This document shows positions 1 through 64,000 of a stretch of 64,000 bases of DNA, piece by piece (the stretch's first letter is position 1; each line of letters opens with the position of its first letter). Source of the DNA: Rhodospirillales bacterium BBD 1991-14 (GTDB lineage Bacteria; Pseudomonadota; Alphaproteobacteria; Kiloniellales; Kiloniellaceae); NCBI GenBank assembly GCA_001657395.1, contig LYSY01000011.1:1-64000 (forward strand), read 5' to 3'. Below the pieces are notes generated by a model that made no database searches, was not told the origin of the DNA, and was given only the letters and a program-made list of their open reading frames with translations. The position numbers were made by a program, and so were the translations under genes.

Positions 1-91
1 GACCGGGCCACGAGACCGGGCCACGAGACCGGGCCACGAGACCGGGCCACGAGACCGGGCCACGAGACCGGGCCACGAGACCGGGCCACGA
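1..91. repeat. 13-bp tandem repeat array, 7 perfect copies
   Basis: Seven identical head-to-tail copies of the 13-mer GACCGGGCCACGA fill the first 91 bases and stop 21 bp before the start of the solute-binding protein gene. The window begins inside the array, so the true copy number is unknown. Because 13 is not a multiple of 3, the array is unlikely to be translated as a repeat peptide. It could be a variable-number tandem repeat in a promoter or leader; no function can be read from sequence. Confidence 0.97.
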
Positions 92-112
92 AAAGCTGAG
101 AGGGGGCAATCG

Positions 113-1000
113 ATGACCAAAGCGATCGGACGCAGCCTGCGGAGCCGCCCCTGGACGCAGCTGGCGATAGGGTGCACGGCAGCCCTGCTGGCCGTGCTTG
201 CCGCGGCAGCAGCACCTCAGGCCGCCACCTTGGACAGCATCCGCGAGACCGGCCAGTTGAAGATCGGCTTCCGCGACGATGCGGCCCCCTTCTCCTTCCA
301 GCGCGACGGGCAGCCGGCCGGCTACAGCGTGGCGCTCTGCCGGGCCGTCGGCGGGGCGCTGCAGGAGAACCTCAATCTCGACACGCTCGACATCGCGTTC
401 ATACCCGTCACCGTGGAGGATCGCTTCGACGCCTTGAAGGAGGGGCGCATCGACCTGCTTTGCGGCGCCACCACCGTCACCCTGGAGAGGCGTCAGGCGG
501 TGGACTTCAGCCTCCTCACCTTCATCACCGGCGCAAGCGTGCTGTACCGCCAGGGTGGCCCCTCAAGCTTCACGGCCCTGGAGGGCGAGAAGGTCGGCGT
601 GCGGTCGGGCACCACGACCGACGAGGGTCTTCGCCGCGCCCTCGCCGAAGCGGGGATCGGTGCGGAGGTGGTCTCCATCGCCAGCCACGAAGCAGGCCGG
701 GATGCCCTGGAGTCCGGGGAGATCGCGGCCTACTTCGCCGACCGGGCGATCCTCATCATGCTCGCGCGCGACGCGGCGGAACCGGCCAATCTCGTGCTCT
801 CGCAGCGGTTCTTCTCCTACGAGCCCTACGCCCTCGCCATGCGCCGGGAGGATAGCGCCTTTCGTCTGGAGGTCGACCGCGCGCTGGTGAAGACCTATCG
901 CACGCCGGCCATTGTACAGATCTACGAAGCAAACTTCGGCAAGGCGCGGATGAGCGACCTGCTGCGGGCCATGTATACCCTGCAGAGCCTTCCCGACTAG
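113..1000 (+). CDS. amino-acid ABC transporter substrate-binding protein (SBP family 3)
   Basis: Periplasmic solute-binding protein of 295 residues, probably the polar amino-acid receptor of an ABC importer. Residues 1-38 form a signal peptide: basic start, long Ala/Leu core and a likely cleavage near PQAA-TLD. The mature start TLDSIRETGQLKIGFRDDAA and the later block TVTLERRQAVDFSLL are typical of the family, whose members bind ligand between two lobes. A GAGAGGGGG ribosome site precedes the ATG. No permease or ATPase lies next to it, so it is an orphan receptor, may serve a distant transporter, or has its partners upstream of the window. The ligand cannot be predicted. The 13-bp tandem array ends immediately upstream. 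Confidence 0.88.
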   Translation: MTKAIGRSLRSRPWTQLAIGCTAALLAVLAAAAAPQAATLDSIRETGQLKIGFRDDAAPFSFQRDGQPAGYSVALCRAVGGALQENLNLDTLDIAFIPVTVEDRFDALKEGRIDLLCGATTVTLERRQAVDFSLLTFITGASVLYRQGGPSSFTALEGEKVGVRSGTTTDEGLRRALAEAGIGAEVVSIASHEAGRDALESGEIAAYFADRAILIMLARDAAEPANLVLSQRFFSYEPYALAMRREDSAFRLEVDRALVKTYRTPAIVQIYEANFGKARMSDLLRAMYTLQSLPD

Positions 1001-1304
1001 ACCGCAAAGGCATAGGCTAAGCATAAGCTGCAGTCTGCAACGCCGGCTTCCGCGGCATATCGGACATGGATGGTCCGAGAGGCACCGCGCCGCTCGAACA
1101 CAAAACGGCAATTGTGCAGCCTCCGCAACCGGCCGCTACAACGGTCGGTACAACGCTCATGGATCATAGAGACCGGTCGGCGTGGCACCATGCTCCGAAC
1201 CCCTGATCCCAGCACGACCCTTTCGGAAGCCACGCAGTCTCTTCGACGGACGCGCGACGATGTTCCTTCGAGTTCAGGCACGCAATCAAGGAGACCTGCC
1301 CTGC
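1001..1304. other. intergenic, no gene seen
   Basis: 304 bases between the solute-binding protein and the MpaB-like gene. I see no RNA gene or convincing terminator. An open frame runs through it from 1182 into the next gene, but that start lacks a ribosome site, whereas AAGGAG at 1288-1293 marks the start at 1305. It presumably carries the promoter of the downstream gene. Confidence 0.5.
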
Positions 1305-2216
1305 ATGACAAACACCCGTCCGAGGCTGCGGGCGGCCTCGTCTCGTTCGCCTGCAATCGCTGACAGAATTGCCGCGCTCGACCCTGAAAACGACTATGAG
1401 GAGATCGCCCGTCTTCTCTATGCCTACGAGTTCTCCTGGGACATCGAACGCGCGCTTGAGTTCGCCCTTTTCCGAACCTACGCCGTGCCCTCGATCTCCG
1501 GACTTCTGGCAAAGACCGGGGAATTCGAAACCCGGCCGCGCAAACGCTATGACGATACCGAACTCATTCTGGCCGAGACCATCGAGCACGGCCTGGACAG
1601 CCCACGAGGGCGCAGATCGATCGCCAGGATGAATGCCATGCACGGGCGGTTCCGGATCGACAACGCCGACATGCTTTACGTCCTGTCGACCTTTATCTGC
1701 GAGCCGATCCGTTGGCTCGACCGCTTCGGCCGCCGCCGCATGACCGAGAACGAACAGAGGGCGTGGTTCCTCTATTATCGCGGCCTGGGCGAGCGTATGA
1801 AGATCCGGGACATACCAGACCAGCTCGCCGAACTGATGCACTGGAACCAGGAGTACGAGGCGGTCAACTTTCAGTTCTCGGAGTCGAATCGTCGGATCGC
1901 GGAGATCACCCGCGATCTGCTCCTCGGCTTCTATCTGCCGCGCTGGCTGATCTGGGCCGGCCGGCCGGCTGTCCGCGCGTTCCTCGACCGGCCCTTGCTG
2001 GAAAGTATGGGCTTTAGGCCTGCTCCCGCCTGGCTGAGGCGATTGGCGCTGGCGGCCTTGCGGACCCGCGCCAGCGTCCTGAGGCAGCTTCCCCTCCGCC
2101 GCAGTCCCCGTCTTCTGACTCAGGTCCCGCGTCCGACATACCCGGAAGGTTACCGGATCGAGGAACTCGGCACCTTCCGCTCGGCAGAGGCCCCATCGAA
2201 AGAGCCTGCGGGCTGA
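1305..2216 (+). CDS. oxygenase MpaB family protein (DUF2236)
   Basis: Protein of 303 residues resembling the MpaB/MpaB'/rubber oxygenase (Lcp) catalytic domain, a helical, probably haem- or metal-dependent oxygenase family. Diagnostic stretches are RMNAMHGRFRIDNADMLYVL, then FICEPIRWLDRFGRRRMT, then GLGERMKIRDIP; the first contains the conserved His/Arg patch. There is no signal peptide. I chose the ATG at 1305 because AAGGAG sits 11 bases upstream; the frame is open a further 41 codons. Substrates of bacterial members are mostly unknown; Lcp cleaves polyisoprene and fungal MpaB cleaves a prenyl chain. It stands alone, so context gives no substrate. Confidence 0.8.
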   Translation: MTNTRPRLRAASSRSPAIADRIAALDPENDYEEIARLLYAYEFSWDIERALEFALFRTYAVPSISGLLAKTGEFETRPRKRYDDTELILAETIEHGLDSPRGRRSIARMNAMHGRFRIDNADMLYVLSTFICEPIRWLDRFGRRRMTENEQRAWFLYYRGLGERMKIRDIPDQLAELMHWNQEYEAVNFQFSESNRRIAEITRDLLLGFYLPRWLIWAGRPAVRAFLDRPLLESMGFRPAPAWLRRLALAALRTRASVLRQLPLRRSPRLLTQVPRPTYPEGYRIEELGTFRSAEAPSKEPAG

Positions 2217-2261
2217 TGCCGTTGGGAAGGCGGTGGGCGGGGCCGCTCTCCCTTCGGCGGA

Positions 2262-2951
2262 CTAGAAGCTCTCCACCCAGGGCCGCAGTTCGACGCTGCT
2301 CGACCATGCGCTGGGGTGCTGGAGATGGGTCTGGTAGTAGGTCTCGGCGATGGCCTCGGGGTCCAGGCGGGCATTGCCGGCGTCGCTGCCGATGGCGCCG
2401 TCGATCACGAAGTGGGCGACGTGAATGCCTTCCGGCTGCAGGGCCCGGGCCATCGACTCCGCAAGGGCGCGCAGGCCGTACTTGGCAACCGCAAAGCCGG
2501 CCGAAAGCGGGAAGGCCTTCATGCTGGCGGTCGCGCCGGTGAAAAGAATGGTGCCGGCCTTGCGCGGCTGCATGCGCCGCGCCGCCTCGCGGCCGACCAG
2601 GAAGCCGCCGAAACAGCCGCGCATCCAGGCGTCGATGAACTCCTGCGCTTCGATATCGGTGATCGGCTTGCGCACCCGGCCCGAAGCGTTGAAGACCGCA
2701 ACGCCGGCAGGCCCCAGGTCGCGTTCGGCGGCCTCGAAGAGCGCGACGACATCATCCTCAGCCGTAGCGTCGGCACGGTAGGCCTTGGCTGTGCCGCCGG
2801 CCTGCTCGATCTCCGCGACCAGCGGGGCCAGACGTTCAGGGTTGCGCGACGCCATCGCCACCGCATGGCCGCCCGCCGCAAAGCGCTTCGCCACGGTACC
2901 GCCGAGCCCCGGCCCGACCCCGACAACCACGCAAGACCCCTGCTCCGCCAT
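2262..2951 (-). CDS. SDR family oxidoreductase with Phe in place of the catalytic Tyr
   Basis: Short-chain dehydrogenase/reductase fold protein of 229 residues. The N-terminal nucleotide-binding motif reads GVGPGLGG and is followed by ASRNPERL, as expected for an NADP-type Rossmann fold. The NAG-like motif is FNASGRV. Where the family active site has YxxxK, this protein reads FAVAK, so the catalytic tyrosine is replaced by phenylalanine while the lysine is kept. This suggests a divergent subfamily or a non-redox role, and the usual ketoreductase reaction should not be assumed. It lies downstream of bluB on the same strand, but the two are separated by a palindrome, so cotranscription is uncertain. 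Confidence 0.85.
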   Translation of the reverse strand: MAEQGSCVVVGVGPGLGGTVAKRFAAGGHAVAMASRNPERLAPLVAEIEQAGGTAKAYRADATAEDDVVALFEAAERDLGPAGVAVFNASGRVRKPITDIEAQEFIDAWMRGCFGGFLVGREAARRMQPRKAGTILFTGATASMKAFPLSAGFAVAKYGLRALAESMARALQPEGIHVAHFVIDGAIGSDAGNARLDPEAIAETYYQTHLQHPSAWSSSVELRPWVESF

Positions 2952-3018
2952 CTTCCACTCTCCCAGTTATCCAATCTTCGAACCTGCCGCCAGACTAACG
3001 CAGATGCCGGCAGACACC

Positions 3019-3044
3019 AGAGCGGACTAAAGCGGATCCGCTCT
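3019..3044. repeat. short extragenic palindrome of the AGAGCGGA type
   Basis: AGAGCGGA at 3019-3026 pairs with TCCGCTCT at 3037-3044 around a 10-base loop. The right arm overlaps the stop codon of bluB. The arm sequence is the same as the outer arm of the much longer palindrome at 30094-30158, so this looks like a short member of one repeat family. It may act as a 3' hairpin for the bluB transcript, though no U-tract follows. Confidence 0.7.
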
Positions 3045-3753
3045 AGCGCGTGAGCAGACGCGTCTGACCCGGCGTGCGGTCCTGCCAGCCTTCGCGTTCC
3101 AGCTCGGGGTCCAGGTGCTCTTCCTCCGGGTAGCCGAGGCAGAGGTAGGCGACGAGGCACCAGCGTTCCGGCACCGAGAGGGCCGAAGCGACAGCCCGCG
3201 GCTCCAGGATCGACACCCATCCCAGCCCGATGCCGGCGGCCCGCGCCGCCAGCCACAGCGTATGCACCGCGCAGACCGCGGAGTACTGCAGGGTTTCAGG
3301 CATGGTGCGGCGGCCGAGCCCCTGGCCGGCCTCCGGTGCCAGCTCGGCGAAGACCGCGAGCTGCTCCGGCGCCTCCCTCAGGCCGGCAAGCTTCAGCCGC
3401 GCATAGAGGGCGGCCCGGCTGCCCGAGTAGTCCGCCAAGGCGGCGGCATTGGCAGCCTCGAAATTGGCGATGATCTTGTCCCGCAGACCCGGGCTCGTCA
3501 CCCGCACGAAGCGCCATGGCTGGCTCAGGCCGACACTCGGCGCCAGCTCCGCCAGCGCCAGGAGGCGCTCCAGCAAACCCTCGGGCAGGGCTTCCGGGCG
3601 GAACCGCCGGACGTCCCGGCGCCAGCGCAGCAGCGCTTCGAACTGCGCCTGGAATGCCGCATCGAAAACCGGTGCCGAGGATTGGGACGCCGAAGGCTGG
3701 GGCGCCGAAGACTGGGGCGCCGAAGACTGGGACGATAAGGACTCCGTGGTCAT
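3043..3753 (-). CDS. bluB: 5,6-dimethylbenzimidazole synthase
   Basis: BluB-type flavin-destructase of 236 residues, a nitroreductase-fold enzyme that breaks FMNH2 with O2 to make 5,6-dimethylbenzimidazole, the lower ligand of cobalamin. Family signatures are WRRDVRRFRPEALPE near residue 45, APSVGLSQPWRFVRV near 70, YARLKLAGLREAPEQLAVF near 120, and TLQYSAVCAVHTLWLAARAA followed by GLGWVSILEP. The start MTTESL is chosen over a frame that stays open much further upstream. The N-terminal 30 residues are a low-complexity Ser/Ala/Pro/Gln tract built on a 15-bp DNA repeat and are not part of the fold. No other cobalamin gene or cobalamin riboswitch is visible beside it. Confidence 0.9.
   Translation of the reverse strand: MTTESLSSQSSAPQSSAPQPSASQSSAPVFDAAFQAQFEALLRWRRDVRRFRPEALPEGLLERLLALAELAPSVGLSQPWRFVRVTSPGLRDKIIANFEAANAAALADYSGSRAALYARLKLAGLREAPEQLAVFAELAPEAGQGLGRRTMPETLQYSAVCAVHTLWLAARAAGIGLGWVSILEPRAVASALSVPERWCLVAYLCLGYPEEEHLDPELEREGWQDRTPGQTRLLTR
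3671..3745. repeat. 15-bp imperfect tandem repeat in the 5' end of bluB
   Basis: Five consecutive 15-base units, consensus GGCGCCGAAGACTGG on the plus strand; units 3 and 4 are identical and unit 5 is degenerate. Being a multiple of three, the array keeps frame and encodes repeats of the type SSAPQ in BluB. It looks like recent slippage that lengthened a disordered N-terminal tail. Confidence 0.85.
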
Positions 3754-3987
3754 GCGCGCCACTATCCATCCCCGCCGCCGTCCCCGGCAAGCCCAACCGT
3801 CGATCACCTCGCCGAAACCCTCATTCAACGGCGGGACAAGCAGTTGTGAAGAGACGCCGTCACTCTTTTGGCGTAGGCTTAGGAAAACAAACGGGTCTCG
3901 GCTCCCTCGCGGCCGGCGACCGAAGCCAGGCGTCAGGCCGGGATTGGGCCGTACACACCCACACCGTAACTCTGCGAGGGACGACCC

Positions 3988-4851
3988 ATGGAGACTATCC
4001 GTAACCCCATTGAATGGGGCATGGACGCGCTGAAGGAAGCGGCCCAGACGGTGGAAGGCGTCGCCGGTTCGGCGCAAGACAGCGAAACGGCCGCCGGCAC
4101 GCGTCCGGCCATCCGAAAGATCACAAGCGACGACCTGCGCGATGCGGTCGCCCTCGGCTTCGCCGATTTCACCGCCTTCCGCAGCGACGTGATCTTTCTC
4201 TGCATCATCTACCCCCTGATCAGCCTGGTGCTCATCTACTCCGTCTTGAATTACGATCTGCTGGCGCTGCTCTTCCCGCTGGCCTCCGGCTTCGCCCTGG
4301 TCGGACCGGTGGCCGCCATCGGGCTCTACGAGATGAGCCGCCGGCGCGAGCGCGGCCTTTCGGCGAGCTGGGTCGATGCCTTTGCCATGGTGCGCTCGCC
4401 GTCGTTTGGCGCCATCGCAATTCTGGGCTTCATCCTGCTGACCCTCTTCCTGCTGTGGCTGGGGGCGGCCCAGTTGATCTACATGCTCACCCTCGGTCCG
4501 GAGCCGCCGCTCTCTGCCGCCGCCTTCCTCTCCGACGTGCTGACGACGGGTGCGGGCTGGACCATGATCGTCGTCGGTATGGGCGTCGGCTTCCTCTTTG
4601 CGCTCGTCGTGCTGATGATCAGCGTGGTCTCCTTCCCGCTGCTGCTGGACCGGCCGCTCGGCATCGGCGCCGCGATCAGCGCGTCGCTGCGCGCCGTACT
4701 GGTGAACCCCGGCGCCATGGCGCTCTGGGGGCTCTTCGTCGCTGCCGCCCTGGTGCTGGGATCGATCCCGCTGTTCCTGGGACTCGTTGTGGTGCTGCCG
4801 GTGCTCGGCCACGCCACCTGGCACCTCTACAGAAAGGTGGTGCGGGTATAA
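3988..4851 (+). CDS. DUF2189 domain integral membrane protein
   Basis: Predicted inner-membrane protein of 287 residues, function unknown. A soluble 65-residue N-terminus (METIRNPIEWGMDALKEA) leads to RKITSDDLRDAVALGFADF, the usual entry to the DUF2189 domain. Six or so hydrophobic segments follow, including CIIYPLISLVLIYSVL, LASGFALVGPVAAIGLYEM and WTMIVVGMGVGFLFALVVL. The motif GLYEMSRRRERG between segments is a family hallmark. GAGGGA precedes the ATG. The neighbours (bluB divergent, a DEAD helicase downstream) do not suggest a pathway. Confidence 0.85.
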   Translation: METIRNPIEWGMDALKEAAQTVEGVAGSAQDSETAAGTRPAIRKITSDDLRDAVALGFADFTAFRSDVIFLCIIYPLISLVLIYSVLNYDLLALLFPLASGFALVGPVAAIGLYEMSRRRERGLSASWVDAFAMVRSPSFGAIAILGFILLTLFLLWLGAAQLIYMLTLGPEPPLSAAAFLSDVLTTGAGWTMIVVGMGVGFLFALVVLMISVVSFPLLLDRPLGIGAAISASLRAVLVNPGAMALWGLFVAAALVLGSIPLFLGLVVVLPVLGHATWHLYRKVVRV

Positions 4852-5274
4852 CGGGTCAGCAGCCGTTCAGGGAGACGGACCGGCAGCGACGCCCCGGTTT
4901 CGATTGGGACCTCTTCGCCTCCTGGGACTGGCGCTTCAGGGCAGACCCCCGACAAGGCGCCCGCCGGGCGGCGCAATGACGCTGTCCGATAGGCGCCCGG
5001 GACGCCCAAAGCCTGCTTTTCCGCCGTTCCTCGCCCATTTGTGTGCAATGCAACATAACTTTCCTTGACTTCGGCCCCGGAAAGGCGCATCTAGCGGCCA
5101 ACGACATCTCGCGATCGCGCGAAAGGCCCTCCTGGCGGGGCGCCTCTCATCCCGAGATCCATCTTCCAGAAAAACTTTCCGTTTGCTCCAGGTGCGCGTG
5201 GACCACGGTAACGCGCTCACCGGCGTTTCGCCGGCCCGCAGGGGCCGCGATGCCCGGCGCAAAAGGACTCTGTT
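4852..5274. other. intergenic leader of the DEAD-box helicase, no gene seen
   Basis: 423 bases with no convincing coding frame. Near its end, AAAAGGACT lies just upstream of the TTG start of the helicase. The segment CAACATAACTTTCCTTGACTTCGG at about 5048-5072 includes a TTGACT hexamer that could be a -35 element, but no good -10 follows. A long 5' leader would suit an RNA helicase gene, many of which are autoregulated or cold-regulated; that is inference. Confidence 0.4.
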
Positions 5275-6762
5275 TTGAATACCTCTACGCAGACCAACGA
5301 TATCCCCGAGAACACGCCCGCTGCCTCAGAAGGCAAGGGTGTAACCTTCACTGCTCTCGGCCTGGCCGAGCCGCTGCTGCGCGCCCTTGACGCCGCGCAA
5401 TACGTCACGCCGACACCCATTCAGGCACAGGCGATCCCGGTCTTGCTGAAGGGCCGCGACATGCTGGGCATCGCCCAGACCGGCACCGGCAAAACCGCCG
5501 CCTTCTCCCTGCCGCTGCTGCAGCGCCTGGCCGAGAACCGGGAACACGTCGGCCCCAAGGCGACCCGTGCCCTGATTCTGGCGCCGACCCGCGAACTTGC
5601 CGTGCAGATCGGCGACGCGCTCAAGGTCTACGGACGCCAGCTGAAGCTGCGCCACACCGTGATCCTGGGCGGCGTCTCCCAGCACGGCCAGGTGCGCGCG
5701 CTGTCGCGCGGGCTGGATATCGTCGTGGCGACGCCGGGCCGCCTGATGGACCTCCTGGAGCAGCGCCACCTGCGTCTCGACAAGGTCTCCCACCTCGTAC
5801 TCGACGAAGCCGACCGCATGCTGGACATGGGCTTCATCCGCGATGTCAGAAAGATTGTCGCCGCCCTGCCGGCGCGCCGCCAGTCGCTCTTGTTCTCGGC
5901 GACCATGCCGCCGGAGGTCGCCAAGCTGGCAGCGGATATGCTGCACAATCCGCAGCGCATCGAGGTAACGCCGCAGAAGGTCACGGTGGAGCGCATCGCC
6001 CAGTCAGTGCACCATGTCGCCACGGCGCAGAAGCGCGCCCTGCTGGTTTCCCTGATGCAGGACCCGGCACTGAAGCGCGTCATCGTCTTCACCCGCACCA
6101 AGCATCGCGCCAACCGCGTCGCGGAACAGTTGCAGAAGGCCGGTGTCACTGCTGACGCGATTCACGGCAACAAGTCGCAGAACGCCCGCCAGCGCGCCCT
6201 CGACGCCTTCCGCAAGGGGCGCGTGCGGGTGCTGGTCGCCACCGACATCGCCGCGCGCGGCATCGACGTTTCGGACGTTACCCATGTCATCAATTACGAA
6301 CTGCCCAACGAGCCGGAAAGCTACGTTCACCGCATCGGGCGCACCGCGCGCGCCGGCGCGGACGGCACCGCGATCTCCCTCTGCGACGGCAGCGAGCGGG
6401 CCCTTCTGCGCGACATCGAACGCCTGACCCGGCAGCGCCTGACGGTGATCGGCGATGAACCCGCCAACGACAATCCCGAGCGCAGCCGACCCGTGCGAGG
6501 CCGCGGACGCGGCAACGCAGAGGCAAAAACACAACGCCCGCCGCGCAAGCGCAGCCGCCGCTCCACGCAGGGGCGCGGGAAAGCCGCCAAGACGGAAGCG
6601 GCGAAAAGCGGGGAAAGCAAGTCTCCGGCGCCGAAGGCAAAGCGTTTGAAGAAGAAGCGGGCAAAGACGCAGGGGGGCGATACCTCCGGCCACGGGCCCT
6701 TCAAAGGCCGCCGCTCGGCACCGAAGAACACGAACAGGCCGCGCCGTCCGCGGGCGGCCTGA
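5275..6762 (+). CDS. DEAD-box ATP-dependent RNA helicase, RhlE-like
   Basis: Two-domain RecA-fold RNA helicase of 495 residues with all standard motifs: Q-motif TPTPIQ near 45-50, Walker A AQTGTGKT at 67-74, [21 protein letters not shown] at 177-180, SAT at 208-210, [20 protein letters not shown] and [10 protein letters not shown]. Residues beyond about 400 form a Lys/Arg-rich tail, typical of helicases that anchor to RNA or ribosomes. The start is TTG, supported by AAAAGGACT about 8 bases upstream; no suitable ATG exists nearby. The likely role is rRNA remodelling, ribosome assembly or mRNA turnover. It is monocistronic. Confidence 0.93.
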
Positions 6763-6773
6763 GCGAAGGGAAT

Positions 6774-6821
6774 CCGAGCAAGGTCCGGGCCGAGCAAGGT
6801 CCGGGCCGAGCGAGATCCGGG
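6774..6821. repeat. 16-bp direct repeat, three copies
   Basis: Two exact copies of CCGAGCAAGGTCCGGG (6774-6789, 6790-6805) and a third differing at three positions (6806-6821) lie just after the helicase stop. No hairpin or U-tract is associated. The rest of this 314-base gap up to 7076 shows no gene or RNA. Confidence 0.85.
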
Positions 6822-7076
6822 CGCCGCCCGTCGGCTGGCCGCAGACGGACGGCCGCCCCGGTTCCCCCTTCTCAGCCCCTGCTCCGCGCCGGAGCGGACC
6901 TTAACCATACGGCTGCAGCGGTTCCGCCGCCTTTGGTTGCGGTGATCGACGGCATTGGCTACGGCTGCAATCACCGATAGAATGTCGGACGGATCGCGGG
7001 GGTCAACCGCGGCGGCCCGGGACAGCCCGGGTCAGGGTTGGTGCGTAGAACTTTGCGTGCAGGGAAAACTCGGGAC

Positions 7077-9221
7077 ATGGCTCCAGCTCGTCTTTTAGCG
7101 GCGACGGCAATCGCCCTTGCGGCAACCGCAGGGGCGGCGCTGCTGCCAATGCCGGCCCTGAGTCAGACGCCGGAGGCCGGCGCCTGCGCCGAGGGCCAGG
7201 GTGCGCTCGACTTCGGCCTCCCCGATGTTGCCGTCTCCGCCTTGACCCGCTGTCTTGCCGAAGGCGGCCTGAGCACACGCAAGCGCAGCGACGTTCTGGC
7301 GGCGCGTGGCCATGCCTATCTCGCTCGGGACGACTACCAAGAGGCCATAGCGGACTACAGCGAGGCCCTGGGGCTGGGAGGGGACGACACCAATCTGCTG
7401 ATCCAGCGGGGCCGCGCCCACTATTTCAGCGAGGACAACGAGTCAGCTCTTGCCGACCTTAACCGCGCAGTCGCCCTCGATCCCGAGAACCCGGATGCGC
7501 TTTACTACCGCGGCCGTGTCTTTCACGAGCAGGAGCGCCATCACGACGCGATCGTCGACTTCGCCAGCGTGGTCCGGGTCGACCCCGAAGCCGACTCCGC
7601 ACATTACTTCCGCGCGCGCAGCCTTGCGGCCCTCGGCCGCGACGCGGAAGCGATCGCCAGCTATCAGCGGGCCATCGAGCTAAATCCCTTCGACAGTTGG
7701 GCTTTCAACAGCCGCGGCAACCTCTATCTCGACAGGGGCGACTTCGACCTGGCGATCCTGGACTACGAGCAGGTGATCGAGATCGAGCCGCACGAGGCTT
7801 TCGGCTATTTCAACCGGGGTGCCGCCCTCACCGAACTGGGGCGCCATGAAGAAGCGCTCTCGGATCTCGAAACCGCCCTGCGTCTCGACCCCGGCGATTC
7901 CGACACCTACGTCCAGCGCGGAATCATCCTTGCCGAGCAGGGCGAGTACGACAAGGCGGAAGCCGACTACCACGAAGCCCTGCGTCTGGATCCGGACAAC
8001 CACTGGGCGCTGAACAACCTGGGCAACAGCCGTTCAGACCAGGGTTTCTACGACGAGGCCATCGCCGAGTTTACAGCCGCCTTGGAGATCAGACCGAATT
8101 ACACTGCTGCCCTCTACAACCGCGGGCTCGCGAAGTACCGCGCCAACGACTTCGAGGCAGCGGAGGAGGATTTCGCCAGAGCGCGCAGCCTGGACGCGGA
8201 GGACCCCGATCTCCTCTACATGAGCGGTCGCAATGCCTACTTCCTGGACCACAACGAAACCGCGGCTAAGTACTTCAGTGCTGTCCTGAAGCTCAACCCG
8301 GGCCACGGCAGCGCCTTCGTCGCCCGAGGCCTGGCGCTGCACGATCTCGACCGCTACGAAGAGGCCCTCGACGATTTCAGCAGCGCGCTCGCGTTGGACC
8401 CGGACAACACCTGGGCGCTCAACAACCGCGGCCGCACACTGAACGCGCTCGGTCGCTATGAAGAGGCTATTCCCGTCCTCACCAGCGCCATTACCCTGGA
8501 GCCGGATTACGCCAACGCGTTTTCCAATCTGGCGGAAGCTCAAACCGCCTTGGAGGAGTTCGACGCGGCCATCGAAAACTACAGCACCGCCCTTCGGCAC
8601 GACCCGGAGGACGTCGACGTGCTGGTCTATCGCGGCCAGATCTATAACGAGCAGGAGCGGTTCGACCTCGCCCTGGAAGACTTTGACAAGGCGCTCCTCC
8701 TCGACCCCGAAAACCCCTGGGTCTGGAACAATCGCGGCATTGTTTTCGCCGACAAGGGCGAACCCGATGCCGCCATTGCCGAGTACGGGAAGGCTATTAC
8801 CCGGGACCCCGGCTACTACCCGGCCATCTTCAACCGTGGTCTCGCCCACTGGAAACTGCAGGATCTCGACGCAGCCTTCGACGATTTCAGCGAGACGCTG
8901 AAGATCGTACCGGAGGACCTGGACGCCCTCTACTCCCGCGCCGACCTGCTCTATGAAATGGGCCGTTTCGAGCAGGCCGTCGAAGACTACAGCCAGACCA
9001 TCACGCTCGAACCGGACAACCCCTGGGCCTTTTATTCGCGCGGGCTGTCCTTCGCCAACCTGCGCCAGAGCCAGTCCGCGCACGCCGACTTCGAGCAGGC
9101 CATTGCGGTCAGCAAAGAAGCTGACAGGGCCGCGATGGCCGAAGACATCTGCGAGCAACTCGTCGCCGAGAGACACATCGCCCTCTCCCTGCGCTACTGC
9201 CGCCGCGCCCTGACGGAGTAG
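7077..9221 (+). CDS. secreted tetratricopeptide-repeat protein
   Basis: Protein of 714 residues made almost wholly of 34-residue TPR units, roughly eighteen to twenty in a row, with the recurrent pattern AL-x-LDP-x-N-x-x-A-x-x-x-RG. I chose the ATG at 7077, which gives a clean signal peptide (MAPARLLAATAIALAATAGA, cleavage near ALS-Q) with AGGGAAA upstream; a TTG 13 codons earlier is also open. The repeats would form an extended superhelix, presumably a periplasmic or envelope scaffold. Units are quite alike (for example ALNNRGRTLNALGRYEEAI), suggesting growth by internal duplication. It ends 36 bp before a convergent gene and has no obvious functional partner. Confidence 0.88.
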   Translation: MAPARLLAATAIALAATAGAALLPMPALSQTPEAGACAEGQGALDFGLPDVAVSALTRCLAEGGLSTRKRSDVLAARGHAYLARDDYQEAIADYSEALGLGGDDTNLLIQRGRAHYFSEDNESALADLNRAVALDPENPDALYYRGRVFHEQERHHDAIVDFASVVRVDPEADSAHYFRARSLAALGRDAEAIASYQRAIELNPFDSWAFNSRGNLYLDRGDFDLAILDYEQVIEIEPHEAFGYFNRGAALTELGRHEEALSDLETALRLDPGDSDTYVQRGIILAEQGEYDKAEADYHEALRLDPDNHWALNNLGNSRSDQGFYDEAIAEFTAALEIRPNYTAALYNRGLAKYRANDFEAAEEDFARARSLDAEDPDLLYMSGRNAYFLDHNETAAKYFSAVLKLNPGHGSAFVARGLALHDLDRYEEALDDFSSALALDPDNTWALNNRGRTLNALGRYEEAIPVLTSAITLEPDYANAFSNLAEAQTALEEFDAAIENYSTALRHDPEDVDVLVYRGQIYNEQERFDLALEDFDKALLLDPENPWVWNNRGIVFADKGEPDAAIAEYGKAITRDPGYYPAIFNRGLAHWKLQDLDAAFDDFSETLKIVPEDLDALYSRADLLYEMGRFEQAVEDYSQTITLEPDNPWAFYSRGLSFANLRQSQSAHADFEQAIAVSKEADRAAMAEDICEQLVAERHIALSLRYCRRALTE

Positions 9222-9257
9222 CGCAGAGAACGAAGAGCCGGCGTCTGCGGACCTGCG

Positions 9258-10355
9258 TCAGGGCCGGCAGACGTAGTAGTAGTTGACCGGGTCGTGCTCC
9301 AGTTCATGCGCTTCAACGGCGCCGAACCCGGCCTCGGCGAAGTAGCGCTCTGCCGTCTCGCGGCCCCACATGGCACCCAGCCCCTCGCCGCCCTGCGCCA
9401 GCGAAACCGTCATGCAGTGCATGCAGGAAACCGTGTAGAGCATGGGTCCCAGGGGATGGTCGCGATCCAGGTGGTGGTGGCTCGACCCCTTGATGTCCTG
9501 GGCCAGATAGACGCCGCCCTCGGCAAGGGCGCGGCGAATGCCCTTCAGCAGGCGCAGCGGCTGGGCCTGATCGTGCACGGCATCGAAGGTGGTGACGAGA
9601 TCGAAGGCGGCCTGCGGCGCGGTGGCGTCGAAATCACTGAGGTCGCGGGCCTCATAGGTCACGTTGGCGAGCCCCTTGCGCTGCGCCTCCGCGCGCGCCC
9701 AGCCGGTGACCTCTTCCGAGAGATCGAAGCCGGTGAAGCGGCTCTTGGGGAAGCGTTCGGCCATCAGCATCAGCGCGCGGCCTCGACCGCAGCCGGCATC
9801 CAGCACCCGGATGCCCGCCTCAAGACGCGCGATCAGCTCGGGGACCAGGGGCAGGATGTCGCTGATGAGGGCCGGCAGCACGGCCTGCCCGCTGTCCTCG
9901 GCCATCACTTCATGGAAGCGGCTGTAGCGTTCGTAAGGCACGCCACCGCCCTCGCGGAAACAGGTCAGCAGGTCCTCTTCGACCGAGCCCAAGAGCGGCA
10001 CGTACTGGGCATAGACCGCCAGATTCGCCTCCCCCGAACGGGTCAGCAGGGCGGCATGCTCGGCCGGCAGGCTATAGGTCGCAGCCTGCGGGTCGATCTC
10101 GACGATGCCGCCGGCCACCATGGCGCCCAGCCATTCACGCACGTAGCGCTCGTGAAGACCGGCGCGGCCGGCGAGGTCCTCGACCGTCAGGGGCTCGGCC
10201 CCGCTCAGGGCATCGAAGAGGCCGCTGCGGTGGCCGATGGAGGTCATCAGCATCAGACAGGCCTCGTTGAGGGCCGTCAGCAGGCGGCCCTCGAAAGCCT
10301 CCTGGCGGGCGGGATCGATCGGCGCGGCTTGGGGGGTGGAAACGGCAGCTGTCAT
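9258..10355 (-). CDS. class I SAM-dependent methyltransferase with N-terminal dimerisation/winged-helix domain
   Basis: Protein of 365 residues. Residues 20-130 form a helix-turn-helix-like domain (LFDALSGAEPLTVEDLAGRAGLHERYVREWL), as in O-methyltransferase-type enzymes. The SAM-binding motif I is VLDAGCGRGRAL and motif II is RFTGFDLSEE; FDLVTTFDAVHDQ and AEGGVYLAQDIKGSS follow. This matches a family widespread in bacteria and related to animal METTL27-like proteins; the substrate is unknown. The start at 10355 is preferred because GGAG lies upstream and the extra residues of the longer frame are unstructured. It is divergent from the adjacent GlxA-type regulator (107-bp gap), which may control it. 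Confidence 0.85.
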   Translation of the reverse strand: MTAAVSTPQAAPIDPARQEAFEGRLLTALNEACLMLMTSIGHRSGLFDALSGAEPLTVEDLAGRAGLHERYVREWLGAMVAGGIVEIDPQAATYSLPAEHAALLTRSGEANLAVYAQYVPLLGSVEEDLLTCFREGGGVPYERYSRFHEVMAEDSGQAVLPALISDILPLVPELIARLEAGIRVLDAGCGRGRALMLMAERFPKSRFTGFDLSEEVTGWARAEAQRKGLANVTYEARDLSDFDATAPQAAFDLVTTFDAVHDQAQPLRLLKGIRRALAEGGVYLAQDIKGSSHHHLDRDHPLGPMLYTVSCMHCMTVSLAQGGEGLGAMWGRETAERYFAEAGFGAVEAHELEHDPVNYYYVCRP

Positions 10356-10462
10356 CTCGGTGGGCTCCGATTGCGTAGGTAGTAGCTGCGGCGCAGGGGG
10401 TTCTACCTCCGCCTCCCGCATCGTGCTAACGTCGTTCCGGTCGAAAACGGGTCAAATCTGCC

Positions 10463-11554
10463 ATGAGCACCGATACCAAAGCGGCCACACCGGCATCGTT
10501 TCCCAAAGAGTCAGCCGAGGCCGCGGCCAAAGCCCCCCTGACCGTCGCGCTGGTCGCCCTTCCCGACACCAGCGCCTCGACCCTCTACGGCATGTACGAC
10601 ATCTTCTGCTCGGCCGGGCGCGACTGGGATTTCCTGACCACCGGAAAGGCCGGTTCTTCGGCCATGCAGCCGCTCGTTGTTGCCGAGACTTCCACACCCT
10701 TCCGGGCCGCCAACGGCGTGACTCTCGCGCCGGACCTGACCTTCACCGACTGTGCGCCGCCCCCGATCGTCTGCGTGCCCGATGTCCACGTGGCGCCGGG
10801 AGCGCTGGTTCCCGGGCGCTACGACGCCGTGATCGACTGGCTGCGGCGTTGCTATGCCGCAGGCTCCACTCTTGCGGCGGCCTGTTCGGGCAGCCTGCTG
10901 CTGGCCGAAAGCGGCCTGCTGGACGGCCAGGACGCGACCACCCACTGGGGCTACTGCGAGGCGCTGGGGCGGAGCTACCCAGCCGTCACGGTGCACCCGG
11001 CGCGGGCCCTGGTGGCCTCCGGCGACGGCCAGCGCCTGATCACCTCAGGCGGCGGCACCTCCTGGCAGGACCTGGCGCTCTTCCTGGTCGCGCGCTTTCT
11101 CGGCCAGGACGAGGCCATGCGCCTCGGCCGCGTCTACCTGGCGGACTGGCATAGCCACGGGCAGCTTCCCTACTCAGCGCTCGCCCGCGTCCGCCAGGTT
11201 GAGGACAACCGCATCGCCGCGAGCCAGGAATGGATCGCCGACCACTACGCGGAAGCGGGGCCGGTGGCCGGCATGGCGGCGTGCAGCGGCCTGCCGGAAC
11301 GCTCCTTCAAGCGTCGCTTCGCCAAGGCCACCGGCATGACACCCCTGGACTACGTCCACACCCTGCGCCTGGAGGAGGCCAAGCAGGTTCTGGAGACCAC
11401 CGATCTGGCCATCGAGGCCGTGGCGCAGGAGATCGGCTACGAGGACGCCAGCTTCTTCCGCCGCCTGTTCCGCCGCAAGGTGGGGATGAGCCCGGCCGAC
11501 TACCGCCGGCGATTCGGCGGCTTCCGAAAGGCCTTGACCGCCGCGGCCATCTGA
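10463..11554 (+). CDS. GlxA family transcriptional regulator (DJ-1/PfpI domain plus AraC HTH)
   Basis: Regulator of 363 residues. The N-terminal part (about 27-210) is a class I amidotransferase/DJ-1-like domain, with AAACSGSLLLAESGLLDG holding the nucleophile-elbow cysteine. The C-terminal part (about 245-350) is an AraC-type double helix-turn-helix: VAGMAACSGLPERSFKRRF, then IEAVAQEIGYEDASFFRRLFRR. Such proteins sense small metabolites, often nitrogen compounds, and activate nearby genes. The divergent methyltransferase is the obvious candidate target. Residues 1-26 are a disordered Ala/Lys-rich leader. Confidence 0.9.
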   Translation: MSTDTKAATPASFPKESAEAAAKAPLTVALVALPDTSASTLYGMYDIFCSAGRDWDFLTTGKAGSSAMQPLVVAETSTPFRAANGVTLAPDLTFTDCAPPPIVCVPDVHVAPGALVPGRYDAVIDWLRRCYAAGSTLAAACSGSLLLAESGLLDGQDATTHWGYCEALGRSYPAVTVHPARALVASGDGQRLITSGGGTSWQDLALFLVARFLGQDEAMRLGRVYLADWHSHGQLPYSALARVRQVEDNRIAASQEWIADHYAEAGPVAGMAACSGLPERSFKRRFAKATGMTPLDYVHTLRLEEAKQVLETTDLAIEAVAQEIGYEDASFFRRLFRRKVGMSPADYRRRFGGFRKALTAAAI

Positions 11555-11570
11555 CTGAAACCCGCAGCGC

Positions 11571-12431
11571 CTAGCAGAAAGACGCCGCTATGGAGCGCTG
11601 CGTCTCGACGAAGGTGACGATGTCGTCCAGCACGGGCGCGGAGCCGCGCAGGGGGCGCGACAGGGCGCCGACGATCCGGATGTGCCCGAGCCCGTCGTAG
11701 AAGCGGGCCTCGGCCGCGCCGCCGGCGGCGCGCTGGCGCTCGGCGAGGACACGGCTGTTGCGCGGCGAAACGATGCCGTCGGAGTCCCCGCTCAACAGCA
11801 GCAGCGGCGGCGCCTTGGCGTTCACATAGTTTACCGGCTGGGTCGCCGGCCGTTGGTCCTCCGGCCCGAAGATCACCTTCAGGTCGCGATCCTTCAACGG
11901 CAGAAAGTCGTAGGGGCCGGCGAGGCCGACAACCCCGGCGAGCGCACCGCAGGGCGAAAGCCCTTCAGCCCCCAGCCAGCGCCCGTCCAGTGCCAGCATC
12001 ACCGCGTTGTAGGCACCGGCTGAATGGCCGAGCAGAAAAAGCGGCTCCTCGTGGCGGGCCCGCAGCCAGGCGACCGCCGCCGCCGAGTCCTCCAGGAAGG
12101 CCGGATAGACGACCTGGGGATAGAGGCGGTAGTCCGCCACCGCCAGCGCGATACCCCGCGAGGCGAAGGCCTCGCCCACGAAGCGGTAGTCGCCCCGCGC
12201 GCCATCCTCCCAGGACCCGCCGTAGAAAAACACCACGAGCGCCCCCGGCGCCTTGTCTTCCGGCAGATAGAGGTCGAGGCGGTGCCGCGGGTCCGGGCCG
12301 TAGGCCAGTCCCTGCTCCAGGCGATAGCCCTCCTCCGGCGTGAAGGCATTCACGAAGTCGGCGCCGGAACATGCGGCGAGAGGAACGAGGCAGGCCAGCG
12401 CTGCCGAAAAGCGGGTCAGGATCTTCTGCAT
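11571..12431 (-). CDS. alpha/beta hydrolase lipoprotein (carboxylesterase, BD-FAE-like)
   Basis: Esterase-like protein of 286 residues. The N-terminus MQKILTRFSAALACLVPLAAC ends in a lipobox, so a lipid-anchored envelope protein is predicted. The oxyanion motif is VVFFYGGSW, the nucleophile elbow GHSAG, and likely acid and base residues fall in SGDSDGIVSPRNS and YDGLGHIRIV. The order and spacing fit acyl or feruloyl esterase-like hydrolases. It is convergent with the GlxA regulator gene and upstream of nothing obviously related; substrate unknown. Confidence 0.85.
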   Translation of the reverse strand: MQKILTRFSAALACLVPLAACSGADFVNAFTPEEGYRLEQGLAYGPDPRHRLDLYLPEDKAPGALVVFFYGGSWEDGARGDYRFVGEAFASRGIALAVADYRLYPQVVYPAFLEDSAAAVAWLRARHEEPLFLLGHSAGAYNAVMLALDGRWLGAEGLSPCGALAGVVGLAGPYDFLPLKDRDLKVIFGPEDQRPATQPVNYVNAKAPPLLLLSGDSDGIVSPRNSRVLAERQRAAGGAAEARFYDGLGHIRIVGALSRPLRGSAPVLDDIVTFVETQRSIAASFC

Positions 12432-12468
12432 AACCCTGTCTACGAGCAGTCCGCGCCTCTGGATGCCC

Positions 12469-13656
12469 CTAACCGCCTTGCGGAAGCGGTGCGATGCAGA
12501 ACTCCAGCACCCGCGGATCGCGGTAGTACTCCAGGTGGGTGCGGCCGCTCAGCTTCTGCGGCCAGGGCGCCTCGAAAGTGAGGCGCCGGCTCATGGCGTC
12601 GCCGTAGCGGGCACGATGCCCGGTCACCGCCCCGCAGAGCCAGTCGCTGGGCGAGAAGAAATCCAACCAACGCACAAGCCGATCCGCCTCCAGCAGTTCC
12701 TTACGCTCCGCCTCCAGCCAGGCGGAGCGAAACCGCAGGACGCCGATCGGCGACCCGAGCGAGACGTAGGTCAGGCGTTTGAAATCGGCGCGATGCGGCC
12801 AGTCCGCGAGAATGTCGGTCGCCACCACCGTGCCGAAGGAATGGGCGACCACAACGACTTCGTCGTAGTCCGCTTTCAGCATCGCTTCCAGGGTGGTGCC
12901 GATACGCCGGCGCAGGCGGTCGCGCAGGCCGACGCCCTGCTCATCCGCGCGGTTCTCGAAGTAGTCTTTGGTGAAGCGGGCCAGCAGAACGATGGCGTCG
13001 ACCTGCAGCATCGTCAGCAGGAAGGGCAGCACGGCCCACCAGGCATGGGAGGCGAGCCAGCCCGTGACCGACCCGAAGGCGGCAATGGCATCGCCGATCA
13101 CCGGCAGGTCGAGTTCCTGTGGAACACTACCGCCCGGCGCGACTGTCTGGCCGACCAGCACGGCCAGCAGCATATACCAGACCACCAGCGTGACACCGCC
13201 GATCAGAAGACCGAAGGCGACCAGAAAGGACCCCCTGGTCAGGGAACTGAAAACCGCCTGCCAGGTCCGCAGACTGAAGACCCAGTAGCCCACGAGTTCC
13301 AGGCCCTTGTAGAGCTTGGACCAGGGCGGCAGTTCGGTCTGCTCCGGGATCATGTCGGCCCAGTATGCCTCGAAGACATCCAGGCACTGGCCGGCGCTGC
13401 CGCCGGCCGCGTCGTCCTCGGCGCGGAGCGGATCGACGCGGAGCGGATCGACGCGGAAGCGCAGCCCCGCCTCCCCTTCGACCATGACTTCGCCGATCCG
13501 GGTTACGGGGAAGCGCTCCACCGTCTCCAGGTTCTTGGCCAGAATGTCGCGGCGCTGGAAGCGCTCCTCCCGCTTCATGCCGGGAATCAGAACAATGGCG
13601 CGGCGCTTCGCCCTGGGCGTGGCTGCGCCGGACGGCGCGCTTGGGTTCGGTCCCAT
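12469..13656 (-). CDS. membrane-associated alpha/beta hydrolase of unknown function
   Basis: Protein of 395 residues. AIVLIPGMKREERFQRR near the N-terminus resembles a lipase oxyanion strand. Residues about 140-240 contain three hydrophobic segments (including GSFLVAFGLLIGGVTLVVWY and AWWAVLPFLLTMLQVDAIVLL). After them VVVVAHSFGTVVATDIL carries the AHSFG nucleophile elbow. So a membrane insertion splits a hydrolase fold, as in some integral-membrane esterases. The start at 13656 is preferred because GAGGGGAAG precedes the ATG; the longer frame is compositionally odd. A 12-base duplication encodes RVDPLRVDPL. Substrate and role are unknown. Confidence 0.72.
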   Translation of the reverse strand: MGPNPSAPSGAATPRAKRRAIVLIPGMKREERFQRRDILAKNLETVERFPVTRIGEVMVEGEAGLRFRVDPLRVDPLRAEDDAAGGSAGQCLDVFEAYWADMIPEQTELPPWSKLYKGLELVGYWVFSLRTWQAVFSSLTRGSFLVAFGLLIGGVTLVVWYMLLAVLVGQTVAPGGSVPQELDLPVIGDAIAAFGSVTGWLASHAWWAVLPFLLTMLQVDAIVLLARFTKDYFENRADEQGVGLRDRLRRRIGTTLEAMLKADYDEVVVVAHSFGTVVATDILADWPHRADFKRLTYVSLGSPIGVLRFRSAWLEAERKELLEADRLVRWLDFFSPSDWLCGAVTGHRARYGDAMSRRLTFEAPWPQKLSGRTHLEYYRDPRVLEFCIAPLPQGG

Positions 13657-13853
13657 GATGGCGGCTTCCCCTCTCGGTCGTTCGGACGGCCCCTCTGTGC
13701 TAACCCAGTCCCGAAGCGGCTTCAACAACCTGAGGTGCAATGGCGACACACCAGGATGACCGCGCTTTCCCGACGTGAGCCGGTGATGTATCTCTGCTGA
13801 GGCCGCGCGCCTCTGGTCGTGTGGCGGAACCAGGCAACCGAGGAGACAGGACG

Positions 13854-14558
13854 ATGAGCGAGAAGCCCGTGGCAATCGTTGTGGCCGGCGGCAGCGGCAT
13901 GGGGGCGGCGGCGGCACGCAAGCTGGCTGCGGAGGGTTTCGAAGTGGCGATCCTCTCCTCCTCGGGCAAGGGCGCGGCGCTGGCCGAGGAACTCGGCGGA
14001 CTCGGCGTCACCGGCTCCAATCTCTCCGTCGACGATCTCACAGCGCTCGTCGACCAGACCGTCGCCCGTTGGGGCCGCATCGATGCGGTGGTCAGCAGCG
14101 CGGGGCACGGGCCCAAGGGCCCGGTGCTGGAGATCAGCGACGCGGACTGGCAACTGGGCATGGAGGTCTACCTGCTGAACGTGATCCGCATCGCCCGGCT
14201 GGCGACGCCGCACATGCAGCGCCGGGGCGGCGGCAGCTTCGTCAACATCTCCACCTATGCGACCTTCGAGCCGGAAGAGACCTTCCCCACCTCGGGTGTG
14301 TTCCGCTCCAGCCTGGCCGCCTTCACCAAGCTCTTCACCGACAAGTATGCGGCCGAGAACATCCGCATGAACAACGTGCTGCCCGGGTTCATCGACAGCC
14401 TTCCCGAAAGCGGGGAGCGCCGCGCCCGCATTCCCATGGGCCGCTACGGCCATGCCGAGGAAGTGGCCGATCTCATCGCCTTTCTGGCCTCCGACCGCTC
14501 CAGCTACATCACCGGGCAGAACATCCGCATCGACGGCGGAATCACGCGCTCGGTCTGA
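13854..14558 (+). CDS. SDR family oxidoreductase, non-canonical active site
   Basis: Short-chain dehydrogenase/reductase of 234 residues. The cofactor motif is VVAGGSGMGAAAAR and the core motif SSAGHGPKGP stands for NNAG. The catalytic serine lies in FVNISTYATFEP. The YxxxK region instead reads SGVFRSSLAAF, so by alignment Tyr and Lys are replaced by Ser and Arg. The C-terminal VLPGFIDSLP and ITGQNIRIDGGITRSV are typical of the fold. AGGAGACAGG precedes the ATG. It sits 13 bp before a DUF1499 gene and is likely cotranscribed with it. It may be a divergent reductase subfamily rather than a dead enzyme. Confidence 0.85.
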   Translation: MSEKPVAIVVAGGSGMGAAAARKLAAEGFEVAILSSSGKGAALAEELGGLGVTGSNLSVDDLTALVDQTVARWGRIDAVVSSAGHGPKGPVLEISDADWQLGMEVYLLNVIRIARLATPHMQRRGGGSFVNISTYATFEPEETFPTSGVFRSSLAAFTKLFTDKYAAENIRMNNVLPGFIDSLPESGERRARIPMGRYGHAEEVADLIAFLASDRSSYITGQNIRIDGGITRSV

Positions 14559-14571
14559 GATCGGTTCGTCA

Positions 14572-15042
14572 ATGACGTACCTCTACACAGCCCTGGTCCT
14601 GATCGTCGTCGCCGTCATCACGGCGGCCGTCTTTTTCAGAGTCACACCGATCGCGCCAGAGGACTGGCACGTCGATCCGGTCACCGTGGTACGGCCGGAC
14701 AAGGACAACTACTACCTGCTGCGCGCTGAAGACGGGCACGGCCCCGCACCGGTTTTCGCGGCCGAGCCTGAGAAACTCTCGTCCGAACTGCACAAGATGA
14801 TCAGCGCCCTGCCGCACAGCGAGGTGATCGCGGGTTCGGCGGGGGAGCGTCACTTCACCGTCGTGGTCCGCTCGCAGGTGATGGGGTTCCCGGACTTCGT
14901 CACCGTGAAAGCAATCGAAGCCGAAGGGGGCGCTGCGCTCGTGATCTTCTCGCGGTCCCGCTACGGCTACTCCGACCTCGGAGTCAACAGGGCCCGCGTC
15001 GAGGCCTGGGTAAACGAACTGGAGCAGAGGCTGAAGCCCTGA
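14572..15042 (+). CDS. DUF1499 family membrane-anchored protein
   Basis: Protein of 156 residues with an N-terminal membrane anchor (YTALVLIVVAVITAAVFFRV) and an exported or cytoplasmic DUF1499 domain. Family blocks visible are AAEPEKLSSELHKMISALP, SQVMGFPDFVTVKAI and FSRSRYGYSDLGVNRARVEAW. The function of the family is unknown. It starts 13 bases after the preceding SDR gene. Confidence 0.85.
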   Translation: MTYLYTALVLIVVAVITAAVFFRVTPIAPEDWHVDPVTVVRPDKDNYYLLRAEDGHGPAPVFAAEPEKLSSELHKMISALPHSEVIAGSAGERHFTVVVRSQVMGFPDFVTVKAIEAEGGAALVIFSRSRYGYSDLGVNRARVEAWVNELEQRLKP

Positions 15043-15066
15043 CGCCGGAGCTCATGGCTCAGCCTT

Positions 15067-15438
15067 TCAACGTTTTGCTGCCAGGAGCGCCACCTGCATC
15101 TCCAGGTGCTTCAGGGCGCGCATCATACGGTTCGCTTGAATCGACGGCATAAGCCCGACTTTGGCGATCACCGCAACCAACAGAAAGAAGGTGGCGATCA
15201 GACCCCAGCGTACGACATCGACCACTTCTGTGACCTGATAACACTTCCAGGCGGCATAAAGACCGATCCCGAAGAAGATGACCTGCCCCAGGAGCAGGAA
15301 CCAGTTCAGCAGGCCGAACCTGCCGCGAAACAGATCGCCCGCCATCTCCGTCGGGCTCTGCTCCCAGCCGATCCTGTCCAGGATCTCACGGTCTTCGTCA
15401 TCCAGGGTCTCGCTGATCATCTTGTCAAACTTGTCCAT
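15067..15438 (-). CDS. DUF6768-type membrane protein paired with an ECF sigma factor
   Basis: Protein of 123 residues: a charged N-terminus MDKFDKMISETLDDEDREI, two membrane segments (LLNWFLLLGQVIFFGIGLYA and WGLIATFFLLVAVIAKVGL) and a coiled C-terminal tail RMMRALKHLEMQVALLAAK. The pattern matches DUF6768 proteins, which are commonly encoded directly after ECF sigma factors. AAGGAGAATGCC precedes the ATG. The gene begins 14 bases inside the end of the sigma gene, so translational coupling is likely. A role as the membrane partner or anti-sigma of that factor is inference; it lacks a zinc-finger HxxxCxxC motif. Confidence 0.82.
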   Translation of the reverse strand: MDKFDKMISETLDDEDREILDRIGWEQSPTEMAGDLFRGRFGLLNWFLLLGQVIFFGIGLYAAWKCYQVTEVVDVVRWGLIATFFLLVAVIAKVGLMPSIQANRMMRALKHLEMQVALLAAKR

Positions 15439-15991
15439 GGCATTCTCCTTCCAGAGCCGCGCGCAGCTTCCGGCGTGCATGCATCAGGCGGGATTTCACG
15501 GTCCCCACCGGTATGTCCAATGCGACCGCCACCTCGGCGACCGTCAGGTCTTCCAGATAGAACAGAGCAATGGCCGCGCGGTGCTCGGACGAAAGGCCAG
15601 ACAAGGCAGCGCGCAGCGGCGCACAGTCGGCCGCCAGTTCGCAGTCTCGTGCGCCGCGGTCGACCGGGTCCGGCCCCATCGAAGCGGAGCTGAGGACTTT
15701 CCGGTTCCTCTGCAGTGCGGCGACGCGCCGTGCACATCTGCGCGAAACGATGCGGAACGCCCAGGCCGGAAAGGCCTGTTCGTCTTGAAGCTTCGAGAGA
15801 TCGCGCACAATTTCCACCCAGGCATCCTGGACCGCGTCCCGCGCCTGTTCGGCATCGCCGAGCAGCCGGTAGGCGTGGCGCAGGAACCGCCGCTGATAGC
15901 GCTCGACCAAATGCTCCCGTGCCGCTGCGTCGCCAAGGCGGGCACAGGCGACAAGATAGGCCTCGACGATCCGTTTCGAAGACTTCCTCAC
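15425..15991 (-). CDS. RNA polymerase ECF sigma factor
   Basis: Sigma-70 family extracytoplasmic factor of 188 residues. Region 2 spans about residues 25-95, with YRLLGDAEQARDAVQDAWVEI and FPAWAFRIVSRRCARR. Region 4 spans about 128-180, with LSSEHRAAIALFYLEDLTVAEVA and IPVGTVKSRLMHARRKLR as the helix-turn-helix. The DUF6768 gene overlaps its 3' end by 14 bases. No classical zinc anti-sigma gene is adjacent. The stimulus and regulon are unknown. Confidence 0.92.
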   Translation of the reverse strand: MRKSSKRIVEAYLVACARLGDAAAREHLVERYQRRFLRHAYRLLGDAEQARDAVQDAWVEIVRDLSKLQDEQAFPAWAFRIVSRRCARRVAALQRNRKVLSSASMGPDPVDRGARDCELAADCAPLRAALSGLSSEHRAAIALFYLEDLTVAEVAVALDIPVGTVKSRLMHARRKLRAALEGECHGQV

Positions 15992-16188
15992 CTCTGCTGC
16001 CTCTGCCCCCGGGTTCTTCTGCGGCTCCTACTGTAAAGGTGGTGGAACCGGGGTTTTCGGTTCATCCCAAACCTCGCCAAAGCGTCCACGCGCCGCCAAA
16101 ACCGCGGCCGCGCCCAAAGAGCCGCGGACGAGAGGGTGATCCATCCGACGCCCTTGGCGTATCACTTCTCAGGACGACGATACGACCG

Positions 16189-16941
16189 ATGGCAACACTC
16201 TACACTTTCGGCGCCTCTCACTACTGCGAGAAGGCGCGCTGGGCCCTGGATCTGAGCGGCCTCGCCTATGAGGAGGTCCGCTGGGCACCCGGCCCGCACC
16301 TGATCGCCGTGCGCGGCCTGGCCCCCGGGACCAGCGTGCCGATCCTGCGCCTGGCCGGCAGCACCATCCAGGGCAGCGACCGAATCATCGACCGGCTGGA
16401 GGCCGAAGGGCGCGGCGCCTGGTGCACCAGGACCGAACCGGACGAGGCCGACGAGGTCGCGCGGCTCGAGCGCAGGGCCGACGCGGGCATCGGCATCGCC
16501 GTCCGGCGCCTCGCCTATGCGATGACCCTGCCGGCGAAAGGCGGGCACAGCGCACGGCGGCTGTTCACCGACGCGGTGTGGTGGCAGAGACCGCTGGCCC
16601 GCGCGATGTGGCCGATCACCCGGCAGGCGATCATGAAGGGGCTGGGCGCGAGGGCCGCCGATCTGCCCGACGCGCGGGCGGGCCTGGAAAGGGAACTGGG
16701 CTACTTCGACGCCCTGCTGGCGGACGGACGGCGCTTTCTGGTCGGGGAGCGCTTCACCCGGGCCGACATCGCCCTGGCGAGCCTGCTCTCCCCCATCGCA
16801 GATCCGCCGCAGCACCCGGTCTATCCCGGCCTGCCGGACTCGACAGCGACGGAGACCCTGAAGGCGGCCTACGGAGAACGGCCCTGCGTAGGCTGGGCCC
16901 GCCGGATCTACCGGGACTTCCGGACGCCTGCCGCCTCCTGA
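16189..16941 (+). CDS. glutathione S-transferase family protein
   Basis: GST-fold protein of 250 residues. The thioredoxin-like domain opens with TLYTFGASHYCEKARWALDLSGL, and PGTSVPILRLAGSTIQGSDRIIDRL supplies the cis-Pro and the SD pair that contacts the gamma-glutamyl group. The helical domain includes ERFTRADIALASLLSP. A serine or cysteine in SHYC may stabilise the thiolate. The ATG at 16189 is chosen because the open frame upstream is non-conserved. It probably works in detoxification; no partner gene is adjacent. Confidence 0.87.
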   Translation: MATLYTFGASHYCEKARWALDLSGLAYEEVRWAPGPHLIAVRGLAPGTSVPILRLAGSTIQGSDRIIDRLEAEGRGAWCTRTEPDEADEVARLERRADAGIGIAVRRLAYAMTLPAKGGHSARRLFTDAVWWQRPLARAMWPITRQAIMKGLGARAADLPDARAGLERELGYFDALLADGRRFLVGERFTRADIALASLLSPIADPPQHPVYPGLPDSTATETLKAAYGERPCVGWARRIYRDFRTPAAS

Positions 16942-17059
16942 TGACCGGCGACCAGGCCGTGACGCCTGACGTCGAGCACGTTAAGCTGCTTGCCTGATGC
17001 AAAGGCGCGGTCGCGCAGCCCCGGATACAAGGGGACAGCGGCTGTTGTGGGAGGATGCC

Positions 17060-17950
17060 ATGGACGCAGAGACGAGACGGGAAGTCCTGAGCGACACGCA
17101 GGTCCGGCACTACCGGGAGCGCGGCTATCTGGTGCTGGAGCGCCGAATCCCCGAGGATGTTCTGCAGGCGATCCGAAGGGAAATCGCCCGCTTCGTCGAG
17201 GAAGCCCGCGGTCTGACTGCCTCCAATGCCCGCCTCGACCTGGAAGACAGCCACCGGCCCGAGGCGCCGCGCCTGCGCCGCGTGAAGGCGCCTTACCAGC
17301 TTTCCTCCGTCTTCCGCGACCTCGCGCGCTCCGATTGGGTCCTGGCGCCGGTGCGCGACCTGCTGGGGCCGAACCTGCGCCTGCACGGCTCCAAGCTGAA
17401 CATGAAGGCTGCCGGCTACGGCGCCGCCGTGGAATGGCACCAGGACTGGGCTTTCTATCCCCACAGCAATGACGATGTCCTGGCTGTGGGTGTCATGATC
17501 GACGACATGGCGGCGGAGAACGGCCCGCTGATGGTCTTTCCCGCTTCGCACGAGGGCCCGGTCCATGACCATCACAGCGATGGCGTCTTTGCCGGGGCCA
17601 TGGATCTTGGCGCTTCAGCGCTCGACCCGCAGGACGCCGTCATGCTGACGGGGCCGGCAGGCTCGATCTCGTTGCACCACGTGCGCACCGTGCACGGCTC
17701 CGCAGTCAACCGATCCGACCGCGACCGCCGCCTGCTGCTCTACGAGATTGCCGCGGCCGATGCCTTTCCGCTCGTCGGCTCCACCTCGCCCTACGAGGAC
17801 TTCGCGGAGTTTCAGTCGCGCATGCTCTGCGGCCAGGCCACGCAGGAGCCACGGCTGCGCGCGGCGCCCGTGCGCATCCCCCAGCCGCCGCCGGCAACCC
17901 AGGGCTCGATCTACGAGATCCAGAAGGCCCTAAAGGCGCGCAGCTTCTAG
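17060..17950 (+). CDS. phytanoyl-CoA dioxygenase (PhyH) family protein
   Basis: Fe(II)/2-oxoglutarate-dependent oxygenase-like protein of 296 residues with the double-stranded beta-helix facial triad: H and D in VEWHQDWAFYPHSNDD and the distal H in SLHHVRTVHGSAVN, followed by the 2-oxoglutarate-binding Arg region RSDRDRRLL. The N-terminal YRERGYLVLERRIPEDVLQAI is typical. GGGAGGATGCC precedes the ATG at 17060. Related bacterial enzymes hydroxylate amino acids, ectoine or other small acids; the substrate here is unknown. Confidence 0.88.
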   Translation: MDAETRREVLSDTQVRHYRERGYLVLERRIPEDVLQAIRREIARFVEEARGLTASNARLDLEDSHRPEAPRLRRVKAPYQLSSVFRDLARSDWVLAPVRDLLGPNLRLHGSKLNMKAAGYGAAVEWHQDWAFYPHSNDDVLAVGVMIDDMAAENGPLMVFPASHEGPVHDHHSDGVFAGAMDLGASALDPQDAVMLTGPAGSISLHHVRTVHGSAVNRSDRDRRLLLYEIAAADAFPLVGSTSPYEDFAEFQSRMLCGQATQEPRLRAAPVRIPQPPPATQGSIYEIQKALKARSF

Positions 17951-17962
17951 ACTGCTTTTGAA

Positions 17963-17980
17963 CGGCGCCTTGGAGCGCCG
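17963..17980. terminator. possible hairpin between convergent genes
   Basis: CGGCGC and GCGCCG form a 6-bp GC-only stem with a 6-base loop in the 36-bp gap between the PhyH gene and a convergent hydrolase gene. There is no clear U-tract in either direction, so this is a weak terminator candidate. Confidence 0.35.
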
Positions 17981-17986
17981 ATCACG

Positions 17987-18778
17987 TCACGGCGGATCGC
18001 AAACGAGGGAACCGCTGATACCAAGCGACCCGCGGGCGAAGCTGTCGAAGTCCGCCCCCCAGATCGCCCTGTTGCCCCAGGCGAACTGGTCATGGCCCGG
18101 CATGGAAGGCTGAAGAGGATACTCGTGAAGACGGAAATCCTTGGCACGCTCCCGGCCAAGCCTGTGCAGGGATCTGGAGAATTCGACTGGCGCATGAAGA
18201 TCGTGCTGCGCGTGTTGAAGCAGGATCGGCGCCCGTGAAAGCGCCAGCGCGCGAATGAGGGCCGGCTGCGTGACCTCCTGCGCCTGATCCCCGGCCGCAG
18301 GGGCCTGGAGCACCGTTCCGCGGACATCCAGATCGGCCTGGGCGAGAAAGCTCACGATGCCGCCATGGGAGCATCCGCAAAGCAGGACCCTCGAGGTGTC
18401 GGCCCAGCCCTGGGAGTCAAGCCAGGCAACCGCGGCGACCACATCCCGGGCGCGGCCGCCCAGGAAGGTCCAGACGTCCTGCATGCTGCCGCAGTCCGCA
18501 AGTTGCGGACCGGTCGAAGCCCCGTATCCGCGCCCCTCCGGAAACACAACGGCGCAGGAGCCGTCGCGCACGCCGCGCCAAAGCGGGGTCTCGAAGCTCA
18601 GCGTCGAGCAAGCGGAATCGATGCGGCCGTCCGCCTGCTGTCTGGATCCGTGATTGTAGACGACGACGGGAACCCGCCCGGCCGACCGGGGCCGCATCAC
18701 CCAGAGGTCGATCACGTACCCATCCGAGCCATAGGTCGTGCGCTCGATCAGTCCCGCCGGCGGTGTCGATTGAGCCAT
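17987..18778 (-). CDS. alpha/beta hydrolase (dienelactone hydrolase/peptidase S9-like)
   Basis: Hydrolase-fold protein of 263 residues without a signal peptide. VPVVVYNHGSRQQADG supplies the oxyanion strand and the nucleophile elbow is LLCGCSHGGIVS. APILLQHAQHDLHAPVEFS is the usual acid-residue strand, and the catalytic His is probably in PSMPGHDQFAWG. The region before the elbow (DVVAAVAWLDSQGWADTSRV) is characteristic of dienelactone or prolyl-oligopeptidase-like hydrolases. Substrate unknown; it lies upstream of and convergent with the PhyH gene. Confidence 0.82.
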   Translation of the reverse strand: MAQSTPPAGLIERTTYGSDGYVIDLWVMRPRSAGRVPVVVYNHGSRQQADGRIDSACSTLSFETPLWRGVRDGSCAVVFPEGRGYGASTGPQLADCGSMQDVWTFLGGRARDVVAAVAWLDSQGWADTSRVLLCGCSHGGIVSFLAQADLDVRGTVLQAPAAGDQAQEVTQPALIRALALSRAPILLQHAQHDLHAPVEFSRSLHRLGRERAKDFRLHEYPLQPSMPGHDQFAWGNRAIWGADFDSFARGSLGISGSLVCDPP

Positions 18779-18845
18779 GGCGGCCCCTCCCCTGCAGCGG
18801 CAGACTACACCAAGTTCATTCTTTGGGTGTCAGGGATCGAGCGCC

Positions 18846-20054
18846 TCAGGGAAGCCGGGTCGCGCCGCAGTCGATCATCCCGGCGATCTCGGCATCGGAG
18901 AACCCGGCCTCGGCCAGCACCTCGCGGCTGTGTTGGCCCAGCAGCGGCGCCGGCATTGTGACCGCAGTCGGCGTGGCGGAGAACTTCACCGGCGAACCCA
19001 GCGCCTTGGTCCTGCCGACAGTGGCGTGCTCGGTCTCGACGATCATCCCGCGCGCCAGGGTCTGCGGGTCGCGGTGCATCTCGTTGACCGTCAGCACCGG
19101 CCCGGCGGGCAGCCCCCCTGCCTCCAGGATGTCCAGCCAGTCCGCTGTCCGCCGCTGGCGGAAGATCGCGTTCAGAATGGTCTCCAGGTGAAGGCGGTGC
19201 TGCATGCGCCCGGCGTTGTCCTGAAAGCGATGGTCTTCCAGCAGTTCCGGGGCCTCGATCAGCTTCGCCAGACGCTCCCAGTTTGCTTGGTTGGCGGCGC
19301 CGATGTTGATCCATCCGTCGGCCGTCTCGAAGGCCTGGTAGGGTGCATTCAGGGGATGGGCGGAGCCCAGAGGCTCCGGCGTCTCACCCGTAGCCAGCGC
19401 GATTGCCGACTGCCAGAAGGTCTGCGTGATGCCGGCCTCGAACAGCGAGGTGTCGACCATCTGCCCCTCGCCGGTCTTCAGTTTGTGGGCATAGGCGGCG
19501 GCAATACCCATGGCACCCAGAACGCCGGCCGTGATGTCGCTGACCGGCGGGCCCACCTTCACGGGCGGACGGCCCGGTCCCTCCCCCGTCACCGACATCA
19601 GGCCCGACATGCCCTGGGCAATCAGGTCGAAGCCGCCGCGCTCCGCATAGGGGCCGCTGCGTCCGAAGCCGGAAAGAGCGCAGTAGATGAGCCCCGGGTT
19701 CTCCCGGCGCAGCGTTTCGTAGCCGAGGCCCAGTCGCTCCATGGTGCCCTTGCGGTAGTTCTCGATCACCACGTCGGCGTCGCGCAGCAGGCGGCGCAGA
19801 GCCTCCTTGCCCTCGGGCTGCTTGAGGTCCAGGACGATGCCCCGCTTGTTGCGGTTCATCATCATGAAGGCCGCGCTCTCGCCGCCGACGGTCGGCGGCA
19901 CCATGCGGCGCGTATCGTCGCCGGAAACCTTTTCCACCTTGATCACGTCGGCACCCATGTCGGCCAGCAGCATGCCGGCTGCCGGCCCGGCCATGATGTG
20001 GGCCAGTTCGATCACCCGGCAGCCGCTGAGCGGCCCTGAGCGTGCTGCCGCCAC
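18846..20054 (-). CDS. CaiB/BaiF family (class III) CoA-transferase
   Basis: CoA-transferase of 402 residues, a family that moves CoA between acyl-CoA and a free carboxylate through an aspartyl intermediate. Seen: LSGCRVIELAHIMAGPAAGMLLADMGADVIKVE, NRNKRGIVLDLKQPEG, and ERGGFDLIAQGMSG holding the candidate catalytic Asp. The C-terminal LGSPVKFSATP is also typical. The GTG start at 20054 directly follows the TGA of the enoyl-CoA hydratase gene; a TTG at 20090 within that gene is an alternative. It is the last gene of an operon with a TRAP transporter, so it probably activates an imported carboxylate or a breakdown product of it. Confidence 0.9.
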   Translation of the reverse strand: MAAARSGPLSGCRVIELAHIMAGPAAGMLLADMGADVIKVEKVSGDDTRRMVPPTVGGESAAFMMMNRNKRGIVLDLKQPEGKEALRRLLRDADVVIENYRKGTMERLGLGYETLRRENPGLIYCALSGFGRSGPYAERGGFDLIAQGMSGLMSVTGEGPGRPPVKVGPPVSDITAGVLGAMGIAAAYAHKLKTGEGQMVDTSLFEAGITQTFWQSAIALATGETPEPLGSAHPLNAPYQAFETADGWINIGAANQANWERLAKLIEAPELLEDHRFQDNAGRMQHRLHLETILNAIFRQRRTADWLDILEAGGLPAGPVLTVNEMHRDPQTLARGMIVETEHATVGRTKALGSPVKFSATPTAVTMPAPLLGQHSREVLAEAGFSDAEIAGMIDCGATRLP

Positions 20055-20055
20055 T

Positions 20056-20850
20056 TCAGCGGCCCTGCCAGTCGGGCTTGCGCTTGGCAAGGAAGGCCTC
20101 CAGCCCCTCGCGGAAATCTGCGCTGGTGTAGCAGGAAACGATCAGGTCCCTGTCCTCGACGTCATTTTGGGCAAGGCGGCGCAGGCCTTCCTTGGTGGCG
20201 CGGAGGGTGAGCGGCGCCTGCTCGGCCAACGTCTCGGCCAGGTTCCTGGCGCGCGCCATCAAGGCCGCATGGTCGTCCAGGATCTCCGAGACCAGGCCGG
20301 CGGCCAGCGCTTCCTCGGCGCGGACAAGGCGGCTGGTGAAGATGATCTCCCGCGTACGCCCGGCCCCCAGCAGCGCCGAAAGACGGGCGAGGTTCGCCAC
20401 CGAGAGGCAGTTGCCCAGGGTTCGGGCAATGGGAAAGCCGAACTTCAGGTCGGCGGTTGCGATGCGCAGGTCGCAGGCGGCGGCGATGGCCGCCCCGCCG
20501 CCGGTGCAGGCCCCCGCGATGGCGGCGATGGTGGGCAGCGGGCAGGTCTCGACCGCGCCCAGCACCGCATCGATCTTGTCCTCATAGTCGAGCGCATGCT
20601 GGTCGGTCGTGAAGCCGCGGAACTGGGCAATGTCGGTACCGGCGGCAAAGGCTTTCTCGCCGGCGCCGGTGATGACCAGGACCTTGACGCCCAGGTCTTC
20701 CGGCGCGCGGCAGAGCTCCGCCAGCCGCTCGTACATGGCAAAGGTGAGCGCGTTGCGCGCCTGCGGCCGGTTCAGGGTGATGAGGCCGAGCGCACCGTCG
20801 CGCTCGAACAGCAGTTCTTCGGTCTTTTCGGCGGGGGCGGGTGCGCTCAT
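20056..20850 (-). CDS. enoyl-CoA hydratase/isomerase family protein
   Basis: Crotonase-fold enzyme of 264 residues. LITLNRPQARNALTFAM, then KAFAAGTDIAQFR and AIAGACTGGGAAIAAACDLRIA form the two oxyanion-hole segments. FGFPIARTLGNCLSVANLARL replaces the classical Glu-bearing GxxPE motif, so a standard hydratase mechanism is not assured. The gene starts 10 bp after dctM and leads directly into the CoA-transferase gene, forming a CoA-ester pair. It could act as hydratase, isomerase, hydrolase or lyase on the CoA ester. Confidence 0.9.
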   Translation of the reverse strand: MSAPAPAEKTEELLFERDGALGLITLNRPQARNALTFAMYERLAELCRAPEDLGVKVLVITGAGEKAFAAGTDIAQFRGFTTDQHALDYEDKIDAVLGAVETCPLPTIAAIAGACTGGGAAIAAACDLRIATADLKFGFPIARTLGNCLSVANLARLSALLGAGRTREIIFTSRLVRAEEALAAGLVSEILDDHAALMARARNLAETLAEQAPLTLRATKEGLRRLAQNDVEDRDLIVSCYTSADFREGLEAFLAKRKPDWQGR

Positions 20851-20860
20851 GCCAGGGCTC

Positions 20861-22141
20861 CTAGCGGTAGAGGGTTTCCACGAGGAACATAGGGATGGCC
20901 GGAACGTAGGTGCAAATCAAGAGCACGGTCAGCAGAACCGCCACGAAATAGACGTTCACCTTGGAAACCGCCCAGATGTTCGCGCGCGCAACGGCGCAGG
21001 ATGTGATCAGAACGCTGGCGACCGGGGGCGTCTGCTGCCCGATCGCGAGATTCAGGGTCACCACCAGGCCGAAGTGGACGGGATCGATCCCGGCCGCGGA
21101 GATCAGCGGGATGACGATCGGGACCACCAGGATGATCGCTGCCGCTGAATGCAGGAAGAAGCCGACCACCAGAAAGAAGAAGTTGAGGATCAGCAGGATC
21201 ACGTACTTGTTGTCGGTGAAGTCCAGGATTGCCGCCGCCAGTTGCTGGGGCATCTGGGCACGGGTGAGGAAGCCCCCCATCAGGACGGAGGCCGCCACCA
21301 GCAGCATGACGACCGCGGTCTGCATGCCGCCGTCCAGCATGGCGCGCTTCAGGTGCTTCAGGTTGAGCTGCCGGTACCAGAGGCCGACCAGGAAGGCCGC
21401 GATGACCGCCAGGCCCGCCGCTTCGGTGGCGGTGACGAAGCCGCCGAAGATGCCGCCCAGGATGATGACGGGCAGCGAGAAAGCCGGCAGCGCCTCCATG
21501 AAGGTGTGGCGCAGACGGCGGAGGTTGAAGGCCTCCTCCACCGGCAGGTTGTAACGCCGGGCGAAGAGGTAGGCGACGAACATCAGCCCCGCCGCCCCCA
21601 GCAGACCCGGCACGACGCCGGCGACGAAAAGCTGCTCCACCGAGGTGTTGGCGGAGGTGGCGTAGAGGATCATCGGGATCGAGGGCGGGATGATGATCGC
21701 CAGCGAGGCCGAGGACGAGGTGACAGCGGCCGCCAGAGGCGCGCTGTAGCCGCGCTTTTTCATCTGCGGGATCAGAATGGAGCCAAGAGCCGCCACGTCG
21801 GCGACCGCCGAGCCCGAGATCTCGGCAAAGAACAGCGACACCCCGATGTTGACCATCGCCAATCCGCCTTTGACGAAGCCAATGAGGGCGGAGACGAAGT
21901 TGATCAGCCGGTCGGTGATGCCGCCGGCATTCATGATCGCGCCAGCCAGCACGAACATGGGAATGGCGATGAGGGCAAACTTGGTGGAGCCGTCGTACAT
22001 GTCCAGCGCCACCGTGACCAGGCTGTCCGGCCCCTCGGTGACCAGCAGCCCGAGAACGCCGGAAACGGCCAGCGCGACGGCAATGGGGACGTTGAGGCAG
22101 ATCATCACCAGCAGGGCGATGAAAATGAGGAGCATCAGCAT
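20861..22141 (-). CDS. TRAP transporter large permease, DctM family
   Basis: Membrane protein of 426 residues with about a dozen hydrophobic segments, the ion-coupled transport subunit of a tripartite ATP-independent periplasmic carboxylate importer. Signatures include ALIAIPMFVLAGAIMNAGGITDRL, FFAEISGSAVADVAALGSILIPQMKKRGY, SASLAIIIPPSIPMILYA and GLVVTLNLAIGQQTPPVASVL. It begins 3 bp after dctQ and is followed 10 bp later by an enoyl-CoA hydratase gene. Confidence 0.94.
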   Translation of the reverse strand: MLMLLIFIALLVMICLNVPIAVALAVSGVLGLLVTEGPDSLVTVALDMYDGSTKFALIAIPMFVLAGAIMNAGGITDRLINFVSALIGFVKGGLAMVNIGVSLFFAEISGSAVADVAALGSILIPQMKKRGYSAPLAAAVTSSSASLAIIIPPSIPMILYATSANTSVEQLFVAGVVPGLLGAAGLMFVAYLFARRYNLPVEEAFNLRRLRHTFMEALPAFSLPVIILGGIFGGFVTATEAAGLAVIAAFLVGLWYRQLNLKHLKRAMLDGGMQTAVVMLLVAASVLMGGFLTRAQMPQQLAAAILDFTDNKYVILLILNFFFLVVGFFLHSAAAIILVVPIVIPLISAAGIDPVHFGLVVTLNLAIGQQTPPVASVLITSCAVARANIWAVSKVNVYFVAVLLTVLLICTYVPAIPMFLVETLYR

Positions 22142-22144
22142 CGC

Positions 22145-22705
22145 TCAGCGCTCTCCCTGCCGGTCCATGTTCTGGGCGTTCTTCATCTCCTGCTCCACCT
22201 CCTCCTCGATCTCGGCGTGTTCGAGGGAGGTCCCCGCGATGGTCATGCGCCAGTACTCCGGAAAAGAGAGGATCTCGCAGAGAATGAAGAGAACGGCGCC
22301 AATGGGGATGACCGATTGGGTGAACTGCACCGGCACCCAGGTCAGCGAGACCAGCCGGTCGCCTTCGAGGACCGCCAGCACCTGCATGCCGGCCCAGGCC
22401 ATCAGCGCGAAGAAGCCGATGACGATCACTTCAGCAAAGATGACGGCGACCTTGCGAATGCCTATCGGCAGCGACAGCAGCACGGAATCGAAACCGATGT
22501 GGCGGCGTTTGAGCGCCGCCAGGGCCGCGCCGTAGTAGGTGATCCAGGCAAGTTGGATCGCCGCCACTTCGTCATACCAACTGAAGGAATTGCCGGCCAG
22601 GCGGTAGAGCACGGCGACGATCACCACCACGCTCAACAGGATCATCAGGATGATCGTCACCCATTCCAGCAGCCATTCGAGGCCCCGCCTCGCCGCCGCG
22701 AGCAT
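22145..22705 (-). CDS. TRAP transporter small permease, DctQ family
   Basis: Four-helix membrane protein of 186 residues. Seen: LEWLLEWVTIILMILLSVVVIVAVLYR, then SWYDEVAAIQLAWITYYGAALAALKRRHIGFD, the DctQ signature. The start at 22705 is chosen because GGAGGAGATCTGGAGC precedes it; a GTG 16 codons upstream (22753) has no ribosome site. The extended acidic C-terminus (AEIEEEVEQEMKN) is unusual for the family. It partners with DctM and DctP around it. Confidence 0.92.
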   Translation of the reverse strand: MLAAARRGLEWLLEWVTIILMILLSVVVIVAVLYRLAGNSFSWYDEVAAIQLAWITYYGAALAALKRRHIGFDSVLLSLPIGIRKVAVIFAEVIVIGFFALMAWAGMQVLAVLEGDRLVSLTWVPVQFTQSVIPIGAVLFILCEILSFPEYWRMTIAGTSLEHAEIEEEVEQEMKNAQNMDRQGER

Positions 22706-22796
22706 GCTCCAGATCTCCTCCGCTGCGCGCCCTTTTCCGGCGCGTCTTATCACGCTCCGTTACGGCGGAGCTTCTTGAAGGGGAAACAGAGGGAAA

Positions 22797-22830
22797 GGCC
22801 CGGGCGGAAGCAAAACGCAGCGCCCGGGCC
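22797..22830 (-). promoter_or_regulatory. intercistronic hairpin between dctP and dctQ
   Basis: Ten-base arms GGCCCGGGCG (22797-22806) and CGCCCGGGCC (22821-22830) form a perfect GC stem with a 14-base loop, 16 bp after the dctP stop. On the transcribed strand the hairpin is followed by a pyrimidine-rich run with TTTCCCTCTGTTTCCC. It fits an attenuator or a 3' stabiliser that keeps dctP mRNA more abundant than the permease message, a common arrangement in binding-protein operons. Confidence 0.7.
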
Positions 22831-22846
22831 CCGGAAACGGTTCAGG

Positions 22847-23830
22847 TCACGACCCCTCGGCCAGCCGCAGGACGGTGTCGATCAGCTCCTGGCCGCCCTC
22901 GACACTCTCGGCAAACTCGTCGTAGATCGGCTTGGAGGCCTCGACGAAGGCCGCCTTGTCGGCGGTGTTCACCTGCATACCGCCGTCGGTCAGCCTCTGC
23001 AGCAGGTCTTCCTCCAGGCGCGCGGCCTCTTCGTAGACGAAGTCCTGCGTCTCCCGGCCGCACTGCAGGAGCGCGCTCTGCACGTTCTCCGGAAGGCGGG
23101 CGAAGTGCTTGTCGGAGACCAGCACATAGGCCGGCGTGTAGACGTGGCCGGTGATGGAGAGATAGGTCTGCACTTCCTGGAACTTGGCGGAATAGATCTG
23201 GGCGTAGGGGTTCTCCTGCCCGTCGATCACCTTGGTCTGCAGGGCAGTAAAAACCTCGGAGAACGCCATCGGCGTCGGGTTGGCGCCGTAGAGCTGGAAC
23301 ATCTTCACCCGCCACGCGCCGCTCGGGGTGCGCAGCTTGATGCCGGACAGGTCGTCCGGCGTGTTGATGGGCCGGATGTTGTTGGTGATGTTGCGGAAGC
23401 CGTTTTCGAACAGACCGATGATGCGATAGCCCCTGGCCTGGGCGGCCTTCTGGAAGGTGCTCTCCATCAGTTCCGCCTGGACCCGGCGCATATGCTCGCG
23501 GTTCTGGATGATATAGGGCATCTCGAAGACGCCGAACTCGTCGGCCACCGACGACATCACCGAGGACGGCAGGGCGAAATCGACCTGGCCGAGCTTAAGC
23601 TTCTGCAACAGCTCCTTGTCCTTGCCGAGCTGCGAGGAGCCGAAAGCCTGCACCTCGCCGGCATCGCCGAGCGCCGCGTTGGAGCAGGCCGCAAAGGCAT
23701 TGACCGAGGCTTCGAACAGCGATCCGGGCGCTCCGACGTGGCCGAATTTCAGGCTCAGTTTCTCGGCGAAGGCCGGGGTCGCGACGACGGAGACCAACGC
23801 GGCCCCCGCCAGAATCTTCATCACGCGCAT
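22847..23830 (-). CDS. TRAP transporter substrate-binding protein, DctP family
   Basis: Periplasmic receptor of 327 residues with a signal peptide (MRVMKILAGAALVSVVATPAFA, cleavage before EKLS). Family blocks are SLKFGHVGAPGSLFEASVNAF, SQLGKDKELLQKLKLGQVDF, GIKLRTPSGAWRVKMFQLYGANPTPMAFSEVFTALQTKVIDGQENP and VYTPAYVLVS. The Arg of KLRTPS is in the position that usually binds the ligand carboxylate, so a carboxylic acid is expected. It is transcribed after the aminotransferase and before dctQM. Confidence 0.93.
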   Translation of the reverse strand: MRVMKILAGAALVSVVATPAFAEKLSLKFGHVGAPGSLFEASVNAFAACSNAALGDAGEVQAFGSSQLGKDKELLQKLKLGQVDFALPSSVMSSVADEFGVFEMPYIIQNREHMRRVQAELMESTFQKAAQARGYRIIGLFENGFRNITNNIRPINTPDDLSGIKLRTPSGAWRVKMFQLYGANPTPMAFSEVFTALQTKVIDGQENPYAQIYSAKFQEVQTYLSITGHVYTPAYVLVSDKHFARLPENVQSALLQCGRETQDFVYEEAARLEEDLLQRLTDGGMQVNTADKAAFVEASKPIYDEFAESVEGGQELIDTVLRLAEGS

Positions 23831-23914
23831 GGTGTTTCCTCCCTTGCTGGTTCAGTCCCTGCCGCCGTTTGCTTGCCGCCCGGCGGTCTGTTGTTTCGGA
23901 ACGGATAGGGCGCC

Positions 23915-25132
23915 TCAGGCCGCTGAGGCGGAAGCCTGCTCCTTTCCGCAAAGATAGTCCAATGCTGCTTGCACGCCGCCGCGGCGGTGCGGGATGCCGG
24001 AGAGTTCCAGCCCCATCTCCACGCCGGAGAGCGTGCCCATCAGCATCAGGTCGTTGAAGTCGCCGAGATGGCCGATGCGGAAGACCTTGTCGGCGATCTT
24101 CGACAGCCCGTTGCCAAGCGACATGTTGAAGTTCTCGAGGGTAATCGCGCGGAAGGCGTCGGCGCTGTGCCCCTCCGGCACCAGGACCGCGGTGAGCGAC
24201 CCGGAGTAGTGCCGCGGCTCCAGGCAGAGCACCTCCAGGCCCCAGGCGCGCACCGCGCGGCGCGCGGCCTCACCATGGCGCTGGTGGCGCGCGAAGACGT
24301 TGTCCAGCCCTTCCTCGTGCAGCATCTCGATGGCCTCGACGAGGCCGTAGAGCAGGTTGGTCGCCGGTGTATAGGGGAAGTATCCCTTCGCGTTCGGCTC
24401 CGCCATCTCGTCCCAAGACCAGTAGGCGCGCGGCAGGGCGGCGCTCTGCGAGGCCGCCAGCGCCTTCTCGCTCACTGCGTTGAAGGAGAGACCCGGCGGC
24501 AGCATCAGGCCCTTCTGCGAGCCGGCGACGGTGACGTCGACGCCCCATTCGTCGTGACGGTAGTCGAGCGAGGCCAGCGAGGAGATCGTGTCGACCATCA
24601 GCAGGGCGGGATGGCCGGCAGCATCGATGGCGCGGCGAATCTCCGGCACCTGCGTTACCGATCCCGTCGAGGTTTCGTTGTGGACAACGCAGACCGCCTT
24701 GATGGCATGGCCGCTGTCGGCGCGCAGCCGTTCCTCGATCGCCTCGGGATCGGCGCCATGGCGCCAGTCGCCGGCGATGAACTCCGGCTCCAGGCCCAGG
24801 CGCTGGGCAAGCGTGTTCCACAAGGTCGCGAAGTGCCCGGTCTCGTACATCAGGACTTTGTCGCCGGGCGAGAGCGTGTTCACCAGCGCCGCTTCCCAGG
24901 CACCGGTGCCGGAGGCCGGATAGATCACCACCCTGCCCTCGGTCTTGAAGATCGACTTCATGCCTTCCAGCGCCTTGCCGCCGACGTCGGCGAAGGCGGG
25001 GCCGCGATGGTCCATGGTGGGATAGTCCATGGCGCGCAGCACCCGGTCGGGCACGTTGGTCGGCCCCGGAATCTGCAGGAAATGGCGGCCGGGCGCCGAA
25101 CCGGGGCGCTGAGCCCCTGGGCCTTTGGACAT
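23915..25132 (-). CDS. class V aminotransferase, serine-glyoxylate/aspartate-glyoxylate type
   Basis: PLP-dependent enzyme of 405 residues. IPGPTNVPDRVLRAMDYPTMDHRGPAF is the class V N-terminus, PASGTGAWEAALVNTLSPGD binds the cofactor phosphate, VVHNETSTG and MVDTISSLASLDYR are family blocks, and Lys of VAGSQKGLMLPPG is the Schiff-base lysine. It resembles serine-glyoxylate and BhcA-like aspartate-glyoxylate aminotransferases, so glyoxylate or another 2-oxo acid is the likely acceptor. A very strong GAGGAGGGAGGATCCC site precedes the ATG. It is the first gene of the minus arm, divergent from the FAD/Fe-S dehydrogenase that could supply the oxo acid. Confidence 0.9.
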   Translation of the reverse strand: MSKGPGAQRPGSAPGRHFLQIPGPTNVPDRVLRAMDYPTMDHRGPAFADVGGKALEGMKSIFKTEGRVVIYPASGTGAWEAALVNTLSPGDKVLMYETGHFATLWNTLAQRLGLEPEFIAGDWRHGADPEAIEERLRADSGHAIKAVCVVHNETSTGSVTQVPEIRRAIDAAGHPALLMVDTISSLASLDYRHDEWGVDVTVAGSQKGLMLPPGLSFNAVSEKALAASQSAALPRAYWSWDEMAEPNAKGYFPYTPATNLLYGLVEAIEMLHEEGLDNVFARHQRHGEAARRAVRAWGLEVLCLEPRHYSGSLTAVLVPEGHSADAFRAITLENFNMSLGNGLSKIADKVFRIGHLGDFNDLMLMGTLSGVEMGLELSGIPHRRGGVQAALDYLCGKEQASASAA

Positions 25133-25250
25133 GGGATCCTCCCTCCTCGCCGCCTGCCTTTCTCCGGCCCTTCCCGAGCGTTGCGGCCCAGGTTTTTTCT
25201 AAGAGCCGTTTGTGTAATCGGAAGGCTTGCCTTCGTCCTGAGAAAGACGT

Positions 25251-25284
25251 TATGAATTATGAATATTGAATACAAAATACAAAT
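25251..25284. promoter_or_regulatory. AT-rich divergent control region with TTGAATACAA-type sites
   Basis: A 34-base A/T-rich patch in otherwise GC-rich DNA lies between the divergent aminotransferase and dehydrogenase genes. TTGAATACAA at 25266-25275 has TTG/CAA dyad ends, and AATACAAAT overlaps it as a partial second copy. FCD-type GntR proteins often bind short AT-rich dyads of the form TTGTATACAA, and such a regulator is encoded by the second gene on the plus arm. I infer a shared operator and promoter for both arms. Confidence 0.55.
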
Positions 25285-25293
25285 CACCGGCGG

Positions 25294-28248
25294 ATGTCAA
25301 TGGCTGATGTGCAGCACCGCGACCAGGGAGCCCTCGCCCGGCGGCTGAACGCCGCGGTGGAGGGCGACGCCTTCGGGGACCCCTTCTCCCGCGGCCGCTA
25401 CGCCACCGACGCCTCGATCTATCAGGTGATGCCGCGCGCGGTCGTGGTGCCCAGGACCATGGCCGACGTCGAAACGACCTTGGCCATCGCCCGCGAGGAG
25501 GGCCTGGCGGTCCTGCCCCGCGGCGGCGGCACCTCCCAATGCGGGCAGACGGTGAACGATGCGGTGGTGATCGACTTCACCAAGCACCTGAACAAGGTGC
25601 TGTCGCTGGATGCCGTCGCAGGCACCGCCGAGGTCGAGCCGGGCCTCGTTCTCGACCATCTGAACGCCTCCCTCAAGCAGCACGGCCTGTGGTACCCGGT
25701 CGACGTCTCCACCGCCTCGCGCGCCACCCTGGGCGGCATGGCGGCCAACAACTCCTGCGGTTCGCGCTCCATCCGCTACGGCACCATGCGCGACAACGTA
25801 CTGGGCATTGATGCACTTCTGGCAGACGGCACCCGCATGGCCTTCGGGCCGGTTCCGCGCGATCTCAGCGGCATCAACAGTCCCGACCCGCGCCACGACC
25901 TGTTCCGCGACCTGCTCGACCTCGGCCGTCGCGAGGCCGGGGAGATCAAGGCGCGCTTCCCGGACCTGATGCGCCGCGTCGGCGGCTACAACATCGACTC
26001 CCTGGTGCCCAACGGCCCGACCAACAACCTTTCCCACCTGCTGGTCGGCTCCGAAGGCACCCTGGCTGTCAGCGAGAAGATCACGCTGCAACTCTCGCCG
26101 CTACCGTCCAACAAGGTGCTGGGCGTCTGCCATTTCCCCAGCTTCTATGAAGCGATGGACGCGGCCCAGCATCTGGTGACGCTCGATCCCACGGCTGTGG
26201 AGCTGATTGACCGCACAATGATCGAGCTGGGCCGGGAAATTCCCCTCTTCCGCCCCGTGGTCGAGCGCTTCGTACGCGGCGAGCCGGAGGCGATCCTGCT
26301 CGTGGAGTTCGCCGAGGAAGACCAGACCGAGAACCTGCGCCGCCTTAAGGCGCTGGGCGAGATGATGGCCCAGCTCGGCTTCCGCTGGGGCGATCCCGGC
26401 AAGAAGGACGGCGGCGTGGTGGAGGCCATCGATCCGGACTTCCAGAAACAGATCTTCGGCGTCCGCGCCCAGGGCCTCAACATCATGATGTCGATGAAGG
26501 AGGCGGGCAAACCGGTCTCCTTCGTCGAGGACTGCGCGGTGCGCCTGGAAGACCTCGCCGACTACACCCAGCGCCTGACCGAGATCTTCCGCAAGCACGG
26601 CACCATGGGCACCTGGTACGCCCATGCCTCGGTCGGCACCCTGCATGTGCGCCCTGTACTCAACCTGCGCCTCGACGGCGACGTCAAGGCCATGCGGGCC
26701 ATCGCCGAGGAAGCCTTCGAGATGGTGCGCGAATACCGCGGCTCCCACTCCGGCGAGCATGGCGACGGCATCGTGCGCTCGGAGTTCCACCGCGCCATGT
26801 TCGGCGAGCGCATGGTGGAAAGCTTCGAGTGGGTGAAGGACCGGCTGGACCCGGAGGGCCTGCTCAACCCGAACCGCATCGTGCGGCCGCCGGCCATGGA
26901 CGACCGCAGCCTGTTTCGCTATCCGCCGGACTACAAGGTGCCGGAGCTGCGCAGCGTGTTCGAATGGGCGGGCTATCCCGGTGCCGGGCGCGGCCTCCAG
27001 GGTGCGGTGGAGATGTGCAACAACAACGGCGCCTGCCGCAAGATCGGCGACGGCGTCATGTGTCCCTCCTACCGGGTCACCCGCAACGAACGCGATCTGG
27101 TGCGCGGCCGCGCCAATACCCTGCGCCTGGCCATCTCCGGCCAGTTGGGTCCGGACGCCATGACCTCCGAGGACATGGCGGAAACCATGAAGCTCTGCGT
27201 CTCCTGCAAAGGTTGCCGGCGCGAATGCCCGACCGGCGTCGACATGGCCAAGATGAAGATCGAGGTGCTGGCGGCGCGCGCCGAGAAACACGGCCTGTCG
27301 CTGCGCGACCGCCTGGTCGCGCACCTGCCGCGCTATGCGCCCTGGGCGGCGCGCTTGGCAAGCGTCTTGAACCTGCGCGACCGCCTGCCGGGCGCCGCCG
27401 GGCTCTCTGAGAAGCTGCTGGGCCTCAGCGCCGCGCGCAGCCTGCCCAAGTGGCGGCACAGGCCCTACCGGCCCACCGCTGCAGGGGACGACAACGCGGA
27501 AGTCCTCCTCTTTGCCGATACCTTCAACCGCTACTTCGAGCCGGAGAACCTGCAGGCCGCCGAATCGGTGCTGCAGCGCGCGGGCCTGACGCTTGGCCAC
27601 GCACAGCCGGACGACGGCGGCCGTCCGCTGTGCTGCGGGCGCACCTATCTGGCCGCCGGGCTGGTGAGGGAGGCCAAGGCGGAGATGCGTCGGACCGTCG
27701 CCGCTCTGAAGCCCGCCCTTGAGCGCGGCGCAGCGGTGGTCGGGCTGGAGCCGTCCTGCCTGCTGACCTTCCGCGACGAGGCGCCCGCCCTGCTCGGCGA
27801 TGACTGGTCCGCCGAACTGGGAAGCCGGGTCCTGCTGTTCGAGGAGTTCATCGCCCAGAAGCTTGATAACGGCGGCTTCGACCTGCTGCTTGAAGCCCTG
27901 CCGCAGAAAAAGGCGCTGCTCCACGGCCACTGCCACCAGAAGGCGTTCAACGCCGTGACGCCGGTGCAGCGGGCGCTCGGCATGATCCCCGATCTTGCGG
28001 TAGACTTGGTCGAGTCGTCCTGCTGCGGCATGGCCGGCGCGTTCGGCTACCAGGCCGAAACGCTGGAGGTTTCGCGGGCCATGGGCGAACTCAGCCTGCT
28101 GCCGGCCGTCCGCGCCGCCGATGCAGAGACTATTGTGGTGGCCGACGGCACGTCCTGCCGGCACCAGATTGCCGATGGCAGCGCCCGCGAAGCCGTGCAT
28201 GTCGCGGTGGTGCTGGAAGAAGCCAGCCGCGCCGCGGCCGGGAAGTGA
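25294..28248 (+). CDS. FAD-binding and (Fe-S)-binding oxidoreductase, GlcD-GlcF/D-2-hydroxyacid dehydrogenase fusion
   Basis: Large fused flavoprotein of 984 residues. Residues about 40-200 are a PCMH/FAD_binding_4 domain (PRGGGTSQCGQ, GGMAANNSCGSRSIRYG, GTLAVSEKITLQL), about 260-530 the FAD-oxidase C-terminal domain (GTLHVRPVLNL, HSGEHGDGIVRSEF). Then come iron-sulfur ligands in CVSCKGCRRECP and two CCG-type domains (CCGRTYLAAGL, HGHCHQKAF, SSCCGMAGAFGY). This layout is that of dehydrogenases oxidising D-2-hydroxy acids such as glycolate, D-lactate or 2-hydroxyglutarate to the oxo acid and feeding electrons to the respiratory chain. A second in-frame ATG lies at 25300. Confidence 0.92.
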   Translation: MSMADVQHRDQGALARRLNAAVEGDAFGDPFSRGRYATDASIYQVMPRAVVVPRTMADVETTLAIAREEGLAVLPRGGGTSQCGQTVNDAVVIDFTKHLNKVLSLDAVAGTAEVEPGLVLDHLNASLKQHGLWYPVDVSTASRATLGGMAANNSCGSRSIRYGTMRDNVLGIDALLADGTRMAFGPVPRDLSGINSPDPRHDLFRDLLDLGRREAGEIKARFPDLMRRVGGYNIDSLVPNGPTNNLSHLLVGSEGTLAVSEKITLQLSPLPSNKVLGVCHFPSFYEAMDAAQHLVTLDPTAVELIDRTMIELGREIPLFRPVVERFVRGEPEAILLVEFAEEDQTENLRRLKALGEMMAQLGFRWGDPGKKDGGVVEAIDPDFQKQIFGVRAQGLNIMMSMKEAGKPVSFVEDCAVRLEDLADYTQRLTEIFRKHGTMGTWYAHASVGTLHVRPVLNLRLDGDVKAMRAIAEEAFEMVREYRGSHSGEHGDGIVRSEFHRAMFGERMVESFEWVKDRLDPEGLLNPNRIVRPPAMDDRSLFRYPPDYKVPELRSVFEWAGYPGAGRGLQGAVEMCNNNGACRKIGDGVMCPSYRVTRNERDLVRGRANTLRLAISGQLGPDAMTSEDMAETMKLCVSCKGCRRECPTGVDMAKMKIEVLAARAEKHGLSLRDRLVAHLPRYAPWAARLASVLNLRDRLPGAAGLSEKLLGLSAARSLPKWRHRPYRPTAAGDDNAEVLLFADTFNRYFEPENLQAAESVLQRAGLTLGHAQPDDGGRPLCCGRTYLAAGLVREAKAEMRRTVAALKPALERGAAVVGLEPSCLLTFRDEAPALLGDDWSAELGSRVLLFEEFIAQKLDNGGFDLLLEALPQKKALLHGHCHQKAFNAVTPVQRALGMIPDLAVDLVESSCCGMAGAFGYQAETLEVSRAMGELSLLPAVRAADAETIVVADGTSCRHQIADGSAREAVHVAVVLEEASRAAAGK

Positions 28249-28262
28249 CTGCGAGAGGGATC

Positions 28263-28937
28263 ATGAGCCTGCCACAACCCGAGGTGATCAGCCGCCGCCC
28301 GCTCCACTACGAGCTGGTCGACCGGCTGCGCGACATGATCATCCAGGGCGAGCTGGAGCCGGGCCAGAAGATCTCGGAAAAAGCGCTCTGCGAACGCTTC
28401 GGCGTTTCCCGCACGCCGCTGCGCGAGGCGATAAAGATTCTGGCCGCTGACGGCTTCCTGGACCTGACGCCGCACCGCGGCGCCTCGGTGGTGAAGCTGA
28501 CCCTGAAGGATTTCGAAGAGGCGCTGCCCATTATGGGCGCCCTTGACGCCGTCGCGGGGGAACTGGCCTGCCAGAATGCCACCGACGCGGAGATCGAAGA
28601 ACTGGCCGCCCTCACCGATCACATGACCGAACGCTTCAAGGCCGGCGACCTGATAGGGTATTACAAATTGAACTCCCGTATCCACGAGCTGATCATGGAG
28701 ATGGCGCGCAACCCGACACTGACCCAGACGATGCGGGTGCTGTCGGAGCGCATGCGCCGGGCGCGCTATGAACTGGCGATGGCGCCGGCGCGCTGGGCCC
28801 AGGCGGTGGACGAGCACCAGGCCATGGTGAAGGCGATCCAGAACCGCAAGGGCGTGCAGCTCGGCCGCATCATGAAGGTGCACGTCATCCACAAGCTGCA
28901 GGACCTGCAGGCCCACCTCTTCGCCGAGGAGCGATAG
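28263..28937 (+). CDS. GntR family transcriptional regulator, FCD type
   Basis: Regulator of 224 residues: an N-terminal winged helix (LVDRLRDMIIQGELEPGQKISEKALCERFGVSRTPLREAIKIL), then an all-helical FCD ligand-binding domain (about 90-215) with conserved Asp/His residues including HELIMEMARNPTL. The ATG at 28263 has AGAGGGA upstream; a GTG overlapping the previous stop codon is a weaker alternative. It follows the dehydrogenase by 14 bp in the same operon and probably represses both arms of this locus until a carboxylate inducer appears. Confidence 0.93.
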   Translation: MSLPQPEVISRRPLHYELVDRLRDMIIQGELEPGQKISEKALCERFGVSRTPLREAIKILAADGFLDLTPHRGASVVKLTLKDFEEALPIMGALDAVAGELACQNATDAEIEELAALTDHMTERFKAGDLIGYYKLNSRIHELIMEMARNPTLTQTMRVLSERMRRARYELAMAPARWAQAVDEHQAMVKAIQNRKGVQLGRIMKVHVIHKLQDLQAHLFAEER

Positions 28938-28946
28938 GCCCCTGCT

Positions 28947-30020
28947 CTAGCTCGCGTGGTCGCGGTAGAGCCGGCCGGTCGGGGTGTCCAGGAAGGCCTC
29001 GAAGGGGATTTCCTCCTGCTTGATGAACCCTTGCGCCGGCAGTTTACCCTCATTCACCATCTCGATGACCGCGCAGGCCGAAGCTGAGGTGGTCCAGGCA
29101 ATCGCCGTCCAGCGCTCCCCCGCCACCGCGATGGGGTAGTAGGCCTGGACGTACTCCTTGCGGTTCAGCCGGTCGTCGGACCAGCCTTCCGCCGAGACGT
29201 GGACATAGACCACGTCGTCGTCCACCGGCGGTTTGGCGTGGGTGAGGATCTCGCCCGCAAGACCGCGGCGCTCGCGCATCAGGAGTTCGTGGAAGAAGAA
29301 GTTCATCATGTCCACGTGGCCGGGATAGCGCATGGACTTGTAGTCCAGGTTCTCGATCCGCCCCTCGAAGGTCTCGCACATGGTGCCGAGACCGCCCGAA
29401 GTGGTGAAGGCCTCCAGCTTCACGCCCCCGACGTAAAGAGTCTCGATCCATTCCATCGGGGAGACCCATTTGTGCTGGCCCTCCTCGATCACCTCGCAGT
29501 CGTTCAGGTACTCGTTCACCACCCCTTCCGGCGACCAGTTGAAGGCGTAGCCCAGATGGCCGGTCGGGTGCTGCGGCAGGGCGCCGACGCGCATGCGCAG
29601 GGTGCGGACGGATTCGAACTGGCCGGCAAGGTGGGCGCCGACGATCCCGACAAAGCCCGGCGCCAGCCCGCACTGCGGCGCCATCACGCCCTTGGAGGTC
29701 TTCGCCAGCTCGCGGATCGCCTGGGTGGTGGGCACGTCCTCGGTGAGGTCGAAGTAGTGCAGCCCCTCCTGGTGGGCGGCGGTGGCGATGGCCGTGTTGA
29801 GGGCGTATGGCAGGCAGGAGATGACGGCGTCGTAGGGGCGCAGGAGCGCAGGCAAGGCAGCCGCGTCGGTCAGATCGGCGGAGACGACCGCGAAGGGCGG
29901 CGTGCGGCGCAGCTTGCGCGTATCGACGCCCTTCACCTGGAACCCGGCCTCTGTCAGCATCCGCGCGGTCAGGGAGCCGACCTTGCCGAGGCCCAGGACG
30001 GCGATCTTCTCAATGGACAT
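28947..30020 (-). CDS. saccharopine dehydrogenase-like NAD(P)-binding oxidoreductase
   Basis: Protein of 357 residues. The Rossmann motif is IAVLGLGKVGSLTARML, followed by DAVISCLPYALNTAIATAAHQEGLHYFDLTED and GLAPGFVGIVGAHL, the standard saccharopine dehydrogenase/lysine dehydrogenase pattern. The C-terminal domain includes EAFTTSGGLGTMCETFEGRIENLDYKSMRYPGH. Members act on amino acids with a secondary or omega amine, or as reductases in lysine and opine metabolism. It converges on the GntR gene with a 9-bp gap, so it may belong to the same catabolic locus; its exact substrate is not predictable. Confidence 0.87.
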   Translation of the reverse strand: MSIEKIAVLGLGKVGSLTARMLTEAGFQVKGVDTRKLRRTPPFAVVSADLTDAAALPALLRPYDAVISCLPYALNTAIATAAHQEGLHYFDLTEDVPTTQAIRELAKTSKGVMAPQCGLAPGFVGIVGAHLAGQFESVRTLRMRVGALPQHPTGHLGYAFNWSPEGVVNEYLNDCEVIEEGQHKWVSPMEWIETLYVGGVKLEAFTTSGGLGTMCETFEGRIENLDYKSMRYPGHVDMMNFFFHELLMRERRGLAGEILTHAKPPVDDDVVYVHVSAEGWSDDRLNRKEYVQAYYPIAVAGERWTAIAWTTSASACAVIEMVNEGKLPAQGFIKQEEIPFEAFLDTPTGRLYRDHAS

Positions 30021-30093
30021 GAAAGGCGTTCCTCTTCACGGCGGCAGGGGCGGAGCGCCGGAAGGCGACTCCGAAGGGTCTCGGGCCCGACCC

Positions 30094-30158
30094 TAGAGCG
30101 GATCATGTCTAGACGGAAACACTGTCGTGTTTCCGTCTAGACATGTGAATCCGCTCTA
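30094..30158. repeat. long extragenic palindrome, copy 1
   Basis: 65 bases forming an almost perfect hairpin. Outer arms TAGAGCGGAT/ATCCGCTCTA enclose 19-base inner arms (30104-30122 and 30127-30145) with a TGTC loop; a 3-base bulge (TGA) precedes the right outer arm. It lies between the sulfatase operon and the saccharopine dehydrogenase-like gene, both on the minus strand. Confidence 0.95.
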
Positions 30159-30169
30159 CACTCAAGAAT

Positions 30170-30233
30170 TAGAGCAGATTCACCGGGTTTGATGGATCGC
30201 TTCCGCGATTCCATCAAGCCCGGATCTGCTCTA
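30170..30233. repeat. long extragenic palindrome, copy 2
   Basis: 64 bases with the same plan as its neighbour 11 bp away: outer arms TAGAGCAGAT/ATCTGCTCTA, then CCGGGTTTGATGGA pairing with TCCATCAAGCCCGG, then TCGC/GCGA, with a G-T mismatch or wobble in the long arm. Only the outer AGAGC boundary is shared with copy 1; the inner arms differ completely. It may terminate the sulfatase operon transcript that ends 72 bp away. Confidence 0.93.
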
Positions 30234-30304
30234 GCCGGAGGAAAGCGGAAAGAGAAAGCCTCTATCTGAGGCAGACGGAGGGCTGTCAGGCCACTTCCCG
30301 GCGG

Positions 30305-31789
30305 TCACTTGCTCTCGGGATAGAACTGCATGAAGCCCTTGTCGTTGGGCGGGGAAACCGGCCATTGGCGACCGCGGGTGGCGGAGAGCGAGCGGTTGGG
30401 GCCCGGAACGAAGGTCCGGGCGGGCTCGCCGACGAGGGCGCCGTCGCGAATCCAGCTCTCGTCCGAACCGTAGAGCTCGCTCAGCAGGCGCTGGGACAGC
30501 TCGCTGCGCAGGTTGTCGAGGCCCGGGTCGCCGGCGCGGTCCTGGAGTTCCTGCGGATCCTCCTGGAGGTCGAACAACTGCAGGCGGTTGCCGCAGGGAT
30601 ACCAGATCAACTTGTGGCGGCCGTTGCGCAGCATGCGCGAGGCATGGGGGCCTTCGCCGAACTCGCCGTAGAGTGTCTCGCGCCGGGCCTCCCCGACCAT
30701 CGACAGCCCCTCCACGCTCTCTGGAACCGCAACGCCGCAGAGGTCGAGCAGGGTCGGCATGACGTCGCGCAGGCAGACCAGACGGTCGTCCTCCCGGCCA
30801 AAGCCGACGCGGTCGTCGCCGGGCATGCCCATCAGGATCATGGGGATGCGGCTGGCGTTTTCGTAGAGGACCTGCTTGGCCCACATGCCGTGATTGCCCA
30901 GCATGTCGCCGTGGTCGGCGGTGAACAGCAGGATGGTCTCATCCAGGATGCCCTCGTCGCGCAGGGTACCGATGAGCGAGCCGATCTGGTGATCGATGTG
31001 GGTGCAAAGCGCGTAGAAGGCGCGCCGGGCGGCAAGAATCTGCTGCCGGCTGAGAGAGTCGCCGCGCGCCTGGGTGGCCTGGGCGTTATAGGGCAGCGCG
31101 CCGCGCTCCTCCGCCCAGGCCCCAACGTAGGGCAGGTCGATCTCGATATCCCGGTAGAGATCGACATAGCTTTGCAGCGGAACCAGCGGCGGGTGCGGGT
31201 GACGGTAGCCGCAGTACCAGAGACTGGGGCGCTTCGGATCGCGCCGCTTGATCGCGCGCACGGTCATGCGGGTCGCCCAGTTGGTGGCATGGGTTTCTTC
31301 CGGCAGATGCCAGGGGCGCCAGGCGTAGTTGTTGTTGCTCATGCCGTGGTCGTACTGACGGCCGAGGAAACCGGCGTCCCCGAGATAGATCTCGTAGTCG
31401 TCGGTGACGCCAAAGATAGTGCGCCCCTCGTCGTCCAGCAGCACGTCGTCGAAGCCGATGCGGTCGCGCTGCGGATAGACGTGGATCTTGCCGACCGCCT
31501 GGGCCTGATAGCCGGCATCGCGGAAGGTCTGGGCCAGGGTCGGCAGGTCCGGCATCTGCAGGGTCGGCTGAAAGCTCCGGTCGCCGTGACGGCGCGCCGA
31601 AGTCCCGGTCATCAGCGAGCGCCGCGCCGGCAGGCAGACCGGGTGCTCCGAATAGGCAGAGGTGAAGCGCAGGCCGTTGCGCGCGAGTTGGTCAAGGATC
31701 GGTGTCTGGACCGCCGGATGCCCGGCGATCCCCAGGAGATCGCCGAACCAGTGATCCGTAACGATGAGCAGGACGTTGGGGCGGGTCAT
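30305..31789 (-). CDS. type I sulfatase-like hydrolase (formylglycine sulfatase or phosphonate monoester hydrolase)
   Basis: Alkaline-phosphatase-superfamily hydrolase of 494 residues. NVLLIVTDHWFGD holds a metal-binding Asp, HPVCLPARRSLMTG carries the C-x-P-x-R motif at Cys52-Arg56 that is converted to formylglycine, and TADHGDMLGNHGMW supplies further metal ligands. There is no signal peptide, so it acts in the cytoplasm on an imported sulfate or phosphonate ester. It is the last gene of the tct-LacI operon and its ATG directly follows the TGA of the LacI gene (TGAATG). The maturase is not in the window. Substrate unknown. Confidence 0.9.
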   Translation of the reverse strand: MTRPNVLLIVTDHWFGDLLGIAGHPAVQTPILDQLARNGLRFTSAYSEHPVCLPARRSLMTGTSARRHGDRSFQPTLQMPDLPTLAQTFRDAGYQAQAVGKIHVYPQRDRIGFDDVLLDDEGRTIFGVTDDYEIYLGDAGFLGRQYDHGMSNNNYAWRPWHLPEETHATNWATRMTVRAIKRRDPKRPSLWYCGYRHPHPPLVPLQSYVDLYRDIEIDLPYVGAWAEERGALPYNAQATQARGDSLSRQQILAARRAFYALCTHIDHQIGSLIGTLRDEGILDETILLFTADHGDMLGNHGMWAKQVLYENASRIPMILMGMPGDDRVGFGREDDRLVCLRDVMPTLLDLCGVAVPESVEGLSMVGEARRETLYGEFGEGPHASRMLRNGRHKLIWYPCGNRLQLFDLQEDPQELQDRAGDPGLDNLRSELSQRLLSELYGSDESWIRDGALVGEPARTFVPGPNRSLSATRGRQWPVSPPNDKGFMQFYPESK

Positions 31790-32932
31790 TCACATCTCCT
31801 TTGCATCGGCGGTCTTTTCCTCCGGACTGCCGGGCCGTTGCGCCGGCCGGTCCACGGGCCAGTCCTTTGGAATCCGCGCTGAGCTTCGCAGGACAAGTCG
31901 GCCGGGCAGCAGTTCGCGCCGCGGCCCGGCCGCGGGGTCGTCGATCATGGCGGCAAGGATTTCCACCGCGCGGTGGCTCAGCTCTTCCGCACTCGCCGTG
32001 ACGGACGTCAGGTCGTAGGTACGCCAGGCTGTCTCGGCGGCGTTGTTGAAGCCGACGACCGAGACATCCTTGCCGGGCGTCAGGCCGAGCTCGAAGCGCA
32101 GCGCGTCCATCGCGCCCATCGCCATGATGTCGGAAGCGCAGAAGATCGCATCGGGCGGATCGGCGCGGCGCATAAGCGCCAGCGCGGCCCGGTGCCCGCC
32201 GTCATAGGTGAAACCGCCCATCTCCACCAACGGCGCCCGGCCCAGGCCCTTGCGGAATCCCGCCTGCCGGTCGCGGCTGGTCGAGGTGTCCGCGAGCCCG
32301 CCGACAAAGGCGAAACGCCGGTGGCCGGCGGCCTGCAGGAAGCGGCCGACCAGCCGGCCGGCGGCACGGTTGTCGGTGGCCACGGCACTGACGTCCGGGT
32401 CGTCGACAATGCGGTTCATGGTGACCACGGGGACCCCGGCTTCCCGGCAGAGGGCCGGCGCCCGGCTGGACAGCCGCACCGAGTTCATGATCACGCCGTC
32501 GACCTGATAGGCCAGCACCTCGGGCATCATGTCGTCGATGTCCTGGCCGGAGGGGATCGAGAACAGCAGCGCCTGGAAACCGGAGGCCCGCAGCGCCCCG
32601 TTGAGCTGGTGCAGGATGGCGACATAGAAGGAGTAATAGAGGTCCGCGACCACCACGGCGATGAGGCGCGAACGCCGCGTGATCAGCCCGCGGGCCAGCG
32701 CGTTGGGGCGGAAACCCAGCGTCTTGGCGGCGGCGGCGATCTTTTTGCGCGCCGCCGGCGAGACGTAGCCGTTGTTGGAAAAAGCGCGCGAGACGGCCGA
32801 CTGGGAAACGCCCGCGAGTCGGGCGACGTCGTAGGAGGTGGGCGCCTTGCCGGGCTCCCTGCCCTTCTTCGGCACAGGCTCTTTCGCCTTGCTCTGCCGC
32901 ACTGGCCTGCTGTTTCCGCTTTTGCGGGTCAT
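31790..32932 (-). CDS. LacI family transcriptional regulator
   Basis: Regulator of 380 residues. After a 33-residue basic leader the helix-turn-helix reads SYDVARLAGVSQSAVSRAFSNNGYVSPAARKKI, followed by the periplasmic-binding-protein-like sensor domain (LIAVVVADLYYSFYVAILHQLNGALRASGFQ, VDGVIMNSV, DAIFCASDIMAMGAMDALR). The start ATG overlaps the tctA stop as ATGA, so translation is coupled. It is encoded between the transporter and sulfatase genes and most likely represses this operon through the palindrome at 35954-35973. Confidence 0.93.
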   Translation of the reverse strand: MTRKSGNSRPVRQSKAKEPVPKKGREPGKAPTSYDVARLAGVSQSAVSRAFSNNGYVSPAARKKIAAAAKTLGFRPNALARGLITRRSRLIAVVVADLYYSFYVAILHQLNGALRASGFQALLFSIPSGQDIDDMMPEVLAYQVDGVIMNSVRLSSRAPALCREAGVPVVTMNRIVDDPDVSAVATDNRAAGRLVGRFLQAAGHRRFAFVGGLADTSTSRDRQAGFRKGLGRAPLVEMGGFTYDGGHRAALALMRRADPPDAIFCASDIMAMGAMDALRFELGLTPGKDVSVVGFNNAAETAWRTYDLTSVTASAEELSHRAVEILAAMIDDPAAGPRRELLPGRLVLRSSARIPKDWPVDRPAQRPGSPEEKTADAKEM

Positions 32933-34419
32933 GCGCGCTGTCCCTTGCGATAGGCCGTGTAGATCGGCGCGGCGATGAAGATCAGGGTGAGCAGGAAGAT
33001 GCCCACCGCGATGGGCTGCTCGAAAAAGGCGAGCAGGCTGCCGTCGTTCAGCATAAGTCCCTGGCGCAATGACTGTTCCAGGGTCTTGCCCAGCGCCATG
33101 CCGATCACGATGGGCGCAAGCGGCACGCCGGCGAGGCGCATGACGACGCCGAAGAGGCCGGCCAGGACAGCAACGATCACGTCGATGGGATTGCCGCGGA
33201 CGGCGAAAGCGCCGACCACCGACATCAGCACCACCCAGCCCATCAGCAGCGGTTCGGGCAGCCCCATGACCCGGCGGAAGCCCTGGGCGCCGACGGCGCC
33301 GAAAAGGACCATCAGCAGGTTGGCAATGAGGATGACGACAAAGGCGCCGATCATGATCTCCGGATTGTTCTGGAAGAGCTGGACGCCGGGCACCAGCCCC
33401 TGAATCAGGAGAGCGCCGAGCAGCACGACGGTGCCGCCGTCGCCGGGGATGCCGAGCGCCAGGGTCGGCACCAGGGCGCCGCCGGTCACGGCGTTGTTGG
33501 AGGCCTCTGAGGCGATGACACCGTCCGGCTCCCCCTTGCCGAAGTTCTCGCGGCGCGGCGAGGAGCGTTTGGCTTCGGCGTAGCTGACGAAGGTCGCCGC
33601 CGTGGCGCCGGTGCCGGGCAGAATGCCGATGGCCGTGCCGATGGCGCTGCTCTGCACCAGCATGCGCAGGCGAATGCGGATGTCGTGCCAGCGCGGCAGG
33701 CGAAAGCCGACGCCGGCAACGTCCGGCGGCTTGCCCTCCAGGTAATAGGCCGCCCGGGTGAAGGCCTCGGAGAGCGCAAAGAGCCCGATCAGCACGGAGA
33801 TCAGCGACAACCCGCCCGCCAGGGTGTCGATACCGAAGCCGAAGCGCGACAGGCCGGTCATGGTGTCCGGCCCGATCGACGCCAGGAACAGGCCGATCGC
33901 GCCGGCCAGCAGGCCCTTCACGGTGCTGCCGCTGGAAACCCAGGCGATGCAGGTCAGCGCAAAGAGGATGAGGGCGAAGGTCTCCACCGGGCCGAAGTAG
34001 ACCGACAGCCGGGCCAACTGGGGCGCGGCGATGATCAGCACCACCAGCGAGAACACGCCGCCGAAGGCCGAGGCGAAGGTGGCCCAGCCGAGCGCCAGGT
34101 CGGCCTTGCCGGCCTTGGCCATGGGATAGCCGTCCAGGACGGTGGCGGCGGACTGCGGCGTGCCCGGCGTGTTGATCAGGATCGCAGTGATCGAACCGCC
34201 GTAGACCGAGCTGCAATAGATCGACAGCAACAGGGCGATGGCCGCCGGCGTCCCCATGGAATAGGTGAAGGGCAAAGCCACCACGAGCGCGACCACCGTG
34301 CCCATGCCCGGCAGCGCGCCGACCAGCGTGCCGTAGGCGGTGCCGACCAGGATGGCGAGCAGCACCTGCCAGGAGGCGATCTGGGTCAGGGCCAGCGAGA
34401 GGTTGTCCAGCACGCCCAC
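32929..34419 (-). CDS. tctA: tripartite tricarboxylate transporter large permease, TctA family
   Basis: Membrane protein of 496 residues with about eleven hydrophobic segments. Family landmarks are GTLVGALPGMGTVVALVVALPFTYSMGTPAAIALLLSIYCSSVYGGSITAILINTPGTP near the N-terminus and a second G-rich repeat GILPGTGATAATFVSYAEAKR. GALVPTLALGIPGDGGTVVLLGALLIQGLVPG is the later signature. It starts with GTG overlapping the tctB stop by one base. Its partner genes tctB and tctC are upstream; ligands of this class are di- or tricarboxylates and other organic anions. Confidence 0.94.
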   Translation of the reverse strand: MGVLDNLSLALTQIASWQVLLAILVGTAYGTLVGALPGMGTVVALVVALPFTYSMGTPAAIALLLSIYCSSVYGGSITAILINTPGTPQSAATVLDGYPMAKAGKADLALGWATFASAFGGVFSLVVLIIAAPQLARLSVYFGPVETFALILFALTCIAWVSSGSTVKGLLAGAIGLFLASIGPDTMTGLSRFGFGIDTLAGGLSLISVLIGLFALSEAFTRAAYYLEGKPPDVAGVGFRLPRWHDIRIRLRMLVQSSAIGTAIGILPGTGATAATFVSYAEAKRSSPRRENFGKGEPDGVIASEASNNAVTGGALVPTLALGIPGDGGTVVLLGALLIQGLVPGVQLFQNNPEIMIGAFVVILIANLLMVLFGAVGAQGFRRVMGLPEPLLMGWVVLMSVVGAFAVRGNPIDVIVAVLAGLFGVVMRLAGVPLAPIVIGMALGKTLEQSLRQGLMLNDGSLLAFFEQPIAVGIFLLTLIFIAAPIYTAYRKGQRA

Positions 34420-34898
34420 TAGAAGGAAATCCAGTCGGTCTCGGGCAGCGGCAGTTCCAAAAGCCGGCTGAAGAGGTACCAGACCGCAAAGGGACCGAGG
34501 ACGCTGGTCAGGGTCAGGGTGGTCCAGCCCCGGTAACCGAAGAAGAGGCAGAACAGGAACATGCCGGGGGCCGCGGCGGCGACGAAGCCGGCATGGGGCA
34601 GCGCCAGGGCAACGGCAAGGCAGACGGCGCCGACCGCCAGCAGCCTCCTGAGCTCCGCCGCGCCGATACGCAACGTCTTGTCACCCGAGGCCTCGGTCTC
34701 ACCCGAAGCTTTGGCGGTGATCAGCAGCAGCAGCGAAAGCAGAAAGACCAGACCGAGAAAAATGCGCGGCGTGAAGACCGTCGAGACATCCCCGCCGAAA
34801 CTCGGGACATCGTACTCCTCGGAAAAGGTCGAGCCGAAGAGCGCCGCCGCCGCCAGGGCGATCACGGCAAAAACGATGCGCTCAAAGCTGACCGGCAT
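34419..34898 (-). CDS. tctB: tripartite tricarboxylate transporter small permease, TctB family
   Basis: Four-segment membrane protein of 159 residues: SFERIVFAVIALAAAALFGSTF, IFLGLVFLLSLLLLITAKA, LLAVGAVCLAVALALPHAGFVAAAAPGMFLFCLFFGYRGW and LTSVLGPFAVWYLFSRLLELPLP. The last segment, a YLFSRLL/ELPLP ending, is characteristic of TctB. The gene is one base overlapped with tctA and lies 70 bp after tctC. Confidence 0.9.
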   Translation of the reverse strand: MPVSFERIVFAVIALAAAALFGSTFSEEYDVPSFGGDVSTVFTPRIFLGLVFLLSLLLLITAKASGETEASGDKTLRIGAAELRRLLAVGAVCLAVALALPHAGFVAAAAPGMFLFCLFFGYRGWTTLTLTSVLGPFAVWYLFSRLLELPLPETDWISF

Positions 34899-34923
34899 GG
34901 CGAAATCCCCATCGTGCCGAAAG

Positions 34924-34952
34924 GCCCGGCCCTCCCCCCAAAAGGACCGGGC
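34924..34952 (-). promoter_or_regulatory. possible hairpin between tctC and tctB
   Basis: GCCCGG (34924-34929) and CCGGGC (34947-34952) can form a 6-bp stem with a 17-base loop in the tctC-tctB gap. It is weaker than the hairpin between dctP and dctQ but occupies the same position, just after the binding-protein gene. Confidence 0.4.
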
Positions 34953-34968
34953 GCTTCCGGCCCTGCTG

Positions 34969-35907
34969 CTACTTGATAAGCCCGGCTTCCTTCAGCAGGG
35001 CGCCGTTCTGTTCGTACTGCTGGGCAAAGAACTCGGCGAACTCCTGGCGCGGGAGATAGCGGACCTGGCGCTTCGCCTTTTTCATGTTTTCGCGGAAGCT
35101 CTCCGAGTTGGCGGCGATGTCGCAGGCGTCCGAGAGCTTGGTCACGATCTGCTCGGGGGTCCCGGCCGGGGCGAAAAAGCCGAACCAGACATAGGACTCC
35201 ACCGGCTTTCCGAGTTCGGCCAGGGTGGGCACGTCCGGAAACTCCTCGGAGCGCTCGAGGTCCAGAATGGCGAGCGGCCGCAAGCCGAAGCGCGCCTTGG
35301 CATCGCTGAACCAGATCGCCATGTCGACCCGCCCGCCCAGCATGGACTTGGCAACCTCGTTGATGCCCTCATGGGGCAGGTAGTTGAACTTCACACCATA
35401 GGCGTTGGCCACCGCGGCCTGGGCGATATGCGGCAGCGAGCCAGGCGGCGGACCGCCGGTGACCACCCTGTCGGACTTCGCCTTGGCGATCAGATCGTCG
35501 ATGGTCCTGATCGGCGAGTCCTCCAGCACCGTCACGAAGAGCGGCCCCTGGGCGACAAGGCAGATCGGCGCCCAACTGTCGGCGTTGTAGCTGGTCTTGC
35601 GCAGATGCGGCTGCGTCGTGGTCGTGCCCACGGGCATGAAGCCCAGGTTATAACCGTCCGGCTTGGCCTTGGAGAGCTGCGTCGCGCCGATGGTGCCGCC
35701 GGCGCCCGTGACATTGCTGACAACGATGTCGGTCCCCAGGATCTTCTCCATCTCCGCGGCGAAGAAGCGACCGGGCACATCGGTGCCGCCCCCGGCGCTA
35801 AAGGGGATCATCATGCCGATGGAGCGTTCCGGGTATTCGGCCTGAGCAGCGGTGCCGCTGGCCAGGGCAACCAGTGTCGCGGCGCAGACGGCCGGTATCA
35901 GTTTCAT
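34969..35907 (-). CDS. tctC: tripartite tricarboxylate transporter substrate-binding protein, TctC family
   Basis: Periplasmic binding protein of 312 residues. The signal peptide MKLIPAVCAATLVALASGTAAQA ends before EYPERS. The mature protein shows MIPFSAGGGTDVPGRFFAAEMEKILGTDIVVSNVTGAGG, typical of the Bug/TctC fold. Other blocks are LSKAKPDGYNLGFMP and FFAPAGTPEQIVTKLSDAC. GGGAGGAAATC precedes the ATG. It is the first gene of the operon and lies directly behind the LacI-type palindrome. Bug-type receptors bind many carboxylates, so the ligand cannot be named. Confidence 0.93.
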   Translation of the reverse strand: MKLIPAVCAATLVALASGTAAQAEYPERSIGMMIPFSAGGGTDVPGRFFAAEMEKILGTDIVVSNVTGAGGTIGATQLSKAKPDGYNLGFMPVGTTTTQPHLRKTSYNADSWAPICLVAQGPLFVTVLEDSPIRTIDDLIAKAKSDRVVTGGPPPGSLPHIAQAAVANAYGVKFNYLPHEGINEVAKSMLGGRVDMAIWFSDAKARFGLRPLAILDLERSEEFPDVPTLAELGKPVESYVWFGFFAPAGTPEQIVTKLSDACDIAANSESFRENMKKAKRQVRYLPRQEFAEFFAQQYEQNGALLKEAGLIK

Positions 35908-35953
35908 GATTTCCTCCCAGATGAACGAAGCCCAATTCCATGAGTCTTGATTG

Positions 35954-35973
35954 ATATGCATTCGAATGCATAT
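35954..35973. promoter_or_regulatory. perfect 20-bp palindrome, probable LacI-family operator
   Basis: ATATGCATTCGAATGCATAT is a perfect 20-base dyad with a central CG, the hallmark of LacI-family operators. It lies 46 bp upstream of the tctC start codon, in the control region of the operon that encodes a LacI-type regulator. I infer that it is the regulator's binding site. It is A/T-rich against the surrounding GC-rich DNA. Confidence 0.8.
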
Positions 35974-36218
35974 TGTGGCGCTTGTCAATCGATGATGGGA
36001 TGCAGGCGCCGGACAATGCCGGGCGGCGGCGAAATCTTTTGTTGCTGGCGCGCCCACCGCAGGCGGCCTGTGGTCCCCTCATAAAGCAGGACTGATGATG
36101 TCGACACTCTCCAGTACAGACCTCCCTCGCCCGCTCCACGCGAACGTCGCCCGCGTCGGATTGCACCTGCGCAAGCCGTTGCTGAGCCCAGAGCTGGGCC
36201 GGGCCGAGGGTTAAGGCG
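35974..36218. other. intergenic, no gene seen
   Basis: The rest of the 311-base gap between the divergent tctC and alpha/beta hydrolase genes. No RNA gene, terminator or conserved frame is apparent. The gap must hold the promoters of both flanking genes. Confidence 0.45.
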
Positions 36219-36968
36219 ATGGCGCGTTTTCTCCTGCTGCATGGCGCCTGGCACGGCGGCTGGTGCTGGTCGGCGGTCGCCGAGCGTCTGGAAAGCGCCG
36301 GCCACCGCGTGTCGGCGCCGGACCTGCCGGGTCTAGGGGCCGATGCCGGCGGTCTGTCTCCGGACATCGGCCTGGAGACTCACCTCGCTTTTGCGCTCGA
36401 CGCGCTCGAGAGCCTCGGCGGCGGCGTCCTCTGCGGACATTCCTACGGCGGCATGCTGGCACGGGGCCTGGTCGACCGGCGGCCCGACCTCGTTGCCGGG
36501 CTGGTCCTGATCGAGGCACTCTGGCCCGGAGACGGCAAGGCGGCCTTCGACGTCATTCCGCCCGCCGCCCGGGAGCGGTTCCGTGAAGCCGCCGAGACCG
36601 CGGGTCAGGGCTGGCGCCTGCCGCCACCCGATGTTTCCCAGTTTGCCATTGCCGATGCGGCACTGGCCGCCGGCATCGCCCGGCGGCTGACGGATCACCC
36701 GCTGAAGACCTTCACCGATCCGCTGCGGCTCTCCGGCCCGGCTCGGCTGCCGCGGGGCCCCGTCTTTCTCATCGCCACGGACCGCGACCCGCAGCCCTAT
36801 GCCGAGACCGCCGACACCCTTGCGGCAGAAGGCTGGACCGTGATGCGCCACGCCGGCGGCCACGCCATGATGATGACCGCACCGGACTTCGTCGCGGCGG
36901 CTTTGCTGGGGGCCGCCGCACAGACCGATTTAGACCGAGAAAGGAGAAACGATGCGCAAGGAGACTAA
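36219..36968 (+). CDS. alpha/beta hydrolase, methyl/ester hydrolase-like
   Basis: Hydrolase of 249 residues. FLLLHGAWHGGWCWSAVAERLESAGHRVSAPDLPG is the oxyanion strand of the plant methylesterase-type and bacterial esterase families, VLCGHSYGGMLARG is the nucleophile elbow, and HAGGHAMMMTAPDF holds the probable catalytic His. Its 3' end overlaps the cupin gene by 17 bases, so the two are coupled. An ester-cleaving step on an unknown substrate is likely. Confidence 0.87.
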   Translation: MARFLLLHGAWHGGWCWSAVAERLESAGHRVSAPDLPGLGADAGGLSPDIGLETHLAFALDALESLGGGVLCGHSYGGMLARGLVDRRPDLVAGLVLIEALWPGDGKAAFDVIPPAARERFREAAETAGQGWRLPPPDVSQFAIADAALAAGIARRLTDHPLKTFTDPLRLSGPARLPRGPVFLIATDRDPQPYAETADTLAAEGWTVMRHAGGHAMMMTAPDFVAAALLGAAAQTDLDRERRNDAQGD

Positions 36969-37497
36969 CATCCGCTTCGACGAGGCGACCGGGGCCTGGT
37001 TCGGCGGATCGATGCCAATCCCCCGCAGCGAGATGGATCAGCGGGTCTGGCGGTTCAGCGAGCTGGTTCCCTCGCCGCGCGCCTTCCCGGACTGCAGCCT
37101 GCCCGGCCACATCCGCACGCTCTACAGCGCCCTCGGCCATGGCTCGGACGAGGAGCAGCTCGAAGGCACCGCCGTCGAGCAGGCCGAGAACTATCACATC
37201 GACTTCGTGAAGGCGGCCCCCGGCAACGGCGCCGCCCTGCACAGCCACGGCTCGGAGGAGACCTTCGTCGCCCTGACCGGACAGTGGGTGGTCTTCTGGG
37301 GCGACGGTGGGGAGGGCGGCAGCACGCTGCTGGAACCCTTCGACGGCATCGTCGTTCCCGGCGGCGTGCTGCGCGGCTTCCGCAACGCCGGGACGGAAGA
37401 AGCGACGCTGATGGCGATCCTGGGCGCGCGCAACGCCGGCCACTGCATCTGGGCCGAAAGCCTGCAGCCCGCCTTCGCCAAGCAGACGGCGGGGTGA
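36952..37497 (+). CDS. cupin domain protein
   Basis: Single-domain cupin-like protein of 181 residues. The metal-binding motif 1 is probably NGAALHSHGSEETFVALTGQWVVFWGDG and motif 2 PFDGIVVPGGVLRGFRNAGTEEATLM, where the usual His is replaced, so metal binding may be partial. The gene begins 17 bases inside the end of the alpha/beta hydrolase gene. A dioxygenase, isomerase or ligand-binding role is possible; the substrate is unknown. Confidence 0.82.
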   Translation: MRKETNIRFDEATGAWFGGSMPIPRSEMDQRVWRFSELVPSPRAFPDCSLPGHIRTLYSALGHGSDEEQLEGTAVEQAENYHIDFVKAAPGNGAALHSHGSEETFVALTGQWVVFWGDGGEGGSTLLEPFDGIVVPGGVLRGFRNAGTEEATLMAILGARNAGHCIWAESLQPAFAKQTAG

Positions 37498-37581
37498 CGC
37501 AGCCCCGACACGGGCGCACAACACCCATGCCGTCCGCCCGGCGCGGCCGTGAAGCGGTGGCCCGAACCCCGGCAACAGATG

Positions 37582-38475
37582 CTAAAGATCGATCTTCCTG
37601 CCGATGCGCCCTTCCACCGCGCGCATGGCGGCGGAGAAGTCCGCGTCGCCAAAGCCGGCCGCCTCGGCCTCTTCCAGGGTGGCGATCACGGCGTCAAGCG
37701 CCGGGTAGGCTTTCGGGTCGGGGGCCATGGCGCGGGCGAGCCGCGCATCCTTCAGCATGAACTTCAGCATGAAGAGCGGCGAGAAGTCGCCGGAGCGCAT
37801 GCGCGGCACCCGGTTCTCGAAGTAACGGGAATAGGCAAAGCCGGTGCCCTGGGTGACGATGTCGAAGAAGGCCTCGATGTCGGCGCCGGTCTCCAGGCAG
37901 AGTCCCATGGCCTCGGCCACCGCCACCGCATGGCCGGCGACCAGGGTCTGGTGGATCAGCTTCATGTGGTTGCCGGCCCCGGAGGGCCCGCAGTGGCGGA
38001 TCAACTGGCCGCAGGCGGCAAGCACCGGCTGCGCCCGGGCAAAGGCCTCGTCATCGCCGCCGACGACGAAGCTGATGGTGCCTTCCTCGGCCTGCTTCAC
38101 CGAGCCCAGCATGGAGGCGTCGAGATGGCTGGCGCCCCGCGCCTTCAGGCCGGCATAGACGTCGCGCGTGGCATCGGGCCCGACGGTGGAACAGTCGATG
38201 GTGATGCTGCCGGCGCGAATGGCCGCCGCCACACCCTCCGGCCCCAGGTAAACGGCGCGCAGCACATCGTTGTTGGGCAGGCAGGACAGCAGCACGTCGC
38301 AGGCCCCGGCGATCTCCGCGAGAGACCCCGTCGTCTCGGCCCCCGCCTCCGCATAGACCCGCGCCGCCAGCGCGCCGTCGAGATCGTAGCCCAGCACCGC
38401 ACCCGGATAAGCCGCCGCCAGACGGCGGGTCATGGGCGCCCCCATGGCCCCCAGGCCGATAAAGCCGATTTTCAT
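37582..38475 (-). CDS. NAD(P)-dependent beta-hydroxyacid dehydrogenase (3-hydroxyisobutyrate dehydrogenase family)
   Basis: Enzyme of 297 residues. The Rossmann motif IGFIGLGAMGAPMTRRL, DCSTVGPDATRDVYAGLKARGASHLDAS and the catalytic helix GAGNHMKLIHQTLVAGHAVAVAEAMGL with its Lys match the family that includes 3-hydroxyisobutyrate, tartronate semialdehyde and 6-phosphogluconate-like dehydrogenases. Which hydroxy acid is oxidised or reduced cannot be told. It is monocistronic and convergent with the cupin gene. Confidence 0.9.
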   Translation of the reverse strand: MKIGFIGLGAMGAPMTRRLAAAYPGAVLGYDLDGALAARVYAEAGAETTGSLAEIAGACDVLLSCLPNNDVLRAVYLGPEGVAAAIRAGSITIDCSTVGPDATRDVYAGLKARGASHLDASMLGSVKQAEEGTISFVVGGDDEAFARAQPVLAACGQLIRHCGPSGAGNHMKLIHQTLVAGHAVAVAEAMGLCLETGADIEAFFDIVTQGTGFAYSRYFENRVPRMRSGDFSPLFMLKFMLKDARLARAMAPDPKAYPALDAVIATLEEAEAAGFGDADFSAAMRAVEGRIGRKIDL

Positions 38476-38573
38476 GGCATTCCCCCCAAGAGCCGCGTCG
38501 ATCTCCGGCGCCGCTGAACGCGCGCCGGTTCTGTCGATTACGGGCCGGGAGGCAGCATATTAGGAGAAGGGAA

Positions 38574-38649
38574 TGGTGCCCAGGGGCGGAATCGAACCAC
38601 CGACACCATGATTTTCAGTCATGTGCTCTACCAACTGAGCTACCTGGGC
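38574..38649 (-). tRNA. tRNA-Phe (GAA anticodon)
   Basis: 76 nt including an encoded CCA. On the minus strand the acceptor arms are GCCCAGG/CCTGGGC with discriminator A. The D arm is GCTC..GAGC, the anticodon arm CATGA-CTGAAAA-TCATG reads GAA, and the T arm is GGTGG-TTCGATT-CCGCC. All four arms pair without mismatch. Confidence 0.97.
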
Positions 38650-38800
38650 ACTTGTGGGGTATCGTCTGGGGCCCGGGTGGCCCGATACCTCCGCGCGCTG
38701 CGGAACAGCGACGCAGGCTTATAGGCCCTGGGCCGGCCTCTGTCCAGCCCCCCGGAACAAGAATCCCGTGGCAAGAATCCGGGGGCCGGGAGGCCGGTCC

Positions 38801-39775
38801 TCAGGGGTCCAGGATCAGGCGCAGGGTGAGCGGCTCGCCGTCGCGCAGAACCGTCACTGCGACGGCCTCCCCAGGGCGCTTGAGCTGAATGGCGCTGGTG
38901 GCTTCCGGCACCTTGCGCACCGGCCGGCCGTCGATGGCGGTCACCAGATCGCCGACCTCCAGCCCCGCCCTGGCGGCAGCCCCGCCCGGCTGCAGGCCCC
39001 AGAGCCTGAGGCCCGCCTGGCGCGCGCGTTCCTCCGCTTTCAGAGGCGCAAGCCCGAGGCCCGGGCGCCCGCGGCGCACGGCACCGTGGGCCAGGAGGTC
39101 GTCGAAGACGCGGCGCAGCAGGGCGGCGGAAACAGCGAAGTTCACGCCGATGTTGGCATCGCTTTCCTTGGTGAAGATAGCCGAGAGCAGGCCCACCAGA
39201 CGACCCTCCGGATCGACCAGCGCGCCGCCGGACGCGCCGGGATTGACCACCGCGTCGGTCTGAATGAAGTCCTCGATGGGATTGAAGCCGGTGCCGGCGC
39301 GGTTGACGGCGGAAACCACGCCGCAGGTGACGGAAAGATCCAGCCCGAACTGGTTGCCGACCGCGCAGACCGGGCTGGCCAGCGCCGGCTGCGGCCCGTA
39401 GGGCAGTGGCGGCAGCGCGGCCTCCACCTTCAGAAGCGCCAGATCGCTGGGCGGATCCCGCGCCACCAGCGCCGCCGGAAGCACCCGCCCGTCCGGCAGG
39501 CGCACGGAGATCGACAGGGCACGGTCGACCACGTGCAGCGCTGTCGCCAGATAGCCGCCGGGAGCGATCGCCACCGCCGTGCCCTCCGGCGCCACGCCGG
39601 GCGGCAGCTCCGGCTGGCCGCCCTGGGGCTGGCCGGGCCAGAGCGGCAGGACCGAGACCACGGACTCAAGAATCTTGGGATCGAAGGTCTGGGCGGCTGC
39701 GGCGCTGTTGCCCTGCAGACCGGCCAGCACCAGCAGAGCGGCCAAGCCCCAGGCCCACGGATCAAGCAGCCTCAC
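38801..39775 (-). CDS. S1C family trypsin-like serine protease with PDZ domain (DegP/HtrA-like)
   Basis: Secreted protease of 324 residues. The signal peptide is LAALLVLAGLQGNSAAAA. The triad falls at His81 (ATALHVVD), Asp111 (PPSDLALLKV) and Ser182 (NPGASGGALVD). A single PDZ domain occupies about residues 240-320 (LQPGGAAARAGLEVGDLVTAIDGRPVRKVP). The active-site Gly-Asn-Ser is replaced by Gly-Ala-Ser. The start is GTG, 3 bases after the yacG stop, so it is probably translated with the housekeeping operon. A role in envelope protein quality control is likely. Confidence 0.9.
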   Translation of the reverse strand: MRLLDPWAWGLAALLVLAGLQGNSAAAAQTFDPKILESVVSVLPLWPGQPQGGQPELPPGVAPEGTAVAIAPGGYLATALHVVDRALSISVRLPDGRVLPAALVARDPPSDLALLKVEAALPPLPYGPQPALASPVCAVGNQFGLDLSVTCGVVSAVNRAGTGFNPIEDFIQTDAVVNPGASGGALVDPEGRLVGLLSAIFTKESDANIGVNFAVSAALLRRVFDDLLAHGAVRRGRPGLGLAPLKAEERARQAGLRLWGLQPGGAAARAGLEVGDLVTAIDGRPVRKVPEATSAIQLKRPGEAVAVTVLRDGEPLTLRLILDP

Positions 39776-39778
39776 GGC

Positions 39779-40045
39779 TCAGGAGTCCTCATCGCCGTCA
39801 TCGCCCACCTCGCCAAGGCTATCCCTCAGGGCGTCTCCGGGGCCCTCTTCCGGGCCATCCTCTGCCGGAACGCGGTAGTTGCCTTTCATCCAGCGTCCGA
39901 GGTCGATGTCGGCGCAGCGCTTGGAGCAGAAGGGGCGGAAGCGGTGCAGGGTCGGCGCGGAACAGATCGGGCAGCGCCGCCGCGCGCCGTCCTTGCGCGG
40001 CAAGGGCACCACCCGCGCATCGCCGGGCCCGCTGTCGTCGGTCAT
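39779..40045 (-). CDS. yacG: DNA gyrase inhibitor YacG
   Basis: Zinc-ribbon protein of 88 residues. Cys25, Cys28, Cys40 and Cys44 lie in CPICSAPTLHRFRPFCSKRC, and DLGRWMKGNYRVP is the usual tail of the motif. YacG binds DNA gyrase and blocks its activity. The acidic C-terminus (EDGPEEGPGDALRDSLGE) is longer than in enteric YacG. It follows the RNase E/G gene by 19 bp, an order typical of Alphaproteobacteria. Confidence 0.93.
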   Translation of the reverse strand: MTDDSGPGDARVVPLPRKDGARRRCPICSAPTLHRFRPFCSKRCADIDLGRWMKGNYRVPAEDGPEEGPGDALRDSLGEVGDDGDEDS

Positions 40046-40064
40046 GGCTCCCTCCTCTTCCAGA

Positions 40065-41240
40065 TTAGTCTAGCACGAGGTCGAAATGGGCCACCAAGGG
40101 GTCGGCCACAAGGGCAATCGGCCCGCCGAGCCGCTGTTCCACCGCTTTCAGGGCCGCCGCCTGACCGTCCTGCAACGCCGCCGCGACTGCGGGGGCAACC
40201 TTCAAAGTCACTCTGTTCGGCGGATGCCCCCTGGCCGTGGCGGCCAGATGGCGCAAGACCTCGTAGGCCAAGGTCTCCGGCGATTTCTCCCAGCCGCGCC
40301 CGCCGATCCCGCAGGGCCGGCAGAGCACTTCGTGCAGCGGCGGACGGCTGCGCCGCCGGGTCATCTCCAAAAGGCCCGAGGGCGACATGCCGAAAACCTG
40401 GCAGGGCTCGGGGTCGTCGGCCACCGCTCGGCGCAGCGCCGCGGCCACCGCCTTGCGGTCCTCCGGTTTCTTCAGGGCCAGGAAGTCGACCACGATGAGC
40501 CCGGAGAGCGCGCGCAGCCTGAGCTGCCGGGCGATTTCCGGCACAGCGGCCTGGTTCACCTCGCGCGCCTGGGCCTGACCGCCGCCACGTCCGTCATGCA
40601 GCGCGGAGTTCACATCGATGGCGGTCAGAGTCTGCACCGGCTCGATCAGCAGCGCAGCGCCACCGGCGCAGTAAACCAGTGGCTGCAGGAGGGCGTCGAT
40701 CTCCGCATCGACGTCAGCAGTCTGGAAGAGTGGCGCTTTGGCTGGCGCAAGATCGAAGGCGCAATCCTCCTCTCCCACTTCGGCCCTCAGCCGTTGCAAG
40801 AGCTCCGCGTCGTCACCCACCACAGAGTTCACCTTTGCGCGCCTTATCAGGTCCAGCAGAACGTCCGGCCCACCGTCAAGCCGCGCCGGCGCGCGGAGCC
40901 CCTGAGTATCGTCGAGGGAGGTGCCGGCGCGCCTGGCGCTGACCCTTGCCCCCTTGTCGGCGGCCGGCGCGCGGATCACGGCAACCGGCAGAGCGCTGCC
41001 TTGCGGCGGCATCGGTCCCTCGACTTCACGGGCCGGCAGGAGGCCGTCGCGCTCCAGCCCGAGGTCGACGAAGGCGCCGTCCAGCCCCTTGTCGAAGCGG
41101 CCGACCTTAGCCAGGAAGCGGTCACCCACCTGCACCGGCGCGGTGTCACGCAGAATCAGCAGGTCTTCCAGCAACCCATCGCGCAGCACCGCCGCGCGGA
41201 TCTCCCCGGGCAGTGCGGAAACAATCAGATCTGCCGACAT
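40065..41240 (-). CDS. ribonuclease E/G family protein
   Basis: Ribonuclease of 391 residues resembling the short, RNase G-like members found in Alphaproteobacteria. RILRDTAPVQVGDRFLAKVGRFDKGLDGAFVDLG-like sequence at the N-terminus is the S1 region. LTAIDVNSALHDGRGGG and GLIVVDFLALKKPEDR hold the two catalytic, Mg-binding aspartates. CRPCGIGGRGWE corresponds to the zinc-link Cys pair. It is shorter than RNase E and lacks a scaffold tail, so a separate degradosome RNase E probably exists elsewhere. It starts 8 bp after maf. Confidence 0.88.
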   Translation of the reverse strand: MSADLIVSALPGEIRAAVLRDGLLEDLLILRDTAPVQVGDRFLAKVGRFDKGLDGAFVDLGLERDGLLPAREVEGPMPPQGSALPVAVIRAPAADKGARVSARRAGTSLDDTQGLRAPARLDGGPDVLLDLIRRAKVNSVVGDDAELLQRLRAEVGEEDCAFDLAPAKAPLFQTADVDAEIDALLQPLVYCAGGAALLIEPVQTLTAIDVNSALHDGRGGGQAQAREVNQAAVPEIARQLRLRALSGLIVVDFLALKKPEDRKAVAAALRRAVADDPEPCQVFGMSPSGLLEMTRRRSRPPLHEVLCRPCGIGGRGWEKSPETLAYEVLRHLAATARGHPPNRVTLKVAPAVAAALQDGQAAALKAVEQRLGGPIALVADPLVAHFDLVLD

Positions 41241-41248
41241 CGCCTGGA

Positions 41249-41878
41249 TCAGGCCTTGTAACCGAGGCCGACCAGAAGGTTCCGGGTCTCGGCCAATGGC
41301 AGCCCGACGACGTTGGGATAGGAGCCGATGATGCGCGGGATAAAGGCGGCGGCGCGGCCCTGGATGGCGTAGCCGCCGGCCTTGCCGTGCCACTCGCCAC
41401 TGGCAAGGTACCCGTCGATCTCTTCCCCGGAGAGGCGCTTGAAGACCACGGCGGTGGTCACCAGCGTGTCCGCCCGGCGCCCGTCGGGCGCATGGACGAC
41501 CACCGCGCCCAGAACCCGGTGCCGGCGTCCCGAGAGCAGGGCGAGGCAGCGCCGCGCGGTCGCTTCGTCCTCCGCCTTGGGCAGGATGCGCCGACCGACG
41601 GCAACCACGGTGTCGGCGGCCAGCACGAAAGCGCCGGGGTGGCGCGCAGCGACGGCATCAGCCTTTTCCGCCGCGACCCGCCGCGCATACTGCGGCGGCA
41701 GTTCGCGCGCCCGCGGCGTTTCGTCGACATCGGCAGGATCGATATCAGCCGGTGTCATGCCGATCTGCTGCAGCAACTGGAGGCGCCGCGGCGAGGCGGA
41801 GGCCAGCACCAGCGGTGCAGCATCGGTCAGCGGCCCGGTCTCGGCCAGGCCGGGCTGCTTACCCTGCGGAACGGCCAT
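41249..41878 (-). CDS. maf: Maf family nucleoside-triphosphate pyrophosphatase
   Basis: Enzyme of 209 residues that hydrolyses non-canonical or modified nucleoside triphosphates. Landmarks are LASASPRRLQLLQQIG, YARRVAAEKADAV, FVLAADTVVAVG, SGEWHGKAGGYAIQG and SYPNVVGLPLAETRNLL. The GxAGxxAIQG form resembles the YhdE subgroup acting on dTTP/UTP. It lies between infA and RNase E/G, as in many Alphaproteobacteria. Confidence 0.93.
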   Translation of the reverse strand: MAVPQGKQPGLAETGPLTDAAPLVLASASPRRLQLLQQIGMTPADIDPADVDETPRARELPPQYARRVAAEKADAVAARHPGAFVLAADTVVAVGRRILPKAEDEATARRCLALLSGRRHRVLGAVVVHAPDGRRADTLVTTAVVFKRLSGEEIDGYLASGEWHGKAGGYAIQGRAAAFIPRIIGSYPNVVGLPLAETRNLLVGLGYKA

Positions 41879-41894
41879 GATCCGGCCCGCAGCC

Positions 41895-42113
41895 CTACTT
41901 GTAGCGGAAAGTGATGCGGCCCTTGGTCAGGTCATAGGGCGTCATCTCCACGTTCACGCGGTCGCCCGCCAGAACGCGGATGCGGTGCTTGCGCATCTTG
42001 CCGGCGGTATGGGCCAGCACTTCGTGGTCGTTGTCCAGCTTCACGCGAAACATCGCGTTGGGCAGCAGTTCCACCACGGTACCTTGAAACTCGAGCAGGT
42101 CTTCCTTGGCCAT
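41895..42113 (-). CDS. infA: translation initiation factor IF-1
   Basis: 72-residue S1/OB-fold protein ([19 protein letters not shown] ... [13 protein letters not shown]) that binds the ribosomal A site during initiation. Full length and near-identical to the family consensus. It begins a downstream group infA-maf-RNase E/G-yacG-protease and has its own predicted promoter 97 bp upstream. Confidence 0.98.
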
Positions 42114-42209
42114 CAGTCCTTCGATCTTGGCAATTCGCCGAAGCTTTGGCCGCCCCGGCCCCGATCATCTCCCGGTCCCCGGCCTCTCACCCCGGGGCAA
42201 TGCGCGCGG

Positions 42210-42238
42210 ATGATACAGAAAAGCTCGGCGAAGAACAA
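42210..42238 (-). promoter_or_regulatory. predicted sigma-70-type promoter for infA
   Basis: On the minus strand TTGTTC (42233-42238) and TATCAT (42210-42215) are separated by exactly 17 bases, a good match to the housekeeping promoter of Alphaproteobacteria. Transcription would begin about 90 nt before the infA start codon. Confidence 0.55.
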
Positions 42239-42315
42239 ACACCCCGATCAGCACCCCTGGAATGGTCAAAAACCCCGCAAAATCAAGGCGAAATGAGGAA
42301 GTCCGTACTGCGCGC

Positions 42316-42759
42316 TCAGTGCGCGGGCTTGAGGTCCAGGGTGAAACGCTCCTCGATGCGCTTGCGCAGTTGATCGCGCACGGCACGATAGGCCTGCAGC
42401 CTCGTGTCCCGGCTGCCTTCGATAATGGAGGGATCGAAGGTGTTCCAGAACTCCACGTCGCAGGCCATGGTGCGGGTCAATTCCACCGCCTGATGCTGGG
42501 CTTCCGGCGAGAGGGAAATGATAAGGTCGTAGGAGGTGTCCTCCAGGTCGTCAAAGGCCTTGGCACGATGCTTGGAGATGTCGATGCCGATCTCGTCCAT
42601 CACCTCGATGACAAAGCCGTCGATCTCCTGCGGGCGCACACCAACGGAGTCGACGTAGATGCGATGCCCCAGCAGATGCTTCAGCAGCGCCTCGCCCATG
42701 GGAGAGCGCACCGAGTTGTGCGTGCAGGCAAAGAGCACCGCTTCGGGAAGATCGCCCAT
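42316..42759 (-). CDS. low-molecular-weight protein-tyrosine phosphatase family protein
   Basis: Phosphatase-fold protein of 147 residues. The P-loop C-x5-R is CTHNSVR at Cys12-Arg18, followed by SPMGEALL; the acid Asp lies in FWNTFDPS. It may dephosphorylate tyrosine on proteins, or be an arsenate-reductase-like relative. Its position next to UPF0262 and hisD is conserved in Alphaproteobacteria. The gene starts 9 bp after UPF0262. Confidence 0.9.
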   Translation of the reverse strand: MGDLPEAVLFACTHNSVRSPMGEALLKHLLGHRIYVDSVGVRPQEIDGFVIEVMDEIGIDISKHRAKAFDDLEDTSYDLIISLSPEAQHQAVELTRTMACDVEFWNTFDPSIIEGSRDTRLQAYRAVRDQLRKRIEERFTLDLKPAH

Positions 42760-42768
42760 TCGGTCGGG

Positions 42769-43326
42769 CTACCCGCGGATGTGGAGTACGCAGATCAAGG
42801 TGAACAGCCGCCGCGCCGTGGGGAAGTCGATTTCGATCTTGCCGTCCAGGCGCTCGCGCAGCAGTTCCGATCCGTCGTTGTGGAGGCCCCGCCGGCCCAT
42901 ATCGATCGCCTCGATCTTGGCGGGGCTGGCGGTCTTGATGGCTTCGTAATAGCTCTCGCAGACGGCGAAGTAATCCTTGATCACCCGGCGGAAGGGCAGC
43001 AACGGCAAGGTCACGACCCCAAGCGTCTGACCCTCCACGGTGCGGATGTCCCAAAGCAGCCGGTTTTCCGAGATCGAGAGGTGCAGATGATAGGGTCCGG
43101 CAAAGTCGCCAACCGGGTAGAAGACGTTCTCTTCCAGAAGATCATAGATGGCGACGGCGCGCTCGTGCTCGACCTCCGGGCTGCGCCGCACCACTGAGCT
43201 GTCATCCAGGGTGATCTCGGCCAGGCGCTGGGTCGGATCGGCCGCCCTTTGGTCCGTCGGGGCTTGGCCCGCCGAGGCCTGGTCTGCCGGCGTGTTGGGC
43301 GCGTCCTTATCCTCCTCCGCAGCCAT
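42769..43326 (-). CDS. UPF0262 family protein
   Basis: Protein of 185 residues of unknown function. After a disordered, acidic Ala/Gln-rich stretch of about 35 residues, [38 protein letters not shown] and [18 protein letters not shown] mark the conserved domain, found mainly in Alphaproteobacteria. It sits 31 bp after hisD. The extended start of the frame to 43413 is ignored because it overlaps hisD. Confidence 0.9.
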
Positions 43327-43357
43327 GATGCGCCAGCCCTCCCTCGCCCGCCGACCG

Positions 43358-44665
43358 TCAGGACGGTTCCGGATTGGCCGCCAGGCGCAGGGCGACGGAG
43401 CGGGCGTGGGCATCCAGGCCCTCCGCCTCGGCGAGGCGCACCGTCGCCGGACCGATGGCGCGGATCGACTCGGCGTCGCAGGCCACGATGGAAGAGCGCT
43501 TCATGAAATCGAGCACCGAGAGGCCGGAGGAAAAGCGCGCCGAGCGGGCCGTCGGAAGGACGTGGTTGGGGCCCGCCAGATAATCGCCGATGGCTTCCGG
43601 CGTGTGGCGGCCCAGGAAGATGGCGCCGGCGTTGCGCACCTGACGGGCCAGAGCGTCGGGATCGGCCACGGCCAGTTCCAGGTGCTCCGGGGCGATGCGG
43701 TCTATCAAGGCCGGCGCCTCTGCCATGGAGCCCAGCAGCACGATGGCGCCGTGATCCCGCCAGCTTGCCCCGGCGATCTCCCGCCGCGGCAGCGTTGCGA
43801 GCTGCGCGTCGACAGCCGCCGCGACCGCGTCGGCGAAACCGGCGTCGTCGGTGATCAGGATCGACTGCGCGGCGGTATCATGCTCGGCCTGGGACAGCAG
43901 GTCGGCGGCGATCAGGTCCGGCCGGTTGTCGGCGTCGGCCACCACCAGCACCTCCGAGGGGCCGGCGATCATGTCGATCCCCACGGTGCCGAAGACGCGG
44001 CGCTTGGCCGCGGCCACATAGGCGTTGCCGGGCCCGACGATCTTGTCCACCGGTCGGATGGTCTCGGTGCCAAAGGCCAGAGCCGCGATGGCCTGGGCGC
44101 CGCCGACCCGGTACACCTCGCTCACCCCGGCCAGGCGCGCCGCCGCCAGCACCAGAGGATTCACCACGCCGTCGGGCGTCGGCACGGTCATCACCAGGCG
44201 CTCGACACCCGCAACCTTGGCCGGCAGCGCGTTCATCAGCACCGAAGAGGGATAGGCCGCCGTGCCACCGGGAACATAGAGACCGGCGGCCGCCACCGCT
44301 GTCCAGCGATGGCCAAGGCGCACACCCGCCGGGTCGCGGTAGTCCAGATCCTCGGGCTTCTGGCGATTGTGGTAGTCGGCAATGCGCTCCGCCGCCAGCC
44401 GCAACGCGGCCAGAGTCTCCGGGTCGCAGTCCGCCTCCGCCGCAGCCAGGTCCTCTTCGGAAATCCGCAGGCCGGCGGCACTGAGGCTCAGCCGGTCGAA
44501 GCGCTCAGTGTAGGCGATCAAGGCCGCGTCGCCCTGCCGGCGGACCGTTTCCAGGATCTCGGCGACCGCCGCGTCGACGTCTTCGTCGGTCTCGCGCTTG
44601 CCGCTCAGCAAGGCGGTAAAGGCAGTCTCGAAGTCGGGATCGCTGCTGTTGAGCCTAAGCGGCAT
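43358..44665 (-). CDS. hisD: histidinol dehydrogenase
   Basis: Enzyme of 435 residues catalysing the last two oxidations of histidine synthesis, histidinol to histidine. [64 protein letters not shown] and [14 protein letters not shown] are highly conserved; the His of the last motif helps bind zinc. The ATG at 44665 is chosen; it overlaps hisG by 11 bases. The other histidine genes are not here. Confidence 0.96.
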
Positions 44666-45317
44666 CGGCAACCTCGCGGAAGCCTTCGACCAGCTCCGAG
44701 AGCTCCTGCGAGCGGGTCTTGAAGGCGGCCCGGTTGACGATCAGCCGCGAGGTCACCTCGGCGATGGTTTCCACCTCCACCAGATCATTGGCACGCAGCG
44801 TCGAGCCGGTGGAAACCAGATCGACGATGCGCCGGCAGAGGCCGAGGCCGGGCGCCAGTTCCATCGCGCCGTTCAGCTTGATGCACTCCGCCTGCACACC
44901 GCGGGCGGCGAAATGACGCCGTGTGATCTCCGGATACTTGGTGGCGACGCGGATATGGCTCCATCGGCTGGGGTCGTCGCTCTCGGCAAGCTGGCGCGGC
45001 GCGGCCACCGAAAGGCGGCAGTGCCCGATGTCCAGGTCGACCGGGGCATAGAGCTCCGGATAGTCGAACTCCATCAGAATGTCGTTGCCCGCGACCCCCA
45101 GATGCGCCGCGCCGAAGGCGACGAAGGTCGCGACATCGAAGGAGCGTACCCGGATGATGTCGAGGCCGGGCCGATTGGTCTTGAAGCGCAGCTGGCGGGC
45201 TCCGTCGTCCGCGAAGGCGGGCTCGGGCTCGATGCCGACCCGGCTCATCAACGGCGTCAGTTCCTTCAGGATCCGCCCCTTGGGCACTGCCAGGATCAGG
45301 GCTTCGTTCGAGGTCAC
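44655..45317 (-). CDS. hisG: ATP phosphoribosyltransferase, short form
   Basis: First enzyme of histidine synthesis, 220 residues. [48 protein letters not shown] and [18 protein letters not shown], the PRPP loop, are visible. The ~220-residue length lacks the C-terminal regulatory domain of long HisG, so it needs the HisZ subunit for activity and feedback control; hisZ is not in the window. It is separated from DUF2948 by 210 bp with no gene, and overlaps hisD downstream. Confidence 0.95.
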
Positions 45318-45527
45318 AGCTTCGCTCCGCGGTGGTCAACCATTGCCTTCAACCCTGGGGGCTTCAACCATGAGGGCCGGAAGGGCGGCCGCAGGTCCAG
45401 GCCCACCCATCGGCCCGGCTTGTGCCCGTACGGGCCGCTTTCAGCCGCCCTGGTATGGCGATTTTTCCCCGGAATTGCCACCGCCTTTTTCGGACCGGCA
45501 CCGGCTTCCGCCGGCCGCGAAGGCCGA

Positions 45528-46112
45528 TCAGCCGGAGGATCCGCCCTCGGAGGTTGCCGGCGCTTCGCCCTCTTCAAGCTCATGCTCGGGCCGCCAGCGG
45601 GTCGGCCAGGGCCGGCCAAGGTCCTCCAGATGGCAGCGCACGGCCTCCACCTCCAGGCGTATGGCCGCGTCGCCCGCGAACAGCAGGGTAATCGACCGGG
45701 GCTCCGACGTAATCGTCAGCAGGTTCAGGATCTCGCCCTTGGCATCGGCAGAGAGCCCGCGAAAGCGGACCTGCTGGACCTTGTCGAAGCAGACGCCGCA
45801 ATTCACCCGTTCGAAGGGCGGCGGATCCTCACTGTCGTCGAAGCGTGCGTCTTCGCCCTCAGGCGCAGGCTGTGGGCGCGAGGGCGCCTCTCTGGTGGCC
45901 GCGTCGGCCTGATCCTTCGGCCAGTGAAAGCGGTTTGCCACCAGGACGAAGCGCTTTTCCTTGGGCATGAAAGCCATATCAACCCGCGGCACGAGGGCGT
46001 CCTGAAGCAGGGCTGCAATGACGTCCATGTCCTGGGGGTCGTGCGCGCGCAGCCGCAGCGGCGCCGTTCCATCCTCCATCGGGCCTTCGCCCTTTGGGCT
46101 GTCCGCCGCCAT
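45528..46112 (-). CDS. DUF2948 family protein
   Basis: Protein of 194 residues of unknown function, typical of Alphaproteobacteria next to murA and hisG. LRLRAHDPQDMDVIAALLQDALVPRVDMAFMPKEKRFVLVANRFHW is the domain start and VRFRGLSADAKGEILNLLTI and AIRLEVEAVRCHLEDLGRPWPT its end. Its start codon overlaps the murA stop as TAATG. A low-complexity acidic tail follows the domain. Confidence 0.9.
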   Translation of the reverse strand: MAADSPKGEGPMEDGTAPLRLRAHDPQDMDVIAALLQDALVPRVDMAFMPKEKRFVLVANRFHWPKDQADAATREAPSRPQPAPEGEDARFDDSEDPPPFERVNCGVCFDKVQQVRFRGLSADAKGEILNLLTITSEPRSITLLFAGDAAIRLEVEAVRCHLEDLGRPWPTRWRPEHELEEGEAPATSEGGSSG

Positions 46113-47407
46113 TACTCAGCGGTCCTGCGCCGGGTGATGGACGCACCGCAGGCGGCAAGCTTCTGCTCCAGGCGTTCGTAGCCGCGGTCGAGATGGTAGA
46201 CCCGGTTCAGGACCGTCTCGCCCTCGGCCGCCAAGCCGGCCAGAACCAGCGAGACGGAGGCGCGCAGATCGGTCGCCATGACTTCCGCGCCGGTCAGGCG
46301 TTCCTGTCCGCGCACCATCGCCGAGGCACCGTGGACGTTTACGTTCGCGCCCATCCGGCTGAGTTCCGGCACGTGCATGAAGCGGTTCTCAAAAATCGAT
46401 TCGGTAATCATCGAGGCCCCGTCCGCAGTGGACATAAGGGCCATGGTCTGCGCCTGCAAGTCTGTCGGAAACCCGGGATAGGGCTCGGTCATGACGTCGA
46501 CACCCATCACCCGCCCGTTGGCACGGCTGACCTTGAGGCCGCGGTTGGTTTCCTGGACCGAAACCCCGGCCTCACTCAGGATCTCGATCACGGCGGCCAG
46601 ATGGTCGGCACGGCCGCCGATCAGATCCAGCTCCCCGTCGGTGATCGCCGCAGCCATGGCGTAGGTGCCCGTCTCGATCCGGTCGGCCACGACCGCGTGG
46701 GACGCACCCTGCAGACGCTCGACCCCGCGCACCGTGATGCGGTCGCTGCCCAGGCCCTCGATCTCCGCACCCATCTTGATCAGGCATTCGCCCAGGTCGA
46801 CCACCTCCGGCTCGCGCGCGGCGTTGACCAACTGGGTCTCCCCCTTGGCCAGGCAGGCGGCCATCAGCAGGTTCTCGGTCGCCCCGACCGAAATCTTGGG
46901 GAAGACCACCGCCGCCCCGATCAGCCCCGACGGCGCGCTGGCGTGGATATAGCCCTCCTCCAGCGTGATCTCCGCACCCAGCAGCTCCAGGCCCTTAAGA
47001 TGCAGGTCGACGGGCCGCGTGCCGATGGCACAGCCGCCAGGAAGCGAGACCTTGGCCTCGCCCATGCGGGCCAGCAGCGGTCCCAGGACCAGAACCGAGG
47101 CGCGCATCTTGCGCACCAGATCGTAAGGCGCCACCACGGAACTGATCGCCCCGGCGCGGAGTTCGAGGACGCCGCCGTTGCTGCCGTTCTCGGCGCCGCC
47201 GTTCATATGCAGGCTGACGCCGTGCTGGGCCAGCAGCCGGGCCATCGTGGAGATATCCGCCAGGTGCGGCACGTTGGACAGCGACAGCGTTTCCTCCGTC
47301 AGGAGGCTGGCCGCCATCAGCGGCAGCGCGGCGTTCTTGGCGCCGCTGATTGTGATCTCGCCCTTCAGCGGCCTGCCGCCCTGGATAACGATCTGGTCCA
47401 TCTTCAC
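46112..47407 (-). CDS. murA: UDP-N-acetylglucosamine 1-carboxyvinyltransferase
   Basis: Enzyme of 431 residues that starts peptidoglycan precursor synthesis by adding enolpyruvate from PEP to UDP-GlcNAc. [17 protein letters not shown] is the N-terminal domain motif and [21 protein letters not shown] holds the catalytic Cys126, the target of fosfomycin. Full length. It leads the run to DUF2948 and his genes on the minus strand, and its stop overlaps the DUF2948 start. Confidence 0.97.
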
Positions 47408-47480
47408 TTCACCTTGCGGCCTTTACTTCACCTTTTAGTCGGCGCGGGTCAGTTGGCGCGAGTCAGTTGGCACGGCCGCG

Positions 47481-48035
47481 CTAAAGCCGCGGCAGGGTCA
47501 CGCCACGCTGACCCATGTACTTGCCGGCGCGGTCGGCGTAGGAGACCTCAGGCGCCGAGGCGCCCTTGAGGAAAAGGAACTGACAGGCGCCCTCGTTGGC
47601 ATAGACCTTGGCCGGCAGGGGTGTGGTGTTGGAGAACTCCAGTGTCACATGGCCTTCCCACTCCGGCTCCAGCGGCGTCACGTTCACGATGATGCCGCAG
47701 CGCGCGTAGGTCGACTTGCCCAGGCAGATCACCAGGACGTCGCGGGGAATGCGGAAGTACTCGACCGTGCGCGCCAGAACGAAGGAGTTCGGCGGGATGA
47801 TGCAGATCTCCGTGTCGCGCTCGACGAAACTCTGGTCCGAAAAGTCCTTGGGATCCACCAGGGCGTTGTCGACGTTGGTAAAGATCTTGAACTCACTGGC
47901 GACCCGCGCGTCGTAGCCGTAGGAGCTGACGCCGTAGGAGATCACGCCCTCGCGGCGCTGGGCCTCGACGAAGGGCTCGATCATGCCCCCGTTCTCGGCC
48001 CTTTCACGAATCCAGCTGTCCGGCATGATGGCCAT
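47481..48035 (-). CDS. dcd: dCTP deaminase
   Basis: Enzyme of 184 residues converting dCTP to dUTP for thymidylate synthesis. [47 protein letters not shown] with the catalytic Glu, and [10 protein letters not shown] are the family motifs. The start [14 protein letters not shown] at 48035 is conserved; the frame remains open 21 codons further. It is 73 bp upstream of murA on the same strand. Confidence 0.94.
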
Positions 48036-48225
48036 GGCCGTCACTGTCCCCCTTGATTGAAATCGGCGGGCCCCTGGAGAGACCCTGGGCGGGTGCACGG
48101 CGCCGCCGGGGCCGGCCCTCCCGCTATGGCTGAGGATGGCGCGTTTCTACTGGAAAGCCGGGCGCGCCACAAGCGGGCCGGGCTGGTGCAGCCGGGGCCG
48201 GCGCGCTGTACGGGACCTCTCGCGC

Positions 48226-48528
48226 TCACCGGCCTTGCGGCTCCCCCTCTTCGACAGTCCTGCCGCTGCGGCCGGCGGACGAGACGGTCTCTTCAGCGGC
48301 GGTATCAGACGCCGCGGACTCCGCCGGTGCTCCAGCGTCGCCGGTCTGGGCAGCGCCGAGGGTTTCGCGCCGGCCGCGCTGCTGCGCCTTGCGCTTTCTC
48401 AGGTTGTCCCGCAGGGCCCGGGCCAGACGCTCCTGGCGCCCGGGACCCTCGGCCTGACCGGAGCCTCCGCCCTCGCCGGGACTCCGGCCCGGGGCCTTGA
48501 CCCCACCGTTTCCGCCATTTTCAGCCAT
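48226..48528 (-). CDS. small low-complexity protein with basic RLARALRxNLRKRKAQ helix
   Basis: Protein of 100 residues. The Gly/Ala-rich sequence holds one basic amphipathic segment, RLARALRDNLRKRKAQQRGR, that recurs in small hypothetical proteins of Alphaproteobacteria. The rest is disordered. The start at 48528 is preferred on that basis; only a weak GGGA site precedes it. Function unknown; it may bind RNA or ribosomes through the basic segment. It lies between dcd and tRNA-Thr. Confidence 0.55.
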   Translation of the reverse strand: MAENGGNGGVKAPGRSPGEGGGSGQAEGPGRQERLARALRDNLRKRKAQQRGRRETLGAAQTGDAGAPAESAASDTAAEETVSSAGRSGRTVEEGEPQGR

Positions 48529-48741
48529 TCCCGGACACTGCCGGGCGAATGTGGCGAGGTCAAGACCGCCTGGGACCGCCCCTGCCCGGGGGTCCCGGGA
48601 CCGGGCGGCGCAGCCCGGATTGCAAGCATTTTGAGGGACATAGGGGCCACACCCCGGCCCCGCCGGAAGCCTGCGGAACGGACTTGCCATTGCCGATCAC
48701 CGGTGGCATGGTCCGCCCGCATCAGGCAGATGCCTCTTCGT

Positions 48742-48816
48742 GCCGCCGTAGCTCAGGGGTAGAGCACACCCTTGGTAAGGGTGGGGTCGGGTGTTCAATT
48801 CACCCCGGCGGCACCA
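48742..48816 (+). tRNA. tRNA-Thr (GGT anticodon)
   Basis: 75 nt with an encoded CCA. Acceptor arms are GCCGCCG/CGGCGGC with discriminator A, the D arm GCTC..GAGC. The anticodon arm CACCC-TTGGTAA-GGGTG reads GGT, and the T arm is GGGTG-TTCAATT-CACCC. All arms pair. Confidence 0.97.
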
Positions 48817-48901
48817 TTCTCCTCAACGTATCGCGCTTGGACAGTACCCGCAGCAGCCGGGCCGACAGACTGCATTGCGCGCCCATCGACCCGGCTCATG
48901 C

Positions 48902-49750
48902 CTAGCGGTTGAACTCGATCTCCACGCGGCGGTTGCGGATCTCGGGTGTTTCGACCGGCACCACGGGATCGGCCTTGCCGAAGCCCTGACCGAAAATCTT
49001 CTCCCGTTCGACTCCGCTCTCGACCAGGAAGTCGATCACCGCGTTGGCCCGCTGTTCGGACAGCACTTCGTTGTAGGCATCGCCGCCGACCAGATCCGTA
49101 AAGCCGCTGACGTTGATCATGTCATAGTCCGACTTGTTGGCGGCTGAGATCATGTCCGCCAGCACCGTGCGCGCATCGACTGTCAGATCAGACTTGTCGA
49201 AGTCGAAGAGCACCGTCACCGACCCCGGCACGGGGTCCGGCGCGGGTGGCGGCGGGGCCGCTGCGACCGGCGGCTGTTCCTCCAGCGCGGCCATCGCCGT
49301 CATGAAGCGATCCCGGCAGCCGGCGATATCGTTCGGCTGGCGGTTTTCTTCCTGCTCCTGCATCCAGCAATCGAAGGCGATCTGCGCTGCGACCGCATCC
49401 TGCGGCTTACGCGCCGTGGCTCCGGTTGCCTGGGCCGCGACCAGACGGTCGCGCGCAGCAGTGAGTTCAGGCACCGACTCGTCCGGCAGGTTGCGGGCGC
49501 TGATCAGTTCCGGCTCGACGCCATCACCCTGAGCAGCCTCCATCGCCCGCATGGCGAAGGTGTCGGAATCCCTGTAGTCGCCCTCCTCGTACTCGTTCTG
49601 CGAAAGGCCGACGTATCCGGCGTAGAGGTCGCGGTCGTAAGCCGTGCCCCCCGGCGTTGTCCGCTCGGCCTGGTCCAGCTGGGTCCCCGCGCAGGCCGCC
49701 AGCACCATCAGCCCCAACGACGACATGGCAATGCGCAACGTTCCTCTCAT
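48902..49750 (-). CDS. OmpA family outer-membrane lipoprotein
   Basis: Protein of 282 residues with a lipobox LMVLAAC near residue 17, so lipid-anchored. The OmpA/MotB peptidoglycan-binding domain occupies about residues 170-282: VTVLFDFDKSDLTVDARTVL, INVSGFTDLVGGDAYNEVLSEQRANAVIDFLVESGV and PEIRNRRVEIEFN, including the conserved Asp and Arg that contact meso-diaminopimelate. A Pro/Ala hinge (PPVAAAPPPPAPDPVPG) precedes it. A long helical N-terminal region of unknown role lies between. It links the outer membrane to the cell wall. Confidence 0.88.
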   Translation of the reverse strand: MRGTLRIAMSSLGLMVLAACAGTQLDQAERTTPGGTAYDRDLYAGYVGLSQNEYEEGDYRDSDTFAMRAMEAAQGDGVEPELISARNLPDESVPELTAARDRLVAAQATGATARKPQDAVAAQIAFDCWMQEQEENRQPNDIAGCRDRFMTAMAALEEQPPVAAAPPPPAPDPVPGSVTVLFDFDKSDLTVDARTVLADMISAANKSDYDMINVSGFTDLVGGDAYNEVLSEQRANAVIDFLVESGVEREKIFGQGFGKADPVVPVETPEIRNRRVEIEFNR

Positions 49751-50302
49751 GGCCTCATACTCCCTTGTGTCTCGGGTTTTCGGCCGGGCTCCGGCCATTG
49801 TTGTCACCGACCACGGCGCCCGGTCGCTTGTTGCGAGAAGCGAAGGGCCCTTCCCGGCCAGTCGCCGCCCAAACTTGAAAACGCGCCAGCAATCCAAGAG
49901 CAGAGACCTTCAGGCAGCCGGCCTCTGTGCCTGGCCGTTACCCTGCAACTTTGTCGAGAAGACAGTTTTCTACCAACCGGTACCACTGCTGCCCTCCCAG
50001 CCTTGAAGTGCTGGATCGGCGCGAGCATCTGCGGTTCTCGTTTTCGCTATGCCGAGATGCCCTCTCGCCTGCTGACTGACCGTTTTATCTATTCAATTTC
50101 AAATTATTATAGGAACTCTTTCACTCAGCCAGGGGTTCATTATGTGCCTAGGACAGCAGTCTGCAAGGGACAAAAAAGGACACGGCAGGCTTCGGGAGGC
50201 CGCAGCGGCCTGCCCTGCCCACTTCCCCCTATGATTGAGCAAAAGATCTCTACCAGGGGGCGGGCGGAAGCGCGGCGGGTTGTCGTCAGACGTTGGCGTG
50301 CC
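49751..50302. other. 552-base intergenic region with an AT-rich island
   Basis: No convincing gene. Bases about 50088-50112 are AT-rich (TTTATCTATTCAATTTC, AAATTATTATAG) in GC-rich DNA and include a TATAAT hexamer on the minus strand at 50106-50111, which could drive the OmpA gene 355 bp away, although no good -35 element is seen. Short open frames here are compositionally random. Confidence 0.4.
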
Positions 50303-51805
50303 TCAGGCTGACAGCCGTGGCCACCAGCGGCCCGCGGCGCGGAAGACACGGCGGCGCAGCACCAGATCCGGACGGCTGCGCAGGAAGGTCCGGTCCGACG
50401 GGTTGAAAGGCAGGTTGAGCAGGGCCGGCAGCGCCGCGGCGATGAGGCCGCGCTGCAGGTCGGAACCCCCGCGCGCGGCCACATCGATACCGAGAATGAG
50501 GGCGTAAAGCCGGGCAGAGTTGAGAACGGGAAAGCGCTCCACTGCGTTCAGGTCCGACACCTGCTCCTTGGCGGCCAGCCATCCGGCCTGGCGCTGCTCC
50601 AGGTAGAGGCGGTCGCGCCAGTCGAGGTGGGGCTGCGGCGTTTCCCCGATCCAGCCCAGCCACTCGGTGAGGCCCGCCGCGGCCGGCGATCCCGAAGGCT
50701 CGCCGGCGCGCTGCAGAAACGCGTCCACGGCGGCGGCTGCAGGGGCGGGTTCCGCCGGCAGCGCCCGCCAGTCGGCAAAGCCGCCGGCGACGGCGAAGCC
50801 GTGACCGCCGATGCTGATGCCGGTGAGGTCGTCCCGCTCGCCGCTGAGAACGGGGCGGGCATCGCCCTCGGACACGTGGTCTGCTGCATGGCGGCGCAGC
50901 AGGAGGCGCCGGTCCTCCCGCACCGCCGCCGGAAAGGTCAGGCGATGCGGATAGCCGGCGATCCGCGCCAGCGCCGCCGGCAGCACACGGTCGGCCACCG
51001 TCATGCGGGGGGTCACCCGGGTGAAGGGCTGCAGCGGCAGGCCGGCCTGCGCCGCCAGGGCCAGCATGAGGCGCGAGTCGTAGCCGCCGGTCAGACCAAG
51101 CCAGAGCGGCTCCGCCGTCACTGCCGCGAGGCGCCGCAGCACGGTCACGAGACGCCGCGCGATCTCTGCCCTGGCCTCTTCAGACGGCCGGTCAGGGTCG
51201 ATGGGCGGCATCAGCGTAAGCGCTTCGACATCCCCCTCCGGCAAGCGCAGGGCCTGACTCGGAAGCAGCCGGCGCACCGCGGCAAAACGCGCCCGCGGCG
51301 GCGGGTACCAGGACACACCGCGGTTGTAGGTCAGCGCCCGCGGGTCGCTCAGTGCCCGGGTCACGCCCGGCGCGTGCTCGGCCAGCAGCGCCGGGCTGCT
51401 CGACACCCAAAGATCCCCCTCGGCGTCGTGACAATAGAGACAACCCAGCAGCGCCGAGGCATCGGGAAAGATCCGTCCGCCCTGACCCGCAAGGGGGCCG
51501 ATCAGCAGCCAGCGCCCGGCCCAGTCGTGGCGCCGATCCGGAACCGCGGCGCTGAGGGCCGCTGCCATCGACACCAGGGGCGCAGGGCGGGCCGGGTCGG
51601 TTTCGACGGCACGGCCAAGCAGGATCCAGCCCCGGCCCTCCGCGTCGGCGGCGCGCTCGACCCGCAGCTCCGGGCAACTGTGGAGATGGAGCCCCGCGCC
51701 CAGGCGCTCGCTTGTCCAGCCCTCGGCGACCGCGATTTCCCGGGGCGCCAGAAGGAACTGGCGCCTGTGAAGGCGCAGCGGGGTTTGGCGGGCGGAAGAC
51801 GGCAT
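50303..51805 (-). CDS. asparagine synthase-related protein (ATP-pyrophosphatase fold)
   Basis: Protein of 500 residues. About residues 230-350 resemble an N-type ATP-pyrophosphatase domain: LWLGLTGGYDSRLMLALAAQAGLPL is the PP-loop. An N-terminal part (about 1-200) has the length of a class II amidotransferase, but no Cys2 is present after the start methionine, so glutamine cannot be the nitrogen source. Asparagine synthase-like proteins without glutaminase activity often make amides, lactams or amide-linked sugars. It is divergent from an MFS transporter. Product unknown. Confidence 0.7.
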   Translation of the reverse strand: MPSSARQTPLRLHRRQFLLAPREIAVAEGWTSERLGAGLHLHSCPELRVERAADAEGRGWILLGRAVETDPARPAPLVSMAAALSAAVPDRRHDWAGRWLLIGPLAGQGGRIFPDASALLGCLYCHDAEGDLWVSSSPALLAEHAPGVTRALSDPRALTYNRGVSWYPPPRARFAAVRRLLPSQALRLPEGDVEALTLMPPIDPDRPSEEARAEIARRLVTVLRRLAAVTAEPLWLGLTGGYDSRLMLALAAQAGLPLQPFTRVTPRMTVADRVLPAALARIAGYPHRLTFPAAVREDRRLLLRRHAADHVSEGDARPVLSGERDDLTGISIGGHGFAVAGGFADWRALPAEPAPAAAAVDAFLQRAGEPSGSPAAAGLTEWLGWIGETPQPHLDWRDRLYLEQRQAGWLAAKEQVSDLNAVERFPVLNSARLYALILGIDVAARGGSDLQRGLIAAALPALLNLPFNPSDRTFLRSRPDLVLRRRVFRAAGRWWPRLSA

Positions 51806-52042
51806 GGCGGGCCGGGTTTCCTGCTCTGGAACAATTCGCAAAGGGAGTGAGCCCGCCGACTGCCCGAAACGCCAGGGGCATTTGCCGGGCACAGACCCCG
51901 TTGCGGGGCGAGCCCACCGCCAGAAGCGGGGCAGCCCAGACGATTGAGCATCCCTCCCCCTGCCAGAGGGTGCTATGTCAGAGTCCCATGTTCGTCGCTT
52001 CCTTCTCCTCGCGCTGATCGTCCAGGGCCGACTGCGACCGCC

Positions 52043-53275
52043 ATGGCAAGCCTGCTGTCTTTCACCGCGCTGTTCCTGTCGATCTTCCTCGTCCAGATGG
52101 GCTCCGGTTCGCTCGGGCCTCTGGACGCGCTCTCCGGCGCGGCGATCGGCTTCAGCACCGAGGAGATCGGCCTGCTGGGCTCGGCGCACTTCCTGGGCTT
52201 TTTCTTCGGCTGCTACGTCACGCCACGGCTGATCGGCGATATCGGCCATTCCCGTACCTTCGCGGCAGCCGCGGCCATCGGCGCCATCGGCGCGCTTCTG
52301 CATCCGGTGCTGGAGGGACCGCTTTACTGGGCGATGCTGCGCGTGCTGACCGGCTTTGCCATTGCCGGCGCCTACACGGTGGTGGAGAGCTGGCTGCAGG
52401 CCAAGACCGAAAACCAGTATCGCGGCCGGGTCTACGGCGTCTTCCGCGTGGTCGACCTGATCGGCGCCATCACCGCCCAGGGGCTGATCGCCGTTCTCGA
52501 GCCGGGCAGCTACGTGGCCTACAACATCGTCGCCATGTTCTGCTGCATCTGTCTGCTGCCCCTGGCCCTGACCCAGCGCGCCGCCCCGCCGACGCCGGAG
52601 GCGCCGCGGCTGCAGCCCCTTAAGGCCTTCCGCCTCTCGCCGACGGCAATCACCGGCATCCTGGTCGCAGGGGTCACCAGTGCCGGCTTCCGCATGGTGG
52701 GGCCGGTCTACGGCGTCGAAAACAACCTGACGCAAGGGCAGATCGCGGTCTTCCTCGCCTCCGGCATGCTGGGCGGCATCGCCGCGCAGTATCCCATCGG
52801 ATGGATCGCCGACAAGACCGACCGGCGCATGGTGCTGCTCGGCCTGTCCGTCATCGCCGCAGTCAGCTGCCTGGGGATCGCCTACTGGATCACGCCGGGT
52901 GCGGTCATGGCCATCTACCTCGCCGCCTTCGTTTTCGGGGTCACGGCCTTTCCGATCTACTCGGTCTCCGCCGCCTATGCCAACGACTTCGCCGATCCGG
53001 ATTTCATTGTCGAGCTCAGCGCGGCGCTGATCTTCTTCTTCTCGCTGGGTGCCATCGTCAGCCCGCTGATCTCCGCCTGGCTGATTGCGCTGGCCGGCGC
53101 CAATGCCATGTTCCTCTTCATGGCGGTGGTGCACCTGGCGCTGGTCACCTTCACCCTCTTCCGCATGACCCGCCGCCAGAGCGCCGAGCCGCGCGAGCCC
53201 TACCAGTACCTGCCCCGCACCTCGATGATCCTGGCCCGCCTGCGCCGCGCCGCCAACGGCGGCAACAAGACTTGA
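52043..53275 (+). CDS. MFS transporter
   Basis: Major facilitator of 410 residues with twelve predicted membrane segments. FFFGCYVTPRLIGDIGHSRTF is the loop-2-3 motif A region; YRGRVYGVFRVVDLIG and GWIADKTDRRMVLLGLSV, the second-half motif A, are also clear. The ATG at 52043 is chosen because the longer frame starts in non-conserved sequence. Closest in pattern to small drug/metabolite exporters of the YcaD/UMF type. Divergent from the asparagine synthase-like gene, so it could export that enzyme's product; inference. Confidence 0.86.
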   Translation: MASLLSFTALFLSIFLVQMGSGSLGPLDALSGAAIGFSTEEIGLLGSAHFLGFFFGCYVTPRLIGDIGHSRTFAAAAAIGAIGALLHPVLEGPLYWAMLRVLTGFAIAGAYTVVESWLQAKTENQYRGRVYGVFRVVDLIGAITAQGLIAVLEPGSYVAYNIVAMFCCICLLPLALTQRAAPPTPEAPRLQPLKAFRLSPTAITGILVAGVTSAGFRMVGPVYGVENNLTQGQIAVFLASGMLGGIAAQYPIGWIADKTDRRMVLLGLSVIAAVSCLGIAYWITPGAVMAIYLAAFVFGVTAFPIYSVSAAYANDFADPDFIVELSAALIFFFSLGAIVSPLISAWLIALAGANAMFLFMAVVHLALVTFTLFRMTRRQSAEPREPYQYLPRTSMILARLRRAANGGNKT

Positions 53276-53411
53276 AGCGACGGTCAGCGTTTACGCCGAT
53301 ACGGCCAAACTGGCGACGCCGTGTCTTCGGGTCGGATACCCAGCCTTGCCGCTACAGCCAGCGCATGGCAGCTTGCTGCGCCGCGCCGTCTTCGGCTCCC
53401 TGGACCCTTCG

Positions 53412-54278
53412 ATGATCTCTGCCTCCCCCACAACCAAAGCCATCGCCTGGATGATGGGCGCCCTCACCTCCTTTGCGGTGATGACGGTCTCGGTGCGCGA
53501 ACTGACCGGAGAGATGCATGCCTTCCAGATGCTGTTCATCCGCAGCGCCATCGGCATCCTGATCCTGCTGCCGTTTCTGCAGCGCGGCGGCTGGGGGCAG
53601 ATCCGCCTGACCTACCTTGCCGGCCATACGGCGCGCAACGTCATCCACTTCACCGGCCAGGTTTTGTGGATCTTCGGCATCGGGCTGCTGCCGCTGGCCA
53701 CGGTCTCGGCCCTGGAGTTCACCTCGCCGCTCTGGGGCGGGCTGCTGGCGGTGCTGTTCCTCGGCGAGAAGATGAACCGCGGACGCTGGACCGCCTTCGG
53801 ACTCGGCTTCCTCGGCGTCCTGGTGATCGTCCGGCCGGGCTTCGTCGAGGTCAGCGAGGGCATCCTCATCATGCTGGCCTGCGCCTTCTTCTTCGGGGCA
53901 ACCGGCGTCGCGACGAAGTGGCTGACCCGCCGCGAAAGCGCGCTCGCCATCGTTTTCATGATGGTGGTCATGCAGACCGTCTTCGGGGCCGTCGCCTCCA
54001 GCTTCGTCTGGGCGCCCCTGGCCTGGCACCAGACGCCCTGGCTGATCCTGCTGGCGATCACCGGTCTGACCGCCCACTACAGCCTCACCCGGGCGCTGGC
54101 CGCCGCCGATGCCACCTTCATCATGCCGATGGAGTTCCTGCGGCTGCCCATCGTCGCCGTGGTCGGTTTCCTGCTCTACCAGGAAGCCTTCGAGGCCATG
54201 ACCCTCCTCGGGGCGGCCATCATCTTCTCCGGCAACTACGCCTCGATCCGCCACGAAACGCGGACCGTCGTGCGCTAA
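53412..54278 (+). CDS. DMT (EamA) family transporter
   Basis: Ten-segment membrane protein of 288 residues with two EamA repeats, each about five helices: ALTSFAVMTVSVRELTG, ALEFTSPLWGGLLAVLFLGEKMNRGRW and LTRALAAADATFIMPMEFLRLPIVAVVGFLLYQEAFEAMTLLGAAII. Such proteins export amino acids or other small metabolites. The ATG at 53412 is preferred; an ATG at 53346 is in frame but adds a non-conserved stretch. The enoyl-CoA hydratase gene begins 67 bp after its stop. Confidence 0.88.
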   Translation: MISASPTTKAIAWMMGALTSFAVMTVSVRELTGEMHAFQMLFIRSAIGILILLPFLQRGGWGQIRLTYLAGHTARNVIHFTGQVLWIFGIGLLPLATVSALEFTSPLWGGLLAVLFLGEKMNRGRWTAFGLGFLGVLVIVRPGFVEVSEGILIMLACAFFFGATGVATKWLTRRESALAIVFMMVVMQTVFGAVASSFVWAPLAWHQTPWLILLAITGLTAHYSLTRALAAADATFIMPMEFLRLPIVAVVGFLLYQEAFEAMTLLGAAIIFSGNYASIRHETRTVVR

Positions 54279-54345
54279 GGCCCGGTTGCGCCGAAAACCG
54301 TCTTCAGGCTCAATCGGGCTCCCTGCCGAAGCGGAGGAGCAGCCC

Positions 54346-55137
54346 ATGGCCTATGAGACCCTCACCTATGACGTCCGCGACGCCGTCGCCTGGATCACCT
54401 TCAACAGGCCGGAGCGCTTCAATGCCATGAGCCCGCTGCTGGTGCGCGAGCTCTGCGACGTCGCCACCCGCTGCTCCAGCGACAAGGCCGTGCGCGCCGC
54501 CGTTCTGACCGGTGCCGGCGATCAGGCCTTCTGCGCCGGGGGCGATGTTTCGGAATTCGCCAAGCGCCTCGATGACGTCGATCTTCTGGTGAAGGAGATG
54601 ACGACCTACCTCCACGCCGCCGTCTCGCGCTTCGCCTGGATGCGCGCGCCGCTGATCGGTGCCGTCAACGGCGTGGCCGCCGGCGCCGGCCTCAGTGCCG
54701 TCGCCTTCTGCGATCTCGTCATCGCCGCCGAGACCGCGACCTTCACCTCGGCCTACACCCAGATCGGCCTGACGCCGGACGGCAGCTCGACTTTCTTCCT
54801 CAGCCGTATCCTCGGCCCGCGCCGCGCGATGGAGCTCTATCTCACCAACCGTGTGCTCAGCGCGCAGGAGGCTCTGGACTGGGGGCTCGTGAACACGGTG
54901 GTTCCCGCCGACCGGGTCCTGACCGAAGCGGAGGCCCTCGCCGCGACCCTGGCCCAGGGCCCGACCGAGGCCTACGGCGGCGTCAAGAAACTGCTCCAGA
55001 CCGCGGCCACCGACAGCCTGGAAAGCCAGATGGAGCGGGAGACCCGCTTCATCGCCCGGGCCGGCGCCAGCGCCGACGGGCAGGAAGGCATCCGCGCCTT
55101 TCTGGAGAAGCGCCGGCCGACCTTCTCCGGGACCTGA
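54346..55137 (+). CDS. enoyl-CoA hydratase/isomerase family protein
   Basis: Crotonase-fold enzyme of 263 residues. VAWITFNRPERFNAMSPLLVREL, DQAFCAGGDVSEFAK, AVNGVAAGAGLSAVAFCDLVIA and FTSAYTQIGLTPDGSSTFFL are present. The last block has Asp (TPDGSS) at the position of the acid residue of isomerase-type members such as PaaG, suggesting double-bond isomerase activity. GGAGGAGC precedes the ATG. Substrate unknown; it may be cotranscribed with the upstream EamA gene. Confidence 0.9.
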   Translation: MAYETLTYDVRDAVAWITFNRPERFNAMSPLLVRELCDVATRCSSDKAVRAAVLTGAGDQAFCAGGDVSEFAKRLDDVDLLVKEMTTYLHAAVSRFAWMRAPLIGAVNGVAAGAGLSAVAFCDLVIAAETATFTSAYTQIGLTPDGSSTFFLSRILGPRRAMELYLTNRVLSAQEALDWGLVNTVVPADRVLTEAEALAATLAQGPTEAYGGVKKLLQTAATDSLESQMERETRFIARAGASADGQEGIRAFLEKRRPTFSGT

Positions 55138-55169
55138 GCGACCGACAACCCGTTTCTGCCCGGTCCCGC

Positions 55170-55213
55170 CCCGGCTTCGGCCCGGCTTCGGCCCGGCTTC
55201 GGCCCGGTTTGGC
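55170..55213. repeat. 11-bp tandem repeat, about four copies
   Basis: CCCGGCTTCGG is repeated three times exactly (55170-55202) and a fourth copy (55203-55213) is degenerate. It lies in the non-coding gap after the enoyl-CoA hydratase gene. Another small slippage-type array. Confidence 0.85.
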
Positions 55214-55316
55214 CGGCCTGTTTTCGCGCGGGCCTCTTCATTCGGACGGGCCTCCCCACCAAACGGGCCTCCCCAAAAAAACACGCACAAAAACTGTGGG
55301 CGTTCTTGACTGTTTC

Positions 55317-55335
55317 GAGAATGCGAGTCATTCTC
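55317..55335. promoter_or_regulatory. Fur-box-like inverted repeat
   Basis: GAGAATG-CGAGT-CATTCTC is a 19-base dyad with perfect 7-base arms, followed immediately by ATTCTCATC. Fur-family sites in Alphaproteobacteria are about 19 bp, AT-richer dyads of similar arm composition, so this is a candidate iron or manganese operator. It lies 53 bp before the start of the unrecognised gene at 55388. No classical Fur gene is in the window. Confidence 0.6.
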
Positions 55336-55387
55336 ATTCTCATCACGATCCGTCCCACCCTCGGCCGAAACCTCAGTGGATCTTCTC

Positions 55388-56494
55388 ATGCAGCCTCTTC
55401 CCGACCCGCGGCACCAATCCCATCGCCTGCCGCGCATCGTCGCCGCACTCACCTTTCCCGAGATCATCGTCATCTGGGCGCTGCGCCACGCCACCGCAGA
55501 CGCTGGTGGAGGAGACGGGGCCTCCGGGCGGATCGCCAAGGAGTTCGCCCGCGCCCTGGGCCTCGCCCGGCTGGAGGAAGCGCTGGCCGCGCTTGCGACG
55601 ATGGTTGCTGCCCTCTCCGACGCCAGCCGCCTGCCCCAGGCGATGCCGCCACTGGACGACGACCGAGTGTCGGCCCGGGAAGAAGCGCTCCTGGCGCTGC
55701 TGGGCGCCGCTCAGCGCAGCGACCCGAGCCTTTCGAGACGGCTCGTCGAGTGGCTCGTTCTGCCCCAGGCGCAGCGGGACTTTACCGAAGCCGCCGCCAG
55801 CCTCGCGCGGATCATGAGCGAAGCCGGCCAGACCATTCCGCTGGATTCGCAGCGCCACCGGCCCCGGCTGCGCCTTGCCGCATCCTATGACGATGACGCT
55901 GCGCCTCACAAAGACCTGCTGCCCTCTGCGGCGGACTGGCAGACCCTCGCGCTGCCGGAACGCCATCTCACCGGCGGCGTCAGGCTCTGGGTTCAGGCCT
56001 TCCGCAGCGACCAGGACCCGCTGGCCGCCGTGCGGCAGCACTTCGGAAGCCGGGCCTCGGCCGATGCGGGCCTCAGCCTCCATGCCGTCTTGCGCAACAC
56101 CACCCTGGCGGCAACGCGCGCCGTCGATGTCCGCTGCCTGCGCTGCCCCGGTCTCTCCCCTGACGAAGCCCGGCTTCTGGACGCGATCGCCTGGCTGCAG
56201 CGCGAGCAGAGCGAGCCGGCCACAGCACCGCTGGCGCAGTGGCTGCCGGGAGCGGCCCTGCGCCTCTCGCTCGACGCGGCGCGGGGTCTCGGCGCCGCCC
56301 TGGCGCAGGACGGCTACATCCTGCCCTTACGCAACTGGGATTATGCCGCGCTTGAAGCCGCGAGCCGGGCGCCCCATCGACCCCATCCCCAGGAAGCAGC
56401 GCAGCAGGGCACAGCCGGCCCCAACACCGATCCCTTGGAGAGCGCCTTTGCCGTTACGGGTGGCGACCGGGCGGCCTCTCCCACTGTGCATTGA
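55388..56494 (+). CDS. protein of unknown function behind a Fur-box-like site
   Basis: I do not recognise this protein of 368 residues. It starts MQPLPDPRHQSHRLPRIVAALTFPEIIVIWALRH. It is Ala/Leu-rich and mostly helical, without a signal peptide. The central part contains RCLRCPGLSPDEARLLDAIAWLQ, with a Cys pair (CLRC) that could bind metal. A GTG at 55376 is an alternative start; neither start has a strong ribosome site. Because the Fur-like dyad lies directly upstream and a peroxiredoxin gene follows, a role in metal or oxidative stress is possible but unproven. It is probably real, since codon usage and length are normal. Confidence 0.72.
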   Translation: MQPLPDPRHQSHRLPRIVAALTFPEIIVIWALRHATADAGGGDGASGRIAKEFARALGLARLEEALAALATMVAALSDASRLPQAMPPLDDDRVSAREEALLALLGAAQRSDPSLSRRLVEWLVLPQAQRDFTEAAASLARIMSEAGQTIPLDSQRHRPRLRLAASYDDDAAPHKDLLPSAADWQTLALPERHLTGGVRLWVQAFRSDQDPLAAVRQHFGSRASADAGLSLHAVLRNTTLAATRAVDVRCLRCPGLSPDEARLLDAIAWLQREQSEPATAPLAQWLPGAALRLSLDAARGLGAALAQDGYILPLRNWDYAALEAASRAPHRPHPQEAAQQGTAGPNTDPLESAFAVTGGDRAASPTVH

Positions 56495-56533
56495 GCTCTT
56501 GGCAACACCTGCAAACAGATACGGAGGACAACG

Positions 56534-57055
56534 ATGCGGAACGTCGGCGACTTGGTTCCCGAGGTCACGTTCAAACTTCGCACAGATGGAGAGTGGCAGA
56601 AGAAGACAAGCAGCGACGTCTTCAAGGGCCGGCGCGTCATCGTCTTCGCGCTGCCGGGCGCCTTCACGCCGACCTGTTCATCCACCCACCTGCCGGGCTA
56701 CATGACCCTGTCAAGGAGTCTGAAGACCATGGGAGTCGACGAGATCTTTTGCCTTTCCGTGAACGACGCCTTCGTCATGAACGCCTGGGCCAAGGATCAG
56801 GGGGTCGACGACGAGGTCGCCATGCTGCCGGACGGCAGCGCGCACTTCACCCGGCAGATGGGCATGCTGGTGGACAAGGACGAGTTGGGCTTCGGGGAGC
56901 GTTCCTGGCGCTATGCCATGGTCGTCGACGACGGTGTCATCGAAAAGATCTTCGCTGAAGACTGGGCGGTGGCCGGCGACCCCTTTGCGGTCAGCGATGC
57001 GGTAACCATGTTGAGCTACCTCAGCGAGGCCGCGGCGAGAAAGGCGAGCGCGTAA
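56534..57055 (+). CDS. peroxiredoxin (Prx5/AhpC-TSA family)
   Basis: Thiol peroxidase of 173 residues. PGAFTPTCSSTHLPGY contains the peroxidatic Cys48 after T45, and IFCLSVNDAFVMNAW a second cysteine, Cys73, that could resolve it. MGMLVDKDELGFGERSWRYAMVVDDGVI is typical of Prx5-type proteins, which reduce H2O2 and organic peroxides with thioredoxin or glutathione. No redoxin domain is fused. It is 39 bp after the unrecognised gene, so coexpression with it is likely. Confidence 0.92.
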   Translation: MRNVGDLVPEVTFKLRTDGEWQKKTSSDVFKGRRVIVFALPGAFTPTCSSTHLPGYMTLSRSLKTMGVDEIFCLSVNDAFVMNAWAKDQGVDDEVAMLPDGSAHFTRQMGMLVDKDELGFGERSWRYAMVVDDGVIEKIFAEDWAVAGDPFAVSDAVTMLSYLSEAAARKASA

Positions 57056-57095
57056 GCCGCTCGCTCCAGAAAAGGCGGCGGGCTAAGAAAAACCG

Positions 57096-57344
57096 TCAGA
57101 CGCGCTGGTTCTGCTGCATCACCGCCAGCATCTCCTGCAGCATGGCATCCCGGCGCGTCCGAAGCGCGTCCCCGGCGTCCGGACCATTCATGACCGCCAC
57201 CTCTTCGAGGTGCCCCAGACGTTCTTCAAGCTCGCAATACGCCCGGCAGAGCGCGCTGAAGGCGGTGTTCGAGGCGTAGAGCCGCTGCACCTCCTTCTCG
57301 CGGCCTGGAAAGCGCTCGTAGACGGGCTGCAAGCGGTCGCTCAT
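57096..57344 (-). CDS. small conserved coiled protein, YdcH/DUF465-like pattern
   Basis: Protein of 82 residues. FPGREKEVQRLYASNTAFSALCRAYCELEERLGHLEEV resembles small alphaproteobacterial proteins in which a charged helical segment precedes an LC/Y-rich one. The whole is predicted helical. Start at 57344 chosen because the frame upstream is not conserved. Function unknown. Confidence 0.65.
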   Translation of the reverse strand: MSDRLQPVYERFPGREKEVQRLYASNTAFSALCRAYCELEERLGHLEEVAVMNGPDAGDALRTRRDAMLQEMLAVMQQNQRV

Positions 57345-57552
57345 GGCAGCAGGTCGTTCATAAGGGCATCTCCCATAAAGGCGCCTTTGGGTCACAAAGC
57401 TGTCATGATGGCGGCCCGGGCCTGCCGGGACATTGATCTGACCCCAACCCAGCGGCTCCGGATCAGCCGGGTTGAGGCATCTCAATGCACGAGGTTACGG
57501 GCGGGCTAGGCTCAACCGGAACTTGGCCGGGTCACAAGCGAGCGTCCCCGCA

Positions 57553-59154
57553 ATGACTGCTGCACAGACGGCGGATTCCTCACGGCCTCAGGGCCCTGCA
57601 GCCGATTTACAGGAAGCCGCGCAAGGCTTCCTCGGCAGTCCCGGCAGCTTCGGCCCGGGGGTTGCCGAGGTGCAGCGCATCGATACCCACGGCGCCATCG
57701 TCTTCCTGGCCGGGGATCGCGCCTACAAGATCAAGCGGGCCGTGCGCTATCCCTATATGGACTTCTCGACCCTGGAGAAGCGGCGCCGCGCCCTGGAGCG
57801 CGAGCTCTCCCTCAACGTCCGAACCGCACCCTGTCTCTATCTCCGGGTCTCTCCCCTGACGCAAGAGGCGGATGGCCACTTGGCGCTCGACGGCCCGGGC
57901 ACGGTGGTTGAGTGGGTGCTGGTGATGAAGCGATTCTCGCAAAGCCAGCTCTTCGACCGACTGGCCGAAGCCGGCGAGCTGACCGATGCCGCCATGCTCG
58001 CCTTGGCCGATGCGGTCGCGGTGTTCCACGATACCGCCCCTCCCGTCGACACCCTCAGCGCTGCAAAGCTGCTGCGCGGGGCGGAGGCCATGGAGTGGGT
58101 CGTCGAAGAGAACAACGAAGAGATCCTGGCCCGCCCTGCCCTCTTCGCCCCGGCGGAGGCGGCCCGGCTCGCCGAGCACTCCCTTGCCGCGCTGGAACGC
58201 AGCCGCGGGCTGCTGGACCGGCGGAGCGGCGAAGGCCACCAGCGGCTCTGTCACGGCGACCTTCACCTGCGCAACGTGGTGCTGCTGAACGGACGGCCGA
58301 CCCTTTTCGACGCCATCGAGTTCAACGACTCGCTCGCCTGCATCGACGTTCTCTACGATCTCGCTTTTCTGCTGATGGACCTGGAGGAGCGCGGGTTCAG
58401 ACCCTTCGCCAACCTGGTCCTGAACCGCTACCTCCAACGGCGCGGCGACCTGGGCGCTCTCGCGCTGCTGCCGCTGTTTCTTTCCGCCCGCGCCGCGGTC
58501 AGGGCCAAGGTCGCCGCCAGTCTGGAGTCCGTCGAGCAATCACCGGAGGCCAAGTCCCGGCGCCGCGCGGAGGCTGCGGCCTACTTCGCGCAGGCGCTCC
58601 TCTTTCTGGAGCCGCCGGCGCCGCGCCTCATTGCCGTGGGCGGCCTCTCGGGCACCGGCAAGACGAGCCTGGCGCGCCGGCTGGCGGTGGACCTGGGCCC
58701 CTCCCCCGGTGCCGTCCACCTGCGCAGCGACGTTCTGCGCAAGGCCCTTGCCGGCGTGGAGGAGCACGAGCGCCTGCCGCCGGAGGCCTACGACAAGGCC
58801 TCAAACGACGCGGTCTACCACCAGCTCCTGGACCGGGCGAAGCATGTTTTGACGGCGGGGCATGCGGTCATCATCGACGCCGTCTTCGCGCAGCCCGCCG
58901 AGCGTGCGGCGGTCCGGGCGCTCGCCGAGGCCTGCGGCACGGCCTTCACGGGCCTCTGGCTGCAGGCGCAGCCCGCGACGCTGATCGCACGGGTAGACCA
59001 GCGCCGTGGCGACGCGTCCGACGCCACGGCCGCCGTGGTGCAGCGGCAGCTCTCTTACGACACGGGCCTTGTCGACTGGCAGGTTGTCGATACGAACGGC
59101 CCGATGGACGAGGTTATCGACAGCGCCCGCGCTGCCCTTGGTCTCGAGGCATAG
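57553..59154 (+). CDS. aminoglycoside phosphotransferase-like kinase fused to a P-loop kinase
   Basis: Bifunctional protein of 533 residues. The first half is an APH/choline-kinase-like domain with CHGDLHLRNVVLLNGRPTLFDAIEFND, which holds the catalytic HGD loop (233-237) and the metal-binding DAIEF. The second half is an AAA/gluconate-kinase-like P-loop kinase with GGLSGTGKTSLARRLA at 363-378 and AVIIDAVFAQPAERAAVRALA. This two-kinase fusion is known in bacterial genomes, but the substrates are not. The start at 57553 follows a conserved beginning at about residue 20; upstream residues are random. Confidence 0.88.
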   Translation: MTAAQTADSSRPQGPAADLQEAAQGFLGSPGSFGPGVAEVQRIDTHGAIVFLAGDRAYKIKRAVRYPYMDFSTLEKRRRALERELSLNVRTAPCLYLRVSPLTQEADGHLALDGPGTVVEWVLVMKRFSQSQLFDRLAEAGELTDAAMLALADAVAVFHDTAPPVDTLSAAKLLRGAEAMEWVVEENNEEILARPALFAPAEAARLAEHSLAALERSRGLLDRRSGEGHQRLCHGDLHLRNVVLLNGRPTLFDAIEFNDSLACIDVLYDLAFLLMDLEERGFRPFANLVLNRYLQRRGDLGALALLPLFLSARAAVRAKVAASLESVEQSPEAKSRRRAEAAAYFAQALLFLEPPAPRLIAVGGLSGTGKTSLARRLAVDLGPSPGAVHLRSDVLRKALAGVEEHERLPPEAYDKASNDAVYHQLLDRAKHVLTAGHAVIIDAVFAQPAERAAVRALAEACGTAFTGLWLQAQPATLIARVDQRRGDASDATAAVVQRQLSYDTGLVDWQVVDTNGPMDEVIDSARAALGLEA

Positions 59155-59428
59155 GCGCCGACACTTCATTAACCTCTCCGCTTTGCCCCTTGTTAAGCCT
59201 CCCTGTGATAAATCCCGCATCACTTTGGGGCGGTTTCGCCATGATTGGACGCAGGCCACCTGAATCCTTTGCGCTTTTTCTTTGAACCCTGAAGCTTCCG
59301 GGCGCGACAGAACGGTATGTCCCGAAAACGGACGGGAATAAGCGGCTCGCCGGAGCGTTCTTAGACTAGAACAGCATCGCTACCGCCCCGGAAGACAGGG
59401 CCGAGACAGATACGGAGGCCTGAGTACC

Positions 59429-59614
59429 ATGACCGCAACCACCGTTGATCCCCGCAATGCCGTGACCATTCAGCGTGACCTTGCCGACCTCGCGCTGGAA
59501 CTGGTCGACCGCGTCGGCGTCGAAGGCGCCATCCGCTACTGCCACAGCCTGGGATGGGGCGGTGTAGCAGCCCAGATCGAGACCATGCGCGCCCGCCGCG
59601 AATTCCAAGACTGA
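59429..59614 (+). CDS. small conserved protein, 61 residues
   Basis: Protein MTATTVDPRNAVTIQRDLAD, then a helical segment ALELVDRVGVEGAIRYCHSLGWGGVAAQIE. GGAGG lies about 11 bases upstream of the ATG, so it is translated. It sits alone before the RTX gene; a hairpin separates the two. Function unknown. It has a single Cys and no metal motif. Confidence 0.65.
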   Translation: MTATTVDPRNAVTIQRDLADLALELVDRVGVEGAIRYCHSLGWGGVAAQIETMRARREFQD

Positions 59615-59778
59615 CGCCTTGCCCGGGACGTGAGGCGGGCCTCCCGCCAGGCCGCCGCCGCCCGTTTGTTTATGAAGGAATTCAAAGCCTTCGCTCCTCC
59701 CCCCTGCCTGACCGGCGTTTACGCTAAATCCTAAGCGCCTGTTAAGGCCTCTCCGCCAGACTGATGCCCGGAACCTGA

Positions 59779-59804
59779 GCCGCGCTCTCCCCGCAGAGCG
59801 CGGC
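59779..59804 (+). terminator. hairpin before the RTX gene
   Basis: GCCGCGCTC (59779-59787) and GAGCGCGGC (59796-59804) form a perfect 9-bp stem with an 8-base loop. It is followed by CCTTTGGTCTTTG, a weak T-rich tail. It lies 27 bp before the RTX start codon, so it may end the 61-residue gene's transcript or sit as a leader hairpin in the RTX mRNA. Confidence 0.55.
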
Positions 59805-59830
59805 CCTTTGGTCTTTGAGGAGCATGGACG

Positions 59831-61480
59831 ATGGCGGAGACGTTTGGCCCGGATGGCAGCCGAGATGGCCCTGCCGCGCAGGACGGCGGCAATCAGGGCG
59901 GCAAGCTGGTCAGCGTGGATGCACCGCCGGCCGGAGAAACGGTAACGCTGCCGGTCGGGGCCGCCACACAGATTGAACTGCGGTTCGATCCCCAGGCCGT
60001 TCAGGTGGCCGCGCGCGACGGCGACCTCGTTCTGGAGTTTCCCAACGGCGGCCAGCTCGCCCTCAAGGGCTTTGACGAAGACGACGGCGAAGCGCCGCAA
60101 CTGCTGCTGCCGGACGGCAGCGCGGTTCCGGGCGAGGCTCTGCTGGACCAGCTCGAACCGCTTCTGCCTGCCCCGCTGGAAACCACTGCTGGCCCGCAGC
60201 AGTCCGGCCCGCAGCAGTCAGGAAGCGGCGGGACCTCCGTCTATCAGAGCGATCTCGGCAGTCTGATTGCCGGCCTGCGCACGGCCGCGGCCGAAGGCGG
60301 CGCCGGCGGAGGCCCCGAAGGAATCGGCGACGCGGGCGTCACCACGCCCGGCTTCGGGCCGGCAGCTCTGGGATTGGCGCCTCTCGGCGATGACGACGAC
60401 TTGCCCGAACTGCCGGTTCAGACCGTATCGACGCAGCCGGCCCAAAACCAGGCGCCACAAACCCCGGCCGCTGTCTTCGTGCCGCCGGAAAACCCGGTCG
60501 GGCCCGGCGCCGATCAGGCGCTGTTCACGAAGAAGGCGGACAGCGTCGATCTGAATGCCATCGATGTCGGCGGCTACAGCGACGGCACGCAGTACGATGC
60601 CGGCAAGGGCAATGACGTGGTGATCCTCCCGCAGACGGCACGCGAAGCTCTCGAAGCCGGCTTCACGGAAGGCAGCGCCTTCGACGCCGGCAAGGGCAAC
60701 GACCAGGTGACCGGCGGCAGCCTCGCCGACCTGGTGGACGGCGCCCAGGGCCGCGACACGCTGCTGGGCGGTGCCGGCGACGACAGCCTGTTCGGCGCCC
60801 AGGGCAACGACAGCCTGGACGGCGGCGCCGACAACGATCTCCTGAACGGCGGCAGCGGCAACGACATGCTGGTCGGCGGAGAGGGCGACGACAGCCTGAC
60901 CGGTGCCGGCGGCCGCGATACCCTGGAAGGCGGCGACGGCCTCGATCTGCTGATCGGCGGCAGCGGCAACGACAGCCTCCTGGGCGGCGGCGACAATGAC
61001 CAACTGCTTGGCGAGAACGGCCGCGACACGCTGGACGGCGGGCTCGGCAACGACCTGTTGAACGGCGGCGGCAGCCACGACCTGCTGCTGGGCGGGATCG
61101 GCGACGACACGCTTACCGGCGGCTCGGGCCGCGACACGCTGGACGGCGGCCTGGGCGACGACGTCATGACCGGCGGCAACGGACGCGACGTCTTCACCTT
61201 CTCCCTGGCCACTGACCAGGGCGACGACATGATCCTCGATTTCAAGACCGGCAACGGCGGCGACCGGCTGGAGCTCACCGACCTGCTGGACGAGAACGGC
61301 GACAACAGCATCGACATCGCCGACCTCGACGCCGGCGGCCACACGGTGACCGGCGGAGCCGATTCGGTCGTCATCACCTTTGCGCAGGGCGGCAGCCTGA
61401 CCCTGGAGGGCATCGACGGCAGCAGCGTCGACTCCTTCGCCGACCTGCTAGACATCAAGGTGAACGTCGACATTTCCTAG
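59831..61480 (+). CDS. RTX-type calcium-binding repeat protein
   Basis: Protein of 549 residues. Residues about 215-490 carry more than a dozen GGxGxDxLx nonapeptide repeats (GGAGDDSLFGAQGNDSLDGG, GGEGDDSLTGAGGRDTLEGG), which fold as a calcium-filled beta-roll. About residues 20-110 form a beta-rich region, VTLPVGAATQIELRFDPQAVQVA, resembling the N-terminal part of RTX adhesins and retention modules. There is no signal peptide, so type I secretion by a C-terminal signal is expected; the last part, ending DSFADLLDIKVNVDIS, is of that kind. No type I transporter is in the window. A Q/S/G-rich linker (GPQQSGPQQSGSGG) is duplicated at about residue 122. Confidence 0.9.
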   Translation: MAETFGPDGSRDGPAAQDGGNQGGKLVSVDAPPAGETVTLPVGAATQIELRFDPQAVQVAARDGDLVLEFPNGGQLALKGFDEDDGEAPQLLLPDGSAVPGEALLDQLEPLLPAPLETTAGPQQSGPQQSGSGGTSVYQSDLGSLIAGLRTAAAEGGAGGGPEGIGDAGVTTPGFGPAALGLAPLGDDDDLPELPVQTVSTQPAQNQAPQTPAAVFVPPENPVGPGADQALFTKKADSVDLNAIDVGGYSDGTQYDAGKGNDVVILPQTAREALEAGFTEGSAFDAGKGNDQVTGGSLADLVDGAQGRDTLLGGAGDDSLFGAQGNDSLDGGADNDLLNGGSGNDMLVGGEGDDSLTGAGGRDTLEGGDGLDLLIGGSGNDSLLGGGDNDQLLGENGRDTLDGGLGNDLLNGGGSHDLLLGGIGDDTLTGGSGRDTLDGGLGDDVMTGGNGRDVFTFSLATDQGDDMILDFKTGNGGDRLELTDLLDENGDNSIDIADLDAGGHTVTGGADSVVITFAQGGSLTLEGIDGSSVDSFADLLDIKVNVDIS

Positions 61481-61685
61481 GCTTTCTCGGAGTCGTCAGG
61501 GGTTCTCCAGAGAACTTCGGGCACGCTCTTTTTCGCTGTCTCAGGCAAAAGGGGCTACCCCCTCTGTACGCCTTGTGGCCGGCGCGCCCTGCAGGCAGTC
61601 TCTGCCCTGCGCCGAACATCGATGCAGCCATCGAACTCCCCCTTCGGCGCGTCCGATTTTTGCCTGACACTCCCTGTTTCAAACT

Positions 61686-61717
61686 CCCCCGGCGTTCCAC
61701 GCCGGGGGTTTTCTTTT
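61686..61717 (+). terminator. rho-independent terminator
   Basis: CCCCCGGCGT (61686-61695) and ACGCCGGGGG (61699-61708) form a perfect 10-bp stem with a 3-base loop, followed by TTTTCTTTT. It serves the RTX gene 205 bp upstream and may also limit transcription from the convergent gene. Confidence 0.88.
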
Positions 61718-61737
61718 GTGCGGCTAACGAAGGGACA

Positions 61738-62778
61738 TTACCGCAGCAGAAACCCCTGCCCCAGCGGGTCGTCAGGCTCCAGGGTGAAGCGGGCTTCGCC
61801 GGTGTAGTGTGCCTTGCCGGAGACCTCGACGATGACGGCGCGGTGACGGCCGACGACGGTCTCCTCCACCGCGGTCCCGGTGAAGACGGCACCGGTGACG
61901 CTTTCGAAGCGGCGCGCCTGACCGAGGCCGATCTCGCTGCGGGTCCACTGCAGGGCCACGCGCGCGGTGACGCCGGAGCCGGTGGGGCTGCGGTCGACCT
62001 GGCGGCCGGCGAAGATGCAGAGGTTGCGCGTCGGCGCCTCTTCGAAGCGGTCGCCGCCGTCGGTGAAGATCGTGCCGTAGAGAAAGCCCAGGTCCGGATC
62101 GTCCGGATGCTGCAAGGGGATCTGTTCGGCGGCAGCGGCGGTGATCGCCTCCCCGGCATCGGTCAGCGCCCTGACAGAGGTCGGTGAGAGATCGAACCCG
62201 ATGGAGGCCGCCGGCACCACCGCATAGAAGGCTCCGCCATAGCCGATGTCCAGTTCCAGCGGCCCCCAATCCGGCGTTTCGACCACCGCGTGGCGGGCAA
62301 AGGCGAAGGCCGGAACGGAGCGGAAGCGCACCGCCCCGGCCCGGCCGTCCCGGACTTCGACCGTCGTGCGCACCAGGCCGCAGGGGCATTGGATGGCAAC
62401 CGGGGTTTCCGGTTCGCGCGCCGCGACTCGGCCGCTGTCGACCGCCCAGCGGCCCAGGGCGATCACCGCATGGCCGCACATGGTGGAGTAGCCTTCGTTG
62501 TGCAGAAAGAGCACCGCCAGATCCGCGTCCGGATGGTCGGGCTCCACCAGAACGGCGCCGTACATCTCCGCATGGCCGCGCGGCTCGAACATCAGCAGAC
62601 GGCGCAGCGCGTCATGTCGCTCCCGCGCCTCGCGGCGCTTGGCCAGCAGCGTGGCGCCAGAGAGCGCGGGATAGCCCGATGTGACGATCCGCACCGGCTC
62701 GCCGCCGGTATGCATCTCGACGGTACGGATATCGGTGGACAAGGCGGCGCCGGTTACTGGAACAGGCTGAGCGGCCAT
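61738..62778 (-). CDS. proline racemase family protein, trans-3-hydroxy-L-proline dehydratase type
   Basis: Enzyme of 346 residues. The first active-site motif is STMCGHAVIALGRW with Cys101; the second, DRSPTGSGVTAR, has Thr266 where proline racemase and 4-hydroxyproline epimerase have Cys. A Cys/Thr pair marks the trans-3-hydroxy-L-proline dehydratases, which give pyrroline-2-carboxylate. EMHTGGEPVRIV near the N-terminus is conserved. AGAGGAAGGC precedes the ATG. The small lipoprotein gene upstream ends 25 bases inside it. A matching pyrroline-2-carboxylate reductase is not visible. Confidence 0.92.
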   Translation of the reverse strand: MAAQPVPVTGAALSTDIRTVEMHTGGEPVRIVTSGYPALSGATLLAKRREARERHDALRRLLMFEPRGHAEMYGAVLVEPDHPDADLAVLFLHNEGYSTMCGHAVIALGRWAVDSGRVAAREPETPVAIQCPCGLVRTTVEVRDGRAGAVRFRSVPAFAFARHAVVETPDWGPLELDIGYGGAFYAVVPAASIGFDLSPTSVRALTDAGEAITAAAAEQIPLQHPDDPDLGFLYGTIFTDGGDRFEEAPTRNLCIFAGRQVDRSPTGSGVTARVALQWTRSEIGLGQARRFESVTGAVFTGTAVEETVVGRHRAVIVEVSGKAHYTGEARFTLEPDDPLGQGFLLR

Positions 62779-63002
62779 GCCTTCCTCTGTTCCACCTTCA
62801 CAGGCTGGTCATAAAACCCGACCCGCCGGTTCTCCTCACCCGGAAGCGGCGCGGCGTGGCAGTCGACCTCCGCCAGGGTGCGGTAACAGGGCCGCTCCGC
62901 ATAGGTCAGGCGCGGCAAGGGATCGGCCGCACAGGCCGCAAGCACCAGCGGCAGTGCGAAGCCGAGGAGGCAGCCGGTCCCACCCAGAAATCGCCGTTGC
63001 AT
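62754..63002 (-). CDS. small lipoprotein of unknown function
   Basis: Protein of 82 residues with a lipobox LVLAAC; the mature part is about 60 residues with two more Cys (AERPCYRTLAEVDCHAAPLPGEENRRVGFYDQP). This compact conserved block recurs as a hypothetical lipoprotein in Alphaproteobacteria. GGGAGGTAACGGG precedes the ATG. Its 3' end overlaps the hydroxyproline dehydratase gene by 25 bases, so the two may be coupled. Confidence 0.8.
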   Translation of the reverse strand: MQRRFLGGTGCLLGFALPLVLAACAADPLPRLTYAERPCYRTLAEVDCHAAPLPGEENRRVGFYDQPVKVEQRKAWPLSLFQ

Positions 63003-63111
63003 CCCGTTACCTCCCTTGTTACCTCCATCCGGTCGCCCCAGTTCTTCCGCAGGGCTGCTTGAGCATAGCCCTGTCCCCTCCCCCTCACAAAGCCGCAAAG
63101 GACGGGCAGCC

Positions 63112-63498
63112 ATGGTCGATCGCCTGTTAACCAACATCATGGTGCAGAATCTGAAGGCTAGCAGAGACTTCTACGTCAGCCTTCTGGACCTGAAGGTCCA
63201 TTTCGACAGCGACTGGTACGTGATCCTGACGGACCCGGCGGCAGAACGCTTCGAATTGGGGTTGATCGAAGAGAGCAACGATCTGATCCCTGCCGATCTG
63301 CGGGGCAGACCCTCGGGCCTCTATCTGACCTTTGTGGTGGCGGACGCCGATGCCGCCTTTGAGCGCGCCCGCCAACAGGGCTGCCGCATCGTGCAGGAGC
63401 CGCAGGACACCTTCTACGGCCAGCGGCGCTTCATCACGGTCGATCCGGACGGCTTGATGGTCGACATCTCGGCGCCGACCGCGGCACCGCCCCAGTAA
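63112..63498 (+). CDS. VOC superfamily protein (glyoxalase/dioxygenase fold), first
   Basis: Protein of 128 residues with a beta-alpha-beta-beta-beta pair: MVQNLKASRDFYVSLLDLKVHFDSDWYVILTD and YLTFVVADADAAFERARQQGCRIVQEPQDTFYGQRRFITVDPDGLMVDIS. Metal-binding Glu/His residues are not all evident (no leading H), so the activity, if any, is unclear. It belongs to a family that includes glyoxalase I and antibiotic-binding proteins. It runs in tandem with a second VOC gene 23 bp downstream. Confidence 0.83.
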   Translation: MVDRLLTNIMVQNLKASRDFYVSLLDLKVHFDSDWYVILTDPAAERFELGLIEESNDLIPADLRGRPSGLYLTFVVADADAAFERARQQGCRIVQEPQDTFYGQRRFITVDPDGLMVDISAPTAAPPQ

Positions 63499-63521
63499 CG
63501 GCTGCAATAAGGAAGAAGCCC

Positions 63522-63917
63522 ATGGCCGAGGAGACCAAAGCCGTGCTGACGCGTTCAACGCCCGTGCTGAAGACCGGCGACTATCCGCGCGCCCGGGCCT
63601 TCTACACCGAGACCCTGGGCTTTCGCATTCTCGAAGAAGGCGGCGACCCGGCCCGCTTCGGCATTTTCGAGCGGGACCGCGCGGTGGTCTTCGTCGATGC
63701 CTGGCACGGCCCACCGCCGACAAGCCCCGGGGGCTGGGATGCCTACCTGCACTGCGCGGACGTCGACGTCCTCTGCCGCGAGTTCGCCGAAGCGGGCGCG
63801 AGGATCACCCGCCCGCTGGAAAACGCGGTGTACGGCATGCGGGAGTTCGAAGTGACCGACCCCGACGGCAACGTCCTTTGCTTCGGCACCGACATGGATA
63901 CGATCACCAAGCCCTAG
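63522..63917 (+). CDS. VOC superfamily protein, second
   Basis: Protein of 131 residues. PVLKTGDYPRARAFYTETLGFRILEEGG is the N-terminal VOC half and VYGMREFEVTDPDGNVLCFGTDMD the C-terminal half with DPDGN. This resembles bleomycin-resistance-like and glyoxalase-like VOC proteins, often involved in detoxification. It pairs with the preceding VOC gene, likely as an operon. Confidence 0.86.
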   Translation: MAEETKAVLTRSTPVLKTGDYPRARAFYTETLGFRILEEGGDPARFGIFERDRAVVFVDAWHGPPPTSPGGWDAYLHCADVDVLCREFAEAGARITRPLENAVYGMREFEVTDPDGNVLCFGTDMDTITKP

Positions 63918-63926
63918 CGGCTGTGT

Positions 63927-64000
63927 TCAGAACCCGGTGAAGGGCGCCAGGGCGGCGATCGCGTTGGTGCCTGCCTTGCCGCTTCGGCCTTTGTCTGCAC
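63927..64000 (-). CDS. possible 3' end of a convergent gene (partial)
   Basis: An open minus-strand frame runs from the window edge to a TGA at 63927-63929, encoding a C-terminus ending ADKGRSGKAGTNAIAALAP then FTGF. It would be convergent with the second VOC gene, which is consistent with a normal layout. Only 24 codons are visible, so this may also be chance. Confidence 0.3.
   Translation of the reverse strand, partial: ADKGRSGKAGTNAIAALAPFTGF

Follow-up and report, generated by a model that had tools for sequence, protein, structure and literature searches.

We propose that the divergent gene group at positions 18846-28937 of the window (the whole stretch of 64,000 nucleotides analysed here, from Rhodospirillales bacterium BBD 1991-14) works as one inducible module that breaks down a small 2-hydroxy carboxylate, whose oxo acid would be glyoxylate or a close 2-oxo acid. 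We give this reading a probability of about 0.45. At the sequence level, it builds on the gene content of the locus, its conservation, the swapping of its importers, and a predicted operator found at a single site. The core is made of two arms, i.e., an aminotransferase-TRAP-crotonase-CoA-transferase arm and a fused GlcD/GlcF-type dehydrogenase-GntR arm. All the genes named in a preliminary description of this DNA were found where it had placed them, and profile matches confirmed their families:

18846..20090, minus strand: CaiB/Frc-type family III CoA-transferase (PF02515, 456 bits)
20056..20850, minus strand: crotonase-fold protein of the PRK06144 type, without both catalytic glutamates (NF004796, 378 bits, cut-off 272)
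20861..22141, minus strand: TRAP large permease DctM (PF06808, 382 bits; TIGR00786, 384 bits, cut-off 268)
22145..22753, minus strand: TRAP small permease DctQ (PF04290, 74 bits)
22847..23830, minus strand: TRAP solute-binding protein DctP (PF03480, 287 bits)
23915..25132, minus strand: class V aminotransferase of the BhcA / serine-glyoxylate aminotransferase type (NF045640, 466 bits, cut-off 650)
25260..25281, no strand: predicted operator, two overlapping TGWATWNNNWATWCA copies in the divergent promoter (pattern matching)
25294..28248, plus strand: fused FAD / 4Fe-4S / CCG D-2-hydroxy acid dehydrogenase of the GlcD+GlcF type (PF01565, PF02913, PF13183, PF02754)
28245..28937, plus strand: GntR-FCD regulator (PF00392, 68 bits; PF07729, 91 bits)
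28947-30020, minus strand: saccharopine-dehydrogenase-like gene, a neighbour outside the core set

The start codon of the CoA-transferase gene is uncertain and, as called, this gene shares 35 bases with the crotonase gene; the GntR and dehydrogenase genes overlap by 4 bases. In the proposed pathway, the TRAP system would import the 2-hydroxy acid, and the CoA-transferase and the crotonase-fold enzyme (hereafter, the CoA pair) would work on the CoA ester of the imported acid. The fused FAD/Fe-S enzyme would oxidize a D-2-hydroxy acid, with glyoxylate or a closely related 2-oxo acid as product, and pass the electrons to the respiratory chain. The class V aminotransferase would transaminate this product to an amino acid, the most probable conversion being that of glyoxylate to glycine. 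The GntR protein, acting at 25260-25281, would govern both arms. In this scheme, we infer every substrate, the order of the steps, the action of the CoA pair, and the pairing of the regulator with the operator.

The main check called for by the preliminary description, i.e., whether the core genes are conserved together in other genomes, gave a positive answer. Indeed, the core is found again in alpha-, beta- and gammaproteobacteria as well as in two complete 1.2-Mb genomes of the streamlined kind (32% GC), where the enzymes and the TRAP genes lie together; in Limimaricola, the gene order is identical to that of the window core, gene for gene. Among 241 genomes of the class, in a scan limited to the 10, 3 and 7 top candidates of each genome, the dehydrogenase and the aminotransferase (45 and 44 genomes in total) occur together in 38 and lie at most 3 kb apart in 26 of these 38; without correction for relatedness, the Fisher p of the co-occurrence is about 1e-30. 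The window-type crotonase was found in 10 of the 241 genomes, at a threshold that leaves the second crotonase type, that of the streamlined genomes, undetected, and all 10 also have the two other enzymes (p about 2e-8 with the own genome excluded, relatedness not corrected). The linkage of the core genes, without the saccharopine-dehydrogenase-like gene, is far above chance. This co-occurrence and adjacency, the Limimaricola order, and the streamlined genomes argue for a single module; the 7 of 45 dehydrogenase genomes in which no aminotransferase passed the thresholds count against it. A literature search covering titles and the beginnings of abstracts found, among the matches listed, no description of this gene set, which does not prove its absence from print.

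The distribution of the CoA pair bears on another reading, rather improbable in our opinion, in which one regulator controls two pathways: the dehydrogenase and the aminotransferase would turn glycolate into glycine, and the CoA-transferase and the crotonase would carry out an acyl-CoA conversion that has nothing to do with it. Such a separation would agree with five loci (L020, L023, L028, L029 and L097) that have the TRAP, aminotransferase and dehydrogenase genes without the CoA pair alongside, with three (L149, L150 and L151) in which the pair is detached from the other genes, and with L175, a TRAP-CoA-transferase-crotonase cluster without the two other enzymes nearby. It would also agree with genomes that have the dehydrogenase and the aminotransferase without the CoA pair; three of them (G030, G033 and G040), where no window-type crotonase or CoA-transferase was found at the limits used, count against the single module. 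On the contrary, the invariable company of both other enzymes in the 10 crotonase genomes, and the presence of the CoA pair, the transporter and the aminotransferase in one gene run in alpha-, beta- and gammaproteobacteria, speak against two pathways. An ortholog of the CoA-transferase is present in 15 of 23 chosen genomes or records.

The GlcD-GlcF-like dehydrogenase of the preliminary description stood as to its family and had to be specified as to its form, for it is a single 984-aa chain with FAD domains, 4Fe-4S and CCG parts. With its FAD_binding_4, FAD-oxidase_C, Fer4 and CCG domains (the latter a weak match, 22.9 bits for a cut-off of 20.6), it corresponds to a fused FAD D-2-hydroxy acid dehydrogenase of the VAO/PCMH type with a GlcF-type Fe-S part. 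Its HASVGTLH motif, which we take to be a paired-histidine metal site, aligns to HVGDGNFH of D-lactate dehydrogenase, D-2-hydroxyglutarate dehydrogenases being aligned too. The enzyme is nearest to the YdiJ/D-lactate/D-2-hydroxyglutarate group, and it resembles the YdiJ-type D-2-hydroxyglutarate dehydrogenase by its family and its single chain of about 1000 aa. However, it reaches only 495 bits with the YdiJ family (NF049975, cut-off 1350) and, unlike YdiJ, it has an aminotransferase alongside in 77 of the best 80 of at least 570 loci, 53 of these 80 being titled Bradyrhizobium. It is not a canonical glycolate oxidase GlcD either (TIGR00387, cut-off 567.9; a match split in two, 104 and 99 bits). 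The own genome has a better GlcD at C8:207667 (538 bits, also below this cut-off), and canonical-type GlcD-like genes (507-539 bits) are present in 13 of 14 genomes examined, which were chosen from 51 with the module dehydrogenase and/or aminotransferase. Plain glycolate, if it were the substrate, would be served twice, so this glcD-like gene outside the module speaks against glycolate; the coexistence of such genes counts against the single-module reading. Single stops in three genomes (G063, G118 and G152) had suggested a selenocysteine or a broken dehydrogenase gene; this was rejected after a re-scan, in which the aligned protein had no internal stop in two of them and a single stop, right at its end, in the third.

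This coexistence and the position of the dehydrogenase near the YdiJ/D-lactate/D-2-hydroxyglutarate group would suit a possible alternative, which we hold to be less than likely: the substrate may be another D-2-hydroxy acid (e.g., D-lactate, D-malate, D-2-hydroxyglutarate, or pantoate), giving an oxo acid other than glyoxylate; the neighbours linked to glyoxylate would then reflect only its use by the aminotransferase as amino acceptor. The importers bear on it as well. The three subunits of the window TRAP transporter (DctPQM) are each above their Pfam cut-off, and the transporter slot holds TRAP, TctABC, MFS or BASS depending on the locus: the best 80 of at least 570 loci have a module-type TRAP in 14 cases, TctABC in 46, and both together in 0. 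This swapping of importers supports a single module. The best PDB match of the DctP profile is 4nq8 (241 bits), an EFI target that was presumably modelled with pantoate, and the closest solved relatives are about 23-34% identical. A protein only about one third identical to its solved relatives does not have its ligand fixed by them, which counts against the single-module reading; the structure model of DctP is mediocre (pLDDT 76.5). At the Acidiphilium locus, a PanS-like transporter (167 bits, cut-off 400) is in favour of the other acid, and so is the relation to 4nq8, as pantoate and D-erythronate appear among the ligands of the EFI programme in a review (PMC5812351).

The YdiJ score far under its cut-off speaks against this other acid, and so does the glyoxylate side of the locus. 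The closest solved relative of the window aminotransferase is the serine-glyoxylate aminotransferase (PDB 6pk1/6pk3; 364 bits with 6pk1, aligned residues 13-394), from which the module enzymes differ by forming a bacterial subfamily whose sampled members are 59-80% identical among themselves. The window enzyme stays under the BhcA cut-off and shares 45% identity with the BhcA annotated in Tateyamaria. In this organism, BhcA is separate from, and beside, the module aminotransferase, and it is 43-47% identical to six module aminotransferases compared. By its sequence, the window enzyme belongs to a subfamily of its own and is not BhcA itself. As regards the neighbours, two Filomicrobium loci have bhcB above its cut-off with bhcC next to it; in both genomes, bhcBC occupy the place of the crotonase and CoA-transferase genes, and this pair is intact elsewhere in the genome. 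In Tateyamaria, a complete bhcABCD set neighbours the module, and a GlcG-like gene is found in 60 of the best 80 of at least 570 loci. The bhc genes at these three loci and the GlcG-like genes point to glycolate/glyoxylate chemistry and make another D-2-hydroxy acid less probable. Together with the relationship of the aminotransferase to glyoxylate aminotransferases and the CoA pair kept intact in Filomicrobium, they support the single module. A route by which a hydroxy acid is imported, oxidized and transaminated had been suggested beforehand; for a 2-hydroxy acid whose oxo acid is probably glyoxylate, it fits both the family matches and these neighbours. A malonyl-CoA synthase gene also adjoins the Tateyamaria module; it was considered as a substitute for the CoA-transferase and set aside, since a second TRAP and an AMP-binding gene span the start of that record.

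In Paracoccus denitrificans, bhcABCD occur with a glycolate oxidase, and the glycolate arm has a GntR-type regulator (PMC11323563). That system shares with the module a class V aminotransferase of the glyoxylate type, a link to a GlcD-type dehydrogenase, and a GntR-type regulator. Unlike it, the module has a fused dehydrogenase instead of GlcDEF, adds the CoA-transferase and the crotonase, and uses an aminotransferase 45% identical to BhcA and under its cut-off. Moreover, no BhcB of the beta-hydroxyaspartate cycle was found in the own genome (NF045641, best 261 bits, cut-off 550); BhcB is above this cut-off in 8 of 22 chosen genomes.

The catalytic glutamates of enoyl-CoA hydratase correspond to E144 and E164 of the rat enzyme. 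In an alignment to Clostridium Crt, the window crotonase has Ala and Ile at these two places, and no glutamate is conserved at either among 54 members; in another comparison, 3 distant members retain the first only. At a distance of two residues from the position that aligns with the second glutamate, an arginine (R143) is conserved. Without both glutamates, hydration is doubtful, and the protein, previously described as an enoyl-CoA hydratase, does not qualify as one by activity. It does belong to the PRK06144 crotonase subfamily by NF004796 and by fold: its structure model (pLDDT 93) is a crotonase fold, with TM values of 0.80-0.90 (query length) to 50 crotonase chains among the matches listed. 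The CoA-transferase shares fold and family (family III) with the formyl-CoA:oxalate and succinate-glutarate CoA-transferases. It differs from these named enzymes by its crotonase partner and by scores below all the curated cut-offs listed, including that of its best NCBIfam match, the succinate-glutarate family NF052585 (365 bits, cut-off 750).

The substituted glutamates weigh on a form of the route put forward in the preliminary description, in which the crotonase would act as hydratase and lyase and split a CoA-activated compound into glyoxylate (C2) and an acyl-CoA. Having the CoA-transferase, the crotonase and a glyoxylate-type aminotransferase in one gene run agrees with such a cleavage, but no aldolase or lyase was seen among the constant members of the set, and we regard this route as most improbable. 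Another route, also very unlikely, would start from hydroxymalonate (tartronate), imported by TRAP or TctABC and converted to hydroxymalonyl-CoA, glycolyl-CoA, glycolate, glyoxylate and finally glycine. The glutamate-free crotonase would be a decarboxylase acting after CoA transfer, the CoA would be transferred back to free glycolate, and the fused dehydrogenase would oxidize glycolate to glyoxylate before transamination to glycine. Hydroxymalonate would explain every core gene, the conserved R143, the swapping of acid importers and the glyoxylate-linked neighbours; it is weakened by the loci that have the same TRAP and no CoA pair alongside.

The pattern TGWATWNNNWATWCA matches in the own 5.5-Mb genome only between the two arms, and this uniqueness supports the single-module reading. 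It was derived by eye from 13 loci and counted afterwards, giving matches at the equivalent place in 21 of 81 divergent pairs and 0 outside that place in 1.65 Mb of those loci; 10 of the 21, and one in L166, lie outside the 13 source loci, some being close relatives of them. Beyond the module, the pattern recurs, by chance or otherwise, with up to 7 matches in one genome (G038), and has none in genomes G027 and G039. It is absent near crotonase/CoA-transferase pairs located apart from the module, which counts against a single module. The GntR protein probably corresponds to the operator at 25260-25281.

Unneeded genes are rare in streamlined genomes. The presence of the module there and in beta- and gammaproteobacteria, and that of the dehydrogenase-aminotransferase pair in 38 of the 241 genomes, suggest that the substrate is likely a widespread dissolved acid. 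The key questions are which acid DctP binds and what role a crotonase without its catalytic residues plays, in a locus with a predicted single-site operator of its own and four interchangeable kinds of importer. With the answer, many genomes could be annotated more precisely, as their copies of such genes have only general names (enoyl-CoA hydratase, CoA transferase, class V-fold enzyme, FAD-linked oxidase).

Among the flanking genes, the saccharopine-dehydrogenase-like gene, which had been counted as part of the set, must be removed from it, as it is present in 0 of the best 80 of at least 570 related loci. In the congener G019, it lies about 5.4 kb past the GntR gene and not beside it. In G006, a genome of the same family, it is on a 7-kb contig (L161) with 0 module genes and, over that length, likewise not beside the GntR gene; the module contig of this genome (L160) ends within the dehydrogenase gene. 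The alpha/beta-hydrolase at 17987-18778 and the sulfatase at 30305-31789 were likewise rejected as members, with 0 of the best 80 of at least 570 loci each at the thresholds used. The sulfatase adjoins the dehydrogenase-like gene in three congeners.

The genes at 18846-28937 form a real module, in line with the preliminary description, which had seen a carboxylate catabolic locus here; its range is wider than could be known from the window. The genome measures 5.5 Mb in 21 contigs, and the module and its neighbours are arranged as follows:

18846-28937, two divergent units: leftward, class V aminotransferase, TRAP DctP, DctQ and DctM, crotonase-fold protein and family III CoA-transferase; rightward, 984-aa dehydrogenase (GlcD-like and GlcF-like parts joined) and GntR-FCD regulator
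28947-30020: saccharopine-dehydrogenase-like gene, next after the regulator gene
30305-34419, minus strand: sulfatase, LacI-type regulator and TctA-type permease next to the module, named by eye from translations
16997-17950, plus strand: phytanoyl-CoA-dioxygenase-like gene (PF05721), near the module

The dehydrogenase shares its FAD and metal-site features with D-2-hydroxy acid dehydrogenases but reaches none of the equivalog cut-offs. The crotonase model is predicted with confidence (pLDDT 93) and shows the crotonase fold; in the alignment, Ala and Ile occupy the places of the two catalytic glutamates of Clostridium Crt. Across 54 crotonase members, neither place shows a conserved glutamate; three distant proteins (L110, L162 and L163, of Caballeronia and the streamlined genomes) retain the first only. 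The crotonase slot holds two types, one without either glutamate (the window type) and one with the first kept, and the L075 and L115 crotonases are relatives of the second type by similarity.

The closest structure to the aminotransferase is the serine-glyoxylate aminotransferase 6pk1 (363.6 bits). The protein is also close to BhcA of the beta-hydroxyaspartate cycle (466 bits), yet under the cut-off of 650. Since ten sampled relatives are 59-80% identical to one another and 41-48% to an annotated BhcA, these aminotransferases appear to form a separate subfamily. Three of these relatives, 63-75% identical to that of the window, lie in other clusters (L112, L113, L114) beside amidase, hydantoinase/dihydropyrimidinase, Asp/Glu racemase or fumarylacetoacetase-like genes, which suggests that such aminotransferases make up a wider family.

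Whether the genes are kept together elsewhere was followed in the best 80 of 570 dehydrogenase-bearing loci from a scan of named genomes, 53 of the 80 being titled Bradyrhizobium; counts are lower bounds because some loci are short contigs. Among these best 80, the aminotransferase is found in at least 77, the crotonase in at least 61, a TRAP large permease (at 75% identity or above) in at least 14 and a tripartite tricarboxylate component (TctA or TctC) in at least 46, with no locus holding both importers; bhcB is in at least two, and at least six unite TRAP, aminotransferase, dehydrogenase, crotonase and CoA-transferase. The saccharopine-dehydrogenase-like gene, which the preliminary description had counted in, occurs in none of the 80 and drops out of the grouping. 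An annotated plasmid of Limimaricola variabilis repeats the window's order gene for gene. On other annotated plasmids, Caballeronia has aminotransferase, dehydrogenase, MFS transporter, crotonase, CoA-transferase and a BhcC-like protein (374 bits vs a cut-off of 690), and Acidiphilium has CoA-transferase, crotonase, BASS transporter and aminotransferase, the dehydrogenase not being nearby. In Cupriavidus metallidurans the set comes with TctA/TctC; the Halomonas copies, which have TRAP, are more distant.

The core was also traced in a sample of 241 genomes of the same class (presumably Alphaproteobacteria), the window's own included. Of these, 45 carry the dehydrogenase (E up to 1e-250), 44 the aminotransferase (1e-160) and 10 the window-type crotonase (1e-80). 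Dehydrogenase and aminotransferase occur together in 38, at most 3 kb apart in 26 of those; seven genomes have the former alone and six the latter. All ten carriers of the window-type crotonase have both (hypergeometric p ~2e-8, own genome left out and kinship ignored). In two single-contig genomes of the sample (1,211,322 and 1,199,990 bases; 32% GC over the parts read), whose size and composition suggest a SAR11-like group, dehydrogenase, aminotransferase, DctPQM, crotonase and CoA-transferase lie together without a GntR match alongside; the crotonase there belongs to the second type and escaped the 1e-80 detection threshold of the count.

Neighbouring genes point to glycolate/glyoxylate chemistry, because two Filomicrobium loci carry bhcB directly behind the TRAP genes (598 and 588 bits; cut-off 550) with bhcC adjoining (645 bits, under the cut-off of 690), bhcR-bhcABCD and a heme-binding GlcG-like gene adjoin the module in Tateyamaria, and, among the best 80 of 570 loci, a GlcG-like gene is present in at least 60. 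Both Filomicrobium genomes keep the crotonase/CoA-transferase pair intact elsewhere. Of 23 chosen genomes or records, 18 have a window-type crotonase and 15 have the CoA-transferase; G030, G033 and G040 have neither at the limits used. Plain glycolate as the substrate is argued against by the presence of GlcD in the window's own genome (538 bits, a second GlcD/GlcE-like match adjoining) and in others: 13 of 14 genomes, chosen from 51 carrying the module dehydrogenase and/or aminotransferase, have it at 507-539 bits, all under the curated 567.9. BhcB was not found in the window's own genome (best 261 bits), which therefore runs no beta-hydroxyaspartate cycle with these genes. In the best-supported scheme, the acid would be imported and undergo CoA-linked processing, a 2-hydroxy acid would be oxidised, and the oxo acid would be transaminated, glyoxylate to glycine being the likeliest last step. 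A candidate decarboxylating route from hydroxymalonate would account for all core genes. One whole genome, G000, encodes 25 DctP-type solute-binding proteins, a large TRAP repertoire.

The divergent gap contains two overlapping copies of TGWATWNNNWATWCA (25260-25281), the only matches in the entire own genome. The pattern, derived by eye from 13 loci before counting, recurs between the genes of 21 out of 81 divergent pairs, 10 of the 21 being outside the source loci. Within the 1,650,010 bases of these loci it has no other match, and most of the 60 pairs that lack it are Bradyrhizobium. At L166, where the dehydrogenase is elsewhere, a site separates the aminotransferase and GntR genes. From this distribution the pattern is likely a locus-bound operator, and the module's GntR is inferred to bind it. 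No match lies in the stretches that hold a crotonase/CoA-transferase pair apart from the rest of the module. Whole-genome searches of 14 genomes gave matches in 12, several of which have additional sites (at most seven per genome), and none in two; read backwards, the pattern matches in three of the 14.

Two congeners (L158, 76%; L159, 78%) and Pelagibius (L021, 69%) have a relative of the phytanoyl-CoA-dioxygenase-like gene next to the module, but only one of the best 80 of 570 loci has it. In three congeners the sulfatase and saccharopine-dehydrogenase-like genes are side by side. In L151, L163 and L170, parts of the module adjoin genes named by eye as GMC oxidoreductase-like and enolase-superfamily-like, which may encode feeder enzymes.
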